Source: a virus. From it: a stretch of 64,000 nucleotides of DNA. Below the pieces are notes generated by a model, which saw nothing but the letters and a program-made list of their open reading frames with translations, was not told where the DNA came from and did not search any database. Location: positions 1-64,000 of the IMG/VR virus record IMGVR_UViG_3300027763_000039; one strand, given 5' to 3'. This document shows positions 1 to 64,000 of the stretch, one piece after another. A program made the position numbers and the translations under genes. Numbering within the stretch: position 1 is the first letter of the stretch; every line of letters begins with the position of its first letter.

Positions 1-347
1 CCCAATCAGTAGCTGTTCCTCAAGCATGGAATGTATTACAGTTAGCAGTAGCAGATATAGTCCAACAAATTCAATTAACTCATCCAGAACTAAAAGGATC
101 TAATAAAAAAGAAATAGCTATGAATGCTGTTTCTAGTTTTTATGATCAGGTTTTTTTAGTAGTAGAATTTCCCTTTCTACCACAGTTCCTACAACCTATT
201 ATACAAAGGTACGTTAAACAACTATTGATGATTTTAGTTGGGGCTTCCATAGACGCTATGGTAACCACCTTTAAGAACACTGGTGTTTTCAACAACCCAA
301 CAGTTGATAAAACAGTCGATAATATCCCTAAAGTTTCAGACAAATGA
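1..347 (+). CDS. Partial phage protein, 5' end outside the window
   Basis: The reading frame is open to the left edge, so the ATG at 120 is probably internal. About 114 C-terminal residues are visible. They begin with a soluble-looking helix (PQAWNVLQLAVADIVQQIQ) and include a hydrophobic stretch around FPFLPQFLQPIIQRYVKQLLMILVGASIDAMV that could be membrane-associated. It lies 15 bases upstream of another small membrane protein gene on the same strand. I do not recognise the family. A lysis or virion membrane role is possible from the neighbourhood, but nothing in the sequence proves it. Confidence 0.6.
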   Translation, partial: QSVAVPQAWNVLQLAVADIVQQIQLTHPELKGSNKKEIAMNAVSSFYDQVFLVVEFPFLPQFLQPIIQRYVKQLLMILVGASIDAMVTTFKNTGVFNNPTVDKTVDNIPKVSDK

Positions 348-362
348 GAAAGAGAGATTCCA

Positions 363-752
363 ATGAATTTCACAGAAAGTTTTCAAGAGTTTAGTAGTCG
401 TTTGAGCACAATGGATTTGGCTCTTTATGCTGGTGCTGGTCTTGTACTATGGGTTTTATTTAAGGATAAGTTGAGTCCAGTACAAACATTTTTGGGTGGT
501 TTACTATCTAAGATGAAAAGTTCCACACCATCTTCTGTAGTGCCAATTGTTGTTCCATCAGTTGATGCCGTGATTGTTCCAAAAGTAGTAGCTAATCAAC
601 CAGATGATACTTTCTTTAAGTTAGTAGTGTCATGGAAACAAACCAGAGACTTGGCTGTTCAAAGTGGTTGCGGAGAAGCAGTTAAGGTTGCTGATCAAAT
701 GTTTCCTTTTCTAAGTCCCAATGTTTGCAAAAAAGAGGATAAAGTATCATGA
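363..752 (+). CDS. Small single-pass membrane protein, unknown function
   Basis: This encodes 129 residues. After an amphipathic N-terminus there is one likely transmembrane segment at about residues 20-36 (LALYAGAGLVLWVLF), then a Ser/Pro/Val-rich linker and a C-terminal soluble part with two cysteines (SGCGEAV, NVCKKED). The start is preceded by an AGAAAGAGAGA purine run. The stop overlaps the next start in an ATGA arrangement, so the two are probably translationally coupled. The family is not recognised. The N-terminal anchor plus soluble tail resembles spanin- or holin-region accessory proteins, but that is only positional inference. Confidence 0.65.
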   Translation: MNFTESFQEFSSRLSTMDLALYAGAGLVLWVLFKDKLSPVQTFLGGLLSKMKSSTPSSVVPIVVPSVDAVIVPKVVANQPDDTFFKLVVSWKQTRDLAVQSGCGEAVKVADQMFPFLSPNVCKKEDKVS

Positions 753-1240
753 GTATTGATAAAAAAGTATTGCTAGTACTAGGTGGATTACTAGTCCTGG
801 TAGGTCTACTTAAGCCAGATTTCTCTAATCCTTTCGGCCCCAGACCATCAGTAGTAGATGTTCTAGAACTATCAGAACCAACAGATGAAGCTGTCAAGAA
901 AGAAGCTGATGATGTGGTTGTAATTCTTAAAGAAGCTGGGATCAAGTCAGAAGCTAAAAGACTCAGAGATCTTTATATTGATTTAGCAAAACTAGTTGAG
1001 CTTGATGGTGAAGATGAAGTAATCAAGAGTACTGAAGAAATTCGTCAAGCTAATAGTTTAGCTGGTATTATGCTCAGATTAGATATGAAAGGTAAGTATC
1101 CAAATCTAGCTAAAGAAGCAAAAGAAGTAGTAGTCGCTTCTATTGGTGATGATCAAATTCTTTTATCCAAAGAGCTAAGAGTTAAAGCTGTAGAAGGTCT
1201 CAATGCTTTAGCTTGGGCTTGTAATATGGGGTCAAAATAA
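749..1240 (+). CDS. Membrane-anchored helical protein, unknown function
   Basis: This encodes 163 residues. The N-terminus has a strongly hydrophobic anchor at about residues 6-22 (KKVLLVLGGLLVLVGLL). The rest is charged and alpha-helical, rich in Glu, Lys and Ala, and predicted to lie on one side of the membrane. It starts inside the stop of the preceding gene (ATGA) and ends in a TAATG overlap with the protease gene, so the three are likely one translationally coupled unit. The family is not recognised. It may anchor or partner the adjacent papain-like protein, which lacks an obvious membrane segment; this is inference from gene order. Confidence 0.65.
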   Translation: MSIDKKVLLVLGGLLVLVGLLKPDFSNPFGPRPSVVDVLELSEPTDEAVKKEADDVVVILKEAGIKSEAKRLRDLYIDLAKLVELDGEDEVIKSTEEIRQANSLAGIMLRLDMKGKYPNLAKEAKEVVVASIGDDQILLSKELRVKAVEGLNALAWACNMGSK

Positions 1241-2166
1241 TGCCAAGACTCTCTCCTAAAGAACTATATGATATGTATCGTGGTGGTTATAGTGGTTGCC
1301 GATTTGAGCAGCATGTCTATGATCATCTGATGGAAACTTCTAAATATCCATTATTCGGTGCTGCTAGTAAAAAAATTAAGAATTCTGGTAAAGGCAAACT
1401 TTCAACACCATATAAGAGTGTGTTGAGATTTGAAAAGAATCCTTATAATGAACGACAAACTGTCGGAGATTGTGTGAGTCATGGAACACGCAATGCTTGT
1501 GATGTTACTAGAGCGGTTGAAATAGATGTAAATCATGAAAGAGAAGATTGGGTAACTAAAGGAGCAACAGAAGCTATCTATGGAGCTAGAGGTTTCTCTG
1601 GTGAGGGTATGAGTTGTGCTAGGGCTGCTGAATTTGTTAGTAAGATTGGTGGCATAGTTCTTAGAAAGAATTATCCCGGAGTTGCAGATTTTAGTAAATA
1701 TAATGGTAATTTAGGTGCTGGCTGGGGAGGTCGAGGACTTCCAGATAAAGTATTAGACTTAGCCAACGATCATCAGATTAAGACTGCTTCATTAATACGA
1801 ACAGTAGAAGAGGCTCGTGATGCTCTATCTAATGGTTATGGAGTAGCAGTATGTTCTAATTATGGTTTTAGTAATACAAGAGATAAAAAGGGATTTGCTA
1901 AACAATCTGGTAGTTGGGGACATTGCATGGCTTGGATAGCGTGTGATGATACTGGCAGTGAGCCAGCCTTTTTAGTCCAAAATAGCTGGGGTAAGTGGAA
2001 CGACGGAGGACATCCCGAATGGGGTCCAATCCCAGATGGCTCATTTTTAATTCATGCTGATGTAGCTGCTGGTATGCTCGCCATGAATGGGTCATATACA
2101 TTTAGCAGTTTTGATGGTTTTCCTCTCCAAAAGCTACCAAGCTACGGATTTGAAGACTATCTCTAA
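1240..2166 (+). CDS. Papain-like (C1 family) cysteine protease
   Basis: This encodes 308 residues and probably hydrolyses peptide bonds through a Cys-His-Asn triad. The triad can be read directly: Cys78 in QTVGDCVSHG, with the oxyanion Gln five residues before it, His228 in GSWGHCMAW, and Asn248 in VQNSWGKW. These match the order and spacing of papain-type enzymes. There is no signal peptide or propeptide of usual length. The N-terminus (LSPKELYDMYRGGYSG) is shared with the larger paralogue at 3503. Targets might be virion proteins, host proteins or cell-surface material. The small membrane proteins upstream and the solenoid protein downstream make a virion or envelope role more likely than a cytoplasmic one. 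Confidence 0.8.
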   Translation: MPRLSPKELYDMYRGGYSGCRFEQHVYDHLMETSKYPLFGAASKKIKNSGKGKLSTPYKSVLRFEKNPYNERQTVGDCVSHGTRNACDVTRAVEIDVNHEREDWVTKGATEAIYGARGFSGEGMSCARAAEFVSKIGGIVLRKNYPGVADFSKYNGNLGAGWGGRGLPDKVLDLANDHQIKTASLIRTVEEARDALSNGYGVAVCSNYGFSNTRDKKGFAKQSGSWGHCMAWIACDDTGSEPAFLVQNSWGKWNDGGHPEWGPIPDGSFLIHADVAAGMLAMNGSYTFSSFDGFPLQKLPSYGFEDYL

Positions 2167-2227
2167 AATTCGCAAATAGCTATTTTAAACCATCATCTCT
2201 ATTAGGTGTATATATTTATATATCTAA

Positions 2228-2239
2228 ATTCCTAGGAAT
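2228..2239. promoter_or_regulatory. Perfect 12-bp palindrome overlapping a ribosome binding site
   Basis: ATTCCTAGGAAT is a perfect palindrome in the short gap after the protease gene. Its AGGA forms the likely ribosome binding site for the gene starting at 2245. It is preceded by an AT-only stretch (tatatatttatatat). It could bind a dimeric regulator or modulate initiation, but a 12-mer palindrome of this composition can occur by chance. Confidence 0.25.
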
Positions 2240-2244
2240 ATTTT

Positions 2245-2466
2245 ATGAACCTAAGAGAAAGATTAGAACTCCGCGCTGTTATTAACATGATCATTGGCGT
2301 TATTGAAACTCTGGTGAATTTATTTACCAAAGCTCAAGAAAAGTTTGGACCAAAACCTAAAGTTAATCCAGACTCTCCAGTTAAACCCAATAGACCACGA
2401 CCCTTAAAAAGAGTTGTAGATACTATTGATAATATTATACCTCTTCCATGGAGAGATAAGAAATGA
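2245..2466 (+). CDS. Small amphipathic/proline-rich protein, unknown function
   Basis: This encodes 73 residues. The N-terminal half is an amphipathic or weakly hydrophobic helix (AVINMIIGVIETLVNLFTKAQ). The C-terminal half is basic and proline-rich (PKPKVNPDSPVKPNRPRPL), ending in PLPWRDKK. AGGA lies about seven bases before the ATG. The stop overlaps the next start (ATGA). The family is not recognised; the layout fits a membrane-peripheral phage protein. Confidence 0.55.
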   Translation: MNLRERLELRAVINMIIGVIETLVNLFTKAQEKFGPKPKVNPDSPVKPNRPRPLKRVVDTIDNIIPLPWRDKK

Positions 2467-2822
2467 ATAAATTATTTGTTGGTTTATTTTGCGTTAGTTT
2501 ATTATTTACTCAGTCTCACTACTACGGCTCAACAACGGCTCCAGTAACTCTTGCTGGGGGCATTATTAAAGCCAAGCATGTGCAGGAAGTGTCCCACAAG
2601 TATAAAAGAAAAGACTGTCCAGTTTGCAAGGGAAAAGGCTGGTATATGAGTGGAGATGGTATTCTTAAAATTGATTGCACATACTGTGAAGCAGATAAAG
2701 GAACAATTTCCATAGGTCCTATTAAATCATTTAACCCACAAGCCCCTGCTCCAAAAGCATATTCAGCACCAATAAATTGTCCAGACGGCAACTGCCCTCT
2801 TCCTAAAACACTAAGGAGATAA
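2463..2822 (+). CDS. Secreted or membrane-tethered DnaJ-type zinc-finger protein
   Basis: This encodes 119 residues. The first 20 residues (MNKLFVGLFCVSLLFTQSHY) look like a signal peptide, and the Cys at position 10 does not fit a clear lipobox. A zinc site follows: Cys52 and Cys55 in CPVCKGKGW, and Cys72 and Cys75 in CTYC. The first half has the CxxCxGxG pattern of DnaJ zinc repeats, but only one pair of half-sites is present, so it is far shorter than a DnaJ cysteine-rich domain. The C-terminus is proline-rich (QAPAPKAYSAP) with a CPDGNCPL motif. Its function is unknown. A zinc or redox protein acting outside the cytoplasm is a reasonable inference. Confidence 0.6.
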   Translation: MNKLFVGLFCVSLLFTQSHYYGSTTAPVTLAGGIIKAKHVQEVSHKYKRKDCPVCKGKGWYMSGDGILKIDCTYCEADKGTISIGPIKSFNPQAPAPKAYSAPINCPDGNCPLPKTLRR

Positions 2823-2824
2823 CT

Positions 2825-3223
2825 ATGGCTGATAATGATAAACTTAAAGCTATAGCTATTAAAATTTTAGAGAAATCCAATGTACAGAAAGATGAAGTAT
2901 ATGGTTTTGCTATTGTTACTATTTTAATGATTATTAGTATAGTTCTAACATGCGTGAGAATTTTACAAGAGTGTAATAAAAATAAATTATCAGCTAGTTC
3001 AACAGCTCAAGATAAATACTCTATGTATGGTGAGCAGTTACATACTTTTAGTGAGCGTAGGGGCTGGTTTACAAAAATGAGAATTAAGAAAATTTTACGC
3101 AGAGAAATGAATAGAGAAGATTATGAAAAGTATTCATTGAGCATTTTGAATGCTTTATTAGAAACAGGAGAAGTTCTCACGGATGATGAGATTCAAACCC
3201 TAGTGGAGAATGCCAATGTTTAA
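2825..3223 (+). CDS. Small membrane protein with cytoplasmic tail, unknown function
   Basis: This encodes 132 residues with one clear transmembrane helix at about residues 28-46 (AIVTILMIISIVLTCVRIL). A charged helical tail of about 80 residues follows. A strong AAGGAG lies eight bases before the ATG. Its end overlaps the start of the GlsB-like gene. The family is not recognised. Confidence 0.6.
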   Translation: MADNDKLKAIAIKILEKSNVQKDEVYGFAIVTILMIISIVLTCVRILQECNKNKLSASSTAQDKYSMYGEQLHTFSERRGWFTKMRIKKILRREMNREDYEKYSLSILNALLETGEVLTDDEIQTLVENANV

Positions 3224-3467
3224 TATTTTAGTGTGGTGTGTTTATGGTCTATTTGTTGGATCTATTGCCAAAAGCTTAGTTCCTGGTGAAGAAAATTTTG
3301 GTTTTGTTAAAACAGTAGCTCTTGGAGTAGCTGGTTCTTATTTAGGTGGAGCTATAATGTATTTAATGGGACAATATAATAGCTTGAGTCCAGCGGGTAT
3401 ATTTATGGGTGTTGCTGGTGGCACCCTTGCTCTTGTGCTTTATAATAAGGTTAATCAAATTAAGTGA
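3216..3467 (+). CDS. GlsB/YeaQ/YmgE (transglycosylase-associated) family membrane protein
   Basis: This encodes 83 residues with three hydrophobic segments and the family's glycine-rich pattern: GLFVGSIAKSLVPGEENFGF, then LGVAGSYLGGAIMY, then GVAGGTLALVLY. The length is typical of this family of small inner-membrane proteins linked to stress. Their molecular role is not settled. I chose ATG 3216 over 3210 because GGAG then sits seven bases upstream, against one base for 3210. It overlaps the previous gene. It is an unusual cargo for a phage and may alter the host envelope. Confidence 0.75.
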   Translation: MFNILVWCVYGLFVGSIAKSLVPGEENFGFVKTVALGVAGSYLGGAIMYLMGQYNSLSPAGIFMGVAGGTLALVLYNKVNQIK

Positions 3468-3502
3468 TTTTGATCTTATTACTTTAAAGTGACTGTGATA
3501 CT

Positions 3503-5062
3503 ATGCTTACACCCAGAGAATTATACAACCAATATACCTCTCAGATATGTAATGATATTCATGGTAAAGGAACGCCATATAACTTGATTAGATTGGTCTA
3601 TTTTCTAAAACATCTAAAAACTCCTTGTTATAGAAAAACTTTAGATCCAGTAGTAGAGAATCCAAATGGAACTAAATCTAAACAAATAGACACCTGGAAC
3701 ACTATCACAAATACTGGCTCAGGAAATCTTGCTGTACCCTTTAAGTTTTTAACCAGAATAGATGCTGAAGCTTTTGAAGAAATTCAACCATCTATGGATA
3801 GCGGAACAGCTTTTGCTGTGCGTAATTCCTGTGATCTTACCAGAGCTTGTAGAATAACAAGCAGTGGTAGTTATAATCTATGGGAATCAAGAATGTCAAC
3901 AGAGTATTTGCAACGTTTTGCTGGCAATTCTCTTCCTGATTGTTTATTGATGTTAGGTCCTGATTTAGTTTCAGAAGAAACTGCCTTGAAAAGAGCCACA
4001 GGTTGCGGAGATTTATCTGGTATTCCTAATACTAAATATAGATCTAAAGACGTAGGAGCAATTGGTGCTCCTCACGGATGTCTCACCGAGAAAGAAACAG
4101 GTAACAAATATTGTGGAAGTTGTGGCATCTGCGATAAAGACCCAGAAGAAGACCCAATAGCATTTGCTAATGATCCTTGTTGTAAATCAGAAAGTTGTGA
4201 AGAAAATATTAATACATGTTGTCATGGCCCATTAACTAATCGTTTTGATTTTACATACATACAGAGATCTGATGATAATTTGTTTGGAGGCACAGTCCAA
4301 ACTGGTTGGGTAGATTCGATATTTAAACACATTGGTATTATTAAAAGAAAAAGTTATGGTGGTTATGCTAACTTTATAGATAGTAGTGGATCCAACTTTT
4401 ATGCTTGTCCTGACAATATATTCCTAAAATATATGCAGGACCAAAATGGATATAACTATACGAAAGACACATCAGCTATTGGAACTATTGATAGAATTAG
4501 AACCATATGTGGACTATTTGGTGATACACAAACCATTGTTAATAATATCAAAGATTTATTATTTAATGGATATGGAGTAGTATTATTTACTAATGTTGGC
4601 TTTCCTGATATTAGAGATTCTACTGGTTTGAGTTATCCAGATCGCAATTGGTATCATACTTATTCTATTATAGGTTATGATGATCGTAAAATTGAATTTA
4701 AAGAATGTGTATTTTTATTAGCTAATAGTTGGGGAGAGTGGAATTCTGGAGGTAATCCTACTTGGGGACCGATTCCGCCAGGAAGTTTTTTGATAACTGA
4801 AAGTCATTTAAAATGTATGCTATACTTTAATAGGGCTCCGGATTTTAAAATGTGTCGTCCAGACGATGCTGATCCTCAAAGTGGTTGTACAGAAGATGAT
4901 GCCTGCGTTCCATTTGAATGCTTTGATAAACAAAGAGCTTTTGGTTTAGCCTTTGCTCTTTCTATGGGAGAAGGATTTCTTCTTCAAAAACTAGATTATG
5001 ATCAATTTACTAAGCCTATTTTACCAGCAAGTGATGGAAAATTACTTTACTTTAATCCATAA
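3503..5062 (+). CDS. Papain-like fold protein, probable catalytically dead paralogue
   Basis: This encodes 519 residues and is clearly related to the protease at 1240. The two share LTPRELY, RNSCDLTRA, FNGYGVVLFTNVGF and ANSWGEWNSGG...WGPIPPGSF. His385 (NWYHTYS) and Asn408 (LANSWGEW) are kept. Where the other protein has the catalytic Cys (GDCVSHG), this one reads MDSGTAFA, with Ser100 and Gly101, so the nucleophile appears lost. A cysteine-rich insertion at about residues 190-250 (CGSCGICDKD, DPCCKSESC, NTCCHG) may bind metal or form disulfides. The start has no strong ribosome binding site. It may be a binding or structural module; a serine-type nucleophile at Ser100 cannot be excluded. Confidence 0.7.
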   Translation: MLTPRELYNQYTSQICNDIHGKGTPYNLIRLVYFLKHLKTPCYRKTLDPVVENPNGTKSKQIDTWNTITNTGSGNLAVPFKFLTRIDAEAFEEIQPSMDSGTAFAVRNSCDLTRACRITSSGSYNLWESRMSTEYLQRFAGNSLPDCLLMLGPDLVSEETALKRATGCGDLSGIPNTKYRSKDVGAIGAPHGCLTEKETGNKYCGSCGICDKDPEEDPIAFANDPCCKSESCEENINTCCHGPLTNRFDFTYIQRSDDNLFGGTVQTGWVDSIFKHIGIIKRKSYGGYANFIDSSGSNFYACPDNIFLKYMQDQNGYNYTKDTSAIGTIDRIRTICGLFGDTQTIVNNIKDLLFNGYGVVLFTNVGFPDIRDSTGLSYPDRNWYHTYSIIGYDDRKIEFKECVFLLANSWGEWNSGGNPTWGPIPPGSFLITESHLKCMLYFNRAPDFKMCRPDDADPQSGCTEDDACVPFECFDKQRAFGLAFALSMGEGFLLQKLDYDQFTKPILPASDGKLLYFNP

Positions 5063-5068
5063 AATATT

Positions 5069-8000
5069 ATGTCTCAATCAAACTGGTGCAATACTGATAA
5101 TTGGTTTACTGATCAAAAATTTACACAACAAAGTCCCAAGATACCTGTTGACACAATTGATGATGCTGACATACAAGCACATGACTATACTTACTCTATA
5201 ATAGATAGTACGTGTTTTGGTAAAATGCCATTTTTAAAATGCAATAATCTTAATATTGTTGTGGCTACTGGGAATGTTATGGGTGGAGGAGGTTTAACTT
5301 TTTCTTGTGCTAATTTATCAGCTAATAATGTTACTATAGGTCTACAAAATATTACCTGCCAGCATTGGGACAACACAGAGTTTTGTAATTGGGATATCTC
5401 CACACTAAAGACACTTCCTAATCATAAAACAACCTATCTAAATAAATTAGTTTTTAATAATCTTAATTCTGGATCCTTAGATCATACAGTTATTAATCAG
5501 TGCTATATAAAATCTAATACTCTAGAACTAGATCACTGCGATATTGAAGGAACAGACGATATACGAACTTTTATGTCTTGTTCTAGTGGGTCAGTAATTA
5601 ATACTAAAACAAATGCAACAAAAGATAAAGTATTCTGGGAAGGCGATTTTTGGGTTTCTGGAGAAACTATCGAGTCTACTACTATACGGGGTAGTGGAAA
5701 AGGAACATTTGATTTTACTCGATCCATGAATTATGCAGCAATTGATGGAGATACCAAGTTCGGAAATGCTGCTAAAAATTATGGTAAATTATATGGAAAT
5801 CCTATTTTCTCAGGTGGATCTCATAATTTTGGAATAATAGTTGGTGATTGTATTTTTAGTGGAGATAATAGTTGTAATTATGGAACTATTTCTGGAGCTA
5901 GTGTTTTTATTAGTGGAGCTTTAAATAGAGGAACTATTACTAGGTCATCAATTTTTTATTCTGGAACATCTAATTATGGTAACTTGAAAGATTCTTCTTT
6001 GTTTTATTATGCTAATAATCATGGAATATTGAACAATGGTTCTAAATTTATTTGTTCAGATAATAATGGACCAATTACTAGTGGGGATGTAATTTTTATA
6101 AGTGGTACAAATCGTACTACCCTGACTACATCGGGAAATATTAGCTTTAACAGTGGATGTCAAAATTTTGGCAATCTACCCTCCCCTTCTGCACAAGTTA
6201 GTTTTGATTTCTATTCAGTTAATACTCAAGGAACTATTGACAGTAGTGGTTTTGTTACATTTGGTACGGGTTGTGTTAATTTAGCACAAATAAAGAATGG
6301 TTTGTTTAGTAGTACGGCGCAAAATAATGGCACAATTTTAATGAATAGTATTTTTAAAGATTTTGCTTGCAATTATGAAACAATATCAACTGGATTATTT
6401 TATGATTCATCTGTTAATAGTGGAACCATTAATTCTCTAGGAACATTTTATAATTCATCTATTAACGATAAGGGCTCAATTATCAAACAAACAGGAATAT
6501 TTTACGACTTATCTATTAATAGTGGATCTATAGACTATGGATTTTTTCATGATAATAGTATTAATAGCTCAGGATCAGATGTAAAAATTTTAAAGAGTGG
6601 TATGTTTTATAATTCATCAAAAAATTATGGATATGTTGCCAGTGTTTTATTTTATGATAATACTAGTAATAATTCTGGTGCTGTAGTTGGTACAGGAGTA
6701 TTCTTTTCTAATTCTCTTAATGCTAGTGGGGCTATTGTTAGAAAATTAGCTTATTTTAGTGGTAACAGCATTAATTATGGAGATAAATTTTTTGGTGAAA
6801 ATTTTGATTGTACTTTTAGTGAAAATGCTAGTAATAATGGTTATATTGGAAATAATTTAATGGTTGTTTTTTCTGGCTATGCTTCTAATGGAAATTATGT
6901 AAAAAATGCTCAGTTCAGAGATTTTGCACAAAATGACACTATGGGAACCGGATATAATTTAAGTTTTTATAGTGGGTCCTTTAATAAAGGATATATTGAT
7001 CGTAGCGGATCGTTTTATGATCGCTCTATGAATTTAAATGAAGGAGTAATAGTTGATGCTGTTTTTTATAACTTATCCACTAACGGTAGTTCCATGAGAC
7101 GGCCTTTGGTTTCTGGTTATGGATTTTTAACATCTGGAGATCGTAAGTTACTAATAACAGATAAGGCCAAAAATCAAGGCTTATTAGATAATGTTGATGC
7201 GACCTTCACTATTTCTGGTATTAATGAATCACCAATAACATGGAATTTTAATAAATTATTGATTTTTACTTCATCAGGTATATACAACACTGGAACTACC
7301 CCATACTCTTTTGTGCCAACAGGTGCTTTTTTATTAAGTTATAGTGGAGCAAATATTCCTAAACTTAGTTTTAGTGGATATTCAATTAATCAAGCAGATA
7401 TAATTGGATATAAAACTGTTTCTTTCAACGAAAACGCTAAAAATTATGGGTCTATTTCAACATATCCTCCTGTTCCTAAAGATAGTGATTGCGTAAGTTT
7501 TTCTGGCGGATATAATTATGGGCCTATTCAAAATGCCTGTAATTTTTCTTATAGTTCTGTGCATTATGGAACAATATTTTTTGCAAAATTTGATAACAGC
7601 ACTAATTCGGGAACAGTTGCAGATTCTGGATTATTTATTAATTCTGTTAATTATGGTAATGTTAATGTAGGATCTTTTATAAGCGGTATTAATAGTGGAA
7701 CTGTTAACATTGGTATTTTTAACTTTTCTGACAATTATGAGCGTGTCAATATTGCATATTTTCCTGTAAGTGGTACAAACACTGTATCTGGAATTATTTC
7801 AAATTCAGGATCATTTGGTAGTAAATCTGAAAATAAGAGTATAATTACATCTCCAATATTAACTTTCAGCTATGACGCAAAAAATAATGGTAGAGTAATG
7901 GAAGCATATTTTTCTGGAACAGCTATTAATGATAGTTCTGGGAGCATCATAGGAAATGGAGATTTTTTTGGTTCGTCCAGCAATATTGGAAATCAAGTAT

Positions 8001-9010
8001 TTACATTAAATTTTCATGAGCTTTCTACTAATCAGTCTAATTCAACAGGTAATTTTAAGTTTTACGATACATCTAAAAATAGTGGAATTTTAACAGGAAA
8101 AACAATATTTTTAAATAATAGTGAAACCAACGGACAGTGTTTTGGCGATGTTTCATTATATGATTCAACCACAAACAAAGGTTTACTGTCAGGAACCATA
8201 CTCCTACAAGGATCTGGATCCAATCCACCGACTAATCGTGCTTTAATAATAGGAAATGGAAATGTTCTATTGGTATTAGCTGAAAATTTTGGAACCATAA
8301 ATGGTAATAGTCTTTTTACATCAGGTATTAATAAAGGATATATTGAAAAAGGATCATTTTTCTTTGATAGTTCTAATGCTGCTAATGGAACGGTTTCAGG
8401 AGAATGTAAATTCTATAATAGTTCAGTAAATCTAGGAACTGCCTCAACATATGCATTTTTTTATAATAGCGGATATAATTTAGGCACTGTATCTACAGGA
8501 ATATTTAATAATGAATCAAACAATAATGGAACAACAAATATTGGATTATTCTATAATAATGCAAAAAATTCTGCAATAGTAAATTCTGGTGAATTTCACG
8601 ACTCTTCTTACAATGATTTTTCAGGACACGATATTTCAATTGCTTTCTTGTATGATGACTCTGTTAACTATGGATCTATTAATAATGCATATTTTGAAAA
8701 TAATTCAATTAATACTGGAACAGTATCATTAGGAACTTTTAATAATGGAGCAAAAAACATTGGAACAATAGAAGGAAATGGTATTTTTAACAATAGCACC
8801 AATAGAGGATCCATTAAAGGCTACGCAACATTTAACAGCTCAAACTGTACAGCAGGCACTATTGATAACGATGCCCTGTTTACAAATAGTAGTTTTTGTT
8901 CTAATACTACAATTAATGGATCAGCTACTTTTAATAGTGGATCATGTTATGATAAAAATACGACTACTATAAGAGGAAATATCACAAAGCCAGAAAATTG
9001 TAATCCATAG
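5069..9010 (+). CDS. Giant Asn/Ser/Gly-rich solenoid repeat protein, possible adhesin or fibre
   Basis: This encodes 1313 residues. From about residue 230 to the end it consists of several dozen degenerate repeats of roughly 16-20 residues with a core like N-x-G-x-I-x(5)-F-x-x-S. Examples are NSGTINSLGTFYNSSI, NYGTISGASVFISG and NIGTIEGNGIFNNSTN. The regular spacing of the Gly, Ile/Val and Phe positions fits a beta-helix. The N-terminal 200 residues differ, with several cysteines and Trp. The C-terminus ends in a cysteine pair (GSCYDK, PENCNP). No membrane anchor or signal peptide is seen. The gene begins six bases after the pseudo-protease. I infer a virion fibre or surface-binding protein; no known family could be named. 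Confidence 0.65.
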   Translation: MSQSNWCNTDNWFTDQKFTQQSPKIPVDTIDDADIQAHDYTYSIIDSTCFGKMPFLKCNNLNIVVATGNVMGGGGLTFSCANLSANNVTIGLQNITCQHWDNTEFCNWDISTLKTLPNHKTTYLNKLVFNNLNSGSLDHTVINQCYIKSNTLELDHCDIEGTDDIRTFMSCSSGSVINTKTNATKDKVFWEGDFWVSGETIESTTIRGSGKGTFDFTRSMNYAAIDGDTKFGNAAKNYGKLYGNPIFSGGSHNFGIIVGDCIFSGDNSCNYGTISGASVFISGALNRGTITRSSIFYSGTSNYGNLKDSSLFYYANNHGILNNGSKFICSDNNGPITSGDVIFISGTNRTTLTTSGNISFNSGCQNFGNLPSPSAQVSFDFYSVNTQGTIDSSGFVTFGTGCVNLAQIKNGLFSSTAQNNGTILMNSIFKDFACNYETISTGLFYDSSVNSGTINSLGTFYNSSINDKGSIIKQTGIFYDLSINSGSIDYGFFHDNSINSSGSDVKILKSGMFYNSSKNYGYVASVLFYDNTSNNSGAVVGTGVFFSNSLNASGAIVRKLAYFSGNSINYGDKFFGENFDCTFSENASNNGYIGNNLMVVFSGYASNGNYVKNAQFRDFAQNDTMGTGYNLSFYSGSFNKGYIDRSGSFYDRSMNLNEGVIVDAVFYNLSTNGSSMRRPLVSGYGFLTSGDRKLLITDKAKNQGLLDNVDATFTISGINESPITWNFNKLLIFTSSGIYNTGTTPYSFVPTGAFLLSYSGANIPKLSFSGYSINQADIIGYKTVSFNENAKNYGSISTYPPVPKDSDCVSFSGGYNYGPIQNACNFSYSSVHYGTIFFAKFDNSTNSGTVADSGLFINSVNYGNVNVGSFISGINSGTVNIGIFNFSDNYERVNIAYFPVSGTNTVSGIISNSGSFGSKSENKSIITSPILTFSYDAKNNGRVMEAYFSGTAINDSSGSIIGNGDFFGSSSNIGNQVFTLNFHELSTNQSNSTGNFKFYDTSKNSGILTGKTIFLNNSETNGQCFGDVSLYDSTTNKGLLSGTILLQGSGSNPPTNRALIIGNGNVLLVLAENFGTINGNSLFTSGINKGYIEKGSFFFDSSNAANGTVSGECKFYNSSVNLGTASTYAFFYNSGYNLGTVSTGIFNNESNNNGTTNIGLFYNNAKNSAIVNSGEFHDSSYNDFSGHDISIAFLYDDSVNYGSINNAYFENNSINTGTVSLGTFNNGAKNIGTIEGNGIFNNSTNRGSIKGYATFNSSNCTAGTIDNDALFTNSSFCSNTTINGSATFNSGSCYDKNTTTIRGNITKPENCNP

Positions 9011-9022
9011 TTTCTTTAAAAA

Positions 9023-9058
9023 TCATGAACTTGTTCGTGATGCCCCAGCACCTATAAT
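9023..9058 (+). promoter_or_regulatory. Candidate hairpin and sigma70-like promoter before the deaminase gene
   Basis: TCATGAAC and GTTCGTGA (9023-9040) form a nearly perfect hairpin with one G-T pair. It has no U-run, so it is not a clear terminator. TATAAT (9053-9058) is a perfect -10 box, with TTGTTC 16 bases upstream as a weak -35. The -10 lies only six bases before the ATG at 9064, so a transcript would be nearly leaderless. No ribosome binding site is visible there. Confidence 0.3.
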
Positions 9059-9063
9059 GTTTT

Positions 9064-9531
9064 ATGAGACCAAACTGGCAAGAATATTTCATAGGGCTGG
9101 CACATGCTGTTGCTGCTCGTAGTCACGACATTCAAACTCAGCATGGCTGTATTATTACTGACCATAATAACAGGATTTTAGGATTAGGATATAATGGTTT
9201 TCCAAAAGGACTTGATGATACAAAACTCCCTAATACTAGACCAGAAAAATATCCTTGGATGATACATGCAGAACGTAATGCTTTATCAAATTGCACCATT
9301 AGACCAGATAATGGAATAGCTTATGTAACTGGCCAATGTTGTAATGATTGCATAATGGCACTTTGGCAAGAAGGAATTACTAAAGTTTATATGAGAAAAA
9401 ATCATGGAACACATTTATTTGATCAGGAACAACAAAAAAGATTTGAGTTATTCATAGGAATGAGTGGCCTTAGTGTAGAATATATAAACCCCGATTTATC
9501 CTGGCTAGAAAGATTGGTCAATAATGCTTAA
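9064..9531 (+). CDS. dCMP deaminase (zinc-dependent cytidylate deaminase family)
   Basis: This encodes 155 residues. It likely converts dCMP to dUMP for dTMP synthesis. The N-terminus MRPNWQEYFIGLAHAVAARS is typical of dCMP deaminases. The zinc and proton-transfer motif HAERNAL lies near residue 69, and the second zinc pair is in GQCCNDCIMALW near residues 93-97. There the usual Pro of PCxxC is replaced by Cys, giving CCNDC; the two zinc cysteines remain. It stands at the head of the sugar and methyl transfer genes and overlaps the next gene by eight bases, although its job belongs with the RNR and dNMP kinase further downstream. Confidence 0.88.
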   Translation: MRPNWQEYFIGLAHAVAARSHDIQTQHGCIITDHNNRILGLGYNGFPKGLDDTKLPNTRPEKYPWMIHAERNALSNCTIRPDNGIAYVTGQCCNDCIMALWQEGITKVYMRKNHGTHLFDQEQQKRFELFIGMSGLSVEYINPDLSWLERLVNNA

Positions 9532-10126
9532 ATTTAGATACGACGTTATTAACCACTTTATTAACAAATATAATTTGATCAAATATTTAGAAATTGGGGT
9601 CTTTAATGGAGAAAACTTTAGAGAAATCCGAGCTCCTCTTAAGCATGGTGTTGATCCAGGATCAGAAGGGGTGGTAGCCAAAGAAGTCACCCACCCATAT
9701 ACGTCTGATCGTTTTTTTGAGTCTCTAGATAAAGATTATTTGTATGATATTATATTCATAGACGGTCTTCATCACGCTGATCAAGTAGCTAAAGACATTA
9801 AAAATTCACTTAAGCATGTAATCGCCAACGGGTTTATTATTCTTCACGACTGCTTGCCTCCAGACTACGATCATCAAGTTGTTCCAAGAAAACAAACTTT
9901 TTGGACAGGAGATGTATGGAGAGCTTTCGTGGGATTTAAACAAGCTAATTCTCTATTCTCTTGTGTCGTGGATATGGATTTTGGTGTGGGTATTATCAAA
10001 AATAATCCAGATATAGAATACAAAGATTTCTCTCCCACTACTATGTCTTATGAGGAATTTGCAAACAATTCTAAAGAGCTATTAAATTTGATTTCTTACC
10101 AAGAGTTTATTAGTAGTGATATATGA
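9524..10126 (+). CDS. Class I SAM-dependent methyltransferase (Methyltransf_24-like)
   Basis: This encodes 200 residues. Motif I is YLEIGVFNGENF near residues 21-32. An acidic post-I residue is in HGVDPGSEG, and the family signature IIFIDGLHHADQVAKDI is followed by GFIILHDCLPP. This subfamily commonly sits in surface polysaccharide clusters and methylates sugars. The substrate is unknown. It overlaps the gene before by eight bases and the glycosyltransferase after by four, which supports a joint glycan-modifying role. Confidence 0.8.
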   Translation: MLKFRYDVINHFINKYNLIKYLEIGVFNGENFREIRAPLKHGVDPGSEGVVAKEVTHPYTSDRFFESLDKDYLYDIIFIDGLHHADQVAKDIKNSLKHVIANGFIILHDCLPPDYDHQVVPRKQTFWTGDVWRAFVGFKQANSLFSCVVDMDFGVGIIKNNPDIEYKDFSPTTMSYEEFANNSKELLNLISYQEFISSDI

Positions 10127-10761
10127 TCTCATATTGTACTATAGTTTATCAAGAACAAGATGAGATTATTCGTCTTTTGAAACAAATTAAAACTATCTCT
10201 ACAAAAGAAGATGAGATTGTTGTAATTCAGTCATATAGAGATGAAGAAGAAAAACAATCAGAATGGTATCAATCCATCAGACAGTCTATTCTAGAATTTA
10301 CTGATGTTATTTACGGAGATTTTCATTTTCATAAAAATTTTTCAGAAATGAAAAATTACATGGCTTCTCTAGCTACCAAAGATTATATTTTTAATTTAGA
10401 TGCAGATGAGTATATGCTAGATCAGGCATATTCTATTATTAACAATATCTTGTTAGAAAATCCTAAAGTTGATTTGTATTATTTACCCAGAATAAATACT
10501 GTTGAAAATATTACTCAAGAGGATATTGATCACTGGGGATGGAATTTAAATGAATTTGGATGGATAAACTGGCCTGATTATCAGCCACGCATCTATAAAA
10601 ATAACCAACAAATTAAATGGACTGGTCTAGTTCATGAGCATTTATCTGGTCATACAAACTATGCCACAGTAGCTTCTGATCCTAAGTTGGCTATTATTCA
10701 TAATAAGGATATTAACAAACAAAAACAGCAAAATGAATTATATAGAAGAATTATACAATGA
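10123..10761 (+). CDS. Family 2-like glycosyltransferase (GT-A fold)
   Basis: This encodes 212 residues. The N-terminus ISYCTIVYQEQDEI resembles the opening strand of GT2 enzymes. The metal and sugar-nucleotide motif appears as FNLDADEYML near residues 86-95 (Asp-Ala-Asp). A late segment RIYKNNQQIKWTGLVHEHLSG is typical of the TPR-less SunS-like or lipopolysaccharide glucosyl-transferring GT2 group. It probably transfers a sugar from a nucleotide donor. It overlaps both neighbours by four bases. Confidence 0.78.
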   Translation: MISYCTIVYQEQDEIIRLLKQIKTISTKEDEIVVIQSYRDEEEKQSEWYQSIRQSILEFTDVIYGDFHFHKNFSEMKNYMASLATKDYIFNLDADEYMLDQAYSIINNILLENPKVDLYYLPRINTVENITQEDIDHWGWNLNEFGWINWPDYQPRIYKNNQQIKWTGLVHEHLSGHTNYATVASDPKLAIIHNKDINKQKQQNELYRRIIQ

Positions 10762-11351
10762 AAAATATAGTACAAATAGGAGCTTGTCAGGGGAAAGATC
10801 ATGTTCTGGATGTTATATCTAATGGATCCACCGAAATCACGGCACACCTAATTGAGCCTCTCCCAAAAAACTTTGATTTATTGATAAACAATTATGAAAA
10901 TATAGCAACAAAAAATAATAGTATTCAATTTTATAATTGCGCAATATCAACACATACTGGTAAGCTTGTGCTTTATTACCAAAAAGAAGTTAAAAACAAC
11001 ACACAGGACGAACATTGTTCTTTTAGTTATAACCATTTGTTGGCCCATGGACATGAAGGTAACATAGAAAAAATAGAAGTACAATGCTATACCTTGCTTG
11101 ATTTTATAAATCATTTTAATATCTCTAAGACTATCGATCATCTTTATATTGATACTGAGGGACATGATTGTGATATATTATTAAGTACTAATTTTGATGA
11201 TTTAGATATAAAAAATATTACTTTTGAAATCTCACATAGTGACGGAGCCTTTTCCAAAGGCACTAAACTACAACAAACCAAAGACCACCTACAACACCAT
11301 AAGTATTCTATAATCAATGACAATGGCCTTGATATTACGATGAGTAAATAA
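10758..11351 (+). CDS. FkbM family methyltransferase
   Basis: This encodes 197 residues. It opens with IVQIGACQGKDHVLD, a SAM-binding loop of FkbM type. This is followed by AHLIEPLPKNF, FYNCAIS, a central SFSYNHLL, the VQCYTLLDFI segment and IDHLYIDTEGHDCDIL with the characteristic Asp-Thr-Glu-Gly. FkbM enzymes O-methylate sugars and natural products. It lies between a glycosyltransferase and a second methyltransferase, in overlapping frames, so a sugar is the most likely substrate. Confidence 0.82.
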   Translation: MKNIVQIGACQGKDHVLDVISNGSTEITAHLIEPLPKNFDLLINNYENIATKNNSIQFYNCAISTHTGKLVLYYQKEVKNNTQDEHCSFSYNHLLAHGHEGNIEKIEVQCYTLLDFINHFNISKTIDHLYIDTEGHDCDILLSTNFDDLDIKNITFEISHSDGAFSKGTKLQQTKDHLQHHKYSIINDNGLDITMSK

Positions 11352-11354
11352 TTT

Positions 11355-11927
11355 ATGGATTATTTTAATTACAGTATTGATGGTCAATGTGATTACTATG
11401 ACCTATACGACCTTATTCTTTGCAAAATGCCTCAAAACTTTAAGTTTGCGGAGATAGGAGTTGGTAAAGGTAAAAGTTTAGCATTTCTTATAGTACATTC
11501 TTTGTTTTTGGAAAAGCGTGGACAAATATTTGCTATAGATAGTTGGGAAGGTTTTAAAGAGAATATGGATCCAGATAGTCCTTTTTTTGAACCCATATTA
11601 CAAGAAAATTCTGACGCTCTATATCATCTATTTTTGAAGAACATCTCTCCAGTCAAAACTCTAATTACTGTAACGAGGGGAAATATAATAAGTTCTGCTA
11701 AATCCTTTGATAATAATTCCCTAAATGCTATCTTTATTAAGACTAGCCACAATTATGAAGAGGTTCTAAAAGACTTAATAGCATGGTATCCAAAGAAAAT
11801 TGAAAATGGTATTTTTTGTGGACATGATTATATTTCACCAGGGATAAGAAAAGCAGTAGATGAATTTGCTATATTAAACAATCTCAAAAGTAGTCTTATA
11901 GGAAGCACAAGCTGGATCATCCAATGA
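11355..11927 (+). CDS. SAM-dependent methyltransferase-like protein with altered motif
   Basis: This encodes 190 residues. The SAM-binding region is FAEIGVGKGKSLAFL, followed by IFAIDSWEGF. The later family motif, normally of the form hhDxxHxYE, reads AIFIKTSHNYEEVLKDL, so the conserved Asp is Lys. The final part GIFCGHDYISPGIRKAV is typical of this group. The substitution may lower or remove activity, or change the substrate. It is coupled to the next gene by an ATGA overlap. Confidence 0.7.
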   Translation: MDYFNYSIDGQCDYYDLYDLILCKMPQNFKFAEIGVGKGKSLAFLIVHSLFLEKRGQIFAIDSWEGFKENMDPDSPFFEPILQENSDALYHLFLKNISPVKTLITVTRGNIISSAKSFDNNSLNAIFIKTSHNYEEVLKDLIAWYPKKIENGIFCGHDYISPGIRKAVDEFAILNNLKSSLIGSTSWIIQ

Positions 11928-12679
11928 ATAATTTACTATTTCATTTTTATTGCAAAAAACACCCAATGACAACCTATGCTATAGAGCAACTGTCTAAACA
12001 CCTATACATATTTGATGGATATAAGCATATTAGTATATCAATACCATCAAACTATACAGAAGAAGATTATGAAGTATTACTATGTATACTTGAGAAGTTT
12101 GATAAAACCTGTCTAATTACCACTTGTTTGAACGATCCAAAAATAAGAGAAGGCAAAACATTCTATACTTCTCATCTTCCACTATTGTCTAAGCATATTG
12201 AAAATAAGACATTATCAGATGATGACTATACTTTTTATGGACATAGCAAAGGCAATAGTCATGAGACTGGAAGTTTTGGAATATCTTGTTGGGTTAAATT
12301 TCTATGGAAATACAATATAGAACTATTTTATAGTAAAGTTAAGCCACATTTTGGCAATTACAAATTTATTGGTGTTAATAAAACTAAAGGAACGACCAAT
12401 TTTCCATTATCGGGGTTTCCTCCATTCCATTATCAAGGTACTTTTTATTGGTTTCAAACAAAAATACTACAAAAAAATAATTGGAATAAACAAACTGGAC
12501 ACATATTAGATGTAGAGATGTGGCCTGGTTATATGGTAGACACAAAAGAAGCTTTAAATGTTTATATCCCAACTAAAGAAGATGGCACCGAGATAGACTG
12601 TATTCATTTTTATGAGACTAATAATGAACTTAAAAAAATATGTGAAAAAATATTAAATGACAATGAAAATCTTTTATAG
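11924..12679 (+). CDS. Glycosyltransferase-like protein with FYGHSKG motif (paralogue of 13352)
   Basis: This encodes 251 residues. It shares an ordered set of motifs with the gene at 13352: FHFYCKKH, HLYIFDGYKHISIS, YTFYGHSKGNSHE, ISCWVKFLWKYNIELFY, YKFIGVN, FHYQGTFYWF and EMWPGYM. The family is not firmly recognised. The YGHSKG block resembles a conserved element (FYAHSKG) seen in some predicted capsular glycosyltransferases. The two copies sit on each side of another predicted transferase inside the glycan block, so a sugar-transfer role is inferred. Confidence 0.6.
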   Translation: MNNLLFHFYCKKHPMTTYAIEQLSKHLYIFDGYKHISISIPSNYTEEDYEVLLCILEKFDKTCLITTCLNDPKIREGKTFYTSHLPLLSKHIENKTLSDDDYTFYGHSKGNSHETGSFGISCWVKFLWKYNIELFYSKVKPHFGNYKFIGVNKTKGTTNFPLSGFPPFHYQGTFYWFQTKILQKNNWNKQTGHILDVEMWPGYMVDTKEALNVYIPTKEDGTEIDCIHFYETNNELKKICEKILNDNENLL

Positions 12680-13355
12680 AATATCTGATCAAGGATATAA
12701 GAAAGTTAAACCTTCATATATCAATAATGAAAATTGTTTAAAAAACTTTTGTCATGTTTTTCATGATCATTTAGATACTCTATCTGTTATAGCAGATAAT
12801 ATTTCTTATGATACGACAAATCTGATTAAAAAGTATATTAAAACTGATATCATACACACATCGATTGGTCATGGAGCAGGAACTTTTAATGTGGCTTTAG
12901 ACAAAGCTCTATCATTGCCTGATGATGAAATAGTTTACTTTGTAGAAAACGACTATCTTCACAAACCACTAGCTCCACAAATTTTATTAGAAGGTTTATC
13001 TTTAGGTCCTTCTTTTGTGACATTATATGATCATCCAGACAAATATTTGGATCCTTCTAATGGAGGTAATCAATTTTGCCAAGGTAACGCAGAAAATACC
13101 AGGGTTTACCTTACTAATTCATGTCATTGGAAAATTACAAATTCAACCACTATGACCTTTGCTAGCAAAGTAGCCACGCTCAAAGAGCACGAAAATATTC
13201 TTAGAAAATGGACAAAAGATAGTTATCCTAATGATTTTCAAATGTTTATAGAGCTAACAAAACAACATGCTTTTCTCATATCTTCTATTCCCGCGTATTC
13301 TACACATGGAGAAACTGCTTGGCTATCTCCTCTAACTAACTGGGATACTATATGA
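12657..13355 (+). CDS. Predicted glycosyltransferase (GT-A-like)
   Basis: This encodes 232 residues, or 230 if it starts at the ATG at 12663, which gives MKIFYRIS and fits a typical first strand better. Features are the loop THIGH-like SIGHGAGTFNVALDKAL and a possible metal motif EIVYFVENDYLHKP near residue 100. It overlaps the preceding gene by up to 23 bases. Similar proteins of this size occur among phage and cyanobacterial predicted glycosyltransferases, but the donor and acceptor cannot be deduced. Confidence 0.6.
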   Translation: MTMKIFYRISDQGYKKVKPSYINNENCLKNFCHVFHDHLDTLSVIADNISYDTTNLIKKYIKTDIIHTSIGHGAGTFNVALDKALSLPDDEIVYFVENDYLHKPLAPQILLEGLSLGPSFVTLYDHPDKYLDPSNGGNQFCQGNAENTRVYLTNSCHWKITNSTTMTFASKVATLKEHENILRKWTKDSYPNDFQMFIELTKQHAFLISSIPAYSTHGETAWLSPLTNWDTI

Positions 13356-14200
13356 TTAATAAATTATACAATTGGATTTATCCAACAAAAACTACCGATA
13401 TCAAACAGACAACAGATTCTGATGTTACCATAGATGGAAAAGTTGAGAATAGTCCTTTATTTAATTTGATTTTTCATTTTCATTGCGTTAGACACGAAAA
13501 GGTTTGTTATTCAATTGCTAAAATAGAACAGCATTTAGAGATATTCAATGGACATAGAATTTTTACCGTATCATCTCCAGACAATAAGTTTTATGATAAT
13601 CCTATTTATAAATTATTGATAGAAAAATTTGCCAAAAAAAATGTTCATATTATTCCTGTTACAAATGATAGTGTCGTTAGAGAAACTCTACATTTTTTTG
13701 ATAAAGCTTGTCCACTACTACATCATCTACTAAAAATCAATAAACAAAATAATAGTTACACATTTTATGGTCATAGTAAAGGATGTACTCACGCAGAAAA
13801 AACTTATTCTATTACTTGTTGGGTAAATACATTATTTAAATATAATCTAGATTTGTTCTACAATAAAATTAAACCAGAATTATTAACCAATCAGTATAAA
13901 TTTGTTGGTTGTTTGAAAAGAACTGGTAGTTCTGGTTTTGGAGCATCATTTCATTATTGTGGTACATTTTTTTGGTTTAATTCCAATATTTTAGATAATC
14001 CTACTTATAGAACACATGAACACAAACTAGGACTAGAAATGTGGCCGGGATACATAGCTAATGATGCTGAGTGTTTATCAGTATTTGATCTTGATAATAT
14101 TGAACCTTATCGTTATGATTATTGGTATAATTTAGTTTATGGTAGAATAATAGATAGGCCAATAACATTTTCTTGTAGTGCAATAGGAGACCAGCTATGA
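13352..14200 (+). CDS. Glycosyltransferase-like protein with FYGHSKG motif (paralogue of 11924)
   Basis: This encodes 282 residues. It has an extra N-terminal segment of about 35 residues, rich in Thr and Asp, before the shared region. That region then follows in the same order as in 11924: FHFHCVRHEKVCYSIAKI, YTFYGHSKGCTHA, ITCWVNTLFKYNLDLFY, YKFVGCLKRTG, FHYCGTFFWF and LEMWPGYIAN. It clearly arose by duplication. The conserved His, Lys, Trp and Glu positions would be the first candidates for function. Start and stop overlap both neighbours by four bases. Confidence 0.6.
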   Translation: MINKLYNWIYPTKTTDIKQTTDSDVTIDGKVENSPLFNLIFHFHCVRHEKVCYSIAKIEQHLEIFNGHRIFTVSSPDNKFYDNPIYKLLIEKFAKKNVHIIPVTNDSVVRETLHFFDKACPLLHHLLKINKQNNSYTFYGHSKGCTHAEKTYSITCWVNTLFKYNLDLFYNKIKPELLTNQYKFVGCLKRTGSSGFGASFHYCGTFFWFNSNILDNPTYRTHEHKLGLEMWPGYIANDAECLSVFDLDNIEPYRYDYWYNLVYGRIIDRPITFSCSAIGDQL

Positions 14201-15015
14201 TTTCAGCAATTGTTCCATCTTTTAAAAATCCTAAGTGTTTAGAAATTTGTATCAAATCTTTTCTTGATACTCAAACAACAGGCTCCGAACTCATATGTAT
14301 AATAGATGGTTTTGCTGATATGTACGAAGAAATGGCTACTAAATATATAGATAATCCTTTGGTTAAATTTGCTGTTAATGAAAAAAATAAAGGTATGCCG
14401 TTCTCTATTAATTTAGGAGCATATTACTCTATTAATCCATGGTTATTAATCCTAAATGACGATAATGTATTTCCTAAAAACTGGGATACTATTTTACTCA
14501 ATCAAATGAATAAAAATCTGGTCATATCTCCCAATCAAATAGAGAGAAATGAAAGCATATTTAATTTTGTCAAATACGATTTTGGCACAATAGATAACTT
14601 TAAATATGAAGATTTCTTAGAAAAAGAACCCTCCTTAAGAGAAGGTGATCATCTTACTAATGATGGGGAAATATTCCCTTTTTGTATCAGTAAAAAACTC
14701 TTCATGGCAGTTGGTGGTTTTGATCTTGTATATCCTTCTCCATTTGTTTGTGATTGGGATTTTTTCTTAAAATTGGAATTATTGGGTATACAATTTTATA
14801 GAACAAGACAATTGAATTTTTATCATTTTGGAAGTATGGCTACCAAAAAGTCTTCTAGTGCAGAAGATGCTGATTATTTTAGGAATAGTGAAAATATTGC
14901 ATCAGAAGTATTTTCACAAAAATGGGGATTTGAGCCAACTATACAAAGACCATCTAATTCTCACAAACCAGATACTACAGAAATTATTAGAGGAATTAAT
15001 TACTATGAAGAATAA
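14197..15015 (+). CDS. Family 2 glycosyltransferase
   Basis: This encodes 272 residues. It opens with ISAIVPSFKNPKCLEICIKS, the classic GT2 first strand and helix. It has NKGMPFSINLG, then the metal-binding WLLILNDDNVFP near residues 90-100, and the acceptor-side VGGFDLVYPSPFVCDWDFFLKL. These are the normal elements of an inverting GT-A enzyme that uses a nucleotide-sugar donor. Its end overlaps the epimerase start by about 11 bases. The epimerase could supply its sugar nucleotide. Confidence 0.85.
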   Translation: MISAIVPSFKNPKCLEICIKSFLDTQTTGSELICIIDGFADMYEEMATKYIDNPLVKFAVNEKNKGMPFSINLGAYYSINPWLLILNDDNVFPKNWDTILLNQMNKNLVISPNQIERNESIFNFVKYDFGTIDNFKYEDFLEKEPSLREGDHLTNDGEIFPFCISKKLFMAVGGFDLVYPSPFVCDWDFFLKLELLGIQFYRTRQLNFYHFGSMATKKSSSAEDADYFRNSENIASEVFSQKWGFEPTIQRPSNSHKPDTTEIIRGINYYEE

Positions 15016-16006
15016 AATTCTTATTACCGGCAATGCAGGACTACTTGGTTCTAATTTAGCCGATTATATTATACAAAATTATCCAAAATATAGTGTCTAT
15101 GGAGTAGATGATCTTAGTGGTGGCTACAAAGAGAATATTAATCCTAGTATCCATTTTTATCAAATGAATATTTTAGACCCAGAATTTGATAATGTTTTTA
15201 GTGCTATTAAACCCGATTATGTCTTTCATCTAGCAGCTTATGCAGCAGAGGGGCTCAGTCCATTTATTAGACAATTTAATTACAACAATAATTTACTATC
15301 AACTGCTCGCGTTATCAATAACTGTATCAAACATGATGTAACAAGATTAGTTTTTACATCTAGTATGGCAGTCTATGGTGATAATCCCACACCTTTTGAT
15401 GAATCTATGAGACAAAAGCCAATAGATCCTTATGGAATAGCAAAGTATGCTTGTGAAATGGATATACAAGTGGCTGGTGAGCAACACGGATTAGACTGGT
15501 GCATTATTAGGCCACATAATGTTTATGGCAGAAAACAAAACATCTGGGACAAATATCGTAATGTTCTTGGAATATGGATGTATCAACACCTAGAAGGTCG
15601 GCCTATTACTATTTTTGGTGACGGTGAGCAGAAGAGGGCCTTTAGCTACATTAACGACAGCGTGGGACCATTGTTTAAAGCAGCTATAGAACCACAAGCT
15701 TCCAAGCAGATTATAAATCTAGGAGGCATTCATGAGTGTTCCATTAACGAAGCCGCAGATGCTTTATTGTCTGTAGTTGGCGGACAAGCGGACAAGATTT
15801 ATTTGGAAGGTAGACACGAAGTTAAATATGCCTACCCAACTTATCAAAAATCTGTTGACATTTTGGGATTTGAGCATATAACATCTCTATCTGATGGCTT
15901 AAGCGACATGTGGACATGGGCAAAAACTCAACCACGACGCTCAAGATTTATCTGGAATCATTACGAAATAGATAAAGGAATATATTCATTTTGGAAAACC
16001 GCATAA
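15005..16006 (+). CDS. NAD-dependent nucleotide-sugar epimerase/dehydratase (extended SDR)
   Basis: This encodes 333 residues from ATG 15005; an earlier in-frame ATG at 14828 lies inside the upstream gene and precedes the Rossmann start. NAD binding is shown by ILITGNAGLLGSNLADYI. Catalytic residues are Ser in FTSSMAVYG and the YxxxK in DPYGIAKYACEMD. FGDGEQKRAFSYINDS is typical of UDP-glucose 4-epimerase-like enzymes. It probably makes an activated sugar for the surrounding glycosyltransferases. Confidence 0.88.
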   Translation: MKNKILITGNAGLLGSNLADYIIQNYPKYSVYGVDDLSGGYKENINPSIHFYQMNILDPEFDNVFSAIKPDYVFHLAAYAAEGLSPFIRQFNYNNNLLSTARVINNCIKHDVTRLVFTSSMAVYGDNPTPFDESMRQKPIDPYGIAKYACEMDIQVAGEQHGLDWCIIRPHNVYGRKQNIWDKYRNVLGIWMYQHLEGRPITIFGDGEQKRAFSYINDSVGPLFKAAIEPQASKQIINLGGIHECSINEAADALLSVVGGQADKIYLEGRHEVKYAYPTYQKSVDILGFEHITSLSDGLSDMWTWAKTQPRRSRFIWNHYEIDKGIYSFWKTA

Positions 16007-16818
16007 AACTTAAGGACATTGTTTCTCGTTCTTTATTTGGTTCTCTGGGAACTATACTAAATGAAGAGCACTTATCTATGTTTTTATCTTTTTCCAAATA
16101 TAATGCTGATTTTCTAAACTCTTTCCCTAAAGTTGTTTATTGTCTCAATGGAAATAAAGAATTAATAGAAGCCTCTCAGAATTTTTTGAGGGAGTTTCTA
16201 ACTACAGATCTTAGCATTATTGCTGTAGAGAATTTAGGACACACATTTGGAACATTTTTTAATGATGGAAAAATCTTTTCTTTTGCTGATGCTTTTGATT
16301 ATGACTACATTTGGAAATTTTCTAATGACGTAGTTGTGACTAAAGATATCTTCAATAAATATATTACTGCGAATAAAGGGTTCTATTACATAAACAATAT
16401 TGGTTATAATGTTTTTAATACATATGATAAGACCAAATTGGTTGAAGTTTTAATGGATCAATCTTTTTATTATCCACAAACAAATTATTACATCATTAAA
16501 AATCATACCAAGTTTTATCCTGATGAAGACCTAATCTATCGGCTAAAAGCAGAACATGAGAATATTAAGAAAGAAAACCCCACTATTCAACCGTGGCACT
16601 CTATTGAGGGTTGTGATTCTGAGCATATGTTGGCCAAAACAGTAGAGAATAATAATCTATCCAAAGAGCATTTATTATCGGAATCTTCAGTAAGAGCAGT
16701 AATAGATTTTATTGATCAACATAAAATACACGATGGCAGTCATAAAAATATTGCCTATTCAGAACTTGGAGGACTTTGCCATCTTCATTATCCCAACCAT
16801 AATTCATACCTGATCTAG
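15991..16818 (+). CDS. Glycan-block protein, possible GT-A-like transferase
   Basis: This encodes 275 residues and overlaps the epimerase by 16 bases. A Rossmann-like strand (FPKVVYCLNGNKELIEAS) and DYIWKFSNDVVVTKDIF near residue 105, where Asp could play the metal-motif role, suggest a distant glycosyltransferase fold. HSIEGCDSEHML and LGGLCHLHYPNHN near the end are His-rich. I cannot place it in a named family. It closes the first glycan block. Confidence 0.5.
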   Translation: MENRIKLKDIVSRSLFGSLGTILNEEHLSMFLSFSKYNADFLNSFPKVVYCLNGNKELIEASQNFLREFLTTDLSIIAVENLGHTFGTFFNDGKIFSFADAFDYDYIWKFSNDVVVTKDIFNKYITANKGFYYINNIGYNVFNTYDKTKLVEVLMDQSFYYPQTNYYIIKNHTKFYPDEDLIYRLKAEHENIKKENPTIQPWHSIEGCDSEHMLAKTVENNNLSKEHLLSESSVRAVIDFIDQHKIHDGSHKNIAYSELGGLCHLHYPNHNSYLI

Positions 16819-16865
16819 TGGTGTACTAAGTAGTCTACATCACAATTAATTTTTAAGGAGTATCC

Positions 16866-19058
16866 ATGTCTGCTATTCAAGAATTGCAAAATTATACCTT
16901 TGTTAGTAAGTATGCTCGTTGGCTAGAAGATAAGAATCGCAGAGAAACATGGAAGGAAGCAGTAGACAGAGTGCGACAAATGATGCACTCTAAATATGAT
17001 GAGTTTGGAGTAGCAGAAGATATTGATTGGGCATATGATATGATGTATAAGAAGAAAGTTCTTGGTAGTCAAAGAGCCCTTCAGTTCGGTGGAGACCCTA
17101 TTCTAAAGCGTCATGCTAAAATTTATAATTGCACAGCTAGTTACTGTGATCGTTTAAGATTTTTTCAAGAATGTTTTTGGTTACTATTGTGTGGTTCTGG
17201 CACTGGCTTTAGTGTTCAGAAACATCATGTTTCCAAACTGTCCTCTCTAGAACATGACATTACTCAAGACCAAGCTATTAAGTATGTAATAGAAGATAGT
17301 ATTGAAGGATGGGCTAATGCTTTGGGTGTATTATTAAGTTCTTACTTTAGTAAACCAGTAGAAGAATTCAAGCAATATAAGAATACTCATGTAGTATTTG
17401 ACTATTCAAATATCAGACCAAAAGGTTCTCCACTAGGATCTGGAGTAGGTAAAGCTCCGGGATATGAGCCATTAGCTAATGGTCTAGAAAAAATTCGCAC
17501 TCTATTAGATAAGTGTATTGCCAATGGGCAAAAGAAACTTCGTCCTATTGATGCTTATGATATCGTGATGCACAGTAGTGATGCTGTATTATCTGGCGGT
17601 GTTCGTAGAAGTGCTTCGTTAGCATTGTTTAGTCATGACGATGAAGAAATGGCTAAGGCTAAGACAGGTAATTGGTACATGGAGAATCCACAAAGAGCAC
17701 GAAGCAACAACTCTGCTCTACTTCTAAAAAGTGAAACTACCTTTGAAGAATTTGCTGGACTAATGCAATCTGTTAAAGAGTTTGGCGAACCGGGCTTTAT
17801 CTGGAGCGAATCAACAGAGATGATTTTTAATCCCTGTGTTGAAATTGGTATGTGGCCTATTGATGAGAGCACAGGTAAGAGTGGATGGCAAGGTTGTAAT
17901 CTTTCTACTATTAATTGTTCTAGTGTTGTTGACGAAGAAGATTTTTATGAAAGATGTAAGGCTGCTACAATAATAGGTACTTTACAAGCTGGTTTTACTA
18001 AAATAGAATATCTTGGTAAAACTAGTGAAAATATTTTTGAGAGAGAAGCTTTACTAGGAGTATCTTTAACTGGTACTATGGAGAAGCATGATCTTGTGCT
18101 TACAGAAAAGACATTAACCAAGGGTGCTAAGATTGCTGTTGATACAAATAAGCAGATTTCTAAAAAAATCAATATTAATCAAGCAGCTAGAGTTACGTGT
18201 TTAAAGCCGGAAGGTACATCAAGTAGTATGTTGGGAACATCCTCTGGCATCCACCCACACCACGCCAAACGCTATATACGCCATGTACAGGCCAACATTT
18301 TAGAAGCACCATACCAACACTTCAAGAAAGTAAACCCACAAGCCTGCGAGAAATCGTCGTGGTCTGCAAATAATACTGATGAAGTAGTTAAATTTCCAAT
18401 AGAAGTACCAGATGGTGCTAAGTTGAGAAATCAATTACCAGCAGTAGAAATGCTCTCTGTTGTAAAAGATACTCAGAAGAACTGGGTTCATTCTGGAAAG
18501 AATAGGTCATTATGTACACAGGAATATTTGAGTCATAATGTTAGCAATACTGTAACAGTCAAACCAGATGAATGGGACGCTGTAACAAAGTATATCTACG
18601 ACAATAGAAAATATTTTGCTGGCATATCTTTAATTCCTCAAAGTGGAGATAAAGATTATCCACAAGCTCCATTCACTACTGTTTATACTAGTAGAGAAAT
18701 TGTTAAGGAATATGGCGATGCTGCTTTATGGTGTTCTGGTTTGATTGAACTAGGCTTAAATGCTTTTAATAATAATCTATGGGCAGCTTGTGATTATGTC
18801 AGTTTAAATCAAGCCAAAGAGGATGATGATGAAAACAAACAAAAATTTATCACAAAAATGAAAAATTTCGCTGGTAAGTATTTTGATGGAGATACTAGAA
18901 GACTAACCTATTGTATGAAAGATGTATACAATTGGAAAATCTATTGTGATCTCTATAATAGTTTTCAAAAGGTGGATTATACTCAGTTATTAGAAACAGA
19001 AGACAATACCGCTGGCATAGAAGAAATTAGCTGCGCTGGTGGAGCTTGTTTACTGTAA
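16866..19058 (+). CDS. nrdJ: Class II (adenosylcobalamin-dependent) ribonucleoside-triphosphate reductase
   Basis: This encodes 730 residues, close to the usual size of monomeric class II enzymes. It reduces ribonucleotides to deoxyribonucleotides using coenzyme B12 and needs no oxygen. Cys89 (YNCTASYCD) fits the first redox Cys. Cys324 in FNPCVEIG fits the radical-bearing Cys, with the catalytic Asn and Glu beside it. The C-terminal Cys723 and Cys728 in SCAGGACLL form the shuttle pair. AAGGAG lies six bases before the ATG. No cobalamin riboswitch is visible in the 47-base gap upstream. Together with the dNMP kinase and dCMP deaminase it supplies phage DNA synthesis. Confidence 0.93.
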   Translation: MSAIQELQNYTFVSKYARWLEDKNRRETWKEAVDRVRQMMHSKYDEFGVAEDIDWAYDMMYKKKVLGSQRALQFGGDPILKRHAKIYNCTASYCDRLRFFQECFWLLLCGSGTGFSVQKHHVSKLSSLEHDITQDQAIKYVIEDSIEGWANALGVLLSSYFSKPVEEFKQYKNTHVVFDYSNIRPKGSPLGSGVGKAPGYEPLANGLEKIRTLLDKCIANGQKKLRPIDAYDIVMHSSDAVLSGGVRRSASLALFSHDDEEMAKAKTGNWYMENPQRARSNNSALLLKSETTFEEFAGLMQSVKEFGEPGFIWSESTEMIFNPCVEIGMWPIDESTGKSGWQGCNLSTINCSSVVDEEDFYERCKAATIIGTLQAGFTKIEYLGKTSENIFEREALLGVSLTGTMEKHDLVLTEKTLTKGAKIAVDTNKQISKKININQAARVTCLKPEGTSSSMLGTSSGIHPHHAKRYIRHVQANILEAPYQHFKKVNPQACEKSSWSANNTDEVVKFPIEVPDGAKLRNQLPAVEMLSVVKDTQKNWVHSGKNRSLCTQEYLSHNVSNTVTVKPDEWDAVTKYIYDNRKYFAGISLIPQSGDKDYPQAPFTTVYTSREIVKEYGDAALWCSGLIELGLNAFNNNLWAACDYVSLNQAKEDDDENKQKFITKMKNFAGKYFDGDTRRLTYCMKDVYNWKIYCDLYNSFQKVDYTQLLETEDNTAGIEEISCAGGACLL

Positions 19059-19176
19059 ATCTTTAACGGTCAATTAATAAGTATCTACTAATTGTTTACT
19101 ATAATAATAGTTGCTATATGGTGTATTATTAGGTAACTTGGGATCTCTATTCCATATAATAGCTAAAGGGTAAGCC
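19059..19176. other. Longest intergenic gap in the window
   Basis: This is 118 bases of AT-rich sequence between the RNR gene and phoH. TATATGG (19115-19121) and CCATATA (19152-19158) could pair across a 30-base loop. TATAAT at 19100-19105 has no convincing -35. AAAGGG near 19166 may be the phoH ribosome binding site. There is no U-run terminator and no sign of a gene. Some regulatory role is plausible but unproven. Confidence 0.3.
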
Positions 19177-19905
19177 TTGAGAAAAAATAAAACCACCAAG
19201 AAAAGGTCCAAGGTCATAGATGCTACTAAAGAACTCCCCATCCCAGAAATTTACCGAAATAGGCTAAAACCCAGATCAGAAAATCAGAAACAATACATCA
19301 GAGATATAGCAGAAAATGTTATTACATTCTGCCAAGGAGTTGCTGGTAGTGGCAAAACCCATATCGCTGTAGGTATGGCTTTAGAATACTTACTGGACGA
19401 CAAGGTTAAAAAAATTATTATTACCAGACCAGTAGTTGAATCAGGAGAAAAGATTGGATATCTGCCCGGAACAGCAGAAGAAAAATTACACCCTTATCTA
19501 TTACCATTATTAGATGAAGTTAATCACTTCATACCTACTGCTAAGTATGCTAGTCTAAAAACTAATAATAAAATAGAGATCGTTCCACTTGGATTAATGA
19601 GAGGTCGTAATTTTCATAATGCTTTTATCGTTGCAGATGAATGCCAAAATGCTTCGTATGATCAACTTAAAATGTTACTCACAAGAATTGGAACTAATAG
19701 TAAAATGGTATTAACTGGTGACGTTAGTCAATCAGATTTACATAGACATATGCAAGGCGGCTTTTGGTCAATGACAAATGCTCTAGCTGATATTGAGGGC
19801 ATTGCTGTAGCTAGACTAGAAGCATCAGACATCGTAAGAAATCCAATTATCGGGAAAATTATCGGAAGACTAGACAACTACGAAAAAGATGCAACCTCAA
19901 AATAG
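19177..19905 (+). CDS. phoH: PhoH-like P-loop ATPase
   Basis: This encodes 242 residues and starts at TTG. The ATP-binding loop is CQGVAGSGKTHIAVG (about residues 52-64). PhoH signatures IITRPVVESGEKIGYLPG, LGLMRGRNFHNAFIVADECQNA and VLTGDVSQSD all follow in order. PhoH-family proteins are common in phages as auxiliary genes, and their exact activity (ATPase, possibly RNA-related) is unsettled. It overlaps the HNH nuclease gene by 17 bases. Confidence 0.88.
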   Translation: MRKNKTTKKRSKVIDATKELPIPEIYRNRLKPRSENQKQYIRDIAENVITFCQGVAGSGKTHIAVGMALEYLLDDKVKKIIITRPVVESGEKIGYLPGTAEEKLHPYLLPLLDEVNHFIPTAKYASLKTNNKIEIVPLGLMRGRNFHNAFIVADECQNASYDQLKMLLTRIGTNSKMVLTGDVSQSDLHRHMQGGFWSMTNALADIEGIAVARLEASDIVRNPIIGKIIGRLDNYEKDATSK

Positions 19906-20470
19906 TAGATGCTTAATTTTAAACGCTGATTACACTCCACTCGGTATTATCTCTTGGAAAAGAGCATTAGTGTGGTCGTATAGACATGATGAGAATTCTC
20001 ATGTTGGGGTAGAAATTATAGATTTTTATAAGAACGACTATATCTGTGGTGCTAACAATAAAAAAATACCAATACCAGCAGTAGTTAAAACAGCAAAATA
20101 TTTTCGTTTAAATCATCAGGGTGTTAATTTTTCTAGGAAGAATCTATTCATTAGAGACAATTATAGCTGTCAATATTGCGGATGCGAAAAAGACATTAAT
20201 CAATTAACTTATGATCATGTTATTCCTAAGTCTGTTTGGAATAAAAATATAGGTTCTCCAACTTGTTGGACCAATATTGTTACAGCTTGTGTTGAGTGTA
20301 ATCGTAGAAAAGGAAATAGAACACCAAAAGAGGCTAATATGCCCCTTAGAAATTTGCCTATAGTGCCAAATAAAAGTGCAAAGTACTTGCCAGTAAGAGG
20401 ACTGCTTCTTAAGATAAGATCAGATATTCCAGATGAGTGGACTGTATATTTACCAGAGTCATATTTATAA
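19889..20470 (+). CDS. HNH endonuclease
   Basis: This encodes 193 residues. The N-terminus CLILNADYTPLGIISWKRAL is typical of a common phage and bacterial HNH subgroup. The nuclease core has two zinc-binding pairs, CQYCG near residue 92 and CVECNRRKGNRTP near residue 132. These surround the catalytic LTYDHVIPKS. It could be a replication-linked nuclease, a homing nuclease or a packaging helper. It lies between phoH and a zinc ribbon gene, overlapping both. Confidence 0.85.
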   Translation: MQPQNSRCLILNADYTPLGIISWKRALVWSYRHDENSHVGVEIIDFYKNDYICGANNKKIPIPAVVKTAKYFRLNHQGVNFSRKNLFIRDNYSCQYCGCEKDINQLTYDHVIPKSVWNKNIGSPTCWTNIVTACVECNRRKGNRTPKEANMPLRNLPIVPNKSAKYLPVRGLLLKIRSDIPDEWTVYLPESYL

Positions 20471-20823
20471 TGCCTTGCTATACATATTTTTGCGATAATT
20501 GTGAAACAAAATTTGAACTTGTATCTAGTATAAAAGACTACACAGAACACCCCAAGTGTACAAGCTGCAATAAACCTCACGCCCATAGATTATATCAAGA
20601 AGACTTAATCACTCTTAATACTTCTATTAAGAAAAGTGATAGTGAACTCAAGACAATAGGGGACATAGCTAATCGTAATAGAGACAGACTTAGCGAAGAC
20701 CACAAGTCTCACTTAAATGCCCAACATAATTCTTATAAAGAAGAAACTTCTCAGAAAGAATTACCATCAGGCATGTCTAGAATCAAAAAGCCAACAGTTA
20801 AATATCGCTGGACAAAAGACTAA
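20470..20823 (+). CDS. FmdB-type zinc ribbon protein
   Basis: This encodes 117 residues when started at the ATG overlapping the HNH stop (TAATG). MPCYTYFCDNCETKFE, with a later KCTSCNKP, gives a four-cysteine zinc ribbon (Cys8, Cys11, Cys30, Cys33), like small FmdB regulatory proteins (MPxYxYxCxxC). The rest is charged and probably disordered, ending in SRIKKPTVKYRWTKD. A nucleic-acid or protein-binding regulator is a reasonable guess. Confidence 0.7.
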   Translation: MPCYTYFCDNCETKFELVSSIKDYTEHPKCTSCNKPHAHRLYQEDLITLNTSIKKSDSELKTIGDIANRNRDRLSEDHKSHLNAQHNSYKEETSQKELPSGMSRIKKPTVKYRWTKD

Positions 20824-20838
20824 CTAAAGGAAATGTTA

Positions 20839-21234
20839 ATGGATAATTTTATTTTTAATCCTACAAGTAAATTTACTGAAGAAACGATACAACAAGAAAC
20901 ATCAGCAGAACTTTTTACTGTATCTGGTAAAGAAGACTTTTTAGATGGAGAACGTAATCCACAACTCAAGTCAGAGTCAGAGGAAGTTTTTGCCAGAAGA
21001 ATTCTTAGAAAAGATGGTTCAATTAAATATAGTGTTAGACTTAGCAATACAGGAAAACTATTTAACCCACTATCTATTTATGGTCAAGAACAAAATCATA
21101 GTTTCTTGAATAGGGTTTGTAGATCAAATAGCAAGTTCAAAGAAGTCAATGAAAAAACTTTTAATTGGTATGTGAAATTTCTAAAAACAAAAAATGTAGC
21201 ATGGTTAAACAATGCTGAAAGGGAGAATGAATAA
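20839..21234 (+). CDS. Hypothetical phage protein
   Basis: This encodes 131 residues. I chose ATG 20839 rather than 20833 because AAAGGA then lies seven bases upstream instead of one. The protein is charged, with FARRILRKDGSIKYSVRLSNTGKLFNPLSIYG in the middle and KFKEVNEKTFNWYVKFLKTKN near the end. There are no membrane segments or metal motifs. The family is not recognised. It sits in the RNR-to-recombinase stretch and overlaps the next start. Confidence 0.55.
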   Translation: MDNFIFNPTSKFTEETIQQETSAELFTVSGKEDFLDGERNPQLKSESEEVFARRILRKDGSIKYSVRLSNTGKLFNPLSIYGQEQNHSFLNRVCRSNSKFKEVNEKTFNWYVKFLKTKNVAWLNNAERENE

Positions 21235-21578
21235 TGGCAAGAATTAATAAGATGCAAAAGTACGCTGCTCTATGGCTTAATAGTCAGGGATGGGATTTGA
21301 CTAAAATAGCAAATGAGTTATCTCTTACAAATAGTCAGGTCAAGAATGTTGTTGAAAATCCAGAAGTAACAGCAGCCGCAGCTATAAAAACTGTTTCTTC
21401 TCCTATGGGTCAGTCTCCTTCCAAGAATTTAATGATAAATGAAAGTCCAGGAAAGAGAAGTGTTTCTATTATGACGAAAGAAGCCTCTGCTCTAAACGAT
21501 GAGCTTAAAAAGAAATCTCCTCCACCAGTTTCCTCAAAAATTCAACAAGGTATTTTTAGACCATCAGAAAATAAGTAA
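21234..21578 (+). CDS. Small protein with helix-turn-helix-like N-terminus
   Basis: This encodes 114 residues. The segment KYAALWLNSQGWDLTKIANELSLTNSQVKNVVEN (about residues 9-42) reads like a helix-turn-helix, with LTKIANELSLTNSQV as the core. The remainder is Ser/Pro/Lys-rich and probably disordered (KKKSPPPVSSKIQ). It may bind DNA or a replication partner. It starts in a TAATGG overlap with the gene before. Confidence 0.5.
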   Translation: MARINKMQKYAALWLNSQGWDLTKIANELSLTNSQVKNVVENPEVTAAAAIKTVSSPMGQSPSKNLMINESPGKRSVSIMTKEASALNDELKKKSPPPVSSKIQQGIFRPSENK

Positions 21579-21581
21579 AAC

Positions 21582-22031
21582 ATGAATACAGAAGAAACTA
21601 AATATACAGAAAAAGATATTTCTCCAATTGATCAAATATTTGAAAGACTAACCTCCGAAGAAAAGCAACTGCTAGAAAAAATCAATAAAAAAGTAGTTGA
21701 AGAGTTAGACAAAATTAGGGAAGATCAATTCAAACACCTAGATGATGAACCAGATGCTCCAATAGACTTTTCTGATAAACACCCAGAGATTATACACAAA
21801 AAACACCTATCCTCTTTTCCTCATGAGATCACAGTATATGTCAAGGCTGAAGTTACTGAGATAGACGATAAAGGCTATTTGAAGGATGTAAAAGATTTAT
21901 TTGAAAAGTATTATCATATTCCTGTCAAAGCCAAAGAAGACTATAAGATACATATAGAGAAATTCTTTGAAAAATTTCATAGTTCTCTGGAAATATCTTG
22001 TCAGGAAATTCAAAAAGAAAAACAACAGTAA
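21582..22031 (+). CDS. Hypothetical acidic protein
   Basis: This encodes 149 residues, rich in Glu, Lys and Asp. The N-terminal third is helical (FERLTSEEKQLLEKINKKVVEELDKI). A middle beta-like part reads HEITVYVKAEVTEIDDKGYLKDV and is followed by charged helices. There are no recognised motifs. It sits between the helix-turn-helix-like gene and another unknown gene ahead of the recombinase. Confidence 0.5.
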   Translation: MNTEETKYTEKDISPIDQIFERLTSEEKQLLEKINKKVVEELDKIREDQFKHLDDEPDAPIDFSDKHPEIIHKKHLSSFPHEITVYVKAEVTEIDDKGYLKDVKDLFEKYYHIPVKAKEDYKIHIEKFFEKFHSSLEISCQEIQKEKQQ

Positions 22032-22036
22032 TATTG

Positions 22037-22453
22037 ATGATAGAAAAATATCCATCAAAGTATTCTAATGGCAAGGAAGTGTCTGCTGCCCAATTCATTA
22101 CAGAGATCATCTGTGAACGAAAAGCCCAAAAAGATAAAGAAGATCTTCATTATAGGTTTTGGGTACATAAAAAATGGGCTGCTTTTTATAGAAATCAGAT
22201 AGGGTCTGCTCATAAATTGCTGAAACAGTATGATCCAAAAGCAATTGTAAGAGCATTGAATACTGATCAAGGGAAAAAAATCTATTCTTTGCGAGCCCCT
22301 CACCTTGGGGCTATGATAGAACAACAAGACCAATTGATTCAACAGGAAAATGTTATTCTAACAAAACCTATTGAAAGAAAAGATACAGTGGTATTTGGTA
22401 ATAGTCAACCAGTAGCAAAAAACATAATTTCCAAATTAAAGGATCTAGACTAA
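22037..22453 (+). CDS. Hypothetical protein next to the recombinase
   Basis: This encodes 138 residues from ATG 22037, which follows the previous stop by five bases. The upstream in-frame ATG at 21998 lies inside the earlier gene. The N-terminal part contains VSAAQFITEIICERKAQ and LHYRFWVHKKWAAFYRNQIG, followed by YDPKAIVRALNTDQGKKIYSLRAPHL. That pattern suggests a helical DNA-associated domain. The stop overlaps the recombinase start. The function is unknown. Confidence 0.55.
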   Translation: MIEKYPSKYSNGKEVSAAQFITEIICERKAQKDKEDLHYRFWVHKKWAAFYRNQIGSAHKLLKQYDPKAIVRALNTDQGKKIYSLRAPHLGAMIEQQDQLIQQENVILTKPIERKDTVVFGNSQPVAKNIISKLKDLD

Positions 22454-23478
22454 TGAGTTTGAAAGAAGATGTCATTAAAAATTTTGGTAATGAAATCATG
22501 CTCACGGCAAGTGCCGTTGTGGACAAGAAACTTATTACTATTCCTGTGAGTCCTTCACTTGACATTATTTTAAATGGTGGTGTCCCAGAAGGAAGTTTTA
22601 TGATATTCACCGGACAACCCAAATGCGGCAAGACCACAACATCCCTAGACTTTGCTGCCACAGCACAGAGACCAGAATACGCTTATCAGGGATTCAAAGA
22701 AGGTAGAGAGGTGTACTACCTTAACATCGAAGGTAGATTAAAGAAAAGAGATCTAGAAGGAATTCCAGGATTGAATCTAGATAGGTTTCACGTTATTGGT
22801 TCACAACAAGGTAAGATTCTCCATGCAGAAGAATATCTTCAAATCGGAGAAAGAATCATTAATGAAATTCCGGGATGTATTCTCATCATAGACTCCTATT
22901 CTGCACTATGTACTGAAACAGAAATCACGTCTGATATGAATAAGATGCAAAGAGCCGATGGTGCTAAATTATTAGCCAAGTTTTGCAGGAAGGTGGCGAA
23001 TGTTATTCCTGTAAACAGAAATATTGTTATTGGTATTACTCATCTTATGGGTAATCCCGGCACCGGTCACGTTGAATGGAAAGAAAAAAGTGGTCAGGCT
23101 ATTGCTTACCAAACAGACATTAAGCTAAGGGCTCAATTTCATAGAGCTTGGAAAATTGGTTCAGCAGAAGATGGGCAGCAAATTGGTCAAGAAATTCAGT
23201 GGCAAGTGGTATGCTCTGCATTGGGTGCTCCCGGTGGAACTATTACTAGTTATCTAAGATATGGTCAAGGTATTGATAAGCAGATGGAATTACTTATGTT
23301 GGCTGTTGATATTGGTCTTATTCAAAAGGGTGGTGCTTGGTACACCCTAACATCTGTGACGGATAAACCTAAATTTCAAGGAACAGAAAAAGTCAGACAA
23401 TATCTGGTTGATCATCCTGATGTATATGTAAGTTTACTGGAACAAGTTAAGGAAACGATGGGCATTAAATGCAAATAA
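22453..23478 (+). CDS. recA: RecA/UvsX-like recombinase
   Basis: This encodes 341 residues, the expected size for RecA-type strand-exchange proteins. Walker A is IFTGQPKCGKTTTSLD near residues 51-64. VYYLNIEGRLKKRD and Walker B CILIIDSYSALCTE follow. The later NIVIGITHLMGNPGTG and KSGQAIAYQTDIKLRA resemble the RecA loop region. It likely drives recombination-dependent replication and repair together with SSB and the RecB-like nuclease. It overlaps the Vsr-like nuclease gene by 10 bases. Confidence 0.88.
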   Translation: MSLKEDVIKNFGNEIMLTASAVVDKKLITIPVSPSLDIILNGGVPEGSFMIFTGQPKCGKTTTSLDFAATAQRPEYAYQGFKEGREVYYLNIEGRLKKRDLEGIPGLNLDRFHVIGSQQGKILHAEEYLQIGERIINEIPGCILIIDSYSALCTETEITSDMNKMQRADGAKLLAKFCRKVANVIPVNRNIVIGITHLMGNPGTGHVEWKEKSGQAIAYQTDIKLRAQFHRAWKIGSAEDGQQIGQEIQWQVVCSALGAPGGTITSYLRYGQGIDKQMELLMLAVDIGLIQKGGAWYTLTSVTDKPKFQGTEKVRQYLVDHPDVYVSLLEQVKETMGIKCK

Positions 23479-23888
23479 AAGATCTCGACGGCAACCTTTG
23501 TCATTGGCAACTTATTGGGGGGATCGCTCATGGCAAGGCTAAAAACAAATCGGCCTTGCATTTGCTTGCTAGAGACTTAGTACATAAGTGCTTCCCCACG
23601 ATGCAAGTTCTTGAGGAAGTACCAATTCCTCTTAGAAGGTCGGAGACTTTATATTTAGATTTCTATATACCCCTATTAAAAAGAACAATAGAGGTTCATG
23701 GAGAACAGCACTATAAATTTGTGCCATTTTATCATAACACCTTACTTGGGTTTGTTAAGCACAAAAAAAGAGATCAAGAGAAGCAGGAGTGGTGTGAAAC
23801 AAATGGTATAACTTATATTGAGTTACCATTTAATGAGGATGTAGAAGCGTGGTCTAATAGGATTAAAAATGAGCAACAAAACAGCTAA
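23469..23888 (+). CDS. PD-(D/E)XK endonuclease, Vsr/DUF559-like
   Basis: This encodes 139 residues. The nuclease core reads LYLDFYIPLLKRTIEVHGEQHY, in which Asp and Glu are likely metal ligands. KRDQEKQEWCETNGITYIELPFNED completes a Vsr-like fold. Enzymes of this group nick or cut DNA, and some belong to homing nucleases. The ten-base overlap with the recombinase suggests shared expression and perhaps a processing role in recombination. Confidence 0.75.
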   Translation: MQIKDLDGNLCHWQLIGGIAHGKAKNKSALHLLARDLVHKCFPTMQVLEEVPIPLRRSETLYLDFYIPLLKRTIEVHGEQHYKFVPFYHNTLLGFVKHKKRDQEKQEWCETNGITYIELPFNEDVEAWSNRIKNEQQNS

Positions 23889-24363
23889 AGAAGAATTACA
23901 AGATTGGGATAATCTATTAGATGAATACGAAAATCATCTAGGGTTGCCAAGGTATGCTGCTGGAGGTTTACCAGAAGCAGAATTAAATAGTTATCTTTCT
24001 ATGAATAGAGATGAACTAGAAAAGTTAACGCCAGAAGATTGTGGGCAAATTTCTTATAGACTAGCACAGTTTTCTTTTCATGTTCAACGAACTATTAATA
24101 GAGAAATAGCCCGATATAACTGGGCAGATGAGACGACAAAGATAGTGATAGCAGACGACATTAATAATTATAAGGGTTATGGATACGTTGAAAAATCTAA
24201 TCAAGCGATTAAACACAATGACAAAGCACAGTCTCTAAACAAGATTAAAATTTATGCAAAACAAAGAACTGATCGTTTGTCATATATAGCTAATTCGATT
24301 AAGAACCTATCAGATATTTTAATTGCTATTCAAAGAATGAAGGTGACCAAACATGGACAATAA
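23869..24363 (+). CDS. Helical phage protein, unknown function
   Basis: This encodes 164 residues, mostly helical, with no membrane or metal motifs. A block GLPRYAAGGLPEAELNSYLSM is followed by LTPEDCGQISYRLAQFSFHVQRTINREIARYNWADE and a C-terminal helix of positive charge. It lies between two nucleic-acid enzymes and overlaps both neighbours, so a replication accessory role is likely. I cannot name the family. Confidence 0.55.
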   Translation: MSNKTAKEELQDWDNLLDEYENHLGLPRYAAGGLPEAELNSYLSMNRDELEKLTPEDCGQISYRLAQFSFHVQRTINREIARYNWADETTKIVIADDINNYKGYGYVEKSNQAIKHNDKAQSLNKIKIYAKQRTDRLSYIANSIKNLSDILIAIQRMKVTKHGQ

Positions 24364-24748
24364 TATTAATCTGGATCCTCAACAAATACAGCAAATGATT
24401 ATGATGCTCCAGGCTATGCTGCCCAAGCAAGATGGTCAGGAATCATCTGGCCAAAGTGACACAAAGAGCAAAAAGAAATCTCCTCGTTCAAACAATAAAA
24501 ATAAGCCAACAATAACAAAGGCTTCTACTAATAAGTTTGATTCTATGATGGAAAAAAGAATGCATATGGAAGACATAGAAATAGATAAAAAATTAATAGT
24601 CCAGCCTCCGGTACCAAGAGCCAGAGCATTCAATCTAGTTAATGTAGTATGTAGAGTTTGTGGAAAAAGAGAAAGCGTGAATCCAGTATTAATTACTGAT
24701 TCTATTGATCGATATAAATGTAACAAATGTTCTGGAGCAGCAGGCTAA
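24353..24748 (+). CDS. Disordered protein with C-terminal zinc ribbon, possibly replisome-linked
   Basis: This encodes 131 residues. The N-terminus is Gln/Met-rich (DPQQIQQMIMMLQAMLP), followed by a low-complexity Ser/Lys linker. The last 35 residues contain CRVCGKRESV and YKCNKCSGAAG, a four-cysteine zinc ribbon. The gene ends two bases before the helicase start, so the two are probably co-expressed. It could be a helicase-loading or DNA-binding adaptor, by position only. Confidence 0.6.
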   Translation: MDNNINLDPQQIQQMIMMLQAMLPKQDGQESSGQSDTKSKKKSPRSNNKNKPTITKASTNKFDSMMEKRMHMEDIEIDKKLIVQPPVPRARAFNLVNVVCRVCGKRESVNPVLITDSIDRYKCNKCSGAAG

Positions 24749-24749
24749 T

Positions 24750-26207
24750 ATGATTTTATCTGATGTTGCCGCAGAAAGAGCGGTGTTGTCTGGGATTTGT
24801 AACTATGGTGAGGATGCTTACCTAGACGTTGCAGACATTGTTCAAGACTCCTCGTTTACTATTGACAGTAATTCTATTATTTTCAAATGTCTAAAAGTGG
24901 TTTGCGAAAGAGAACAGAAGCCGAATATCGACGTAGCTAGTATCTTTTCTGTGGCCGAAGAACTTGGGTACGCTCATATTCTATCTAAAAAAGAAGAGGT
25001 CCAACATTTAAGAGCTATTATAGACTTTCCTGTAGCTTTAGACAATGTACGCAAGTTTGCTGCAAAAATTCGCAAATTAGAAATTGCTAGACTTTTGCGT
25101 AAGCAACTGGAACTGGCTCAAGAAAAAATTCTAGACGTTAATGGTACAGAACCAATTGGATCTATTCTTGGTATCGCAGAAGAGACGATATTCAATTTCA
25201 CATCATTGCTTAATGATAGCGATAATAATCCTGTGGTTATAGGCAAAGATCTAGATGACTATATTCGTAATCTTGAGTTAAATAAAACTGATCAGATTGG
25301 TATTCCTACAGGTTTTCCAGCATATGATCAAGCTATTGGTGGAGGATTAAGAAAGGGAACCGTTAATGTAATAGCTGCTCGCCCTAAAACTGGTAAAACT
25401 CTACTCTCTGATAATATTGGTCGTAACGTAGCTAAGTTAAATATTCCCGTATTGAATATGGATACGGAAATGAATAAGGAAGACCATATTAACAGAATCT
25501 TAGCTATGATGACCGAAATTGAGATTAATGCAATTGAAACAGGAAAGTTTGCAGAATCACCAGATAAAAAGACTAAGCTATTACAAGCTGTAGAAGAAAT
25601 TAAAAAGACTCCATTTTTTCACAAAAGCATAGCCGGTAAACCATTTGAAGATCAATTAGCTATTATGAGAAGATGGGTATTAAAAGAGGTTGGTCTTAAT
25701 GATGACGGGACAGCTAAGGATTGTGTGATATTCTATGACTATCTAAAACTAATGGATAGTGCTGGAATGAGCCAAGACTTAAAAGAATATCAAGTATTAG
25801 GCTTTATGATGACCTCATTACACAACTTTGCTGTTAGATATAAGGTTCCCATTGTGGCCTTTATCCAATTAAACAGAGACGGTATTACAAAGGAAAGTAC
25901 AGATACAGCAAGTGGTTCAGATCGAATCATTTGGTTATGTAGTAATTTTAGTATCTTTAAGAGAAAAACTCCTGAAGAGATTGCTGAGGACGGCCCAGAT
26001 AATGGTAATCGTAAACTAGTACCTTTGATTAGTAGACATGGTGGTGGATTAGATGATAACGATTATATTAATTGTCATATGAAGGGCTGGTGTGCGAAGA
26101 TTACTGAAGGTAGGACAAGACTAGAAGTTCTTAATAATAGAGGTAGTTCATCCGATGGATTTGTTGTTGAAGCGCAAAATGATAATGAAGAAATCCCATT
26201 CGAATGA
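24750..26207 (+). CDS. dnaB: DnaB-like replicative helicase
   Basis: This encodes 485 residues from ATG 24750. That start begins ILSDVAAERAVLSGI, the usual opening of the DnaB N-terminal domain. The ATPase domain has NVIAARPKTGKTLLSDN (Walker A, near residue 210), VLNMDTEMNKEDH, a Walker B-like CVIFYDYLKLMD and the IVAFIQLNRDG sensor segment. It unwinds DNA at the phage fork and would work with the primase encoded next, which overlaps its end. Confidence 0.9.
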   Translation: MILSDVAAERAVLSGICNYGEDAYLDVADIVQDSSFTIDSNSIIFKCLKVVCEREQKPNIDVASIFSVAEELGYAHILSKKEEVQHLRAIIDFPVALDNVRKFAAKIRKLEIARLLRKQLELAQEKILDVNGTEPIGSILGIAEETIFNFTSLLNDSDNNPVVIGKDLDDYIRNLELNKTDQIGIPTGFPAYDQAIGGGLRKGTVNVIAARPKTGKTLLSDNIGRNVAKLNIPVLNMDTEMNKEDHINRILAMMTEIEINAIETGKFAESPDKKTKLLQAVEEIKKTPFFHKSIAGKPFEDQLAIMRRWVLKEVGLNDDGTAKDCVIFYDYLKLMDSAGMSQDLKEYQVLGFMMTSLHNFAVRYKVPIVAFIQLNRDGITKESTDTASGSDRIIWLCSNFSIFKRKTPEEIAEDGPDNGNRKLVPLISRHGGGLDDNDYINCHMKGWCAKITEGRTRLEVLNNRGSSSDGFVVEAQNDNEEIPFE

Positions 26208-27336
26208 TCAAAATCAATTAAAGATCGTCTGTGATGAAGTATGTGATAGTATTGATACTTTGTTAGACTTTTTTAATATTGAGTATAGATCAAACAATAA
26301 AATGATATCTATGGCTTGTCCGATTCATGGCGGAGATAATATCTCTGCTATTAATTTATACCCAGAAGGAGACAGATATCGAGGAAATTGGAAGTGCAGA
26401 ACTCATGGGTGCGAGAAGATATTTAAAGCTTCTGTAATAGGTTTTATTAGAGGAGTATTATCACATCAAAAACATGGCTGGGAAAAAGATGGAGACAAAG
26501 CCTGTTCATTTAATGATGCTTTGGATTTTGCTCTAAAGTTCATCAAAAAAGATCTGAAAAATATTAAAGTTTCTAAGTCAGAAAAAGACAAGAGATTATT
26601 TACCAGCGCTATTAATTATATTGGAAATGGAACATCGGATACTCAGCCTGTTGTTTCTTTACCCAAAAGAGAACAGGTTAGACAATCTTTGGTAATGCCA
26701 GCAGAATATTATCTATCTAGAGGATACTCTTTAGAAGTATTAGATAAGTATGATATCGGATTTTGTAATAAGCCTAATAAAGAAATGTCGAATAGGGTTG
26801 TGGTACCTATTTACAATAATGATTATACACACATGATCGGTTGTTCTGGAAGAAGCGTATCTGAAAAATGCCCTAAATGCTCGTCGTACCATGCTTTATC
26901 AGAAAATTGTCCACCAGATGAAAAGAAATGGCTATGTTCAAAATGGAAACATAGTGCTAATTTTAAAAGTCAAAATTGTTTGTATAATTTTTGGTTTGCT
27001 CAAAAACACATTATTAAAAGTACAGTAGTTGTTATAGTAGAAAGTCCTGGCAATGTATGGAGATTAGAAGAAAACGGCATACATAATAGCGTAGCCATCT
27101 TTGGTTCATCGCTAAGTGATAGACAGAAAATCATGCTTGATTCTTCTGGAGCTATGACTATTGTTATATTAACAGATAATGACGACGCTGGTAAAAAAGC
27201 AGCCGAACAGATCAAAGACAAGTGCAAAAATACATACAGAATATTTGTTCCTCAAATCTCTAAAGGAGATATTGGAGAAATGACTCGGGATGAAATTAAT
27301 ACGGAAATTAAACCCTTCTTAGAAAGTATCATATGA
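26185..27336 (+). CDS. dnaG: DnaG-type primase
   Basis: This encodes 383 residues from ATG 26185; ATG 26179 and 26155 are alternatives further inside the helicase gene. An N-terminal zinc domain is visible as ACPIHGGDN and CRTHGCEKIF. The TOPRIM catalytic region has VVVIVESPGNVWRLEENG, with the key Glu, and TIVILTDNDDAGKKAAEQI, with the Asp-rich metal site. It is shorter than bacterial DnaG and lacks the usual helicase-interaction domain. A central cysteine cluster (CPKCSSYHALSENC) could be a second zinc site. Confidence 0.87.
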   Translation: MKKSHSNDQNQLKIVCDEVCDSIDTLLDFFNIEYRSNNKMISMACPIHGGDNISAINLYPEGDRYRGNWKCRTHGCEKIFKASVIGFIRGVLSHQKHGWEKDGDKACSFNDALDFALKFIKKDLKNIKVSKSEKDKRLFTSAINYIGNGTSDTQPVVSLPKREQVRQSLVMPAEYYLSRGYSLEVLDKYDIGFCNKPNKEMSNRVVVPIYNNDYTHMIGCSGRSVSEKCPKCSSYHALSENCPPDEKKWLCSKWKHSANFKSQNCLYNFWFAQKHIIKSTVVVIVESPGNVWRLEENGIHNSVAIFGSSLSDRQKIMLDSSGAMTIVILTDNDDAGKKAAEQIKDKCKNTYRIFVPQISKGDIGEMTRDEINTEIKPFLESII

Positions 27337-27929
27337 CCAGAACAAAGATTGTAGCTTTTGCTGGAAGAAAACAATCTGGCAAAACCACATGCTCAGAATC
27401 TACACTTGCATATTTTAAATATTTGGGTGGAGAGTCTGGCAAGATATATAATTTTGCTGATCCTCTTAAACAAGATATCTGTGTGAACATACTAGGCTTA
27501 AGTCATCAACAATGCTATGGTGAAGATTCTGATAAAAATACAATGACCGATATTGTATGGGAAGGCAAAAATCTAACAGCTAGAGAAGTTATGCAATTTG
27601 TTGGTACTGATTTATTTCGTAAAATGAAAAACGATGTATGGACCAGCGCCACTCTCAATAAAATTAATAATGAAAAACCAGCCCTAGCTATCATAGCTGA
27701 TTGTAGATTTCCTAATGAGGTAGATGCAGTACAAGCTGCTGGTGGGCTAGTGATTAAATTAACTAGAAATCCTTATGATTCTAATCATGATAGCGAAACA
27801 GCCTTAGACCCAATTCATTATCCTCCTAGTATGTTTGATGCAATTATACCAAATGACAAAATGGACATACCCGGTCAACTTGAGTTAGTTTTAGCTTTTC
27901 TGCAAGACAAAGGAGTATTCGTATTATAA
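27333..27929 (+). CDS. Deoxynucleoside monophosphate kinase
   Basis: This encodes 198 residues. The P-loop is AFAGRKQSGKTTCSE at residues 8-22. The later FADPLKQDICVNILGL, AREVMQFVGTDLFRKM and AIIADCRFPNEVDAVQ are characteristic of phage dNMP kinases of the T4 gene 1 type. It phosphorylates dNMPs for DNA synthesis and complements the RNR and dCMP deaminase. Its start overlaps the primase stop by four bases. Confidence 0.85.
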   Translation: MTRTKIVAFAGRKQSGKTTCSESTLAYFKYLGGESGKIYNFADPLKQDICVNILGLSHQQCYGEDSDKNTMTDIVWEGKNLTAREVMQFVGTDLFRKMKNDVWTSATLNKINNEKPALAIIADCRFPNEVDAVQAAGGLVIKLTRNPYDSNHDSETALDPIHYPPSMFDAIIPNDKMDIPGQLELVLAFLQDKGVFVL

Positions 27930-28963
27930 TTACATATCTTAGAAGTAGTTCCTATGGAACACATTCTATGTGTCCTCAACAATATTTTTTTGAATATATT
28001 CTTGGTTTAAGATCTCCATCTAATAAAAAAGCAGACAAAGGAACTATTTGCCATAAGGCTTTAGAAATCTTGGCATTTATTAAACTCAATACCCAAAACA
28101 ATAATCCAATTTTTGAGGATGATGTGGTGGGAAAAGTAGATATTAATAATTATAGCATTAAAAAAATAACTGATCAAGTATACGAATATTATACTTCTCA
28201 GTTCACTCATCATGTTTGGGAACCAAAAGATCATAAAGATTGTCATGCATGGATTAATAAAGCTTTAGAATATAATAAGGGTATGTTTGATCCTAGGAAT
28301 AGACATATAGTTCAGCCAGAACAACGCTTTGATCTTGAGATTAAGAAACCTTGGTCATCATACCGATATGAAACCAAAGATGGAGTCCTTGAAGGAAACC
28401 TTGCTATTAAAGGAACTATTGATCTTATTACTAAGGTAAATGATAACACCCTAGAAGTCATCGATTGGAAAACAGGACGAAGACTAGATTGGGCCACAGG
28501 AGAAGAAAAAACTCTAGAGAAACTTCAAAACGATCCCCAATTAAGGATATATCATTATGCAATTCAACATATGTATCCAGAGATCGAACATGTAATGATA
28601 TCTATTAATTTCATCAATGATGGTGGGGCATTTACTATTTGTTTTGATAAAACAGATTTATACAAAACAGAAATCATGTTGAAACAAAAATTTGAGACTA
28701 TAAAGAATACTCAAAAACCTCAGTTAAATAAAAGCTGGAAATGTAGTAAGCTTTGCCACTTTGGAAAAAGCACATTTGCTAATAGCCCAATAGAGCCGCT
28801 AACAGAATACAGAGACGGTCAACTAACAGCCAAAAACCAATGCATGACCAAATGTGAGCAAGTTAAACATGACATAGACACTACCGGAATGAAAGCAGTC
28901 ATTGACAAGTATCAGGCTCCCGGTTATAGTATAGGTCACTACAAGGCACCCGGCACCGTATAA
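27923..28963 (+). CDS. RecB/Cas4-like PD-(D/E)XK nuclease, probable AUU start
   Basis: The first ATG is at 27968 (MCPQQYFFEYILGL), but the conserved family start lies upstream in the same frame (TYLRSSSYGTHSMCPQQ). No ATG, GTG or TTG is available between the AAAGGAG at 27909-27915 and that block. ATT at 27923, seven bases after it, is the best candidate, with ATA 27926 and ATT 27929 close behind. Catalytic motifs are the Asp of GTIDLIT and EVIDWKTGRR, plus LRIYHYAIQ. An N-terminal Cys and later KCSKLCHF and QCMTKC suggest an iron-sulfur cluster as in Cas4 and AddB. It likely resects DNA for the RecA-like protein. Confidence 0.78.
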   Translation: MIITYLRSSSYGTHSMCPQQYFFEYILGLRSPSNKKADKGTICHKALEILAFIKLNTQNNNPIFEDDVVGKVDINNYSIKKITDQVYEYYTSQFTHHVWEPKDHKDCHAWINKALEYNKGMFDPRNRHIVQPEQRFDLEIKKPWSSYRYETKDGVLEGNLAIKGTIDLITKVNDNTLEVIDWKTGRRLDWATGEEKTLEKLQNDPQLRIYHYAIQHMYPEIEHVMISINFINDGGAFTICFDKTDLYKTEIMLKQKFETIKNTQKPQLNKSWKCSKLCHFGKSTFANSPIEPLTEYRDGQLTAKNQCMTKCEQVKHDIDTTGMKAVIDKYQAPGYSIGHYKAPGTV

Positions 28964-29003
28964 CATTTTTGGTTATAACAACGAAATAAGGAGAAAATTA
29001 GAT

Positions 29004-29042
29004 ATGGACATGACTAGAGGGTATGTGCCTCTGCATGTCCAT
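29004..29042 (+). promoter_or_regulatory. mRNA hairpin covering the dnaE start codon
   Basis: ATGGACATG (29004-29012) is perfectly complementary to CATGTCCAT (29034-29042). Inside it, AGAGG (29016-29020) pairs with CCTCT (29028-29032), giving 14 base pairs with a small internal bulge and the loop GTATGTG. The start codon lies in the stem. A second ATG (29023), in the frame of the polymerase body, lies in the apical loop. The hairpin ends one codon before the in-frame TAG. It may control initiation or stimulate recoding. Confidence 0.65.
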
Positions 29043-30897
29043 TCTTAGGTGGGCTATGTACTCACTTTTGGATGGACTATCGCAGCCAAGAACTATTGCT
29101 GAACGATGTCAAGAAATCGGAGCAACTTCTTGTGCATTAACTGATCATGGTAATATTGCTGGAGCAGTTAAGTTTTATACGGAAATGAAAAAGAAGGGAA
29201 TTAAGCCTATCCTGGGATGTGAGGTTTATCTTTGTGATCAAGATCCTAAGATTAAAACAAAAGAAAACAAAGACTTAACCCACTTTGTGATTCTAGCTAA
29301 GAATTATGAGGGGTGGAAGAGTCTTATTAGAATTGTCTCCGAATCCAATCAGCCAGATCATTTTTATCATAAGCCAAGACTAGATATAAACACTCTTGCA
29401 CAATATTGCAATAATAATATTATTGGATTTTGTGGTCATGCTGGATCTTATTTAGCAGATAGGATTACTAATAATAATCAATTGATCGGTGATTGGAGAA
29501 ATGTTGGGATTGACCAAATTGGTAAACTAAAGGATGTTTTTGGTACAGAGAATTTCTTTCTAGAAGCACAATTAATGGATTCGGTCAATTCTCCTATTCA
29601 GACACTTTTGACTGGTGCTATGAGAGATTTGGCCAAAATTACTAATACCAAAATCATTTCTACGCCAGACGCTCATTATTGCCGCAAGGAGGACGCTGTA
29701 GATCAAAGGGTGCTTCTCTGTAATAATTTAAAAACAACCTTCCCAGAGATCAGCAGGAAGATCAGTAACGATGAGGAGGTGCCTCTTGGTTGCTTTTTTA
29801 CATCTGACAACTTCCATATCCTATCTCCAGAAGAAATGGGTCATTTTCATACAGAAGAAGAGATGGAAAATACCAAGATAGTAGATGAATTATGTGAAAA
29901 CTATAATATCTTAGATAAACCACATTTACCTCCATTTTCTTGTCCTGACGGAGCTAATCCAGATGAATACCTAAGGCAATTATGTCGTAATGGTTGGAGA
30001 GATAAAATTGCTAATAATATAGATAAAGATACCCAAGAAGATTATGTGAATCGAATAAAGTATGAATTAGAGGTTCTACAAGGGGCTGATCTTTCTAGTT
30101 ACTTTTTAATTGTACAAGATATTGTTAACTATGTCAGGAAAAACAACTGGCTTCCTGGGCCGGGAAGAGGAAGTGCGGCTGGTTGTCTAGTCTCTTACCT
30201 GATTGGTATTACTAGTATTGATCCTATTAAGTATGGTTTATTATTTGACAGATTTTATAATGCTGGACGAAATAGTAAAGACCATATCTCTATGCCTGAT
30301 ATTGACGTAGACGTACCTATTAATAAGAGAGAAAATGTAATCGAATATATTAAGCAGTGTTATGGGGCTGATAAGGTTTCTCAAATGATTACATTTAATA
30401 CTATTAAGGGTCGTGGTGCTATTAAGGATGTATTAAGAGTTTATGGTAATATATCATTTGATGAAATGAATAAGATCACTAAAAGTATTCCAGATGAAGC
30501 TAAAATTGCCGACGATCTTCAAGAAATGAAAGAAGAGACTGGGGAAGCATCTATTATTCGGTGGGCATTAGAAAATGAGCCAGATAAACTGAAAGAATGG
30601 TGCTATATAGATGAAAAAAATGAATTACAAGGACCGCTTGCCAAAAGATTTGAACAGGCTATTAGATTAGAAGGAACTAAGTCTAATCAGTCCAAACATG
30701 CGGCTGGTATTGCTATTAGTTCTAAACCATTAAATACATTGTGTCCTATGGTGTACGATTCAAAAAATGATCAGCTTATAGCTGGTATGGAAATGCAAGA
30801 TCTAGAAGCGTTAGGCATTATCAAATTTGATATTCTTGGCGTGGCAATGTTAGATAAAATTATGACTATCCAAGACATCTTATCAAAAGGAGATTAA
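29004..30897 (+). CDS. dnaE: DNA polymerase III alpha subunit, N-terminal part (PHP and palm), with an interrupted start
   Basis: A ribosome binding site (AAGGAG, 29988-type spacing of about 10 bases) precedes ATG 29004, which encodes MDMTRGYVPLHVHS and then TAG. Deleting the ten bases 29046-29055 joins this to MYSLLDGLSQP and recreates the normal PHP start. The PHP domain continues with ALTDHGN, GCEVYL, HKPRLD and TPDAHY. The catalytic part has GPGRGSAAGC and MPDIDVDV, two catalytic Asp, and the third Asp in IIKFDILGV. The protein ends just after it, where the palm normally leads into the fingers. It must act with the half encoded at 31787 to replicate DNA. Translation without recoding could start at ATG 29023 or 29056 but would lose the HxH metal ligands. 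Confidence 0.85.
29043..29058 (+). other. dnaE: Candidate recoding site: 10-base insertion with in-frame TAG
   Basis: The order is TCT, TAGGTGGGCT, ATG. The TCT ends the HVHS motif and ATG begins MYSLLDG. The intervening ten bases are absent from the expected coding sequence and start with a stop codon. The codon just before the resume point is GCT, which matches TCT at two of three positions. This could support ribosome landing. A +1 shift at TCT-TAG would instead add Arg-Trp-Ala. Stop readthrough alone soon meets TGA and cannot give the protein. Confidence 0.55.
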
Positions 30898-30898
30898 T

Positions 30899-31096
30899 AT
30901 GGCAATGCAAAAGTTTATGGATATAGCAATCGGGACTGTTTTTAAGCATGAAGGTAATGAGTATCGAAAAATCCCAGAAGAAAGAATCAGTTGCTGTTCG
31001 GCCATTAATGCTCAAGGAGTACATAATGCCCAGCAAAGAATTCAAGTTTTGCCACTAGTAGAAGTCGAAGTCCTAGGAGATAACACTCAAGCATGA
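30899..31096 (+). CDS. Small conserved-looking protein inside the split dnaE locus
   Basis: This encodes 65 residues. AAGGAG at the end of the upstream gene lies six bases before the ATG. The pattern IAIGTVFKHEGNEYRKIPEERISCC resembles small beta-rich phage proteins of the 'xVGxxFxxxGxxYxKI' type, whose role is unknown. The end overlaps the exonuclease gene (ATGA). It may assist the polymerase, by position only. Confidence 0.6.
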   Translation: MAMQKFMDIAIGTVFKHEGNEYRKIPEERISCCSAINAQGVHNAQQRIQVLPLVEVEVLGDNTQA

Positions 31097-31794
31097 TCAA
31101 CTATAATAAAATTTGCGTTTTCGATTTTGAAACAGATGGTTCTGATCCTAAGTCTTGTAGTCCAGTACAAATTGCAGCCATAATTATTGATCCATTAAAA
31201 CTGGAAATTGTTCCCAATTCTGAATTCAACATCTTTTTTAAACCAGAGGTATTGGCAAATGATGAACAATATCAATATACTACAGACATTTTAGATTTTC
31301 ATGCCAAGGTAAGAGGTTCTTCTAAAGAAGCTATTCTAGAAGAATGGAAGAAGTACCCTGCTCAAGATCAGTCTTGGAAATTGTTTACAAACTATCTAAC
31401 AATGCATCATACCAGATCCAGCAAAAAGAGCCAGTTTAGTGCTCCTATTGCTGCTGGTTACAATATCAATAGATTTGACTTGCCAATTATTGATAGGTTG
31501 AGTCGTAAATATGGTAATACGAATAAGGAAGAAAGAAGCGATATTTTTTATCCAAGAGACGTATTAGATATTATGAACCTAGTCTTCTATTGGTTTGAAA
31601 ACAATGGAGATCTCAAAAATCTTTCCCTGGACACTCTTAGAGATTATCTGGGCATAAATAAAGAGGGTGCTCATGATGCTCTAAAAGATGTTAAAGATTG
31701 TGCAGAAATTCTGATTCGTTTTATGAGACTACATCGTAACCTAGGAAATAAGATTAAGTTTAAGGACTCATTTCAGTCACCATCACATGTCTAA
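31093..31794 (+). CDS. dnaQ: DnaQ-like 3'-5' proofreading exonuclease (DEDDh)
   Basis: This encodes 233 residues. Exo I is ICVFDFETDGSDP, with the catalytic Asp and Glu. Exo II is GYNINRFDLPIID, and Exo III is GAHDALKDVKDCAEIL, with His and Asp in DEDDh order. It probably removes mismatched 3' ends made by the polymerase, like the epsilon subunit of Pol III. Its gene sits between the two halves of dnaE and overlaps the second by eight bases, so all are likely made together. Confidence 0.85.
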   Translation: MINYNKICVFDFETDGSDPKSCSPVQIAAIIIDPLKLEIVPNSEFNIFFKPEVLANDEQYQYTTDILDFHAKVRGSSKEAILEEWKKYPAQDQSWKLFTNYLTMHHTRSSKKSQFSAPIAAGYNINRFDLPIIDRLSRKYGNTNKEERSDIFYPRDVLDIMNLVFYWFENNGDLKNLSLDTLRDYLGINKEGAHDALKDVKDCAEILIRFMRLHRNLGNKIKFKDSFQSPSHV

Positions 31795-33418
31795 AAAATT
31801 TCAATACAGTTGCGGATGTTCTTTTGACATTATATCTGAACATGACGATAAGGATAGAATGACTCTTAAATTTAATCCTAAAATAGAAGAGATTAGTTTA
31901 GAGTGTCAAAAAACTTGGGACCTAATTTCAGACGGAAATACTAAAGGGTGTTTCCAGTTGGAGTCTAGGCTTGGTAAGTCTATGGCTAAAAAACTAAAGC
32001 CAGAAAATATCGAACAGCTATCTGCCTTAATTAGTATTATGAGGCCGGGTTGTCTTGAAGCTTTTAGAGATGGCAAATCAGTTTCTAACCATTTTATAGA
32101 TAAAAAGAATGGCCAGGAATCTGTAGATTATTATCATCCCTCTTTAGAGCCTATTCTAAAGGGAACATATGGTGAAATGATTTACCAAGAACAGGCTATG
32201 GAAATTGCTAAAATCGTAGCTGGTTTTGATCTTCAAGAAGCAGACATGTTAAGAAAAGCTATTGGTAAGAAAAAACCAGAAGAGATGGCTAAGATTAAGA
32301 TTAAATTTTTAGAAGGCACAGAAAAAGTTGGTACAGTAGCTACTTCTCAAGCAGAAGAAATTTTCGGCTGGATTGAAAAGTCCCAGAGATATTCTTTTAA
32401 TAAATCCCACGCTGTTAGTTATGCTATTAATAGTTATTTATCAGCTTATACCAAGGCTCATTTTCCCAAAATATTTTTTGCTGCATATTTAAGATTTGCA
32501 AAAGATAAAATTGATCCTAAGGCAGAAATTAAAGAATTGGTACAAAACGCTAATGAAATGGATGTTCCTGTTTGTATACCAGATATTAGAAACTTAAATC
32601 AACTATTCATTCTTAAGAATAACAAGATTTACTTTGGACTAACAGACATCAAGGGTTTTGGACAGTCCGTTTTTGACAAATTAGTTAAACTCAAAGAAGA
32701 TAAGAAGCTAGATTTTGATACCATGAACTGGATAGAAATGCTGACTACGGTTTTGATCAATATCAACTCTACATCTGCTAAAGCATTAATCCAAAGTGGA
32801 GCAATGTCATATTTGGGTAAGAATAGAGTGGCTATGTTATTCGAATTTGGTTTAGTCTCAGAATTAACCAAGAAGGAATCAGACTTCATTATAGCTAATC
32901 TCTATAAATATAAATCAATAGGAGATGCTCTTCATGATCTATATCATAATGGAAAATCCAATAAGAATAGAAAAGCAATTATTCTAGATTTAATTAATAG
33001 CTATAATAAGCCTCCATATTCTTTAGAAGATAATCCAGATTGGATTGCTGATGCGGAAGATGCATTTTTAGGGTGTAGTATAACCTGTTCTAAAGTTGAT
33101 ATGTATGATATTACTATGACTAATACAACCTGTAAAGACTTTAAAAACACCACGCTTAAAGATAATATTCTCTTGTGTGGAGAAATTGAGAGTGTGGGTG
33201 TTACTAAAACTAAATCTGGCAAGACACCGGGTCAAGAAATGGCATTTGTTACTATGAGCGATGGCACAGGAGTAATAGATTCTGTTGTTTTCTTTCCAGA
33301 AGCCTATAAGGCTTATCGAAATATTTTATTTGATGGCAATGTGATCATAGTAAAAGGTAATAGAGCCAAGTCTGGCGATTCACTAATTGTAGAAAAGACG
33401 TATATTCCTAAAACTTGA
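31787..33418 (+). CDS. dnaE: DNA polymerase III alpha subunit, C-terminal part (fingers to OB fold)
   Basis: This encodes 543 residues. After a new N-terminus with a CGC motif (MSKKFQYSCGCSFDI), it joins the DnaE alignment at KTWDLISDGNTKGCFQLESR. Other fingers-region motifs are MRPGCLEAF, YGEMIYQEQAMEIAKIVAGF, ADMLRKAIGKKKPEEM and RYSFNKSHAVSYA. An OB-fold-like domain near residues 450-540 (ILLCGEIESVGVTKTKSGK) closes it. The catalytic Asp residues are all in the other half. No intein or intein boundary is seen at either break, so the two halves probably assemble without splicing. It ends at the -35 box of the ssb promoter. Confidence 0.88.
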   Translation: MSKKFQYSCGCSFDIISEHDDKDRMTLKFNPKIEEISLECQKTWDLISDGNTKGCFQLESRLGKSMAKKLKPENIEQLSALISIMRPGCLEAFRDGKSVSNHFIDKKNGQESVDYYHPSLEPILKGTYGEMIYQEQAMEIAKIVAGFDLQEADMLRKAIGKKKPEEMAKIKIKFLEGTEKVGTVATSQAEEIFGWIEKSQRYSFNKSHAVSYAINSYLSAYTKAHFPKIFFAAYLRFAKDKIDPKAEIKELVQNANEMDVPVCIPDIRNLNQLFILKNNKIYFGLTDIKGFGQSVFDKLVKLKEDKKLDFDTMNWIEMLTTVLININSTSAKALIQSGAMSYLGKNRVAMLFEFGLVSELTKKESDFIIANLYKYKSIGDALHDLYHNGKSNKNRKAIILDLINSYNKPPYSLEDNPDWIADAEDAFLGCSITCSKVDMYDITMTNTTCKDFKNTTLKDNILLCGEIESVGVTKTKSGKTPGQEMAFVTMSDGTGVIDSVVFFPEAYKAYRNILFDGNVIIVKGNRAKSGDSLIVEKTYIPKT

Positions 33419-33442
33419 CGCTGGCCTCTCTCAAGCTATAAT
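33415..33442 (+). promoter_or_regulatory. Strong sigma70-like promoter for ssb
   Basis: TTGACG (33415-33420) matches the -35 consensus at five of six positions. TATAAT (33437-33442) is a perfect -10, with a 16-base spacer. The -35 overlaps the last codon and stop of the upstream polymerase gene. The predicted start of transcription is near 33449, about 40 bases before ssb. Confidence 0.75.
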
Positions 33443-33491
33443 ATGAAGCAGTTCGTTGGACCTTGGTTTTTTATTTTAAAGGAGACTTTTG

Positions 33492-33866
33492 ATGAATATT
33501 AATATTCTACGTGGTAATTTAGCTAGAGACCCTGAAATGCGTGTTGTAAACACAAATGGTAAGCAGACTTCAGTAGTTAATTTTACTGTAGCTGTTTCTA
33601 GGGAATACACGAAGGCAAACGGCGAGAGAGATAAGGTAACAACATTTGTTCCGTGTGAAGCATGGGATAGTGGTGCTGAGATTATCGGCCAGTCATTTAA
33701 GAAGGGCGATTTTGTTTTGGTAGAAGGATCTCTGAGGAATGACTCGTGGGAGAAGGACGGAGTGAAGCATAACTCTCTCAAGGTCAGAGTAAATAACTTT
33801 TCTAAGATTACTAAGCTATCTAAGAAGAGTAAGGAACAGTCGGAAGAAGAAGTAGTAAGCTTCTAA
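33492..33866 (+). CDS. ssb: Single-stranded DNA-binding protein
   Basis: This encodes 124 residues with the bacterial SSB OB fold: NILRGNLARDPEMRVV, VVNFTVAVSREYTK, TTFVPCEAWDSGAEII and GDFVLVEGSLRNDSWEKDG. The C-terminus is acidic and ends in Phe (SEEEVVSF), like the protein-interaction tip of bacterial SSB. I chose ATG 33492, seven bases after AAGGAG, over the TTG at 33489. With its own promoter and terminator it can be expressed independently of the replisome genes, as suits a protein needed in large amounts. Confidence 0.9.
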   Translation: MNINILRGNLARDPEMRVVNTNGKQTSVVNFTVAVSREYTKANGERDKVTTFVPCEAWDSGAEIIGQSFKKGDFVLVEGSLRNDSWEKDGVKHNSLKVRVNNFSKITKLSKKSKEQSEEEVVSF

Positions 33867-33894
33867 TCATATCTAATCTTATCACTTTAAAGAG

Positions 33895-33922
33895 ATGGGG
33901 GTGGTAACACCCCCCATTTTTT
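33895..33922 (+). terminator. Intrinsic terminator after ssb
   Basis: ATGGGGGTG (33895-33903) pairs with CACCCCCCAT (33908-33917), leaving one bulged C. The loop is GTAA, and TTTTTT follows. This is a strong Rho-independent terminator, and it directly abuts the ATG of the next gene at 33923. The next gene therefore has no ribosome binding site outside the hairpin and depends on readthrough, or on a promoter not visible here. Confidence 0.85.
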
Positions 33923-35590
33923 ATGTCTAACAAAAAACTCAAAATTTTAATGTGTTCCGAAGCCAGTTTTTTAAGCTCTGGTTTCGGTACTTATGCAAAA
34001 GAAATCTTAAAGAGACTCCATGCCACAGGCAAATATGAGATAGCTGAATTTGCTTCTTATGGGAAAGTTAATGATCCTAAAGATGTAGATATTCATTGGA
34101 GATATTATGCCAATGCTGTAGATGATAGAGACTCAAGACATAAAGAATATAATAGCTCCATGGAGAATCAGTTTGGACGATGGAGATTTGAAAGAGTTCT
34201 TTTAGATTTCCAACCAGATATTGTCTTTGATGTAAGAGATTATTGGATGAATTCTTATCAACAATTTTCTCCTCTTCGACCATTTTATCACTGGGTTCTT
34301 ATGCCCACAGTAGATTCTGCTCCACAACAAGAAGAATGGATTGATACTTTTATTCATGCTGATGCTATTTTTACATATTCTGATTTTGGTAAAGACACAG
34401 TATTAGAACAAAGCAATAATCAAATAAGATATATAGATACAACATCTCCCGGTGTTGATCTAAATACTTTCAATATTATTGAGGATAAAAAATCCGTAAA
34501 GAAAGCTTTGGGATTGGATGAAAATAGTTTTATAATCGGGTCTATTATGCGTAATCAAAAGAGAAAACTCATTCCAGAGCTTTTTGTTTCATTGCGTAAA
34601 TTACTAGATAAGTTTCAGGCAGAAAATAATCCAATTGGAGAAAAAACATATCTATATCTCCATACTAGCTATCCTGATGCTGGTTGGGATTTGCCACAGC
34701 TATTAAAAGAATACAAGGTTGGTAATAAAGTATTATTCACATATAGTTGCAAAAACTGTGGTTTTTTCCAACCTTCTTTGTTTCAACATCCTATTACTTT
34801 TTGTCCAAGATGTAGCCAAAAATCTTTGTCCATGCCTAATGTAAGTGCTGGAGTACAATCAACAAATTTAGCTACTATTATTAATTCTTTTGATATCTAT
34901 GTACAATATGCTATTTGTGAAGGTTTTGGTATGCCTCAAGTAGAAGCTTCTGCTTGTGGGGTACCAATAGCTTCTGTAGACTATAGTGCTATGAGTGACG
35001 TTGTTAGAAAAGTAAATGGTTATCCAGTTAAGATTAATCAATATTTCAAAGAACTAGAAACCAAAGCTATTCGGGCCTATCCAGATAACAATCATTTAGT
35101 AGAAATACTACATAATTATGCTACTCTGCCAGATTTCTTAAAAGAACAAAAAAGGTTTGAAACAAGAAAATTAACAGAAGAACACTACAACTGGGATCAT
35201 ATTGCACAAAAATGGGAAAAATATTTTGATAGTGTCAAACTTACTGGCTTGCAAGGTAAGTGGTCAGAAAATTTGTCAATGTTAGAAACTATTAAACAAC
35301 CAGCAGGAAAAGTCAATCCATATGACTTTATGACACACTCAGTATCCAAAAATATGTCTCAACATCAGCTTACATCATCTATTATACTATTAAATATGAT
35401 CAAAGATTTGGATTATGGTTTTGCTATCAACGGAATACAGACAGAACCATATGATATAAGCAAAGCATTAGATGTTATCAATAATATTATTAACAACAAT
35501 AATTTAGCACAAAATGCGAAGATGAATCATGATAGTCTAAGAAATGAAGATTTTATCCAATATGCTCATATGAAAGAAAACCTAAAATGA
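33923..35590 (+). CDS. GT-B glycosyltransferase with an inserted zinc ribbon
   Basis: This encodes 555 residues. The N-terminal domain has SSGFGTYAKEILKRLH, typical of GT4-like enzymes. The C-terminal domain has GSIMRNQKRKLIPELF and YAICEGFGMPQVEASACGVP, the donor-binding ExxxxxxG-type signature. Between them lies a four-cysteine zinc ribbon, Cys276, Cys279, Cys294 and Cys297 (CKNCGF, CPRCSQ). This is unusual for a glycosyltransferase. About 110 C-terminal residues form an extra helical region. The ATG lies directly after the ssb terminator. The substrate is unknown. Confidence 0.78.
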   Translation: MSNKKLKILMCSEASFLSSGFGTYAKEILKRLHATGKYEIAEFASYGKVNDPKDVDIHWRYYANAVDDRDSRHKEYNSSMENQFGRWRFERVLLDFQPDIVFDVRDYWMNSYQQFSPLRPFYHWVLMPTVDSAPQQEEWIDTFIHADAIFTYSDFGKDTVLEQSNNQIRYIDTTSPGVDLNTFNIIEDKKSVKKALGLDENSFIIGSIMRNQKRKLIPELFVSLRKLLDKFQAENNPIGEKTYLYLHTSYPDAGWDLPQLLKEYKVGNKVLFTYSCKNCGFFQPSLFQHPITFCPRCSQKSLSMPNVSAGVQSTNLATIINSFDIYVQYAICEGFGMPQVEASACGVPIASVDYSAMSDVVRKVNGYPVKINQYFKELETKAIRAYPDNNHLVEILHNYATLPDFLKEQKRFETRKLTEEHYNWDHIAQKWEKYFDSVKLTGLQGKWSENLSMLETIKQPAGKVNPYDFMTHSVSKNMSQHQLTSSIILLNMIKDLDYGFAINGIQTEPYDISKALDVINNIINNNNLAQNAKMNHDSLRNEDFIQYAHMKENLK

Positions 35591-36708
35591 ATGTATTGTT
35601 CGTAGGACCATATAGACAGCAAGATGGTTGGGGTCTAGCAACCCAAAGCTATATCAGGGCTGTAGCTTCTCAAAAACACAATCTAACAACTAGGCCCGTA
35701 TTTTTGGGTGCTCCATCTAATATTATAGCTGATGATATTTTAGCTTATGAAAACTCATTATATGATTCATATGATGTTGTTATTCAAAAGACCCTGCCAC
35801 ACGGCTTGTTCTACAACAAAAAATTTAAGAAAAATATCGGGTTGTTTGTTCTAGAAACTAATAATATCAGTAATTCATCTTGTATTTTTAATATTAATCA
35901 GATGGATGAGGTGTGGGTTCCTAGTAAGCAAGAACAAAAATGTCTAGTTAAATCAGGAGTCACCAAACCAATTAAAGTGATATCTCAACCTCTTGATACC
36001 GACTTTATTAAAGCTAATAAAAACCATACCTTAGATCTTCATTCTCTAGTTAAAAAAACATTCAAGTTTTATTTTATTGGAGAATATGTTGAACGTAAAA
36101 ACATTAGGGCTTTAGTAGCTGCTTTTCATTTGGCTTTTGATATTAGTCAACCAGTTTCTTTAATTATCAAGACAAATATCTCTAACATGTCTCCTGCTGA
36201 TTCTCAAAGAGCTATTGAAAAAGACATAGAAGCTGTTAAAAAACAACTTAATATTAACCAAAAATATAAACAAGAAATTATTATCACAGACAGACTATCT
36301 GACAAAGACATCGTGGGTCTACACAATTCCTGTGACTGTTTTATTATGCCTTCTTTTGGCGAAGCGTTTTGTCGTCCAGCAGCAGAAGCTCTTGTGTTAG
36401 GAAAAACACCTATTGTAACAGATAACACGGGGATGATAGACTATGTTAATCACGATAATGGCTTTGTGGTTCAAAGTCACAGAACCCCAGTTCTGTTAAA
36501 TCAAAGAACTTTATCCGAAGAGTACGATATCTATAATGCTAATGAATATTGGTATCGAATTAATATGTACGATTTAATTGAAAAAATGAGATCAGTATAT
36601 CTGATGAATAAAAACGAAAAGAAAAAATTAGAAGAAAAAAGATTACTAGGTATTAATAATATTGATCAATTTAGTTATCAACACATCGGGGACAATCTAT
36701 GTATCTGA
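35587..36708 (+). CDS. GT-B glycosyltransferase (GT4-like)
   Basis: This encodes 373 residues. The N-terminus is LFVGPYRQQDGWGLATQSYI, and MDEVWVPSKQEQKCLVKSGV and FYFIGEYVERKNIRALV follow. The donor site is FIMPSFGEAFCRPAAEALVLGKTPI. These are standard elements of retaining GT4 enzymes. It overlaps the zinc-ribbon transferase by four bases and the next gene by ten, in one operon. Confidence 0.85.
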   Translation: MNVLFVGPYRQQDGWGLATQSYIRAVASQKHNLTTRPVFLGAPSNIIADDILAYENSLYDSYDVVIQKTLPHGLFYNKKFKKNIGLFVLETNNISNSSCIFNINQMDEVWVPSKQEQKCLVKSGVTKPIKVISQPLDTDFIKANKNHTLDLHSLVKKTFKFYFIGEYVERKNIRALVAAFHLAFDISQPVSLIIKTNISNMSPADSQRAIEKDIEAVKKQLNINQKYKQEIIITDRLSDKDIVGLHNSCDCFIMPSFGEAFCRPAAEALVLGKTPIVTDNTGMIDYVNHDNGFVVQSHRTPVLLNQRTLSEEYDIYNANEYWYRINMYDLIEKMRSVYLMNKNEKKKLEEKRLLGINNIDQFSYQHIGDNLCI

Positions 36709-37619
36709 GCTTTATTACTGGCAATGTTCTAGAAAAATTTACAGACGATAAGCACAATATCATATATTATCCTCAAAATAATATGTTCGATCATTTGTTG
36801 GCCAACATTAATGATCACTCCTATTATATCTTTGGAGAAAGTAAAAATAATTTTCAGACCCCCAACCTGATCAACCTACCTAATAATCTCATATCTCTGT
36901 ATAATTACAATCTTTCTGTTACTAATAATATTCTTGGATACGCATCCAACAACCTAAAACATTTACATTTAAATAGCATTATTTGTACACACTCACACAG
37001 GCCCCCATATATCAAAAAAGAAGATTCTCTCTTAATGGATCAAAGACTAACAAAAGAAATAAAAGTCTTTTTTACAGAATCAAGTAAAGAATCCTGGAGA
37101 ATTAGCACAGGAAATGTTATAAGGTACGGTATTCCAGAGCTATTTATTAACGAAAACCCTGTAGCAAAAAGAAAAGATGTGTTGATTCTTAGCTTTGAAA
37201 ACACACCCCATGCTAAACAAATTCAACAAATATTATTAAACAATAACTATTCTTGTGATATTATGGATTCATGCTCTATCGGTACTCAGGATATCGTTAA
37301 AAAATTCAATGACTATAATATATGTGTGGATTTATCTGAACATAATATTATTAATCTTCTGTGCGCTATTGCTGCCGGGTGTGTGACTATTACTATGATG
37401 CCGCAAGTACTAGCCTCAGAATATGATGATCTTGATGGTCTGATCTTTCTTGAGTCTATTAACCAAATAGGAGAAGCTATTAAGTCTGTTCTACCCACAC
37501 AGGATGAAAAAAGACAACAAAATAGAGACCAAATACTAGAAAGATTTTCTTTCAACGATTTTAAAACACGGTTCAATTCTTTAATCACCAAGGCTAACGC
37601 GGAGGCATTCATCCTATGA
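36699..37619 (+). CDS. Glycosyltransferase-like protein (degenerate GT-B)
   Basis: This encodes 306 residues. The C-terminal half looks like the donor domain of GT-B enzymes: KDVLILSFENTPHAKQIQQ, FNDYNICVDLSEHNIINLLCAIAAGC. The glycine-rich nucleotide loop of the first domain is not obvious. It may be a diverged or inactive transferase, or a partner of the two genes before it. It overlaps both neighbours. Confidence 0.55.
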   Translation: MYLSFITGNVLEKFTDDKHNIIYYPQNNMFDHLLANINDHSYYIFGESKNNFQTPNLINLPNNLISLYNYNLSVTNNILGYASNNLKHLHLNSIICTHSHRPPYIKKEDSLLMDQRLTKEIKVFFTESSKESWRISTGNVIRYGIPELFINENPVAKRKDVLILSFENTPHAKQIQQILLNNNYSCDIMDSCSIGTQDIVKKFNDYNICVDLSEHNIINLLCAIAAGCVTITMMPQVLASEYDDLDGLIFLESINQIGEAIKSVLPTQDEKRQQNRDQILERFSFNDFKTRFNSLITKANAEAFIL

Positions 37620-38032
37620 TTCATCAAATTAATATTGTAGTAAACCCTGAAACAGATGCTCTTGATGGATATTCTAATCTGGAAATTGATAATATTCCAC
37701 AGGTTACTAATGGATTTGTTAATGCTATTGTTTTTACCACTATAGATAAGATTGTGCAGCAAAAACGAGATGCTGTATTTATTGAGTTGCTGAAAAAATT
37801 AACTCGCGGAGGGTCTTTAACTGTTCGATTTTTAAATCCAGAGTCCATTTGTCATAAAATCAAAAATGGATCTTGCTCGGGTTTAGCATTTTCATCAATG
37901 GTTGATAATTTAAAGTCTTCGTGGATGGAAACAGAATTTTTATCTCTAATCTCTTCTTTACCCGGATTTGAACTAATTAAACATATTCATGAAGATGTTC
38001 ACTCTATAGTTGTTATAGAAAAGAGCAAATGA
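37616..38032 (+). CDS. Partial methyltransferase-like domain
   Basis: This encodes 138 residues. The stretch AVFIELLKKLTRGGSLTVRFLNPESI resembles the late strand-helix of class I methyltransferases, where the product is described as 'LKPGG'. The SAM-binding N-terminal motif is missing, so this is at best a truncated or regulatory domain. It lies in a sugar-transfer operon and overlaps both neighbours by four bases. Confidence 0.45.
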   Translation: MIHQINIVVNPETDALDGYSNLEIDNIPQVTNGFVNAIVFTTIDKIVQQKRDAVFIELLKKLTRGGSLTVRFLNPESICHKIKNGSCSGLAFSSMVDNLKSSWMETEFLSLISSLPGFELIKHIHEDVHSIVVIEKSK

Positions 38033-38721
38033 GTAAGATAGCTTCCGTTATACTCTCATATGAAATTACTAAGGGTATGAAATCTTTTGGCCCCATAGGA
38101 CTACTAAAGTCTAAGACCAATGGTAAAGAGCTAATCTTACATCAAATAGAAGGATTAGAAAAGCTATTTAAAGATACTGATATATGTGTAGTCTCTGGTT
38201 TTGGTTATGAAAAACTAAATAAAGCTATTCCGAAAAATACCAAAATTATTTTGAACAATGAATTCCAAAATAAAAGTCATGCCTATGCTATTAAGCTAAT
38301 ATTAGCACAATATAACCCAGATAACTATGATGGAGTTTTTATCATCAATAATGGAGGCATTGTTAAAGCCCAGATTCCTTCTAAAAACCTTTCATTTAAT
38401 CACTCTTGGATCTTGTCCAAAAATATTAAAACAAGTCAGCAGAGCAGCAAATTCTTGGGTGCTGTCACCAATGATCAGGCATTAGTTGACTATATTTTCT
38501 ATAGCGTAGGACAAAATGCTTGGTGTGAAGGCGTTTATTGGTGCAATAAAGACATTAAAAAAATATTGTCATCAATAGATAGTTATTATGATAATATGTT
38601 TTTATTTGAAGTAATTAATAAATCGATTACGCAAAATATAAAATATAAACAGATAGTGTTGGCGGCAGATGAAGTTATAAGTATTTATGGTATGAAAGAC
38701 AAACACAAAATTAAAGTATAA
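38029..38721 (+). CDS. Nucleotidyltransferase-like protein (GT-A/sugar nucleotidyltransferase fold)
   Basis: This encodes 230 residues. The N-terminus ASVILSYEITKGMKSFGPIGLLKSKTNGKEL, followed by HQIEGLEKLFKDTDICVVSGFGYEKL, has the order of sugar-phosphate nucleotidyltransferases. These join a sugar phosphate to a nucleotide. The signature GxGxRxxPxT loop is degenerate, so activity is uncertain. It overlaps the previous gene and precedes two unknown genes of the same block. Confidence 0.5.
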   Translation: MSKIASVILSYEITKGMKSFGPIGLLKSKTNGKELILHQIEGLEKLFKDTDICVVSGFGYEKLNKAIPKNTKIILNNEFQNKSHAYAIKLILAQYNPDNYDGVFIINNGGIVKAQIPSKNLSFNHSWILSKNIKTSQQSSKFLGAVTNDQALVDYIFYSVGQNAWCEGVYWCNKDIKKILSSIDSYYDNMFLFEVINKSITQNIKYKQIVLAADEVISIYGMKDKHKIKV

Positions 38722-38724
38722 ACT

Positions 38725-39510
38725 ATGAAAAAAACCAAAATAATAACCCATATCCCATCAGGTAACGATGAATACAGATCATTCATTAAGAATCTGTATA
38801 ATAATGATGACATTCTAGATGTTTCATCTACTAATATTCATGGTAATCTTTTTGAAATATATAGTCAATACAAACCTGATATTTTGATTCTATGTGCTAG
38901 TGAATATACTCAAGAATTTCATGATTTTATTAGTGAACATGAAAAACATTTGCAAATAGTCTTATTTATTAATGTTGCTATTACTAATATACAATTGATA
39001 GATTTTTGGAATAGTACTTCAATATTAGGAGTTGGCAGAAAAGAATATCTTGCTAAACCACTAATTAATGATAAGCTTTTTTATAATAAGCTATATGACA
39101 GTACCATCTTTATAAAAATAGAGACTGAAAATCGAAATGATAAGATAGCTGTGCTTCTGTCCACAAACGATGAAACCAATGAAAAGATAATTGGTCCATA
39201 CCTATATCCTTCCACCAAAGAGAAATTTATATTGTTTAATTCGCCAACATATAAAAAATCTCAAAATACTGGAACATTAAATGCAGCTGATACTGCTTTG
39301 GTCTTAAATACATATAAGTGTCTTATAGATCTTGATAATAGGTATGAGATCGAAGCTAAAGTTTGTTCAATAGATAATATCAATACCGAAGGAGATCTTA
39401 TAGAAAATATACAAAATTGTATTGTAAAAAATACAGATATTAATATTGAAAAATCTTCTTATGACTATTTCATTAAAAATAAGTTTCTATCTACAATTAT
39501 AAAGGAATAA
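38725..39510 (+). CDS. Hypothetical protein of the second glycan block
   Basis: This encodes 261 residues. KIITHIPSGNDEYRSFI opens a possible Rossmann-like domain, continued by YKPDILILCASEYTQEF and LQIVLFINVAITNIQL. No catalytic motif is clear. It follows the nucleotidyltransferase-like gene at a three-base gap, so it likely belongs to the same pathway. A distant GT-B domain is possible. Confidence 0.45.
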   Translation: MKKTKIITHIPSGNDEYRSFIKNLYNNDDILDVSSTNIHGNLFEIYSQYKPDILILCASEYTQEFHDFISEHEKHLQIVLFINVAITNIQLIDFWNSTSILGVGRKEYLAKPLINDKLFYNKLYDSTIFIKIETENRNDKIAVLLSTNDETNEKIIGPYLYPSTKEKFILFNSPTYKKSQNTGTLNAADTALVLNTYKCLIDLDNRYEIEAKVCSIDNINTEGDLIENIQNCIVKNTDINIEKSSYDYFIKNKFLSTIIKE

Positions 39511-39512
39511 CT

Positions 39513-39980
39513 ATGGATATAGGTTTTTATTTATTGGATGTTGAGCCAAATAATGAAACTCAAAATAAAATTATCAAAGCTATAAATGATTTATGTAATA
39601 TTTATCCATATGCTAATATTGTGTTATTCAATAATCAATTCAATAATATAGATATTGGACATAAGTATTATATATTACATATTCAACAGGCTAAATATTT
39701 TGATGGTCTACTTTTTGTTTTTGATATTAAGAGCGCAATGCTAACACAGACTTTTCCTTCTCCCAAAAAACAAATTTTGTGCGTGTCGAATCCAGAGTGG
39801 AGTAAAAATGGATCCATTCCTCATGGATTTTGGCATAACATTTATATGAAAAATAATTTTGAACTCATTACCGATAATCAGCAAACCTATGATTTGTGTG
39901 AAATTTGCTGGAAAAAACCTCTTAGTTTGATTGAAGATATTAATAGTAAGGAGCTTCAAAATGTCATCTCCAAAATATAA
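39513..39980 (+). CDS. Hypothetical protein
   Basis: This encodes 155 residues. AAAGGAA precedes the ATG. Alternating strands and helices (ANIVLFNNQFN, KYFDGLLFVFDI, KQILCVSNPEW) suggest an alpha/beta fold, and a C-terminal YDLCEICWKKPL holds a CxxC. The end overlaps the next gene by 20 bases. The function is unknown. Confidence 0.45.
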   Translation: MDIGFYLLDVEPNNETQNKIIKAINDLCNIYPYANIVLFNNQFNNIDIGHKYYILHIQQAKYFDGLLFVFDIKSAMLTQTFPSPKKQILCVSNPEWSKNGSIPHGFWHNIYMKNNFELITDNQQTYDLCEICWKKPLSLIEDINSKELQNVISKI

Positions 39981-40752
39981 AAAATTGACTGATGTAGATA
40001 AAAAAGCTGTTTTACAGCAATACTATGTTAAAGAAAAACTAAGCTTTCAAGATATTGCTGAACTATATGGAACATATGCTAATCAGATAAGAAGAGATGC
40101 TAAAAAATTTGAGATACCAATTAGAGATAAAAGTGAAGCTCAAAAAAATGCTCTTACGTCAGGTAAACATAAGCATCCAACCAAAGGAATAGCTCGTAGT
40201 GAAGAAACCAAAGAAAAAATTGGTTCTGGTGTTATGGGAGCATGGAACAATCTTAGCCCAGATGAACTACAAAAAAGACAAGACAAAAGTAGACAGAATT
40301 GGGAAAAGTTAAGCGAAGAAGAAAAGGGGAATATTGTAAAGGCCGCTAATACTGCCGCGAGACTAAGTAGTAAAACTGGTTCAAAATTAGAGAAATTCAT
40401 CCTAAAAAAGCTTCTAACAGATGGATACTCTGTGGAATTACACAAAGAGCAATTGTTATCAAATACCAAGTTGCAAATTGACCTGTTCTTGCCTACAATG
40501 AACATAGCGATAGAAGTTGATGGGCCATCTCATTTTTCTCCCATATGGGGAGAGGATGCTCTAAAAAAGAATCAGAGTTATGATGAGAAGAAGAATGGAC
40601 TGATTATAGGTAGAGGATTATCGTTGATTAGGATAAAGCAATGTAGAGATTTTTCTAATGCTAGAGCTAATTTAATTTACTCAAGACTATTAGATTGTTT
40701 ACAAAACAAAACATATAAGAATAATACTATAACAAACATAGGGGATGAATAA
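39961..40752 (+). CDS. Homing-endonuclease-like protein (HTH, NUMOD-like, Vsr-type nuclease)
   Basis: This encodes 263 residues. AAGGAG lies seven bases before ATG 39961. The N-terminus has a helix-turn-helix (LSFQDIAELYGTYANQIRRDAKKFEI). It is followed by a NUMOD3-like region (KHPTKGIARSEETKEKIGSGV). The C-terminal nuclease domain reads LQIDLFLPTMNIAIEVDGPSHF, with the acidic metal ligands, then LSLIRIKQCRDF. This is the modular plan of freestanding homing endonucleases with an EDxHD/Vsr-like core. It sits between a glycan block and a likely recombination gene and could spread with flanking DNA. Confidence 0.7.
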   Translation: MSSPKYKKLTDVDKKAVLQQYYVKEKLSFQDIAELYGTYANQIRRDAKKFEIPIRDKSEAQKNALTSGKHKHPTKGIARSEETKEKIGSGVMGAWNNLSPDELQKRQDKSRQNWEKLSEEEKGNIVKAANTAARLSSKTGSKLEKFILKKLLTDGYSVELHKEQLLSNTKLQIDLFLPTMNIAIEVDGPSHFSPIWGEDALKKNQSYDEKKNGLIIGRGLSLIRIKQCRDFSNARANLIYSRLLDCLQNKTYKNNTITNIGDE

Positions 40753-41486
40753 TGGTTAAGGAAAAGAAGGTGTCCGAAGTTGCTGTTGTTTCCGCTGAAA
40801 CTGTAGAGTCAACACCAAATAAAGTCACACCTAATGATCTAGGATGGACAGATTATGTTTTAGGATTATTATCTGATGATGAAAAAATTGCTGGAAATCC
40901 TACTACTGATGGATTAAGACGCATATTTGAAGTGGCATTAAATTGTGATGTTATTGAAGCTATTACTGAAATAGTTCAGGCTCCAACTCCAGAAAATGAA
41001 AAAAGAGCTACGGCCACGCACACCATACGCTATGTATTAAAAAGTGATTCCTCGGAGGACTCGGAAGTTAAATACCGGGCTGTAACAGGCGCTGCCGACG
41101 TTTATTGGGGTAATTGTGACAAGATTTATCGTAACCATCCTACTGCTGTTGCAGAAACAAGAGCAGAAGGTCGTGCCTTACGAAGGGGTCTTAAACTAAG
41201 AAAAGTTGTTGCTGCTGAAGAAATTGCAAAAGATATTGAAGATCATCCAGATGAAAATTCAGTATCTAAGATCAGTGTTAATCAAATTAATTTCATAGAT
41301 GTGATTGCTCAAAGACTAAATGTTAATGTGGCTAATTTAATAAAATCACTTGCAATTACCGAAGCCAACATATATAATATCGCACATGAGGATGCTGTGA
41401 GCGTGATCAAGCATCTTACTTCATATCAACAAGATATGAGCAAATTAACAGATGAACTATTAGGCTATCAATCAAACTGGAAGTAA
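40752..41486 (+). CDS. Possible Rad52/Erf-like single-strand annealing protein
   Basis: This encodes 244 residues. The central part ATHTIRYVLKSDSSED leads to TAVAETRAEGRALRRGLKLRKVV. That pattern (AETRAxGRALR) is shared with phage Erf- and Rad52-like annealing proteins. A C-terminal helical domain (SVNQINFIDVIAQRLNV) is similar to that seen behind such folds. It would anneal single strands during recombination with the RecA-like protein. This is inference from short motifs. Confidence 0.45.
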   Translation: MVKEKKVSEVAVVSAETVESTPNKVTPNDLGWTDYVLGLLSDDEKIAGNPTTDGLRRIFEVALNCDVIEAITEIVQAPTPENEKRATATHTIRYVLKSDSSEDSEVKYRAVTGAADVYWGNCDKIYRNHPTAVAETRAEGRALRRGLKLRKVVAAEEIAKDIEDHPDENSVSKISVNQINFIDVIAQRLNVNVANLIKSLAITEANIYNIAHEDAVSVIKHLTSYQQDMSKLTDELLGYQSNWK

Positions 41487-41490
41487 TATT

Positions 41491-41823
41491 ATGAAAGTAA
41501 CTTATAAAGCAAATGACAAATTATCTTTTGAGCTAGAAGCTGCTGGACAAAAGGAGATTTTTAAAGAATTGGCCTTAATTCAGGAGATTTTCTCAGAAGA
41601 AAAGTGTGGGCTTTGTAAGAGTACTAATTTGAAGTTTATAGTTCGTAATGTCGAAGGTAACGACTATTATGAATTAAGATGTATGGACTGTGGGGCAATA
41701 TTGTCCTTCGGTCAGCATAAAAAGGGTGGTACTTTATTTCCTAAGCGTAAAGATGACGAAAACAATTGGTTACCAAATAATGGTTGGCACAAATGGCAAA
41801 AAAATCCGGCAGACAAAAGTTAA
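41491..41823 (+). CDS. Zinc ribbon phage protein
   Basis: This encodes 110 residues. The ribbon uses Cys39 and Cys42 (CGLCKS) and Cys64 and Cys67 (CMDCGA). The following LSFGQHKKGGTLFPKRKDDENNWLPNNGWHKW is a pattern I associate with small conserved phage proteins that follow annealing or replication genes. It overlaps the next gene. The function is unknown. Confidence 0.65.
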   Translation: MKVTYKANDKLSFELEAAGQKEIFKELALIQEIFSEEKCGLCKSTNLKFIVRNVEGNDYYELRCMDCGAILSFGQHKKGGTLFPKRKDDENNWLPNNGWHKWQKNPADKS

Positions 41824-42764
41824 ATCATTGGTTAGATAAAACAGTTCATGAACTGCATGATTGTGGATTGTTATATAGCTGTATTTTACATACAGTTGTA
41901 TTGTTAATAATGTCTCTGACATTCTTAGTACCAGAACCACTACAGACCATAAGATTAAAACTATCTTTTGATAGTGATTCTTCTTCCCTCGATATTGGCT
42001 CAGAACCGATACTAGATATTCAAACGATGGAAGACATTCCCGAGTCAGAATCAGATATTGAGTCTGATTTTAATCCAGAAAATATTGCCGCAATCGAAAG
42101 CTCGGATATCATAGAAACTGAGAATATTCCACCTATTTTAGATTCTTTAGAACCATCCGAAAGTAATGAGATAATGGATCTGGCTACTGAACAGCTGGAT
42201 CAACAAGTGGCAATAAAAGAAGAAGTTATTCCGCCTCCACCTGCTAAAGCTGTAGCAGCTAAAACCGGAAACAAAACTACTAATAGTTCAACAAATGAAG
42301 AATCTGGTGGTAATCAATTAAGTTCTGGAGATCAGGCTATAGTTGGTGCTATGGGAGAAAGATTAAGAATGGCTGGTGCAAAGACCGGCGATATACAGAT
42401 ATCTATTGGATGGAATACTATAGATGATGTTGATTTGCATGTGAAGGCAGTAAATGGTGCTGGTGTGTCTTGGATAAACTGGATGGCTCCATTTGGTGTG
42501 GATGGAGGTGAATTAGATGTTGATATGAATGCCGCACCTGATCAGCTAACAAATAGAGCTGTGGAAAATGTTTATTGGCCATTAGGTCAGTCACCACAAG
42601 CAGAATATATTGTTGGAGTACATCTATTCAGAAACCGAACAGGAGTACGCTCCGTTCCTGTTAGTGTTGTTATTAAAGTTGGAGGCAAAACTAAAGTGTT
42701 TAATGTTGACTGTGTGTCTGGTATGAACGTGACTGAGGTGACTCGATTCACGAAGGCAAACTAG
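41793..42764 (+). CDS. Membrane-anchored DUF2135/YfaP-like protein
   Basis: This encodes 323 residues from ATG 41793; TTG 41784 is an alternative. One transmembrane helix lies near residues 28-45 (SCILHTVVLLIMSLTFL). A long acidic, Ser/Glu-rich spacer follows, and the last 130 residues resemble the YfaP/DUF2135 domain: DIQISIGWNTIDDVDLHVKAV, DGGELDVDMNAAP and AVENVYWPLGQSPQAEY. Such domains are common in planctomycete surface proteins. It is the last plus-strand gene and overlaps the opposing gene by 17 bases. Confidence 0.6.
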   Translation: MAKKSGRQKLNHWLDKTVHELHDCGLLYSCILHTVVLLIMSLTFLVPEPLQTIRLKLSFDSDSSSLDIGSEPILDIQTMEDIPESESDIESDFNPENIAAIESSDIIETENIPPILDSLEPSESNEIMDLATEQLDQQVAIKEEVIPPPPAKAVAAKTGNKTTNSSTNEESGGNQLSSGDQAIVGAMGERLRMAGAKTGDIQISIGWNTIDDVDLHVKAVNGAGVSWINWMAPFGVDGGELDVDMNAAPDQLTNRAVENVYWPLGQSPQAEYIVGVHLFRNRTGVRSVPVSVVIKVGGKTKVFNVDCVSGMNVTEVTRFTKAN

Positions 42765-43239
42765 GCATAATAGGACCCCACTTATCAGCAGGACATTTTT
42801 GATCTCTATGAGCCAGTTTATTTTGATGATTGGCATCTCTAATGACCGTACATCCACACAATAAGCAAGAGTTATCTTTAAAATATTCACAGGTTTTGCA
42901 TATTGACAACCTTTGCTCTATTTCTTCTTGAGAACACAGATTTGCTGGAGCATTCTTTACTGCATCATCATTCCTAATTGCTTCTTTTTTAATTTGATCT
43001 AATAGTATGTTATTCATATCATCAGAACTAGAAAGATGTATTGGTTTTTCTAAATTAGGATTATTGATATGATTAGCATGTATTAAGTGTTGTAAATCTT
43101 CCATTTTTTTAAAACACATTATTTTAGTATCAGGATTTTCTATTCCCATAGTTAATCCACAATACTTACATTTATAAAGCGGCTTATTATTAAAAGTAGT
43201 TCCTAAGTTTTCTAAGTCACAGTAAGCTGTTTTATGCAT
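42748..43239 (-). CDS. Zinc-binding protein with two cysteine clusters
   Basis: This encodes 163 residues. The N-terminal part has YKCKYCGLTMG, and the C-terminal part has RLSICKTCEYFKDNSCLLCGCTV, followed by KLAHRDQKCPADKWGPI. That late pattern occurs in small phage proteins at the end of tail gene clusters. It is the last gene of the minus-strand tail block. Its function is unknown; metal binding is the only firm inference. Confidence 0.6.
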   Translation of the reverse strand: MHKTAYCDLENLGTTFNNKPLYKCKYCGLTMGIENPDTKIMCFKKMEDLQHLIHANHINNPNLEKPIHLSSSDDMNNILLDQIKKEAIRNDDAVKNAPANLCSQEEIEQRLSICKTCEYFKDNSCLLCGCTVIRDANHQNKLAHRDQKCPADKWGPIMPSLPS

Positions 43240-43240
43240 T

Positions 43241-46200
43241 TTAGTCTTTTGTCCTTAGATCTGTTTTTTTACCCGCCCTACAACAATAATTGGCATCATC
43301 ACACACTGGAATATCGGTATTATAACATTGAGGAGTACTATCGCAATCTGCTGTTTTATATATTTCTGTAGTATTAATTGATCCTGTAGGACAAGATCCT
43401 TTAATTCTATCACATTTTGCCCTTATTACATCTGTTTTAAAAGTATCTTGTACTGTTTTTGGTCTGCGATATCTATAAGTATAATAAGCTACTGTATATG
43501 TTGCTGTTAATTTTTCTACAGCGGGAGTATCAGTTAAAGTTGCTCTATACGTTATAGCAGGATAGCTAATATCTTTATAAAATACTCCGGCACAATCCTC
43601 TGGTACAACTCCTTCTACAATATCGCCCACATTTAATGACCCATTATTATTACATGGAGCAATATTTCTAAAATTTTGTTCCATCTGATTTTTCCATATT
43701 TCCTTCATTCTGTTCTGAGCCACCGTATTAGATGCCGGATAAGTTATGGGAATATCACATCCTGCAACAATTGCTGTTGGATAACGCATATTGCCTTTTA
43801 CACAAATTTCTGGATCTCCCATCTTGAATGATATGCACGTACTCCAAGGAAAAGAATCTGGAGCCTCTCTACCGCATAAGCCCATACCGCCATTGGTATA
43901 AGTCTGAGGGCCGCAAGCAACAGCAGAACAGCCATTACAAAGTCCACAACCAATAGTCTGTACACCCATAGCGACAGGACCATCAACATTCTTATCCGGA
44001 CTGCTCAAGAAATATCCCAGCATACAAGTTCTGGTTTCGGTTATAATCTCCCATTGTTGTATTTGTGGAGGCATTGTGATTTTATTAGGCTCAACCCCAC
44101 AATTATCACAACTGCTAGATATGGAATCTGAAACTGTAAAGCTATCATCTGGTACTGTGACTTTTATAATAGGACAATTATTCCTAATTCTATGAGATAC
44201 ACAATGGGGTGGCCCACCAGGTAAATTAATAGTCAGTGAATTATTATCATAATTGATAGAACATAAGTTTGTAGGACAAAGTGGATTATACGGAGTTGTT
44301 GGAGATGTAGTAACAGCATCATAAATATACCATGCTCCAGGAGCTCCGGTGTCGCATTCTATCCAAACACATTCTTCTACTGCTTCTCCTCCAATTTCTC
44401 CAATCGGACCAGCTGTTTCACCATTACCACTATAACCTCTACAAGAAGGTAGAGGGATTGTTTTACGAGCATCTGAAGTTCCATATTTGATTTTTCTTTT
44501 GTGTCCTTTTAATGCTATTTGATATCTACAATATTCAAAATTATAATCAAATGGTTGATAATCATATTGTAAAGGACCGTCCGCAGCATCACATGCGCAT
44601 CTTCCATCAGCTGAGTTCTGACAATATCCATACTCCCAATCTATACAATCGCAATGATCTTCAGTGTCCCCCATAGCCGGAGGAAAAGATCTTCCGTTTA
44701 TAGCACTATAGTATAGGTTATCAGTTAAAGGATTCTTATAGCTATCTGTAAAACAAGTACCACAAGATGGTTCAGAAACTGATCTTAGACTACCAATACC
44801 CTGAGGATGCTGAATAATTCTTCCTCCTATAGCATTTTCTAAGCTTCTTCCTATTAATAGTCCATTAATACTACCTTCTGCGTAGCAACCAGAAAAAACT
44901 CCTCTTGAGTATCTTCCATATTTTATTGTTCTTGATGTGCTTGTTAATTGTTTACAATCAGGACCCATCAGGTCTTTTACTGAATATCCAATACCTAGGT
45001 TAGTACATAAAAATTCTGGGGTATCAAGTATTATAGTACCTAAACATCCGTTTGATGGCCTATATTGTACTACATATCCAGGAGGAGACCCATAGTCTGG
45101 ATTGCACGTGGGATCAGGCATACCTGGTCTCCATGAACCAAGATTACATGATTTCTCACTACCCCAGTATGGCAGTTTGAGATCCTCTCTTGTTACACCA
45201 TCACATTTAAAGGTATTATACAATACTCCTTTTGGATGTGCTGACATAAAGCTCACACTATGAGAAGCTATTTCTTGACATTGTGTTAAAAGAGTATATT
45301 TTGTAGTGCTCGTATCACTTAATTTTTGATCAGATACTGCTAAACTATGACTAGTAACATATTCTGTGTGAATAACACTCTCTATAGTTTGACCATCTAT
45401 ATCTACTACTATTTTAATTTTACCATCACCACTTCTGACTGAAATAGTCATATTCTTATTTCCAATAGTGACTGATACAGATTTGCCTACTATCAGTTTA
45501 CCTTGAATAGATAATGATCCATTAATTTTTCTATTAGGAGGAATCGCTGTTTTATCTAAATTGTATGGAATATTTTTGTAAATATCTTTTGCTTCTATTT
45601 TCGGATCGGTATATTTAATTAAATCGTTAAATTTAATAGTTTGAGTGGTGTGGTCATCTATTGTTTTTAAATTAATTTTTTGTTTTTGTCCGTACCTCAT
45701 ACGAAATAAAATTTCATTAGCAAAGATATCTGTTTTTTTAACTATTTCTGTATGGTCATCTACTATACTATCTCTCATAATAGATTGATATTCTTCATTT
45801 AGTACAGAGATCCTACTGATAGTTGGTCTTGGAGAAATATCTTTATTACAGTTAGTAGCTGGATATAGTGTATTATTAGGATTTAATTCTAGTCTTTGTA
45901 TATAATATAGTTGGTGATTTCCTATAGGATTATATATTCCAGCATCATAAGATATAATATATGGAATATCATTAAGCTCCTGAGGAAGAGATTTCATCTT
46001 AGGCATTTGAATATGGTATATACCACTAAAAGATACAGCCCCAATAGTATTAATGCCACAAGCTGCGCTACCACATCCTTCTACTCTATCTGTGTCCCCA
46101 TAAACTGGCATTTTAATAAAGGGGGTGCCTGTGTATGGTGTTTTTTGAAAATGACCAAAATCAAATGTTATCGGAGGGAAAGTTACTGCTGTTGTTGGTG

Positions 46201-49200
46201 TCGCAGGAGTAAAAACACTACGTATACCTTCTCTATTAATAACACTATTAGATTCTACAGAATATAATTGAAAAGGAACATCATCTACTCGTAATGTATT
46301 TGTATAAAAAATTTGATCTGGTTTAATAGTTAAAGATGATTTTAATTCATTTCGTTTTTGTATATCTATAAAAAATAATTCTTTGTCATCAGGATTTAAA
46401 TACTTTGGTTCCCATATATGTCCAGCATCTAGATTTTTATATATCCCACTAATTTGAACAACCCCAGAATAAATATAGGATGAATTTTGTAGTAAACTTT
46501 TTACTAATATCTCTAAGTCTTTGATTAATAAACCTTTTAGTATCGGTTTAAAATTTTCTCTTACTGAATTCTCATATTCTCCATAATTTGGCACAAAATT
46601 AATATCCATAAATGGCAAATAGTTATTATAGTCTCTAAAAGTTTTTCTAACTATAGAATTATTTCCATCTCCAATATTGTATTTTTGATGAATAACATAT
46701 GAAGTTTGACCATTATACTTTATTAAAACTTCTTTTAGATTGTCTTGTTGATCTTTAATCTTAAAATTATAATTGTATAGATTATTATTGGCGTTATTAA
46801 TAATTGTTTTGAAAAACAGATTTTTATACAAACTATCTGGATAGAAGTCGTGTAAATATCCGGTATTATAAATATATTCTCCCAATTCATTAATTAATTT
46901 ACCATCAAAATCAATCAAGTCTCCCCATTTGGTGCTGTATATAGGATTTCTTAATAGTGGATCATTTTCACTTCTTAAAGCTTCTGGTATATTTTGATAA
47001 ATAATGAGAGAATCGACACCTAATTTAACGTCTTCTGCTTGATCAATAATGTCTGCTAGTTCGTTAATATTTTCAAGATTTATTTGTGGTATTTTTCCTA
47101 AGAAAGTGAAATCTAAAACACCAATACTATATTTTACATTAGCATCTAATACAAATTCTGTATATATTCTAAGATATTTATCATGAATATTATCGTTGTA
47201 ATTTAATTTATTTCCATTTTTATCAACATATATTGAATAAATACTTTTTTCTATAATTTTACCAATGTATGACAGCTTTGAATTTTCTTTGGAAGTTATC
47301 AGGACTTTTTGATCACAGTCTTTTTTAGTATTATGAACATAACCAACCATATTTTTACGATTATAATCAATTTGTAAATCAGTAAATTTAGTATTTAAAC
47401 GACTAGTATTATTTTCAGTCTTTTCAGCTACTAAAAAATAAGGTCGAGATCCCTCTATAATTATTTTTTTTGGATCTCTACCTCTAGTGAATTTAGTATT
47501 AACAATTGGATAATAGGTATTAGTTCTTTGCGTATTAAATAGATCATATGTAAAATTGTAAAAGAAATTAAAGTCTAGGTGTTCTTTGGTAGATACTGGA
47601 AGAATTGGTCCTGATAAATTTGTGGTACTATCTTTTTTGGTATATTCAAACAAATATGGTTGACCAATGTACTTTTTTTCGTCTTTAAAATATCCAAAAA
47701 TATTAGGATCATTATATTCCCACCATTGATTGTCTATTTTTAAATAAAGTCTAATTTTTTTATGATTATTTAATTCTGATATTTGTCGTAATGTTTCTTT
47801 AAGTTTATCGTTCATTTCTCCAATAAGCATTGTTCCGTCTTTAAATTTTTCTTCTTTTCTAAATACTTCTTTATCGTAATCGATATATGAAGTTAAATTA
47901 CCACTATCTCTAACAACTGATGTTTTATCAGTTTTATCCCCACCATAGATTAATCCAGTATTAGGATGAAAAAATCCTCTCTTTAGAGTTCCCATTTGTA
48001 CTGGAGCAGGAACGGCGAAATTCAACATTTGTTTACGTGGAACTCTCTCAAACTTTACCGCTAGGTCGATACTTTGATTTCCTAGTGTTCCAAATACTGT
48101 ATTAGTTGAACAAAAATTACCAACTGGAGGATATAGAACCAGATCATTACCTACTAAAGCTTCTAAATAAGGATTTACTAGAGTGGCCGTAACAGACGAA
48201 GATGATCCTCCTCCTTTACTAATAAAAACCTTTTTTTGTTTATCATAGACGATAGTATCATTTAAAGTCACGCGAGTTGCAAATCTTTGATATCCTATAT
48301 TCGGAGAAGAGGTCCACTCTAAATTTCCATCCTCATCAAAAGTTTGAGAATAACTTCTGGGTTTAAATAAATCTACATTCTCAATAACTTCTGCCCAAAC
48401 ATCAGCATGGATAGTATTATAAGAAGGTAAAGAAAAATTCCATTCTGTTTTTACATAATTAGGGAAATTAACAGTTACTGATTGAGAGCATCCGTATGGT
48501 TGTTCTGGGTCTATTTTTTCAGATAGAGGATCTATGAAATCTCCTACGTCTGGATGACCTGGTATTCTGATATCTCCTAAAAGTTTAGATATGTCCTTTT
48601 TTGAATATCCACCATAAGATGCAAAAACTGGACCATGGTCTGTTGATAAACTTGGAGTAAATAATAGTGGTTCATTGCTATAGGTAATGGATCCACCGTC
48701 TGTGCTACAAACATGAGGATAGTCTGTTATGGGACTCATAGAAAAACATTGACACTCATTTTTGTTAGGAAAACCCAAGCATTCACGAGTATCCTGATTA
48801 AAAGCTCTCAATTTTTCTATATTTAAACCATATATTTTAATGCCAACATCTTTAGTAGTAAAAGTTATACGACATTTGCCGTCCGTTAACCAAAGAGTTC
48901 CTTGATCAAAAACTGTACTATTATTGGCTCCAAAAATTTTACTATCATAGTAAACACCACCCTGATAATGAAATGCGGCTTTATCTATACGAGGATTCAT
49001 TATAGCAGCATTATATTTTCTGGTATGATATAGACTTTCATCATAAATAGTTCTTGCTGGTCTTGTTCCAACAACGAATCCTTCGCTATTATTAGCAAAT
49101 CTTGCAGATGGCTCATCGCAGAAACTAGCGTCTCCTTGAAAGCCGGAACAAAGAATTGGGTTTAATTTAAGGGCTAATTTATAAGACGATCCATCTCCGC

Positions 49201-51226
49201 AAGTAGAACATGAAATAGTTTCATCTTTTATGAACGGTCTAGGATAAGTGTTATTAAATATCGAACAACCAGTAAAATATACTACTTCTTTAAGGAGATG
49301 ATCATTGAAAAAAATTCCGGCCATATTCGCTGTTTTTTTTGTTATCGCCCCATCATTACAAGCAGAAGCATATTTTTTTCTATTGTTAATTTTACTTTCT
49401 ATTTTTAGATTACCCAATTCAATAGTTTGATTGTATGAAAACTGTTTAGAGATTGTTTGATCCAAGCAGTCTACATTAGACGAACAACCTCCTGATAATT
49501 TTCGGGTATCATTTATTTTTACTCCCATATCAAAACTTAAATCAATATAGGATTGAGATTTAATGTCTTTTGAAAATTCTAATATTGAAGAGGTATTAGG
49601 CCCACACCATAAATAAGCACCATATTTATTACCAAGAGTATGTATTAACTCTTCGTTAGAAGAAATAAAATTCATATGACTAACAGAATCAATCTCGCTA
49701 GCAGACATATCTTTATTTAGTTGATCTCTTTGTCTATATTCATTAATAGGGTTAACTGGATTCTGATCTTTATCTAATTGTTTGGGATCTAAGTCTGTAG
49801 TTTTTAATAAATCTACAACAACAGCATCATATTGAGGAGCAGTACTCAGCAAAGCAGCCAACTCAAACTTTTGCAGTTTTGTCATTGTATTTGGTCTGGT
49901 TCTTGATTCGTTATCTGCATTATCTATACGATCATAAATATCTCTCATTAAAGGATATAGATTAGCAGAAATATATGTGAAAGATGAACCAGATGGTATT
50001 ACGCCTATTACTTCAGAACCTTTAATCACTTTAATTCCTGAAGGACAAGTATTAACTACCGGGGTTTGGTCTTGTGATTCTGGAGGAGTCATTGATAATG
50101 GTTCTGGACCATCATTTTTAGCATAAAAGACATCTCCGGGAGATATATACAAATCTATACCTGGAATTGGCCTCTTATCATTTTTTCTGTCTTTGTCATA
50201 ATATCTATACCAGCCAATAATGCCAGAAGAATAATTCCATCTCCAATAAGAAGCTAATTTTTCTGTTTTAACAAAAATGTTATTATAGGTATTTTTAGAA
50301 AATCCATAGGGGACAGCACTGAAATCTTCAATAGACGGCAAAAGATCACTAATCTCTTCGGTTACTGTAGATTCTGGAAGAGGATAAGTATCCGGTACTA
50401 CCTCAGAGTCTTCTCCCATTAATCCACTAAATATAACATTAGAAGTATATGAAATAACTCCTGATCCTTTATTATTTAACTTGGTCAGAATAAAATGACC
50501 ACAAGTACTACCTGTTTGAAGATGTTTTTTATATGCTTTGTTGTGGTCATCTATATTATCATATTGAGAAGTGATAGGATCATACGGAATTTCGCCTATT
50601 CTAGGTTTAAGTTCCCAGTCTATGCATAGTTGTGGAGTAGATGAATTATTTGTAAAACTATTAAGAGGATTATTGCTACCATTTCCAAACTTAATAAATT
50701 TATCAAATCCTAGTCCAGAACCAACAGCTGGAAACTGTTTCATATGTTTAAAATCGTAAAATTGATCCAAATATTTCTGGTTCAAAATAGGCACTTTTGG
50801 TAAATAATCATCTCTTTCCATTCTAATGTCACACGCACCATTGCAACAATTAGAAGATAAAGATGTTGACTTATTTCCATTAGTATCTTTTAATTTCCAG
50901 GCAATTTTATGATTTGTGTTGTTGCTTAATGAAGAACAGTAAGAACAACGAAAAGAATCAATTGATTCAATTTCATCATAAGATGTTATTACGGGGGAAC
51001 AACGACAAGGATCAAAAGATGTATTTAAAGTAGTATCTGGTTGAGATAATAAATCCCCATATTTAATTGTAGAGTGTTTATTGTAAACAACAAGAGGTCT
51101 CCACAGCCCACTAGTTTTTGTATCAAATGGAGGAAGAAGAGTTGTTAGTGATGTTTTATCAATAATAGCAGTACTAAAATCTGCATCAGATAGAAAAGAC
51201 TTATTAAATATGGAACAGCAACTCAT
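43241..51226 (-). CDS. Giant cysteine-rich tail or baseplate protein
   Basis: This encodes 2661 residues. It begins MSCCSIFNKSFLSDADF and contains many CxxC-like pairs and cysteine clusters, especially near both ends. Examples are FDPCRCSPV, RCSYCSS, CCNGACDI, NVDCLDQ, and near the end IGCGLCNGCSAVACG and CRAGKKTD. Long beta-rich stretches lie between. I see no known catalytic motif. It is the last large gene after the tape measure and fibre genes, where tail-tip and baseplate proteins are usual. AGGAA precedes the ATG. Confidence 0.6.
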   Translation of the reverse strand: MSCCSIFNKSFLSDADFSTAIIDKTSLTTLLPPFDTKTSGLWRPLVVYNKHSTIKYGDLLSQPDTTLNTSFDPCRCSPVITSYDEIESIDSFRCSYCSSLSNNTNHKIAWKLKDTNGNKSTSLSSNCCNGACDIRMERDDYLPKVPILNQKYLDQFYDFKHMKQFPAVGSGLGFDKFIKFGNGSNNPLNSFTNNSSTPQLCIDWELKPRIGEIPYDPITSQYDNIDDHNKAYKKHLQTGSTCGHFILTKLNNKGSGVISYTSNVIFSGLMGEDSEVVPDTYPLPESTVTEEISDLLPSIEDFSAVPYGFSKNTYNNIFVKTEKLASYWRWNYSSGIIGWYRYYDKDRKNDKRPIPGIDLYISPGDVFYAKNDGPEPLSMTPPESQDQTPVVNTCPSGIKVIKGSEVIGVIPSGSSFTYISANLYPLMRDIYDRIDNADNESRTRPNTMTKLQKFELAALLSTAPQYDAVVVDLLKTTDLDPKQLDKDQNPVNPINEYRQRDQLNKDMSASEIDSVSHMNFISSNEELIHTLGNKYGAYLWCGPNTSSILEFSKDIKSQSYIDLSFDMGVKINDTRKLSGGCSSNVDCLDQTISKQFSYNQTIELGNLKIESKINNRKKYASACNDGAITKKTANMAGIFFNDHLLKEVVYFTGCSIFNNTYPRPFIKDETISCSTCGDGSSYKLALKLNPILCSGFQGDASFCDEPSARFANNSEGFVVGTRPARTIYDESLYHTRKYNAAIMNPRIDKAAFHYQGGVYYDSKIFGANNSTVFDQGTLWLTDGKCRITFTTKDVGIKIYGLNIEKLRAFNQDTRECLGFPNKNECQCFSMSPITDYPHVCSTDGGSITYSNEPLLFTPSLSTDHGPVFASYGGYSKKDISKLLGDIRIPGHPDVGDFIDPLSEKIDPEQPYGCSQSVTVNFPNYVKTEWNFSLPSYNTIHADVWAEVIENVDLFKPRSYSQTFDEDGNLEWTSSPNIGYQRFATRVTLNDTIVYDKQKKVFISKGGGSSSSVTATLVNPYLEALVGNDLVLYPPVGNFCSTNTVFGTLGNQSIDLAVKFERVPRKQMLNFAVPAPVQMGTLKRGFFHPNTGLIYGGDKTDKTSVVRDSGNLTSYIDYDKEVFRKEEKFKDGTMLIGEMNDKLKETLRQISELNNHKKIRLYLKIDNQWWEYNDPNIFGYFKDEKKYIGQPYLFEYTKKDSTTNLSGPILPVSTKEHLDFNFFYNFTYDLFNTQRTNTYYPIVNTKFTRGRDPKKIIIEGSRPYFLVAEKTENNTSRLNTKFTDLQIDYNRKNMVGYVHNTKKDCDQKVLITSKENSKLSYIGKIIEKSIYSIYVDKNGNKLNYNDNIHDKYLRIYTEFVLDANVKYSIGVLDFTFLGKIPQINLENINELADIIDQAEDVKLGVDSLIIYQNIPEALRSENDPLLRNPIYSTKWGDLIDFDGKLINELGEYIYNTGYLHDFYPDSLYKNLFFKTIINNANNNLYNYNFKIKDQQDNLKEVLIKYNGQTSYVIHQKYNIGDGNNSIVRKTFRDYNNYLPFMDINFVPNYGEYENSVRENFKPILKGLLIKDLEILVKSLLQNSSYIYSGVVQISGIYKNLDAGHIWEPKYLNPDDKELFFIDIQKRNELKSSLTIKPDQIFYTNTLRVDDVPFQLYSVESNSVINREGIRSVFTPATPTTAVTFPPITFDFGHFQKTPYTGTPFIKMPVYGDTDRVEGCGSAACGINTIGAVSFSGIYHIQMPKMKSLPQELNDIPYIISYDAGIYNPIGNHQLYYIQRLELNPNNTLYPATNCNKDISPRPTISRISVLNEEYQSIMRDSIVDDHTEIVKKTDIFANEILFRMRYGQKQKINLKTIDDHTTQTIKFNDLIKYTDPKIEAKDIYKNIPYNLDKTAIPPNRKINGSLSIQGKLIVGKSVSVTIGNKNMTISVRSGDGKIKIVVDIDGQTIESVIHTEYVTSHSLAVSDQKLSDTSTTKYTLLTQCQEIASHSVSFMSAHPKGVLYNTFKCDGVTREDLKLPYWGSEKSCNLGSWRPGMPDPTCNPDYGSPPGYVVQYRPSNGCLGTIILDTPEFLCTNLGIGYSVKDLMGPDCKQLTSTSRTIKYGRYSRGVFSGCYAEGSINGLLIGRSLENAIGGRIIQHPQGIGSLRSVSEPSCGTCFTDSYKNPLTDNLYYSAINGRSFPPAMGDTEDHCDCIDWEYGYCQNSADGRCACDAADGPLQYDYQPFDYNFEYCRYQIALKGHKRKIKYGTSDARKTIPLPSCRGYSGNGETAGPIGEIGGEAVEECVWIECDTGAPGAWYIYDAVTTSPTTPYNPLCPTNLCSINYDNNSLTINLPGGPPHCVSHRIRNNCPIIKVTVPDDSFTVSDSISSSCDNCGVEPNKITMPPQIQQWEIITETRTCMLGYFLSSPDKNVDGPVAMGVQTIGCGLCNGCSAVACGPQTYTNGGMGLCGREAPDSFPWSTCISFKMGDPEICVKGNMRYPTAIVAGCDIPITYPASNTVAQNRMKEIWKNQMEQNFRNIAPCNNNGSLNVGDIVEGVVPEDCAGVFYKDISYPAITYRATLTDTPAVEKLTATYTVAYYTYRYRRPKTVQDTFKTDVIRAKCDRIKGSCPTGSINTTEIYKTADCDSTPQCYNTDIPVCDDANYCCRAGKKTDLRTKD

Positions 51227-51236
51227 TTTTTATTTC

Positions 51237-54200
51237 CTAACAATTAACCGATTGTAAAATCCATGACCCATTCATAAAAATAAACATTCCTAAATCATCA
51301 GGCACAACATTAAAACCCATCGGATTATTAAAAGTAGTAAGATATGTCTCAGGGGTTATGACTGGTGCCGGAGATGTGGTTGAGCTTATATTGGCAGCCG
51401 TATTAGCTGGATCCTGATAAATATTATAGATAGATACCTGTGTTTCTCCTTTAATGATTCCAGAGGTTATGTAGTGTTTATTATAAATGGGTTCATAAAA
51501 TCCATTTTGACCATTATATTTACAATACACAGGAGCATTTCGTGGGACGCAAATAATATTCAGATTATCTTGAACAAATACTAATTTTCTTAAACCACTT
51601 GGTAATGGATCGTTTGTATATGAATCTTCTATAACAGCTCCTCTAGAGGGTTGTCTGTTAACTAAATCAGTTTCTAATACTACCCAAATTGGTTTATAAT
51701 TGGCTCCCACAGTCCATACTCCAGCATTAGCATCCCATCTTAAATCAATAGGTCCAACTGGCCAAGTACTAGGTAATTGTCCCCAACCTTTATAAAACTG
51801 ATGCTCCTTGTATGGCTCTGTCCATGTACCATCGGGTTTTTGGCTTTGATTTTTGTATATGATTTGTTTGGTTTTTGTATCTTTAACTATTTCTCCATCA
51901 ATAACTTTTGGTTCTCCAGAAGCATTAGGAACAGGATATCCTTCTAGATCATAACCCCAAGCATGGACCATTAAAGGTCCGCGTAAACCAAAATATCTCA
52001 TATTATTAGCTGGGGTGATTCCTGGAGCCACCCCCCGTTTGCTACAAAACTCCATATAATTTTGATCATAGTCTAAATAGCTACGCTCTATATTTTTTGC
52101 ATATGCTGGTTTTAAACCATTAGCCCCTTCTGGTATTGTTAATCCTTGACCTATCAGATCTATACTATGACCAGTTTTATCAGTAAATTGTCTATTTTGA
52201 AAACTACTAAATTCCCCAACAGACATTAATACAGGATTTAGTGTTGCATAATTAATAATTGGATTACCACTTAATCCATTAGGTAGTCCTGAAGAATTTT
52301 TACCGATCAAAGTCAAATCATCACCACTAGCTAAAATATATGGAGGATTAGTTTCTTTTGGAGATGCTGAAACCAAAGCTTTTTTCTTTTTATCTTCTAT
52401 AGTTTCACAAAATGGACATTCTACTTCTTTTTCGATTGCAGCATTAGTCATTGTGCTAACATTAACAGTAGTCAAAGTATTATCAGGATCTAAATATTTA
52501 TATTTATATTTTGCAGTTCCTTGACAAAATGGACATCCTGGCCTGGGATACTTGGTAATACTAAAAGTGGATCCGTGTGGAGTTGGATAAAATGAAATGG
52601 GAGATAGTATTCCGTCCAAACTCATCATCGATTTATTTTCATATCCTTTTTGAAATTCTGTAGGTAATTCTTGAACGTCCTGTAAAGAAACATTGGTTGA
52701 TTCCCTTATCATATTTATAGGATCATATGAAATGTTTCTCGTTACAAAAGGCATCTTAGACCAACCAGGAGAATAATTTAAATCTTTGTATATATCGGTG
52801 ATGGTACTATCTGGACGAACAATAGTAGCATTTGAACCAGTTAAAATTTCAAATGGACTCCATCTTAAAACCTTAGGAGTATTGTCTTCGTTGTGTATAT
52901 TAAAAAGATTTCCAAAATATCTTTGATTACTTAGTGTTGGACCATATTGTGGACCATTATTTAATGACCCTAATACTCCCATTAAGCTGGTACTTATTTC
53001 TTTTCTTCTTTTGAGTGATTCTTGACCTATTTCTTTTATTCTATCTGCATTTTCTTTGTTATAAAAACCCAATTTTCTAGTATAGGTTCTAAAATTATAA
53101 TTAGTAGTAATACCTCCTTCACCAACTTGAACTTGAATACTACTAATAATAGGACCTCCAAATTTTTGATTTTCACCTATTAGAGCATCTCCTAAATTAA
53201 AAGCTGTTCCTGAAAGACTTGTTAACAGTGCTCCGGGAACTTGAATAGAACCTTGTTCAGTGATTTGTTGATAGTTAACGTCATCTTTAATTCTTGCCAT
53301 AACAGCAGCGTCTAAAGCATCCATACCACCATAATTCCAAGGAACTAATCCAGCATCATGTTGAACTTTTACGCTTCCTACAAGATTATTAACAGATGAT
53401 GGTACATCTAAAACTGTTTTATCAAAGATTGCTTCTTCTATTAGTCCAGGATGATTGGTCCATGGTCCATATGTAGCCATTGAACTTTCAAGTGGTATAG
53501 CAGCAAAATATGGGTAAGCTGCTTTTTCTAAGACATGCATATTATTTGATGACAAGTTTGAATCTTGACCATTATTGTCCAAGAATACTTCATTTTGTAG
53601 ACCAGGATATAAAAATGATGCCATGACACCTCTTGGGTCCCAAGTTAAAGTATAAGGATATCTACGCAAACCTCCATTAACTGTTGAATTTGTTCCAACG
53701 TCCGCTCCATTTCTTACAGGAGATGGTATAGTAGAATCTTTCAGCATTTTCAGTAAAAAATCTTGACTTATAATATGTCCTACTTCTTTATCCGCTATAT
53801 TTCTACCATTACCCATTTTAACTGGTGAAGATATTTGTACTACTACTCTAGCGTCAGCGTCTGGCTCAATAAAAACAAAATCTTTTTCACAATTAGCTTT
53901 AACATATGTTTTACCAATTTGTTTACTAACTTTACTATTTGCTCCTGTACTAGATCCTATAGGAAATCCGTGAGCTGTGCGAAAAGCCATAGAATTTGCA
54001 AATCCACCAGTATATATGTCAATATATTCTTCTGGAGGCAAAGAATGACTGATAGAGCTATAATAATTATTATTTTCATCTACGGCATCAGTTGCTCTAC
54101 GACTATTTAGTAAAAATGTCCAATTGGTAACTAAATGAGATTTTCCATAATTACTAGCAGGAATGTTACTAGCATTGAAAATATATTGTTCAGCTACCCA

Positions 54201-56807
54201 CTTTTCTCTACTATTAACTTCTGGATGATTACTAAATCCAATTATTGGAGGTATTTTACCTTGATCATCACACATGGCATTAACTGTAACTGATCCTACT
54301 ATCAAAGCATCATCAATATAATTACCTGGTTCTTCCCAGGCCCCGTCAGATGAAATCTGAAAATCTGTATAAACCTTCCCAGTACCTTGTTGAACAAAGA
54401 TTCCAGTTGATTTTCCATCTGAATCTTTAATCTCAGTCGTGGCACCATCATTAGTAAATAATCTATTATCTCTATACCACTGTGGCATAGGAACTTTAAT
54501 CATATATTGTTTACCATAATATTCTGTGGCGATATTAGCAAAAAATTTATGAATAGCTTGCAAATGATTATATAGAGTTTTTTGAAAAGGAGTAGCTTTA
54601 TCCATTTCTGTTTGGGCCTGTCTTTGTGCTCCACCTTGAAAATTTGCTCGGTTCACACGATCAGTATTAGAGTTATTCCATAGCGTTTTTACTAAACCTT
54701 TAAAATTTTCTGAAGCATTAAAATTACCATATGTTTGTCTAAAAACTTTGTAACAAAGTTCAGCAATATCTGTGGTGAAATTTGGATTAAAAGCATATGC
54801 CATCCATACATCAAAACCCTTACCAGCAGCTCGTATTTCATTTTCTAAAACTAAAAATAATGAACTGTTATTACTATAACCATCAAAGTATGTTTTTGGC
54901 AAAGCACCCTTAAGGTCATCTATATAAAATAAAATTTGCATTTGAGCCATACCAGGATCAAAATAAACTTTACGAACTAATCCATTAGAGCCTACTCCAA
55001 AATAAGGACAGATGACATCTGTATACATTGGATGATTTTCCTTAGCTCCTGGTAATTTAATAAGAGTAATTTTACCAGCCAAATTTACTCCATCATAATA
55101 ATTTCCTCTAGAAATATTATTAGAAGAACTCCAAGGATCTAAAGGATTGGGATTATTTGAGAACATCTGTTTATCAGTGAAATTTCCCGGTTGATTCTCA
55201 GCCACTGCTGCACCATCACCATATAAACTAGAATATCTTCTGGTACTCAAAAAACTAGGAGCTCTTAATTGATTACTACCTGGTTGTCCAATAGAATTTT
55301 CATAATTAATAAAAGAACCCGTTTTATTATTAGCATAAGGATCATAAATTAGTGTTGTTTGCTTAGAAACTAAAGAACTAGTTTTAAATTGCCATAATCT
55401 TTTCTGTTTTCCACCCAAATACATTGATCTAGTAGTTTGATCAGAGTATTCTTGTCCATAATTGAAAGTGCTAACATTATACTTCTGCCTTACTAACCAA
55501 GATACATAGTTTTTAATAACATCTTTTTGTGGTTGTAATCTACGAGAGACTGTGTTAACCTTAAAAATGGCACTATATGTACTTCCAGCAGGAGCTGGTT
55601 CTAATGAGATAAAAAAATCATATCCTGATCCATCACAAATTTCTGTAATAAAAGACATTAAACTAATAGTTGGTCCTGTCATATATAGACTAGAAGGTGG
55701 ATATGGTAATGCGCTCAAATCTAATTTATAGTAAGAATGAAAACTTCCATCACCACCCATAACACTAGGACATAAACAACAGTCTTTTAATGATATCTTG
55801 TTACCATCAGCATCATTTATACCAGATTGATCAAAATCTACAGGAGAACCATTTGCAAAAGATAGTGCTCGGCCAAGAATTGCACCATGAGGAAAAAATG
55901 GATTAGTGTCTGTTGTTCCTTGAGCCAGCATATTAACTAGAGCATCATAGATATTTCTTGCGGGTATTCCATTGTCTGTTCTTCCAGAATTACCAAATCC
56001 TATTTGTTCCCAGTATCCATAAATATTAAAAACATTAGGTAAATTACCTTGTCTTATAGAACCATTAAATGGTAAAAACGGTTTAGTAGAATCATAATGA
56101 CATGGTACAGAGATATTTTTTCCAGTACTATTGTCTGCTGTGTTTGGTATTGTGGCGGCTACTGTTCCAGCATATTCATCTATAATTAACCAACATCCTT
56201 TTAATAAAGACGACCCACTCTTCATCTCTATTTCATAAATGGGCGAACCGCCTTGAGAACCGTTAGCTTTCCATGATGTTATTAATCCTCCAAAATATAA
56301 ATCTTCAAACCAAAATACTGCTGGAATACCAATCAAGTCATATCCTACATTAGAAAACTTATTGGCGCCAGCTAAAAACCCTGGATCTGGTCCTAACCAT
56401 TTTTTTGGAATACCATTAACATTTTTACATATTTTCCCAAAATCCATACTATTATTATTTTGTTGTTCAATTTGTAAGCTAATTGGCTTAACTAAATTTT
56501 TAGTATTATCTGTAGAGAAATTTTCTGATGAGTCCATCACCAAAGCTTGAGACTTAGTATTAACTGGTTGATTATTAACCTGTTTTACCGAAGTATTAAG
56601 AGTATTATATTTAACAGATCGTGGGTGGTATGCTTGGTCCCATACTACAGTAACGGTTAAAGAACTAGAATCCTCACCCCAGGCCAAATTCATATTAAAG
56701 TTAGTAACGCTACATCCTAAAAATAGTGATTGTTCTAGTGGACCAACTTCTCTATATGACCCAACCGGATCAGCTGTACACTCTTTGCTAGGAGTTATAT
56801 TTCCCAT
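51237..56807 (-). CDS. Large tail or baseplate protein with a zinc motif
   Basis: This encodes 1856 residues. The N-terminus has VGPLEQSLFLGCSVTNFNMNLAWGEDSSSL. Beta-rich sequence follows throughout. A zinc-like pair of CPFC motifs (PGCPFCQGTAKYK and EVECPFCETIEDKKK) lies in the C-terminal third. It is made after the tail fibre and the 548-residue protein and before the 2661-residue one, all within one minus-strand operon. The product is likely a structural tail part, possibly the tail hub or tip; no domain could be named. Confidence 0.6.
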   Translation of the reverse strand: MGNITPSKECTADPVGSYREVGPLEQSLFLGCSVTNFNMNLAWGEDSSSLTVTVVWDQAYHPRSVKYNTLNTSVKQVNNQPVNTKSQALVMDSSENFSTDNTKNLVKPISLQIEQQNNNSMDFGKICKNVNGIPKKWLGPDPGFLAGANKFSNVGYDLIGIPAVFWFEDLYFGGLITSWKANGSQGGSPIYEIEMKSGSSLLKGCWLIIDEYAGTVAATIPNTADNSTGKNISVPCHYDSTKPFLPFNGSIRQGNLPNVFNIYGYWEQIGFGNSGRTDNGIPARNIYDALVNMLAQGTTDTNPFFPHGAILGRALSFANGSPVDFDQSGINDADGNKISLKDCCLCPSVMGGDGSFHSYYKLDLSALPYPPSSLYMTGPTISLMSFITEICDGSGYDFFISLEPAPAGSTYSAIFKVNTVSRRLQPQKDVIKNYVSWLVRQKYNVSTFNYGQEYSDQTTRSMYLGGKQKRLWQFKTSSLVSKQTTLIYDPYANNKTGSFINYENSIGQPGSNQLRAPSFLSTRRYSSLYGDGAAVAENQPGNFTDKQMFSNNPNPLDPWSSSNNISRGNYYDGVNLAGKITLIKLPGAKENHPMYTDVICPYFGVGSNGLVRKVYFDPGMAQMQILFYIDDLKGALPKTYFDGYSNNSSLFLVLENEIRAAGKGFDVWMAYAFNPNFTTDIAELCYKVFRQTYGNFNASENFKGLVKTLWNNSNTDRVNRANFQGGAQRQAQTEMDKATPFQKTLYNHLQAIHKFFANIATEYYGKQYMIKVPMPQWYRDNRLFTNDGATTEIKDSDGKSTGIFVQQGTGKVYTDFQISSDGAWEEPGNYIDDALIVGSVTVNAMCDDQGKIPPIIGFSNHPEVNSREKWVAEQYIFNASNIPASNYGKSHLVTNWTFLLNSRRATDAVDENNNYYSSISHSLPPEEYIDIYTGGFANSMAFRTAHGFPIGSSTGANSKVSKQIGKTYVKANCEKDFVFIEPDADARVVVQISSPVKMGNGRNIADKEVGHIISQDFLLKMLKDSTIPSPVRNGADVGTNSTVNGGLRRYPYTLTWDPRGVMASFLYPGLQNEVFLDNNGQDSNLSSNNMHVLEKAAYPYFAAIPLESSMATYGPWTNHPGLIEEAIFDKTVLDVPSSVNNLVGSVKVQHDAGLVPWNYGGMDALDAAVMARIKDDVNYQQITEQGSIQVPGALLTSLSGTAFNLGDALIGENQKFGGPIISSIQVQVGEGGITTNYNFRTYTRKLGFYNKENADRIKEIGQESLKRRKEISTSLMGVLGSLNNGPQYGPTLSNQRYFGNLFNIHNEDNTPKVLRWSPFEILTGSNATIVRPDSTITDIYKDLNYSPGWSKMPFVTRNISYDPINMIRESTNVSLQDVQELPTEFQKGYENKSMMSLDGILSPISFYPTPHGSTFSITKYPRPGCPFCQGTAKYKYKYLDPDNTLTTVNVSTMTNAAIEKEVECPFCETIEDKKKKALVSASPKETNPPYILASGDDLTLIGKNSSGLPNGLSGNPIINYATLNPVLMSVGEFSSFQNRQFTDKTGHSIDLIGQGLTIPEGANGLKPAYAKNIERSYLDYDQNYMEFCSKRGVAPGITPANNMRYFGLRGPLMVHAWGYDLEGYPVPNASGEPKVIDGEIVKDTKTKQIIYKNQSQKPDGTWTEPYKEHQFYKGWGQLPSTWPVGPIDLRWDANAGVWTVGANYKPIWVVLETDLVNRQPSRGAVIEDSYTNDPLPSGLRKLVFVQDNLNIICVPRNAPVYCKYNGQNGFYEPIYNKHYITSGIIKGETQVSIYNIYQDPANTAANISSTTSPAPVITPETYLTTFNNPMGFNVVPDDLGMFIFMNGSWILQSVNC

Positions 56808-56834
56808 AATTTTATCCTTATTTTAATCTTCCTA

Positions 56835-58481
56835 TTAATCTGTTATGCACCTTACCCATTCCCATCCTTTAATTTTCGTGAATCTTCCTTCGGTGGGATT
56901 CCAAGTTGAACTATCCTGCTTGATATAAGATTTTACACCGCCGTTGATTGGATTAGATGACATATTCCCCGGATTAAAAGCTTCAACTGCTCCTGTAACA
57001 GCATTATAATGTTCTACTGGAAATGTTAGATTTTTTAATCCTGTTGGCCTAGGAAATATCGCTTCAAAAGTAACATTTCTAGTAGCAGCAGTAACTGTTC
57101 CCAAGTCTTGTAAAATAGGACCAAGTTTACGACCAAGAACAAAAATAGAAGCAATAATAGGAACAGCAGAAGTATCTTCTATAGTTAATGTTTCGCTAAT
57201 TGAACCTGGAATTAAATTAATTGGTCTATTGTTAAAAACCCAATTATAAGTCACAGTACCTTCTGATGGATTAAAACCTTCTTGAATACTATATGGAATG
57301 GGATTCATTGCATTTTCATATCCATTTGATCGAGTTCTATCGTTTTTGAATGGGCCGTCTTTAAAAAGAGGAGAAAAAAAGCTACGATCTCCAGTATTGG
57401 CAAAACTATTTACTCTATTCATTATTTCAGGCTTAATACCACTATATCCACTAATAGCAGCAATAAATTTACTATTGTATATTCTAGTGTCTTTAGTATC
57501 TTTGTTATGAAGTTCGGCCAACGAACCACTTAAAGATCCACTAATATATGGTACTTTATCTTTGTTGTATATGTTTCCACTTTGAAAAGGTTCTAATCCT
57601 TTAACTGTGCCTTGAATAGTAACTGTTCTTAACATGGTATTATCTAGAGTATTCTCCACAGAGAAAGTTTCTATATACCCCATTTTATCATCAGGCATAC
57701 CCAGCCAAGTATCTGTAACTTTATAAGAACCTTCAGTATCACTAGTATTAACACTTCTAACAAAATTATACAGATATAAGCCCTGATCAATAACTCCTGT
57801 ATATTTGGGGATTCCAGTAAGATGAACATTAACCCAGTATTTTGCATTTTGAACGGCACTTGTTCCTACTCCACTACCTGTTGGTATAAATTTACCAACT
57901 GCCCCTAATACTCTGGTAATACGATATAGTGGATATATTGAACCGGCACCATATGTTATCTTTCCAAAACCCAAAGAACCAATATCTAATGGAGATTTAG
58001 CAAAATTATACTCATCAATAGTTTCTATAGTATAATCATCTTGCGTACTACTAACATAGTATATGTTATTTCCTGTATCTACAACTTCTGATTGTAATTC
58101 TATACTATAGTTTATTGTAGTTGTCCAATTATCCTCTGTTTTATCAGCAGCATATTTAGTAATTTTAATTCCAGAATATACTATATTATCCTTAGTAGAA
58201 TTATCATTCTCTCCACAACCGATAGTTAAATTTTGTCCATCTGAAGAAAAAATCTTTTTCAATCCACTTTCCAAAGTTAGTAAACCAGAAAAACCAGAAT
58301 TCCCGCCGCTAATAGCAGAATAGATTTTCCCCTCTAAATTAATAGTAACAGTAGCTCCAACAGGTCTCCCACCACCATCTCTTTGTTGTTCTTTAGAGAT
58401 ACTTATTACTGGAACAGGATATCCGCTGGCTCCTTTAAAGCTAAAGGTTCCATATTTTATATATGCTGATGTTGCTGCCAT
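56835..58481 (-). CDS. Tail or baseplate structural protein
   Basis: This encodes 548 residues, beta-rich and soluble-looking, with no signal or membrane segment. The start follows AAGGAT by six bases. The region ISISKEQQRDGGGRPVGATV followed by TINLEGKIYSAISG looks like a repeat of the tail-type immunoglobulin or beta-barrel kind. The position between the fibre and the large proteins points to a tail connector or baseplate component. The family is not recognised. Confidence 0.55.
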   Translation of the reverse strand: MAATSAYIKYGTFSFKGASGYPVPVISISKEQQRDGGGRPVGATVTINLEGKIYSAISGGNSGFSGLLTLESGLKKIFSSDGQNLTIGCGENDNSTKDNIVYSGIKITKYAADKTEDNWTTTINYSIELQSEVVDTGNNIYYVSSTQDDYTIETIDEYNFAKSPLDIGSLGFGKITYGAGSIYPLYRITRVLGAVGKFIPTGSGVGTSAVQNAKYWVNVHLTGIPKYTGVIDQGLYLYNFVRSVNTSDTEGSYKVTDTWLGMPDDKMGYIETFSVENTLDNTMLRTVTIQGTVKGLEPFQSGNIYNKDKVPYISGSLSGSLAELHNKDTKDTRIYNSKFIAAISGYSGIKPEIMNRVNSFANTGDRSFFSPLFKDGPFKNDRTRSNGYENAMNPIPYSIQEGFNPSEGTVTYNWVFNNRPINLIPGSISETLTIEDTSAVPIIASIFVLGRKLGPILQDLGTVTAATRNVTFEAIFPRPTGLKNLTFPVEHYNAVTGAVEAFNPGNMSSNPINGGVKSYIKQDSSTWNPTEGRFTKIKGWEWVRCITD

Positions 58482-58502
58482 AAATTATCCTTAAATTTAT
58501 TC

Positions 58503-61500
58503 CTAGTTCAAATACAATGGATCAGCACCATAATGATTGAGCTGATTGATTCTTGCTGTGGCTGACCATATTGCAGTATATCCTGTGGAACCACTAGCAA
58601 CAATACTCAGTCTAGAGGGATTAGATGCAACTATTTGAGTGCTCAATGACATTCCAGCAGGCATACTATCTCCATAAGTTCTTACGCTTTCTGTGCCAAG
58701 CTTAGAAAATCTAAGACCACTCACTGTTCTAATTAGAGCCCCTTCAATAAATATACCAGCCCCATATCTAGTCCCATAAGTATTTTGAGCTATTGTAGTC
58801 CCAGATTGCCACATAACAGAAACATCTATTTGATATGCCCAAACTCTATCGTATTCATAATTTTGAGATCCAGAAAAAGCATCCAAATTGATACAGTTGG
58901 TTGAGGTTTCTGTTGTAGAAACTGTGCTTCCAGTTTGTGGTTTTGTCCAATCATTTACTAATGGTCTTACTTGACCACCATCTGTTGTACGAGTTCTTAA
59001 ATAGTATTGAGCAAACTGGGATGATCCGTTGTATTTTTCTTCACTAACCTTCAGAGATCCTCCAGCAAAAACATGATTATGTGTTGTGCGAGTTACTTGT
59101 GCTTTATAACCAAATTCTATACCAGCAATAGTACCAGGATCATTAGCTGTTGTGTTTTGATAAACTCTTAAACCACTAGATCCTACCCATGCATCTCCAC
59201 GATAAACTAACATGCTTCCATCAGTCATGTTGGTGCCATCAACAAATTTATTAGTTAAACCAATATCTACTCTGTATGATGAATTACCTTGTGAAGTGTA
59301 GGTTATATTTGCTGGATATATTCCAGAAAACTGTGTTTTCAAATCTATATCGCTAAAGCTCAAATTCCCATACTGGTCAGTTTTTAAATAATATCCAGAG
59401 ACGGTTGCTCCCACACCAAGTTTCAAACTATTAAACCAAGCTGTACCATTAGCATATAATACCACTCCACTGCTATTAGCATTAGAAATATTATTAGATG
59501 AAGCATTGATCATCACTGATCCAGTTGGACTAATATGAAAACCATTTCTATTGCTCCAAGAACCAGAATTAATAACCGAAAATTTATTACCTAAGCCACG
59601 GTTATTAAATACTGTATCATAATTATCGTTAGAGCTTAGTACGATATTATAAAAGCTATCTGGATTATTAACTAGAACATCATTAGTAAAGACTCCAGTA
59701 GCTCCCAGAGCTAAAATTTGTTGAGAATTGATCCATTTGATGCTGGCATTTCCTGTAGCTAATGAGCCTTCATTTGCAAAAATAACACTATTAGGTCTTG
59801 TTGTAGTAGAGTTTAATCGTCCACTATTATTAACATATAAGAATGTTCCAGTAAGACTAGGAGATAGATTGATTCCACTACTGATTGTTAAATTATTAAA
59901 TGTGCCAGAATTACCACTAACATTATAAAAATCGATTCTTTGATTACCAAAATTAGTATCTAATAATACTTTAGCAAATTCAACACCACCACTACCTCTT
60001 ATTCTGAATCTGTATGTGGATGCTTCATCATTAACAAATACCCCGGTAGAAGCAATATAAAAACCATTATCTCCCCCCAAATTAAAATTCATTTGTTTGG
60101 TACTAGGACTGTACAATATCTCAGAAATGCCACTAGCAACCTTATCACTTACTCTATACAATAATCCATTATCCGTACCAGAAATTCTAACAGGCAACTG
60201 CCATGTTCCAACGCCGTTAGTATTAGTTGTTAATACATAAGCGTCTGGAGCAGAAAAACCCACTCTAATTCCGGATGTTGTTGTTGTTCCACTTACTGAT
60301 AACTCTGATGTTGGACTATTTGTATTAATACCTACTCTATTATTATTTAAAGAAACATTCAAAACACTAGTATTATCATTACTAGACTTAATAATAAAGT
60401 TATCTTGTATAGCACCAGAATTGAAGACAACCTTATCATTATCTAATAACATCTTATTAGAATTATTAGTGCCCATATAAAGAGTATTATCTGCAACACC
60501 ACTAATACCGTATCCTAGCACCACATTACGAACACCAGAAACATTATTATTATAACCAACAACAACACCACTACTATACAAATATCTATTATTAGTGCCA
60601 ATAACTATATTATTAGAACCATAGATTGGATTCGTTTCAGTACCACCAGCCCCACCCATTCGTTGATATGGCATTACTAAACCACTAATTACGGATGTAT
60701 TGGGACTATTATTATCATCAAAAGCAGTATTGATAGAATAATATCCATTAGTAGTATCAACAGACATTGGTGAACCAATAGATATGGTAGTGGTTTCATC
60801 AATAGTATTTTCTGTTACATTAACAATATCTCTAATGAAAGTATTTGAAACAGATGGTGAGCTTTGAACGTAAAATAAAATCTTATCACCGGCTATATAT
60901 TGTGACAATAATCCACGGGTGGGAATTGTTATATTGAGTCCAGCACTATCTAAAGTACATTTGTCTCTGGTGGAACCTAAAGTATTATTACGACCATATA
61001 CTATATTATTGATACCGTGTAAATTATTTGATGTTCCAATAATGATTCCACTTGATACTGCCTGATTATATCCTAATACAATATTTCCACTACCAAAAAC
61101 ATCCATTTTATTATTTGTGGTGTTAAAAACTATAGACTCTTGACCAACAGCTAGTATCTTAGATCCAACAGCACCTAATTGATCACCGACCAAGAAATTA
61201 GAATTGCCAATTGCATAAGCGTTGGAAGTATTTTTTAAGTTATTATAGGAACCAACAGAACTAATATTAGAACCAGAAGCAACATTTTTATTACCCAAAA
61301 TAACATTACTATTACCAGATAATACCAAATTATTAATACCAGCAACAATAGAATTATTAACTGTTCCAGCTGTTCTAGCAGGGTTACCGCTAATGGCTCC
61401 ATCTGAAGAGATATAAGCTCCAGTTTGATTATTCAGTATGCCTACAATTAAATTATTATTACTAATGGGTGGGACAGCATTAATGCTACCCAATACTAAA

Positions 61501-62831
61501 TTGTTAGAGACAGTACCACTTAAATTATTAGTATTGCCAACAACTAAAGAACCATTGATATCCTTAAGAGTATTAGACTGACCAATAAGTAATAGTTTGG
61601 ATGGGGCTCCACTAGCAAAATTATTATTGATACCTAAAAGAATACTTTGATCCAGACCAGAGCTTGTAGAATTACCTAATCCAATAACAATAGACTTGCT
61701 TGTATCTTGTAAATTAATATTATTGCCAACAAAAATACCACTAGAAATATTAGTTATATTTTGATCAGAACCAATACAGATAAGTTTGGTGCCGGTAATT
61801 ACATCTGAACTGCCATATACTTTATTAGAGTTACCACTTAAACTAACTTTAGAACCAACTACGCTATTATCATTACCAAATATAGTATTAATATTACCAA
61901 TATAAATATTGTTGTCGCCAGTATTACTTACATAAGAACCCAAAACAACACCAGATGCTCCAGAACCAACTCCAACTTGAACTAATCCAACATTTGTAGA
62001 AACATTAAGATTGTTATTCCTTCCTAAAAGAATATTATAGTTACCAGTAATACTACTAGAATTACCAACAAAAATATTAGATAACCCAGTTAAACTAACT
62101 GAGTCACCCAGAGCAGTATTATTTGAACCAATTAATCTAGAGTTATTTACTAGAGCAAAAACTTTGGCTCCATTAAAATAGTTTGAACTACCAACAACTA
62201 TGCCAGTATTAGATATTCCTGTGTTACTTGAGCCGACAGTTGTTAATCCAACACCAGTTACAGAATTGCCAACACCTAAGACTGTGTATGTATAACCAGA
62301 AACGCTGTTGCCACCACCCAGCACAACATTTCTTAAATTAGCACTAAATACTGGTTTATTTGTTCCTTTATCGTCAACAGTGAATAGTATTTCGCCACTA
62401 GTAGATCCCGTAATAGGATCTAAAATTTTGGACATTATTTGTCCGTAAACAATTTCGTTATAATTAGTGTCTCGTCCAGCCAAATTAATAGTAGCTGGAT
62501 AGCTGCCAGATAATGGAGCAGTTTGGGGGTTGTGTACTAATAGGAGGGTGACACCTGTGGGGCAATTTGTAATACTCTCAACAATTAAGCCATCTTTAGC
62601 ACATGGGGCGACCACATGCAAAACAGCATCTGGTAATCCTGTACCAATTCCTAGTCTGCCAGTTGAGGCATCAAAATGTACTAGTCCATTACCGGTACCA
62701 CGAATGCTAAAATCAATATCTTGTTTGAGAGCATTAAAAGAGGTGCTAATACCAGAAGTTTCTGATAAGATAATTGATGGATTAACGCCAGAACCAACAT
62801 AGAGTGTGCCGGATACTGTTTGATTGCTCAT
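58503..62831 (-). CDS. Tail fibre or adhesin with YadA-like beta-roll repeats
   Basis: This encodes 1442 residues. N-terminal lines such as STGRLGIGTGLPDAVLHV are typical of phage tail fibres. From about residue 160 to 640 there are tandem 14-15-residue repeats of the form N-x(3)-G-x(2)-N-x(2)-x-G, for example SGNSNVILGNKNVASG and LGRNNNLNVS. They resemble the left-handed beta-roll of trimeric YadA heads. A second fibre-like stretch (RVGINTNSPTSELSVSG) follows, then a C-terminal domain with more beta sheet that may bind the receptor. AAGGGG precedes the ATG. I infer a trimeric host-binding fibre. Confidence 0.7.
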   Translation of the reverse strand: MSNQTVSGTLYVGSGVNPSIILSETSGISTSFNALKQDIDFSIRGTGNGLVHFDASTGRLGIGTGLPDAVLHVVAPCAKDGLIVESITNCPTGVTLLLVHNPQTAPLSGSYPATINLAGRDTNYNEIVYGQIMSKILDPITGSTSGEILFTVDDKGTNKPVFSANLRNVVLGGGNSVSGYTYTVLGVGNSVTGVGLTTVGSSNTGISNTGIVVGSSNYFNGAKVFALVNNSRLIGSNNTALGDSVSLTGLSNIFVGNSSSITGNYNILLGRNNNLNVSTNVGLVQVGVGSGASGVVLGSYVSNTGDNNIYIGNINTIFGNDNSVVGSKVSLSGNSNKVYGSSDVITGTKLICIGSDQNITNISSGIFVGNNINLQDTSKSIVIGLGNSTSSGLDQSILLGINNNFASGAPSKLLLIGQSNTLKDINGSLVVGNTNNLSGTVSNNLVLGSINAVPPISNNNLIVGILNNQTGAYISSDGAISGNPARTAGTVNNSIVAGINNLVLSGNSNVILGNKNVASGSNISSVGSYNNLKNTSNAYAIGNSNFLVGDQLGAVGSKILAVGQESIVFNTTNNKMDVFGSGNIVLGYNQAVSSGIIIGTSNNLHGINNIVYGRNNTLGSTRDKCTLDSAGLNITIPTRGLLSQYIAGDKILFYVQSSPSVSNTFIRDIVNVTENTIDETTTISIGSPMSVDTTNGYYSINTAFDDNNSPNTSVISGLVMPYQRMGGAGGTETNPIYGSNNIVIGTNNRYLYSSGVVVGYNNNVSGVRNVVLGYGISGVADNTLYMGTNNSNKMLLDNDKVVFNSGAIQDNFIIKSSNDNTSVLNVSLNNNRVGINTNSPTSELSVSGTTTTSGIRVGFSAPDAYVLTTNTNGVGTWQLPVRISGTDNGLLYRVSDKVASGISEILYSPSTKQMNFNLGGDNGFYIASTGVFVNDEASTYRFRIRGSGGVEFAKVLLDTNFGNQRIDFYNVSGNSGTFNNLTISSGINLSPSLTGTFLYVNNSGRLNSTTTRPNSVIFANEGSLATGNASIKWINSQQILALGATGVFTNDVLVNNPDSFYNIVLSSNDNYDTVFNNRGLGNKFSVINSGSWSNRNGFHISPTGSVMINASSNNISNANSSGVVLYANGTAWFNSLKLGVGATVSGYYLKTDQYGNLSFSDIDLKTQFSGIYPANITYTSQGNSSYRVDIGLTNKFVDGTNMTDGSMLVYRGDAWVGSSGLRVYQNTTANDPGTIAGIEFGYKAQVTRTTHNHVFAGGSLKVSEEKYNGSSQFAQYYLRTRTTDGGQVRPLVNDWTKPQTGSTVSTTETSTNCINLDAFSGSQNYEYDRVWAYQIDVSVMWQSGTTIAQNTYGTRYGAGIFIEGALIRTVSGLRFSKLGTESVRTYGDSMPAGMSLSTQIVASNPSRLSIVASGSTGYTAIWSATARINQLNHYGADPLYLN

Positions 62832-62843
62832 TATAATTACCCC

Positions 62844-64000
62844 TTATACTTGGAGTACTCCTTCTGTTTTCATTGCTAGTTTGTTCATGGCTCCGTTAAC
62901 TTGATCTAGGATCATTCTCTGAATAGGTTCTTGCATATTAGCAAATACTGATGCTCCATTAATAACAACTTCTACTCTGTGTGTACCTTGTAGATTAACT
63001 TGTTCTGGTATTTTAATCTGTTCAAGTTGACCAATAAATCTATTGAAAGTGCTGGTAAACTGGCTTAATCCGTCTAATTGACCTCTGCTATTATTATTTA
63101 CACCACCACCGACTGGAGTTGCCCCCATGCTTTGAATCATGTTTTCTAAAGCCATACCAAATTGGGTTAATACTTGATTACTTCCAGTTAATAAAGTTCC
63201 AAATATCGCTAATTGTTTATCAACATCTCCAGCATGTTGAGGATCAAAAGCTGCTTGAGCAGCCATATTTACTCTTTGGCTCATTTGGGGATTCATCTGT
63301 TGATTACCCTGAGTAAACATTGCCTGATTTTGTTGTTGGTTCTGTTGGTTTGTCTGATTCCCTTGAGGAGGAGCTTGTTGAATCTGTCTTGGTATTCCTC
63401 TATATTTATATTCTTCAGCTTTATTTATTTGTGCTTCTTTTACTCTCTCGCCCAATGCTTTTCTTTCAGCTTCTATACTATCTCTAGTCTGTTTTCTCTC
63501 TGCTTCTATTGCTGCTAGTCTTAGTTGATCTAATTGTCTTCTTTCATCTCTGTCTTGTGTATATTTTCGTTTTTTAGGAGTTTCTCCACCTGACTCTAAG
63601 TATACTACTCCACCACTAGAAAATCCTTGGGCTCCACTATTAATACTCTTTAACAGAGGTAGATTTTGCTGAGTGGCCTGACGATTAACAACAAACTCTC
63701 CTGGGGTCAACATTGCTGGTACAGTGTCTGTGCCTCTTGGCTGATAAGGAATCAACATTCCATTATTAGCATAAACCACCCCACCTCTAGCCTTAGCTAA
63801 TACATCAATATTACTAGGAGCTAAATTGTCTGAACCAATATATTTAATAGCTGATCCAGGTGGCATAGTTTCAAAAAATCCTTCTCTAAATTTTTGAAGC
63901 ATCTCTGGATTTCTTTTTCCTATAAACTTCATAATTTGGGATAGAACTTCACCATCTCTTGTTACTGCATCTGTACTATCATATATTGCTCGTCTGCTTG
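62844..64000 (-). CDS. Tail tape-measure protein, C-terminal part
   Basis: The frame is open through the right edge, so ATG 63932 is not the true start. The visible part contains GTDTVPAMLTPGEFVVNRQAT, a well-known late motif of tape-measure proteins. A Lys/Arg/Glu-rich coiled-coil region and a Gln/Asn-rich stretch (NQTNQQNQQQNQ) follow, and it ends in MNKLAMKTEGVLQV. The tape measure sets tail length. It opens the minus-strand tail block seen here. Confidence 0.75.
   Translation of the reverse strand, partial: SRRAIYDSTDAVTRDGEVLSQIMKFIGKRNPEMLQKFREGFFETMPPGSAIKYIGSDNLAPSNIDVLAKARGGVVYANNGMLIPYQPRGTDTVPAMLTPGEFVVNRQATQQNLPLLKSINSGAQGFSSGGVVYLESGGETPKKRKYTQDRDERRQLDQLRLAAIEAERKQTRDSIEAERKALGERVKEAQINKAEEYKYRGIPRQIQQAPPQGNQTNQQNQQQNQAMFTQGNQQMNPQMSQRVNMAAQAAFDPQHAGDVDKQLAIFGTLLTGSNQVLTQFGMALENMIQSMGATPVGGGVNNNSRGQLDGLSQFTSTFNRFIGQLEQIKIPEQVNLQGTHRVEVVINGASVFANMQEPIQRMILDQVNGAMNKLAMKTEGVLQV

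Follow-up and report, generated by a model that had tools for sequence, protein, structure and literature searches.

The gene at positions 5069–9010 (+ strand) of the window, the 64,000-base stretch of DNA that was analysed, encodes a 1313-residue repeat protein whose first 600 residues are predicted to form a right-handed β-helix. The protein is probably a virion-borne, single-chain appendage that is mounted by its N-terminus, grips the host, and has a papain-fold pseudoenzyme from the adjacent gene as its partner. Presence in the virion, the attachment end, host binding and the partnership are the parts of this reading that we infer. The window corresponds to bases 1–64000 of the 108,316-base virus record IMGVR_UViG_3300027763_000039, which comes from an uncultivated large bacteriophage, and its relevant features are as follows.

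1240–2166, + strand: papain-like protein that retains Cys, His and Asn, paralogous to the pseudoenzyme; conserved flank
3503–5062, + strand: papain-fold pseudoenzyme, 519 aa, without the catalytic Cys; separated by six bases from the solenoid gene downstream
5069–9010, + strand: β-helix repeat protein (the solenoid), 1313 aa, ATG start; from the open reading frame, repeat profile and model
5069–5683, + strand: N-terminal cap region of the solenoid, aa 1–205, mostly β in the model
5684–8953, + strand: repeat region of the solenoid, about aa 206–1295, rungs of 14–18 residues; from a chained two-block profile
9064–9531, + strand: dCMP/cytidine deaminase-like gene, conserved on the 3' side of the variable pair
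9524–16818, + strand: cluster including methyltransferase-like and glycosyltransferase-like genes; Pfam matches for the first two genes only, the remaining names being read from the sequences

The repeats of the solenoid

The solenoid is composed mainly of Ser, Asn, Gly, Thr, Ile and Phe, and its residue autocorrelation peaks at 15–16, 33 and 47–49 residues. The repeat consensus is N-x-G-x-[IV] followed after 4–6 residues by F-x-x-S/G. A chained two-block profile identified 71 candidate units from about residue 206 to residue 1295, mostly 14–18 residues apart, and the protein may be summarized as about sixty short repeats. The profile score was 874.8, compared to a mean of 502 and a maximum of 542.5 in 100 shuffles for which the profile was refitted. 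Fifty units reached at least 10 bits in the solenoid, and at most 20 did so in any of 100 shuffles. Similarly, the protein contains 33 copies of the pattern N-x-G-x-[IVL], compared to a mean of 3.3 and a maximum of 11 in 2000 shuffles. The Asn/Ser/Gly repeat protein of 1313 residues that the sequence-only reading had described, with its N-x-G-x-I and F-x-x-S positions, is thus a real open reading frame with about 50 strong units. At the DNA level the repeats have diverged, and Tandem Repeats Finder detects one short array only. Within the lineage, Cys7 and Cys49 of the N-terminal cap are conserved. The N-x-S/T sequons are not enriched (42, compared to 37.4 with a SD of 5.1 in shuffles), and sugar decoration of the solenoid is a guess.

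Predicted fold

An AlphaFold2 calculation on residues 1–600 with 13 homologues produced a confident model (pLDDT = 88.5, pTM = 0.78) that is nearly all β and that covers aa 206–600 of the repeat region. Residues 601–1313 lie outside the model and contain the same kind of repeats. A Foldseek search with the model returned nothing at E ≤ 0.001 in the PDB or BFVD. Realignment with VIA-align 2 gave a Z-score of at least 8 to 30 chains, the best of which was TibA (Z = 19.1, RMSD: 2.8 Å over 234 residues). Among the autotransporter adhesins, Antigen 43b (Z = 16.8) and UpaB (Z = 14.0) were further matches; phage proteins scored lower, namely an upper-tail chain of Andhra (Z = 13.9), phi29 gp12 (Z = 12.8) and the CBA120 tailspike (Z = 10.4). 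The entries at the top of the ranking are right-handed β-helices. With a confident model and solved structures of this type as its best matches, the assignment of residues 1–600 as a right-handed parallel β-helix is supported, and the prediction agrees with the β-helix that had been proposed from the repeats. The resemblance to a known fold says nothing on function.

The solenoid resembles TibA, Antigen 43 and UpaB, which gave the best structural Z-scores, in its predicted right-handed β-helical rod. It differs from them in being encoded by a phage, in having neither a C-terminal β-barrel family nor a signal peptide that could be seen, and in its rungs of 14–18 residues that are rich in Asn. 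No type V autotransporter barrel was matched in Pfam or NCBIfam, and the repeats reach almost to the C-terminus. With phi29 gp12 and CBA120 TSP1 the solenoid shares a β-helix within a phage-encoded protein, but these Z-scores are lower and no common anchor, enzyme or chaperone domain was found in Pfam or PHROGs.

Sequence families and spread of the repeat

The solenoid protein had no meaningful match in Pfam, PHROGs, NCBIfam or the sequences of the PDB; the known tail attachment, chaperone and receptor-binding families of PHROGs and Pfam were among those that failed to match. The chlamydial polymorphic membrane protein repeat family of Pfam, with the motifs GGA[ILV] and FxxN, matched neither the window solenoid nor any of 51 members of the repeat family. 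Searches of phages and plasmids with the full protein sequence were also negative, which is weak evidence because the BLAST low-complexity filter probably masks the repeats. The C-terminal part as query gave no match, and the N-terminal 230 residues gave chance-level matches only.

A DNA pattern for consecutive units identified 70 loci in viral contigs. All 70 contain a repeat open reading frame, a count that gives no estimate of frequency since the pattern selects its own motif; the real support at these loci comes from units outside the pattern-matched stretch. The same pattern found nine stretches in bacterial or archaeal genome contigs, at least seven of them with repeat open reading frames, and the repeat is therefore not strictly viral. 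From these loci, the repeat appears to be common in uncultivated phages. Thus, the claim that the protein belongs to no known family holds for Pfam, PHROGs, NCBIfam and the PDB sequences, but not for the repeat itself, which seems widespread.

In other lineages, repeat proteins often start with a W..LGNWW-like sequence and end with GINGSSILG. The latter motif is found at the C-terminus of the solenoids of L006, L009, L010, L019, L029, L063 and others, and is absent from the window record. When an N-terminal profile of the window's lineage was compared with these "NWW" N-termini, no clear relationship emerged: the best match was L039 (E = 4e-7 overall, 0.0045 for the best domain) and the remaining proteins gave E-values above 0.001. 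Nor did the profile clearly reach the genes located after the pseudoenzyme in L097–L101 or the solenoids of L104–L106.

The adjacent papain-fold pseudoenzyme

The products of 3503–5062 and 1240–2166 are paralogues with 38% identity in the alignment. While sequence profiles alone identified nothing in the PDB for the 3503–5062 product, its AlphaFold2 model (pLDDT = 79.7, pTM = 0.85) gave a VIA result in which the best 50 matches were all papain-type (Z = 13.9–16.9), with xylellain at the top (Z = 16.9). The predicted structure is thus that of the papain (C1A) fold. The Cys-His-Asn of an active C1A peptidase is not retained: the catalytic Cys is replaced in all 25 sequences of the pseudoenzyme clade, the His is also missing in five and the Asn in eight. 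In the same table, the four proteins of the 1240–2166 type all have the Cys and His, and three have the Asn. The description of the solenoid gene as lying beside protease genes therefore needs to be divided, as the adjacent gene has a papain fold that has lost its catalytic Cys and the gene at 1240–2166 looks intact.

Plasmodium SERA5 has a papain fold without the canonical Cys and is serine-type. Chains of SERA5 are found among the structural matches of the pseudoenzyme; the organism is unrelated and the resemblance is one of kind only. One study reports the acquisition of xylellain-type C1A peptidases by Caudoviricetes (PMC10380794), and xylellain is the top match here for a protein that, unlike a peptidase of that type, lacks the catalytic Cys. 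Among the papers listed, a literature search found neither an inactive C1A copy coupled to a fibre nor a description of the N-x-G-x-[IV] repeat or of a pseudo-papain with a phage fibre.

Conservation of the pair among relatives

A profile scan with the pseudoenzyme clade yielded 33 loci. The clade is present in 26 of these (L082–L107); the solenoid gene directly follows in 19 of the 26, and the deaminase gene comes next in 16 of the 19. A different gene follows the pseudoenzyme in five loci (L097–L101), and in L103 and L107 the position is taken by a homologue of the window gene at 10123–10761 (glycosyltransferase-like, Pfam). The other seven loci (L108–L114) have the 1240–2166 type only. From the pseudoenzyme stop to the solenoid start, the distance is −8 to 17 bases in the 15 phages measured. 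This adjacency suggests that the pseudoenzyme is most likely a dedicated partner of the solenoid, either an adaptor or a folding helper.

Some loci differ in their surroundings. In L103 (3542–5008) and L107 (6537–7990), homologues of window genes from 20437–24748 are located directly upstream of the pseudoenzyme in a rearranged order. Large open reading frames of 677–746 aa that are absent from the window (L082:5032–7272, L087:5248–7281, L088:5252–7324 and L089:2803–4983) sit between homologues of window 2463–2822 and 2825–3223, and that of L082 contains TGLN-type repeats. Further open reading frames near the locus in L097, L100, L101 and L104–L106 begin with xKISxL...VVVTG, a start that is common in phage fibre proteins; three of these were scanned and one gave a weak tail match (E = 0.0015).

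Variability and exchange

The upstream flanks of the window, L082, L086, L087 and L089 are 94–98% identical. Over the same phages, the identity of the window solenoid to those of L082, L086, L087 and L089 is 64, 39, 39 and 44%, respectively, and that of the pseudoenzyme is 82, 56, 56 and 56%. The dN/dS ratio in four pairs is 0.38–0.53 for the solenoid, 0.09–0.35 for the pseudoenzyme and 0–0.15 for the flanks, a pattern that would reflect rapid amino-acid change and is no proof of positive selection. Pervasive positive selection is not supported, as the solenoid dN/dS is below 1.

The solenoids of L086 and L089 are 85% identical at the N-terminus, decreasing to 28–40% in the last third. The first 675 residues of L089 are like L086 (52–88% per 75-residue block); its last 170 residues are 57–68% identical to the window compared to 26–39% to L086. 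From these alignments, the L089 solenoid is a clear mosaic with an exchanged C-terminal half. In contrast, other pairs of solenoids, such as those of the window and L082, diverge along their whole length.

A similar division emerges from comparisons among 15 phages (66 to 105 pairs). The similarity of the first 220 residues of the solenoid correlates with that of the flanks (ρ = 0.61 for the active-type protease, 0.64 for the deaminase), and that of the last 300 residues does not (ρ = 0.06 and −0.10, respectively), although composition is enough to align repeat-rich sequences at about 30% identity, and such saturation could itself blunt the correlation at the tip. The best reading of these comparisons would be a lineage-specific base with an exchangeable tip. 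The raw correlation between the pseudoenzyme and the solenoid was the highest of those computed (ρ = 0.71). With phylogeny controlled, the partial ρ with the solenoid base was 0.18 for the pseudoenzyme compared to 0.50 for the deaminase; a specific co-evolution of the pair thus does not stand out.

Genomic context and alternative readings

The solenoid gene shares its strand with phage replication genes (UvsX-like, DnaB-like, primase and polymerase) and, as the sequence-only reading had stated, is opposite to the presumed tail genes at 43241–63932. This block is assigned to the tail from a weak tape-measure match at 62844–63932 and from matches to tail fibres later in the record, because its largest open reading frames match nothing. 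Those of 2661, 1856 and 1442 aa at 43241–62831 are without a Pfam match, and the first two are also without a PHROG match. Two giant open reading frames, of at least 4998 aa (L002:1–14995) and 4021 aa (L003:5713–17778), are found on the minus strand of the same record.

The position of the gene apart from the tail operon, on the opposite strand, together with the neck appendage phi29 gp12 among the structural matches, is consistent with the same rod being attached elsewhere, as a fibre or decoration of the capsid or neck. This alternative is unlikely when the repeat genes of other lineages are considered, since these adjoin tail-fibre and minor-tail genes. In a scan that took 78 of 111 neighbours, the families matched by the most members include tail fibre and tail assembly (five members each) and minor tail (four and three members). 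A four-base overlap joins the repeat gene of both L013 and L021 to a homologue of the minor-tail-like protein of the window record itself. Several other lineages have the repeat gene inside the tail gene cluster; in that of the window it is outside.

Ranked just after this, and likewise given a low probability, is a non-virion protein in or on the infected cell, acting in superinfection exclusion or surface masking with the variable sugar-modifying cluster downstream. The solenoid gene does adjoin the cluster at 9524–16818, which differs among relatives, includes the glycosyltransferase-like genes and is a possible modifier. In addition, a small gene in the same strand block (2463–2822) has, by eye, a signal-peptide-like start. 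However, inspection by eye revealed no signal peptide or membrane anchor in the solenoid, and the combination of a lineage-specific base and an exchanged tip is better suited to a fibre.

A tailspike with a depolymerase active site on its β-helix is improbable. The VIA matches include PL6 lyases, chondroitinase B and polygalacturonases, with the polysaccharide lyases at Z = 10–14, but any right-handed β-helix would be expected to match lyases; moreover, no enzyme family was identified in Pfam or PHROGs and the short, regular rungs of 14–18 residues present no obvious catalytic loop. An intracellular or matrix filament resembling bactofilin is very improbable: Pfam Bactofilin (PF04519) matches nine of 51 repeat proteins scanned (best E = 2.9e-6) but not the window solenoid, the matches may only reflect a common G-x-[IV] spacing, and hypervariability is unexpected in a cytoskeletal polymer.

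Proposed role of the locus

The adhesin suggested from the sequence is favored by the hypervariability of the solenoid, the exchange of its distal half and the tail-gene neighborhood of its relatives. Counting against an appendage are the location on the replication and metabolism strand outside the tail operon of its own lineage, the lack of a tail anchor in PHROGs or Pfam, and a dN/dS below 1. In the proposed mechanism, the solenoid would form a right-handed β-helical rod of roughly 60–75 rungs; if each rung rises by 0.48 nm, the rod would be about 30 nm in length. The N-terminal region would attach the rod to the virion, the distal half would grip the host surface, and the pseudoenzyme would serve as an adaptor or folding helper. 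Mutation and recombination would remodel the rod as the flanking genes stay near-identical, and on this basis it is proposed that the locus acts as a host-recognition module. A more specific history is offered tentatively, in which a papain-type protease of a large-phage lineage was duplicated, lost its Cys and became the dedicated adaptor or assembly partner of a rapidly diversifying β-helical adhesin, giving a two-gene host-recognition cassette that is possibly sugar-decorated through the variable genes downstream.

β-Helical adhesins encoded in hypervariable phage loci are already known as a type, and what is new is how large the unannotated repeat family is, together with the conserved pseudo-papain neighbor. 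Pelagimyophages are described as carrying, between conserved modules, a host recognition cluster that is hypervariable and combines tail fibres with glycosyltransferases (PMC7029224). The window is similar in having a hypervariable island, with methyl- and sugar-transfer genes next door that change among relatives. The pelagimyophages are T4-like, whereas the variable pair here is the solenoid and a papain-fold pseudoenzyme. The analysis connects a large and so far unannotated family of repeat proteins in uncultivated phages with a predicted fold and likely role, and it marks the probable host-recognition locus of the lineage, with a pseudo-papain kept alongside. Should the two proteins physically pair, this would represent a new way to mount a variable adhesin on a virion.

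No cultured relative was identified; in the phage collection, the 1240–2166 protease was without a match and the polymerase had distant matches only, at less than 60% identity. The DNA polymerase is split, with the open reading frames at 29023–30897 and 31787–33418 corresponding to successive parts of phrog_405 and a gene for an RNase_T-type exonuclease (31093–31794) between them. The gene at 16866–19058 encodes a ribonucleotide reductase with a B12-dependent insertion domain.
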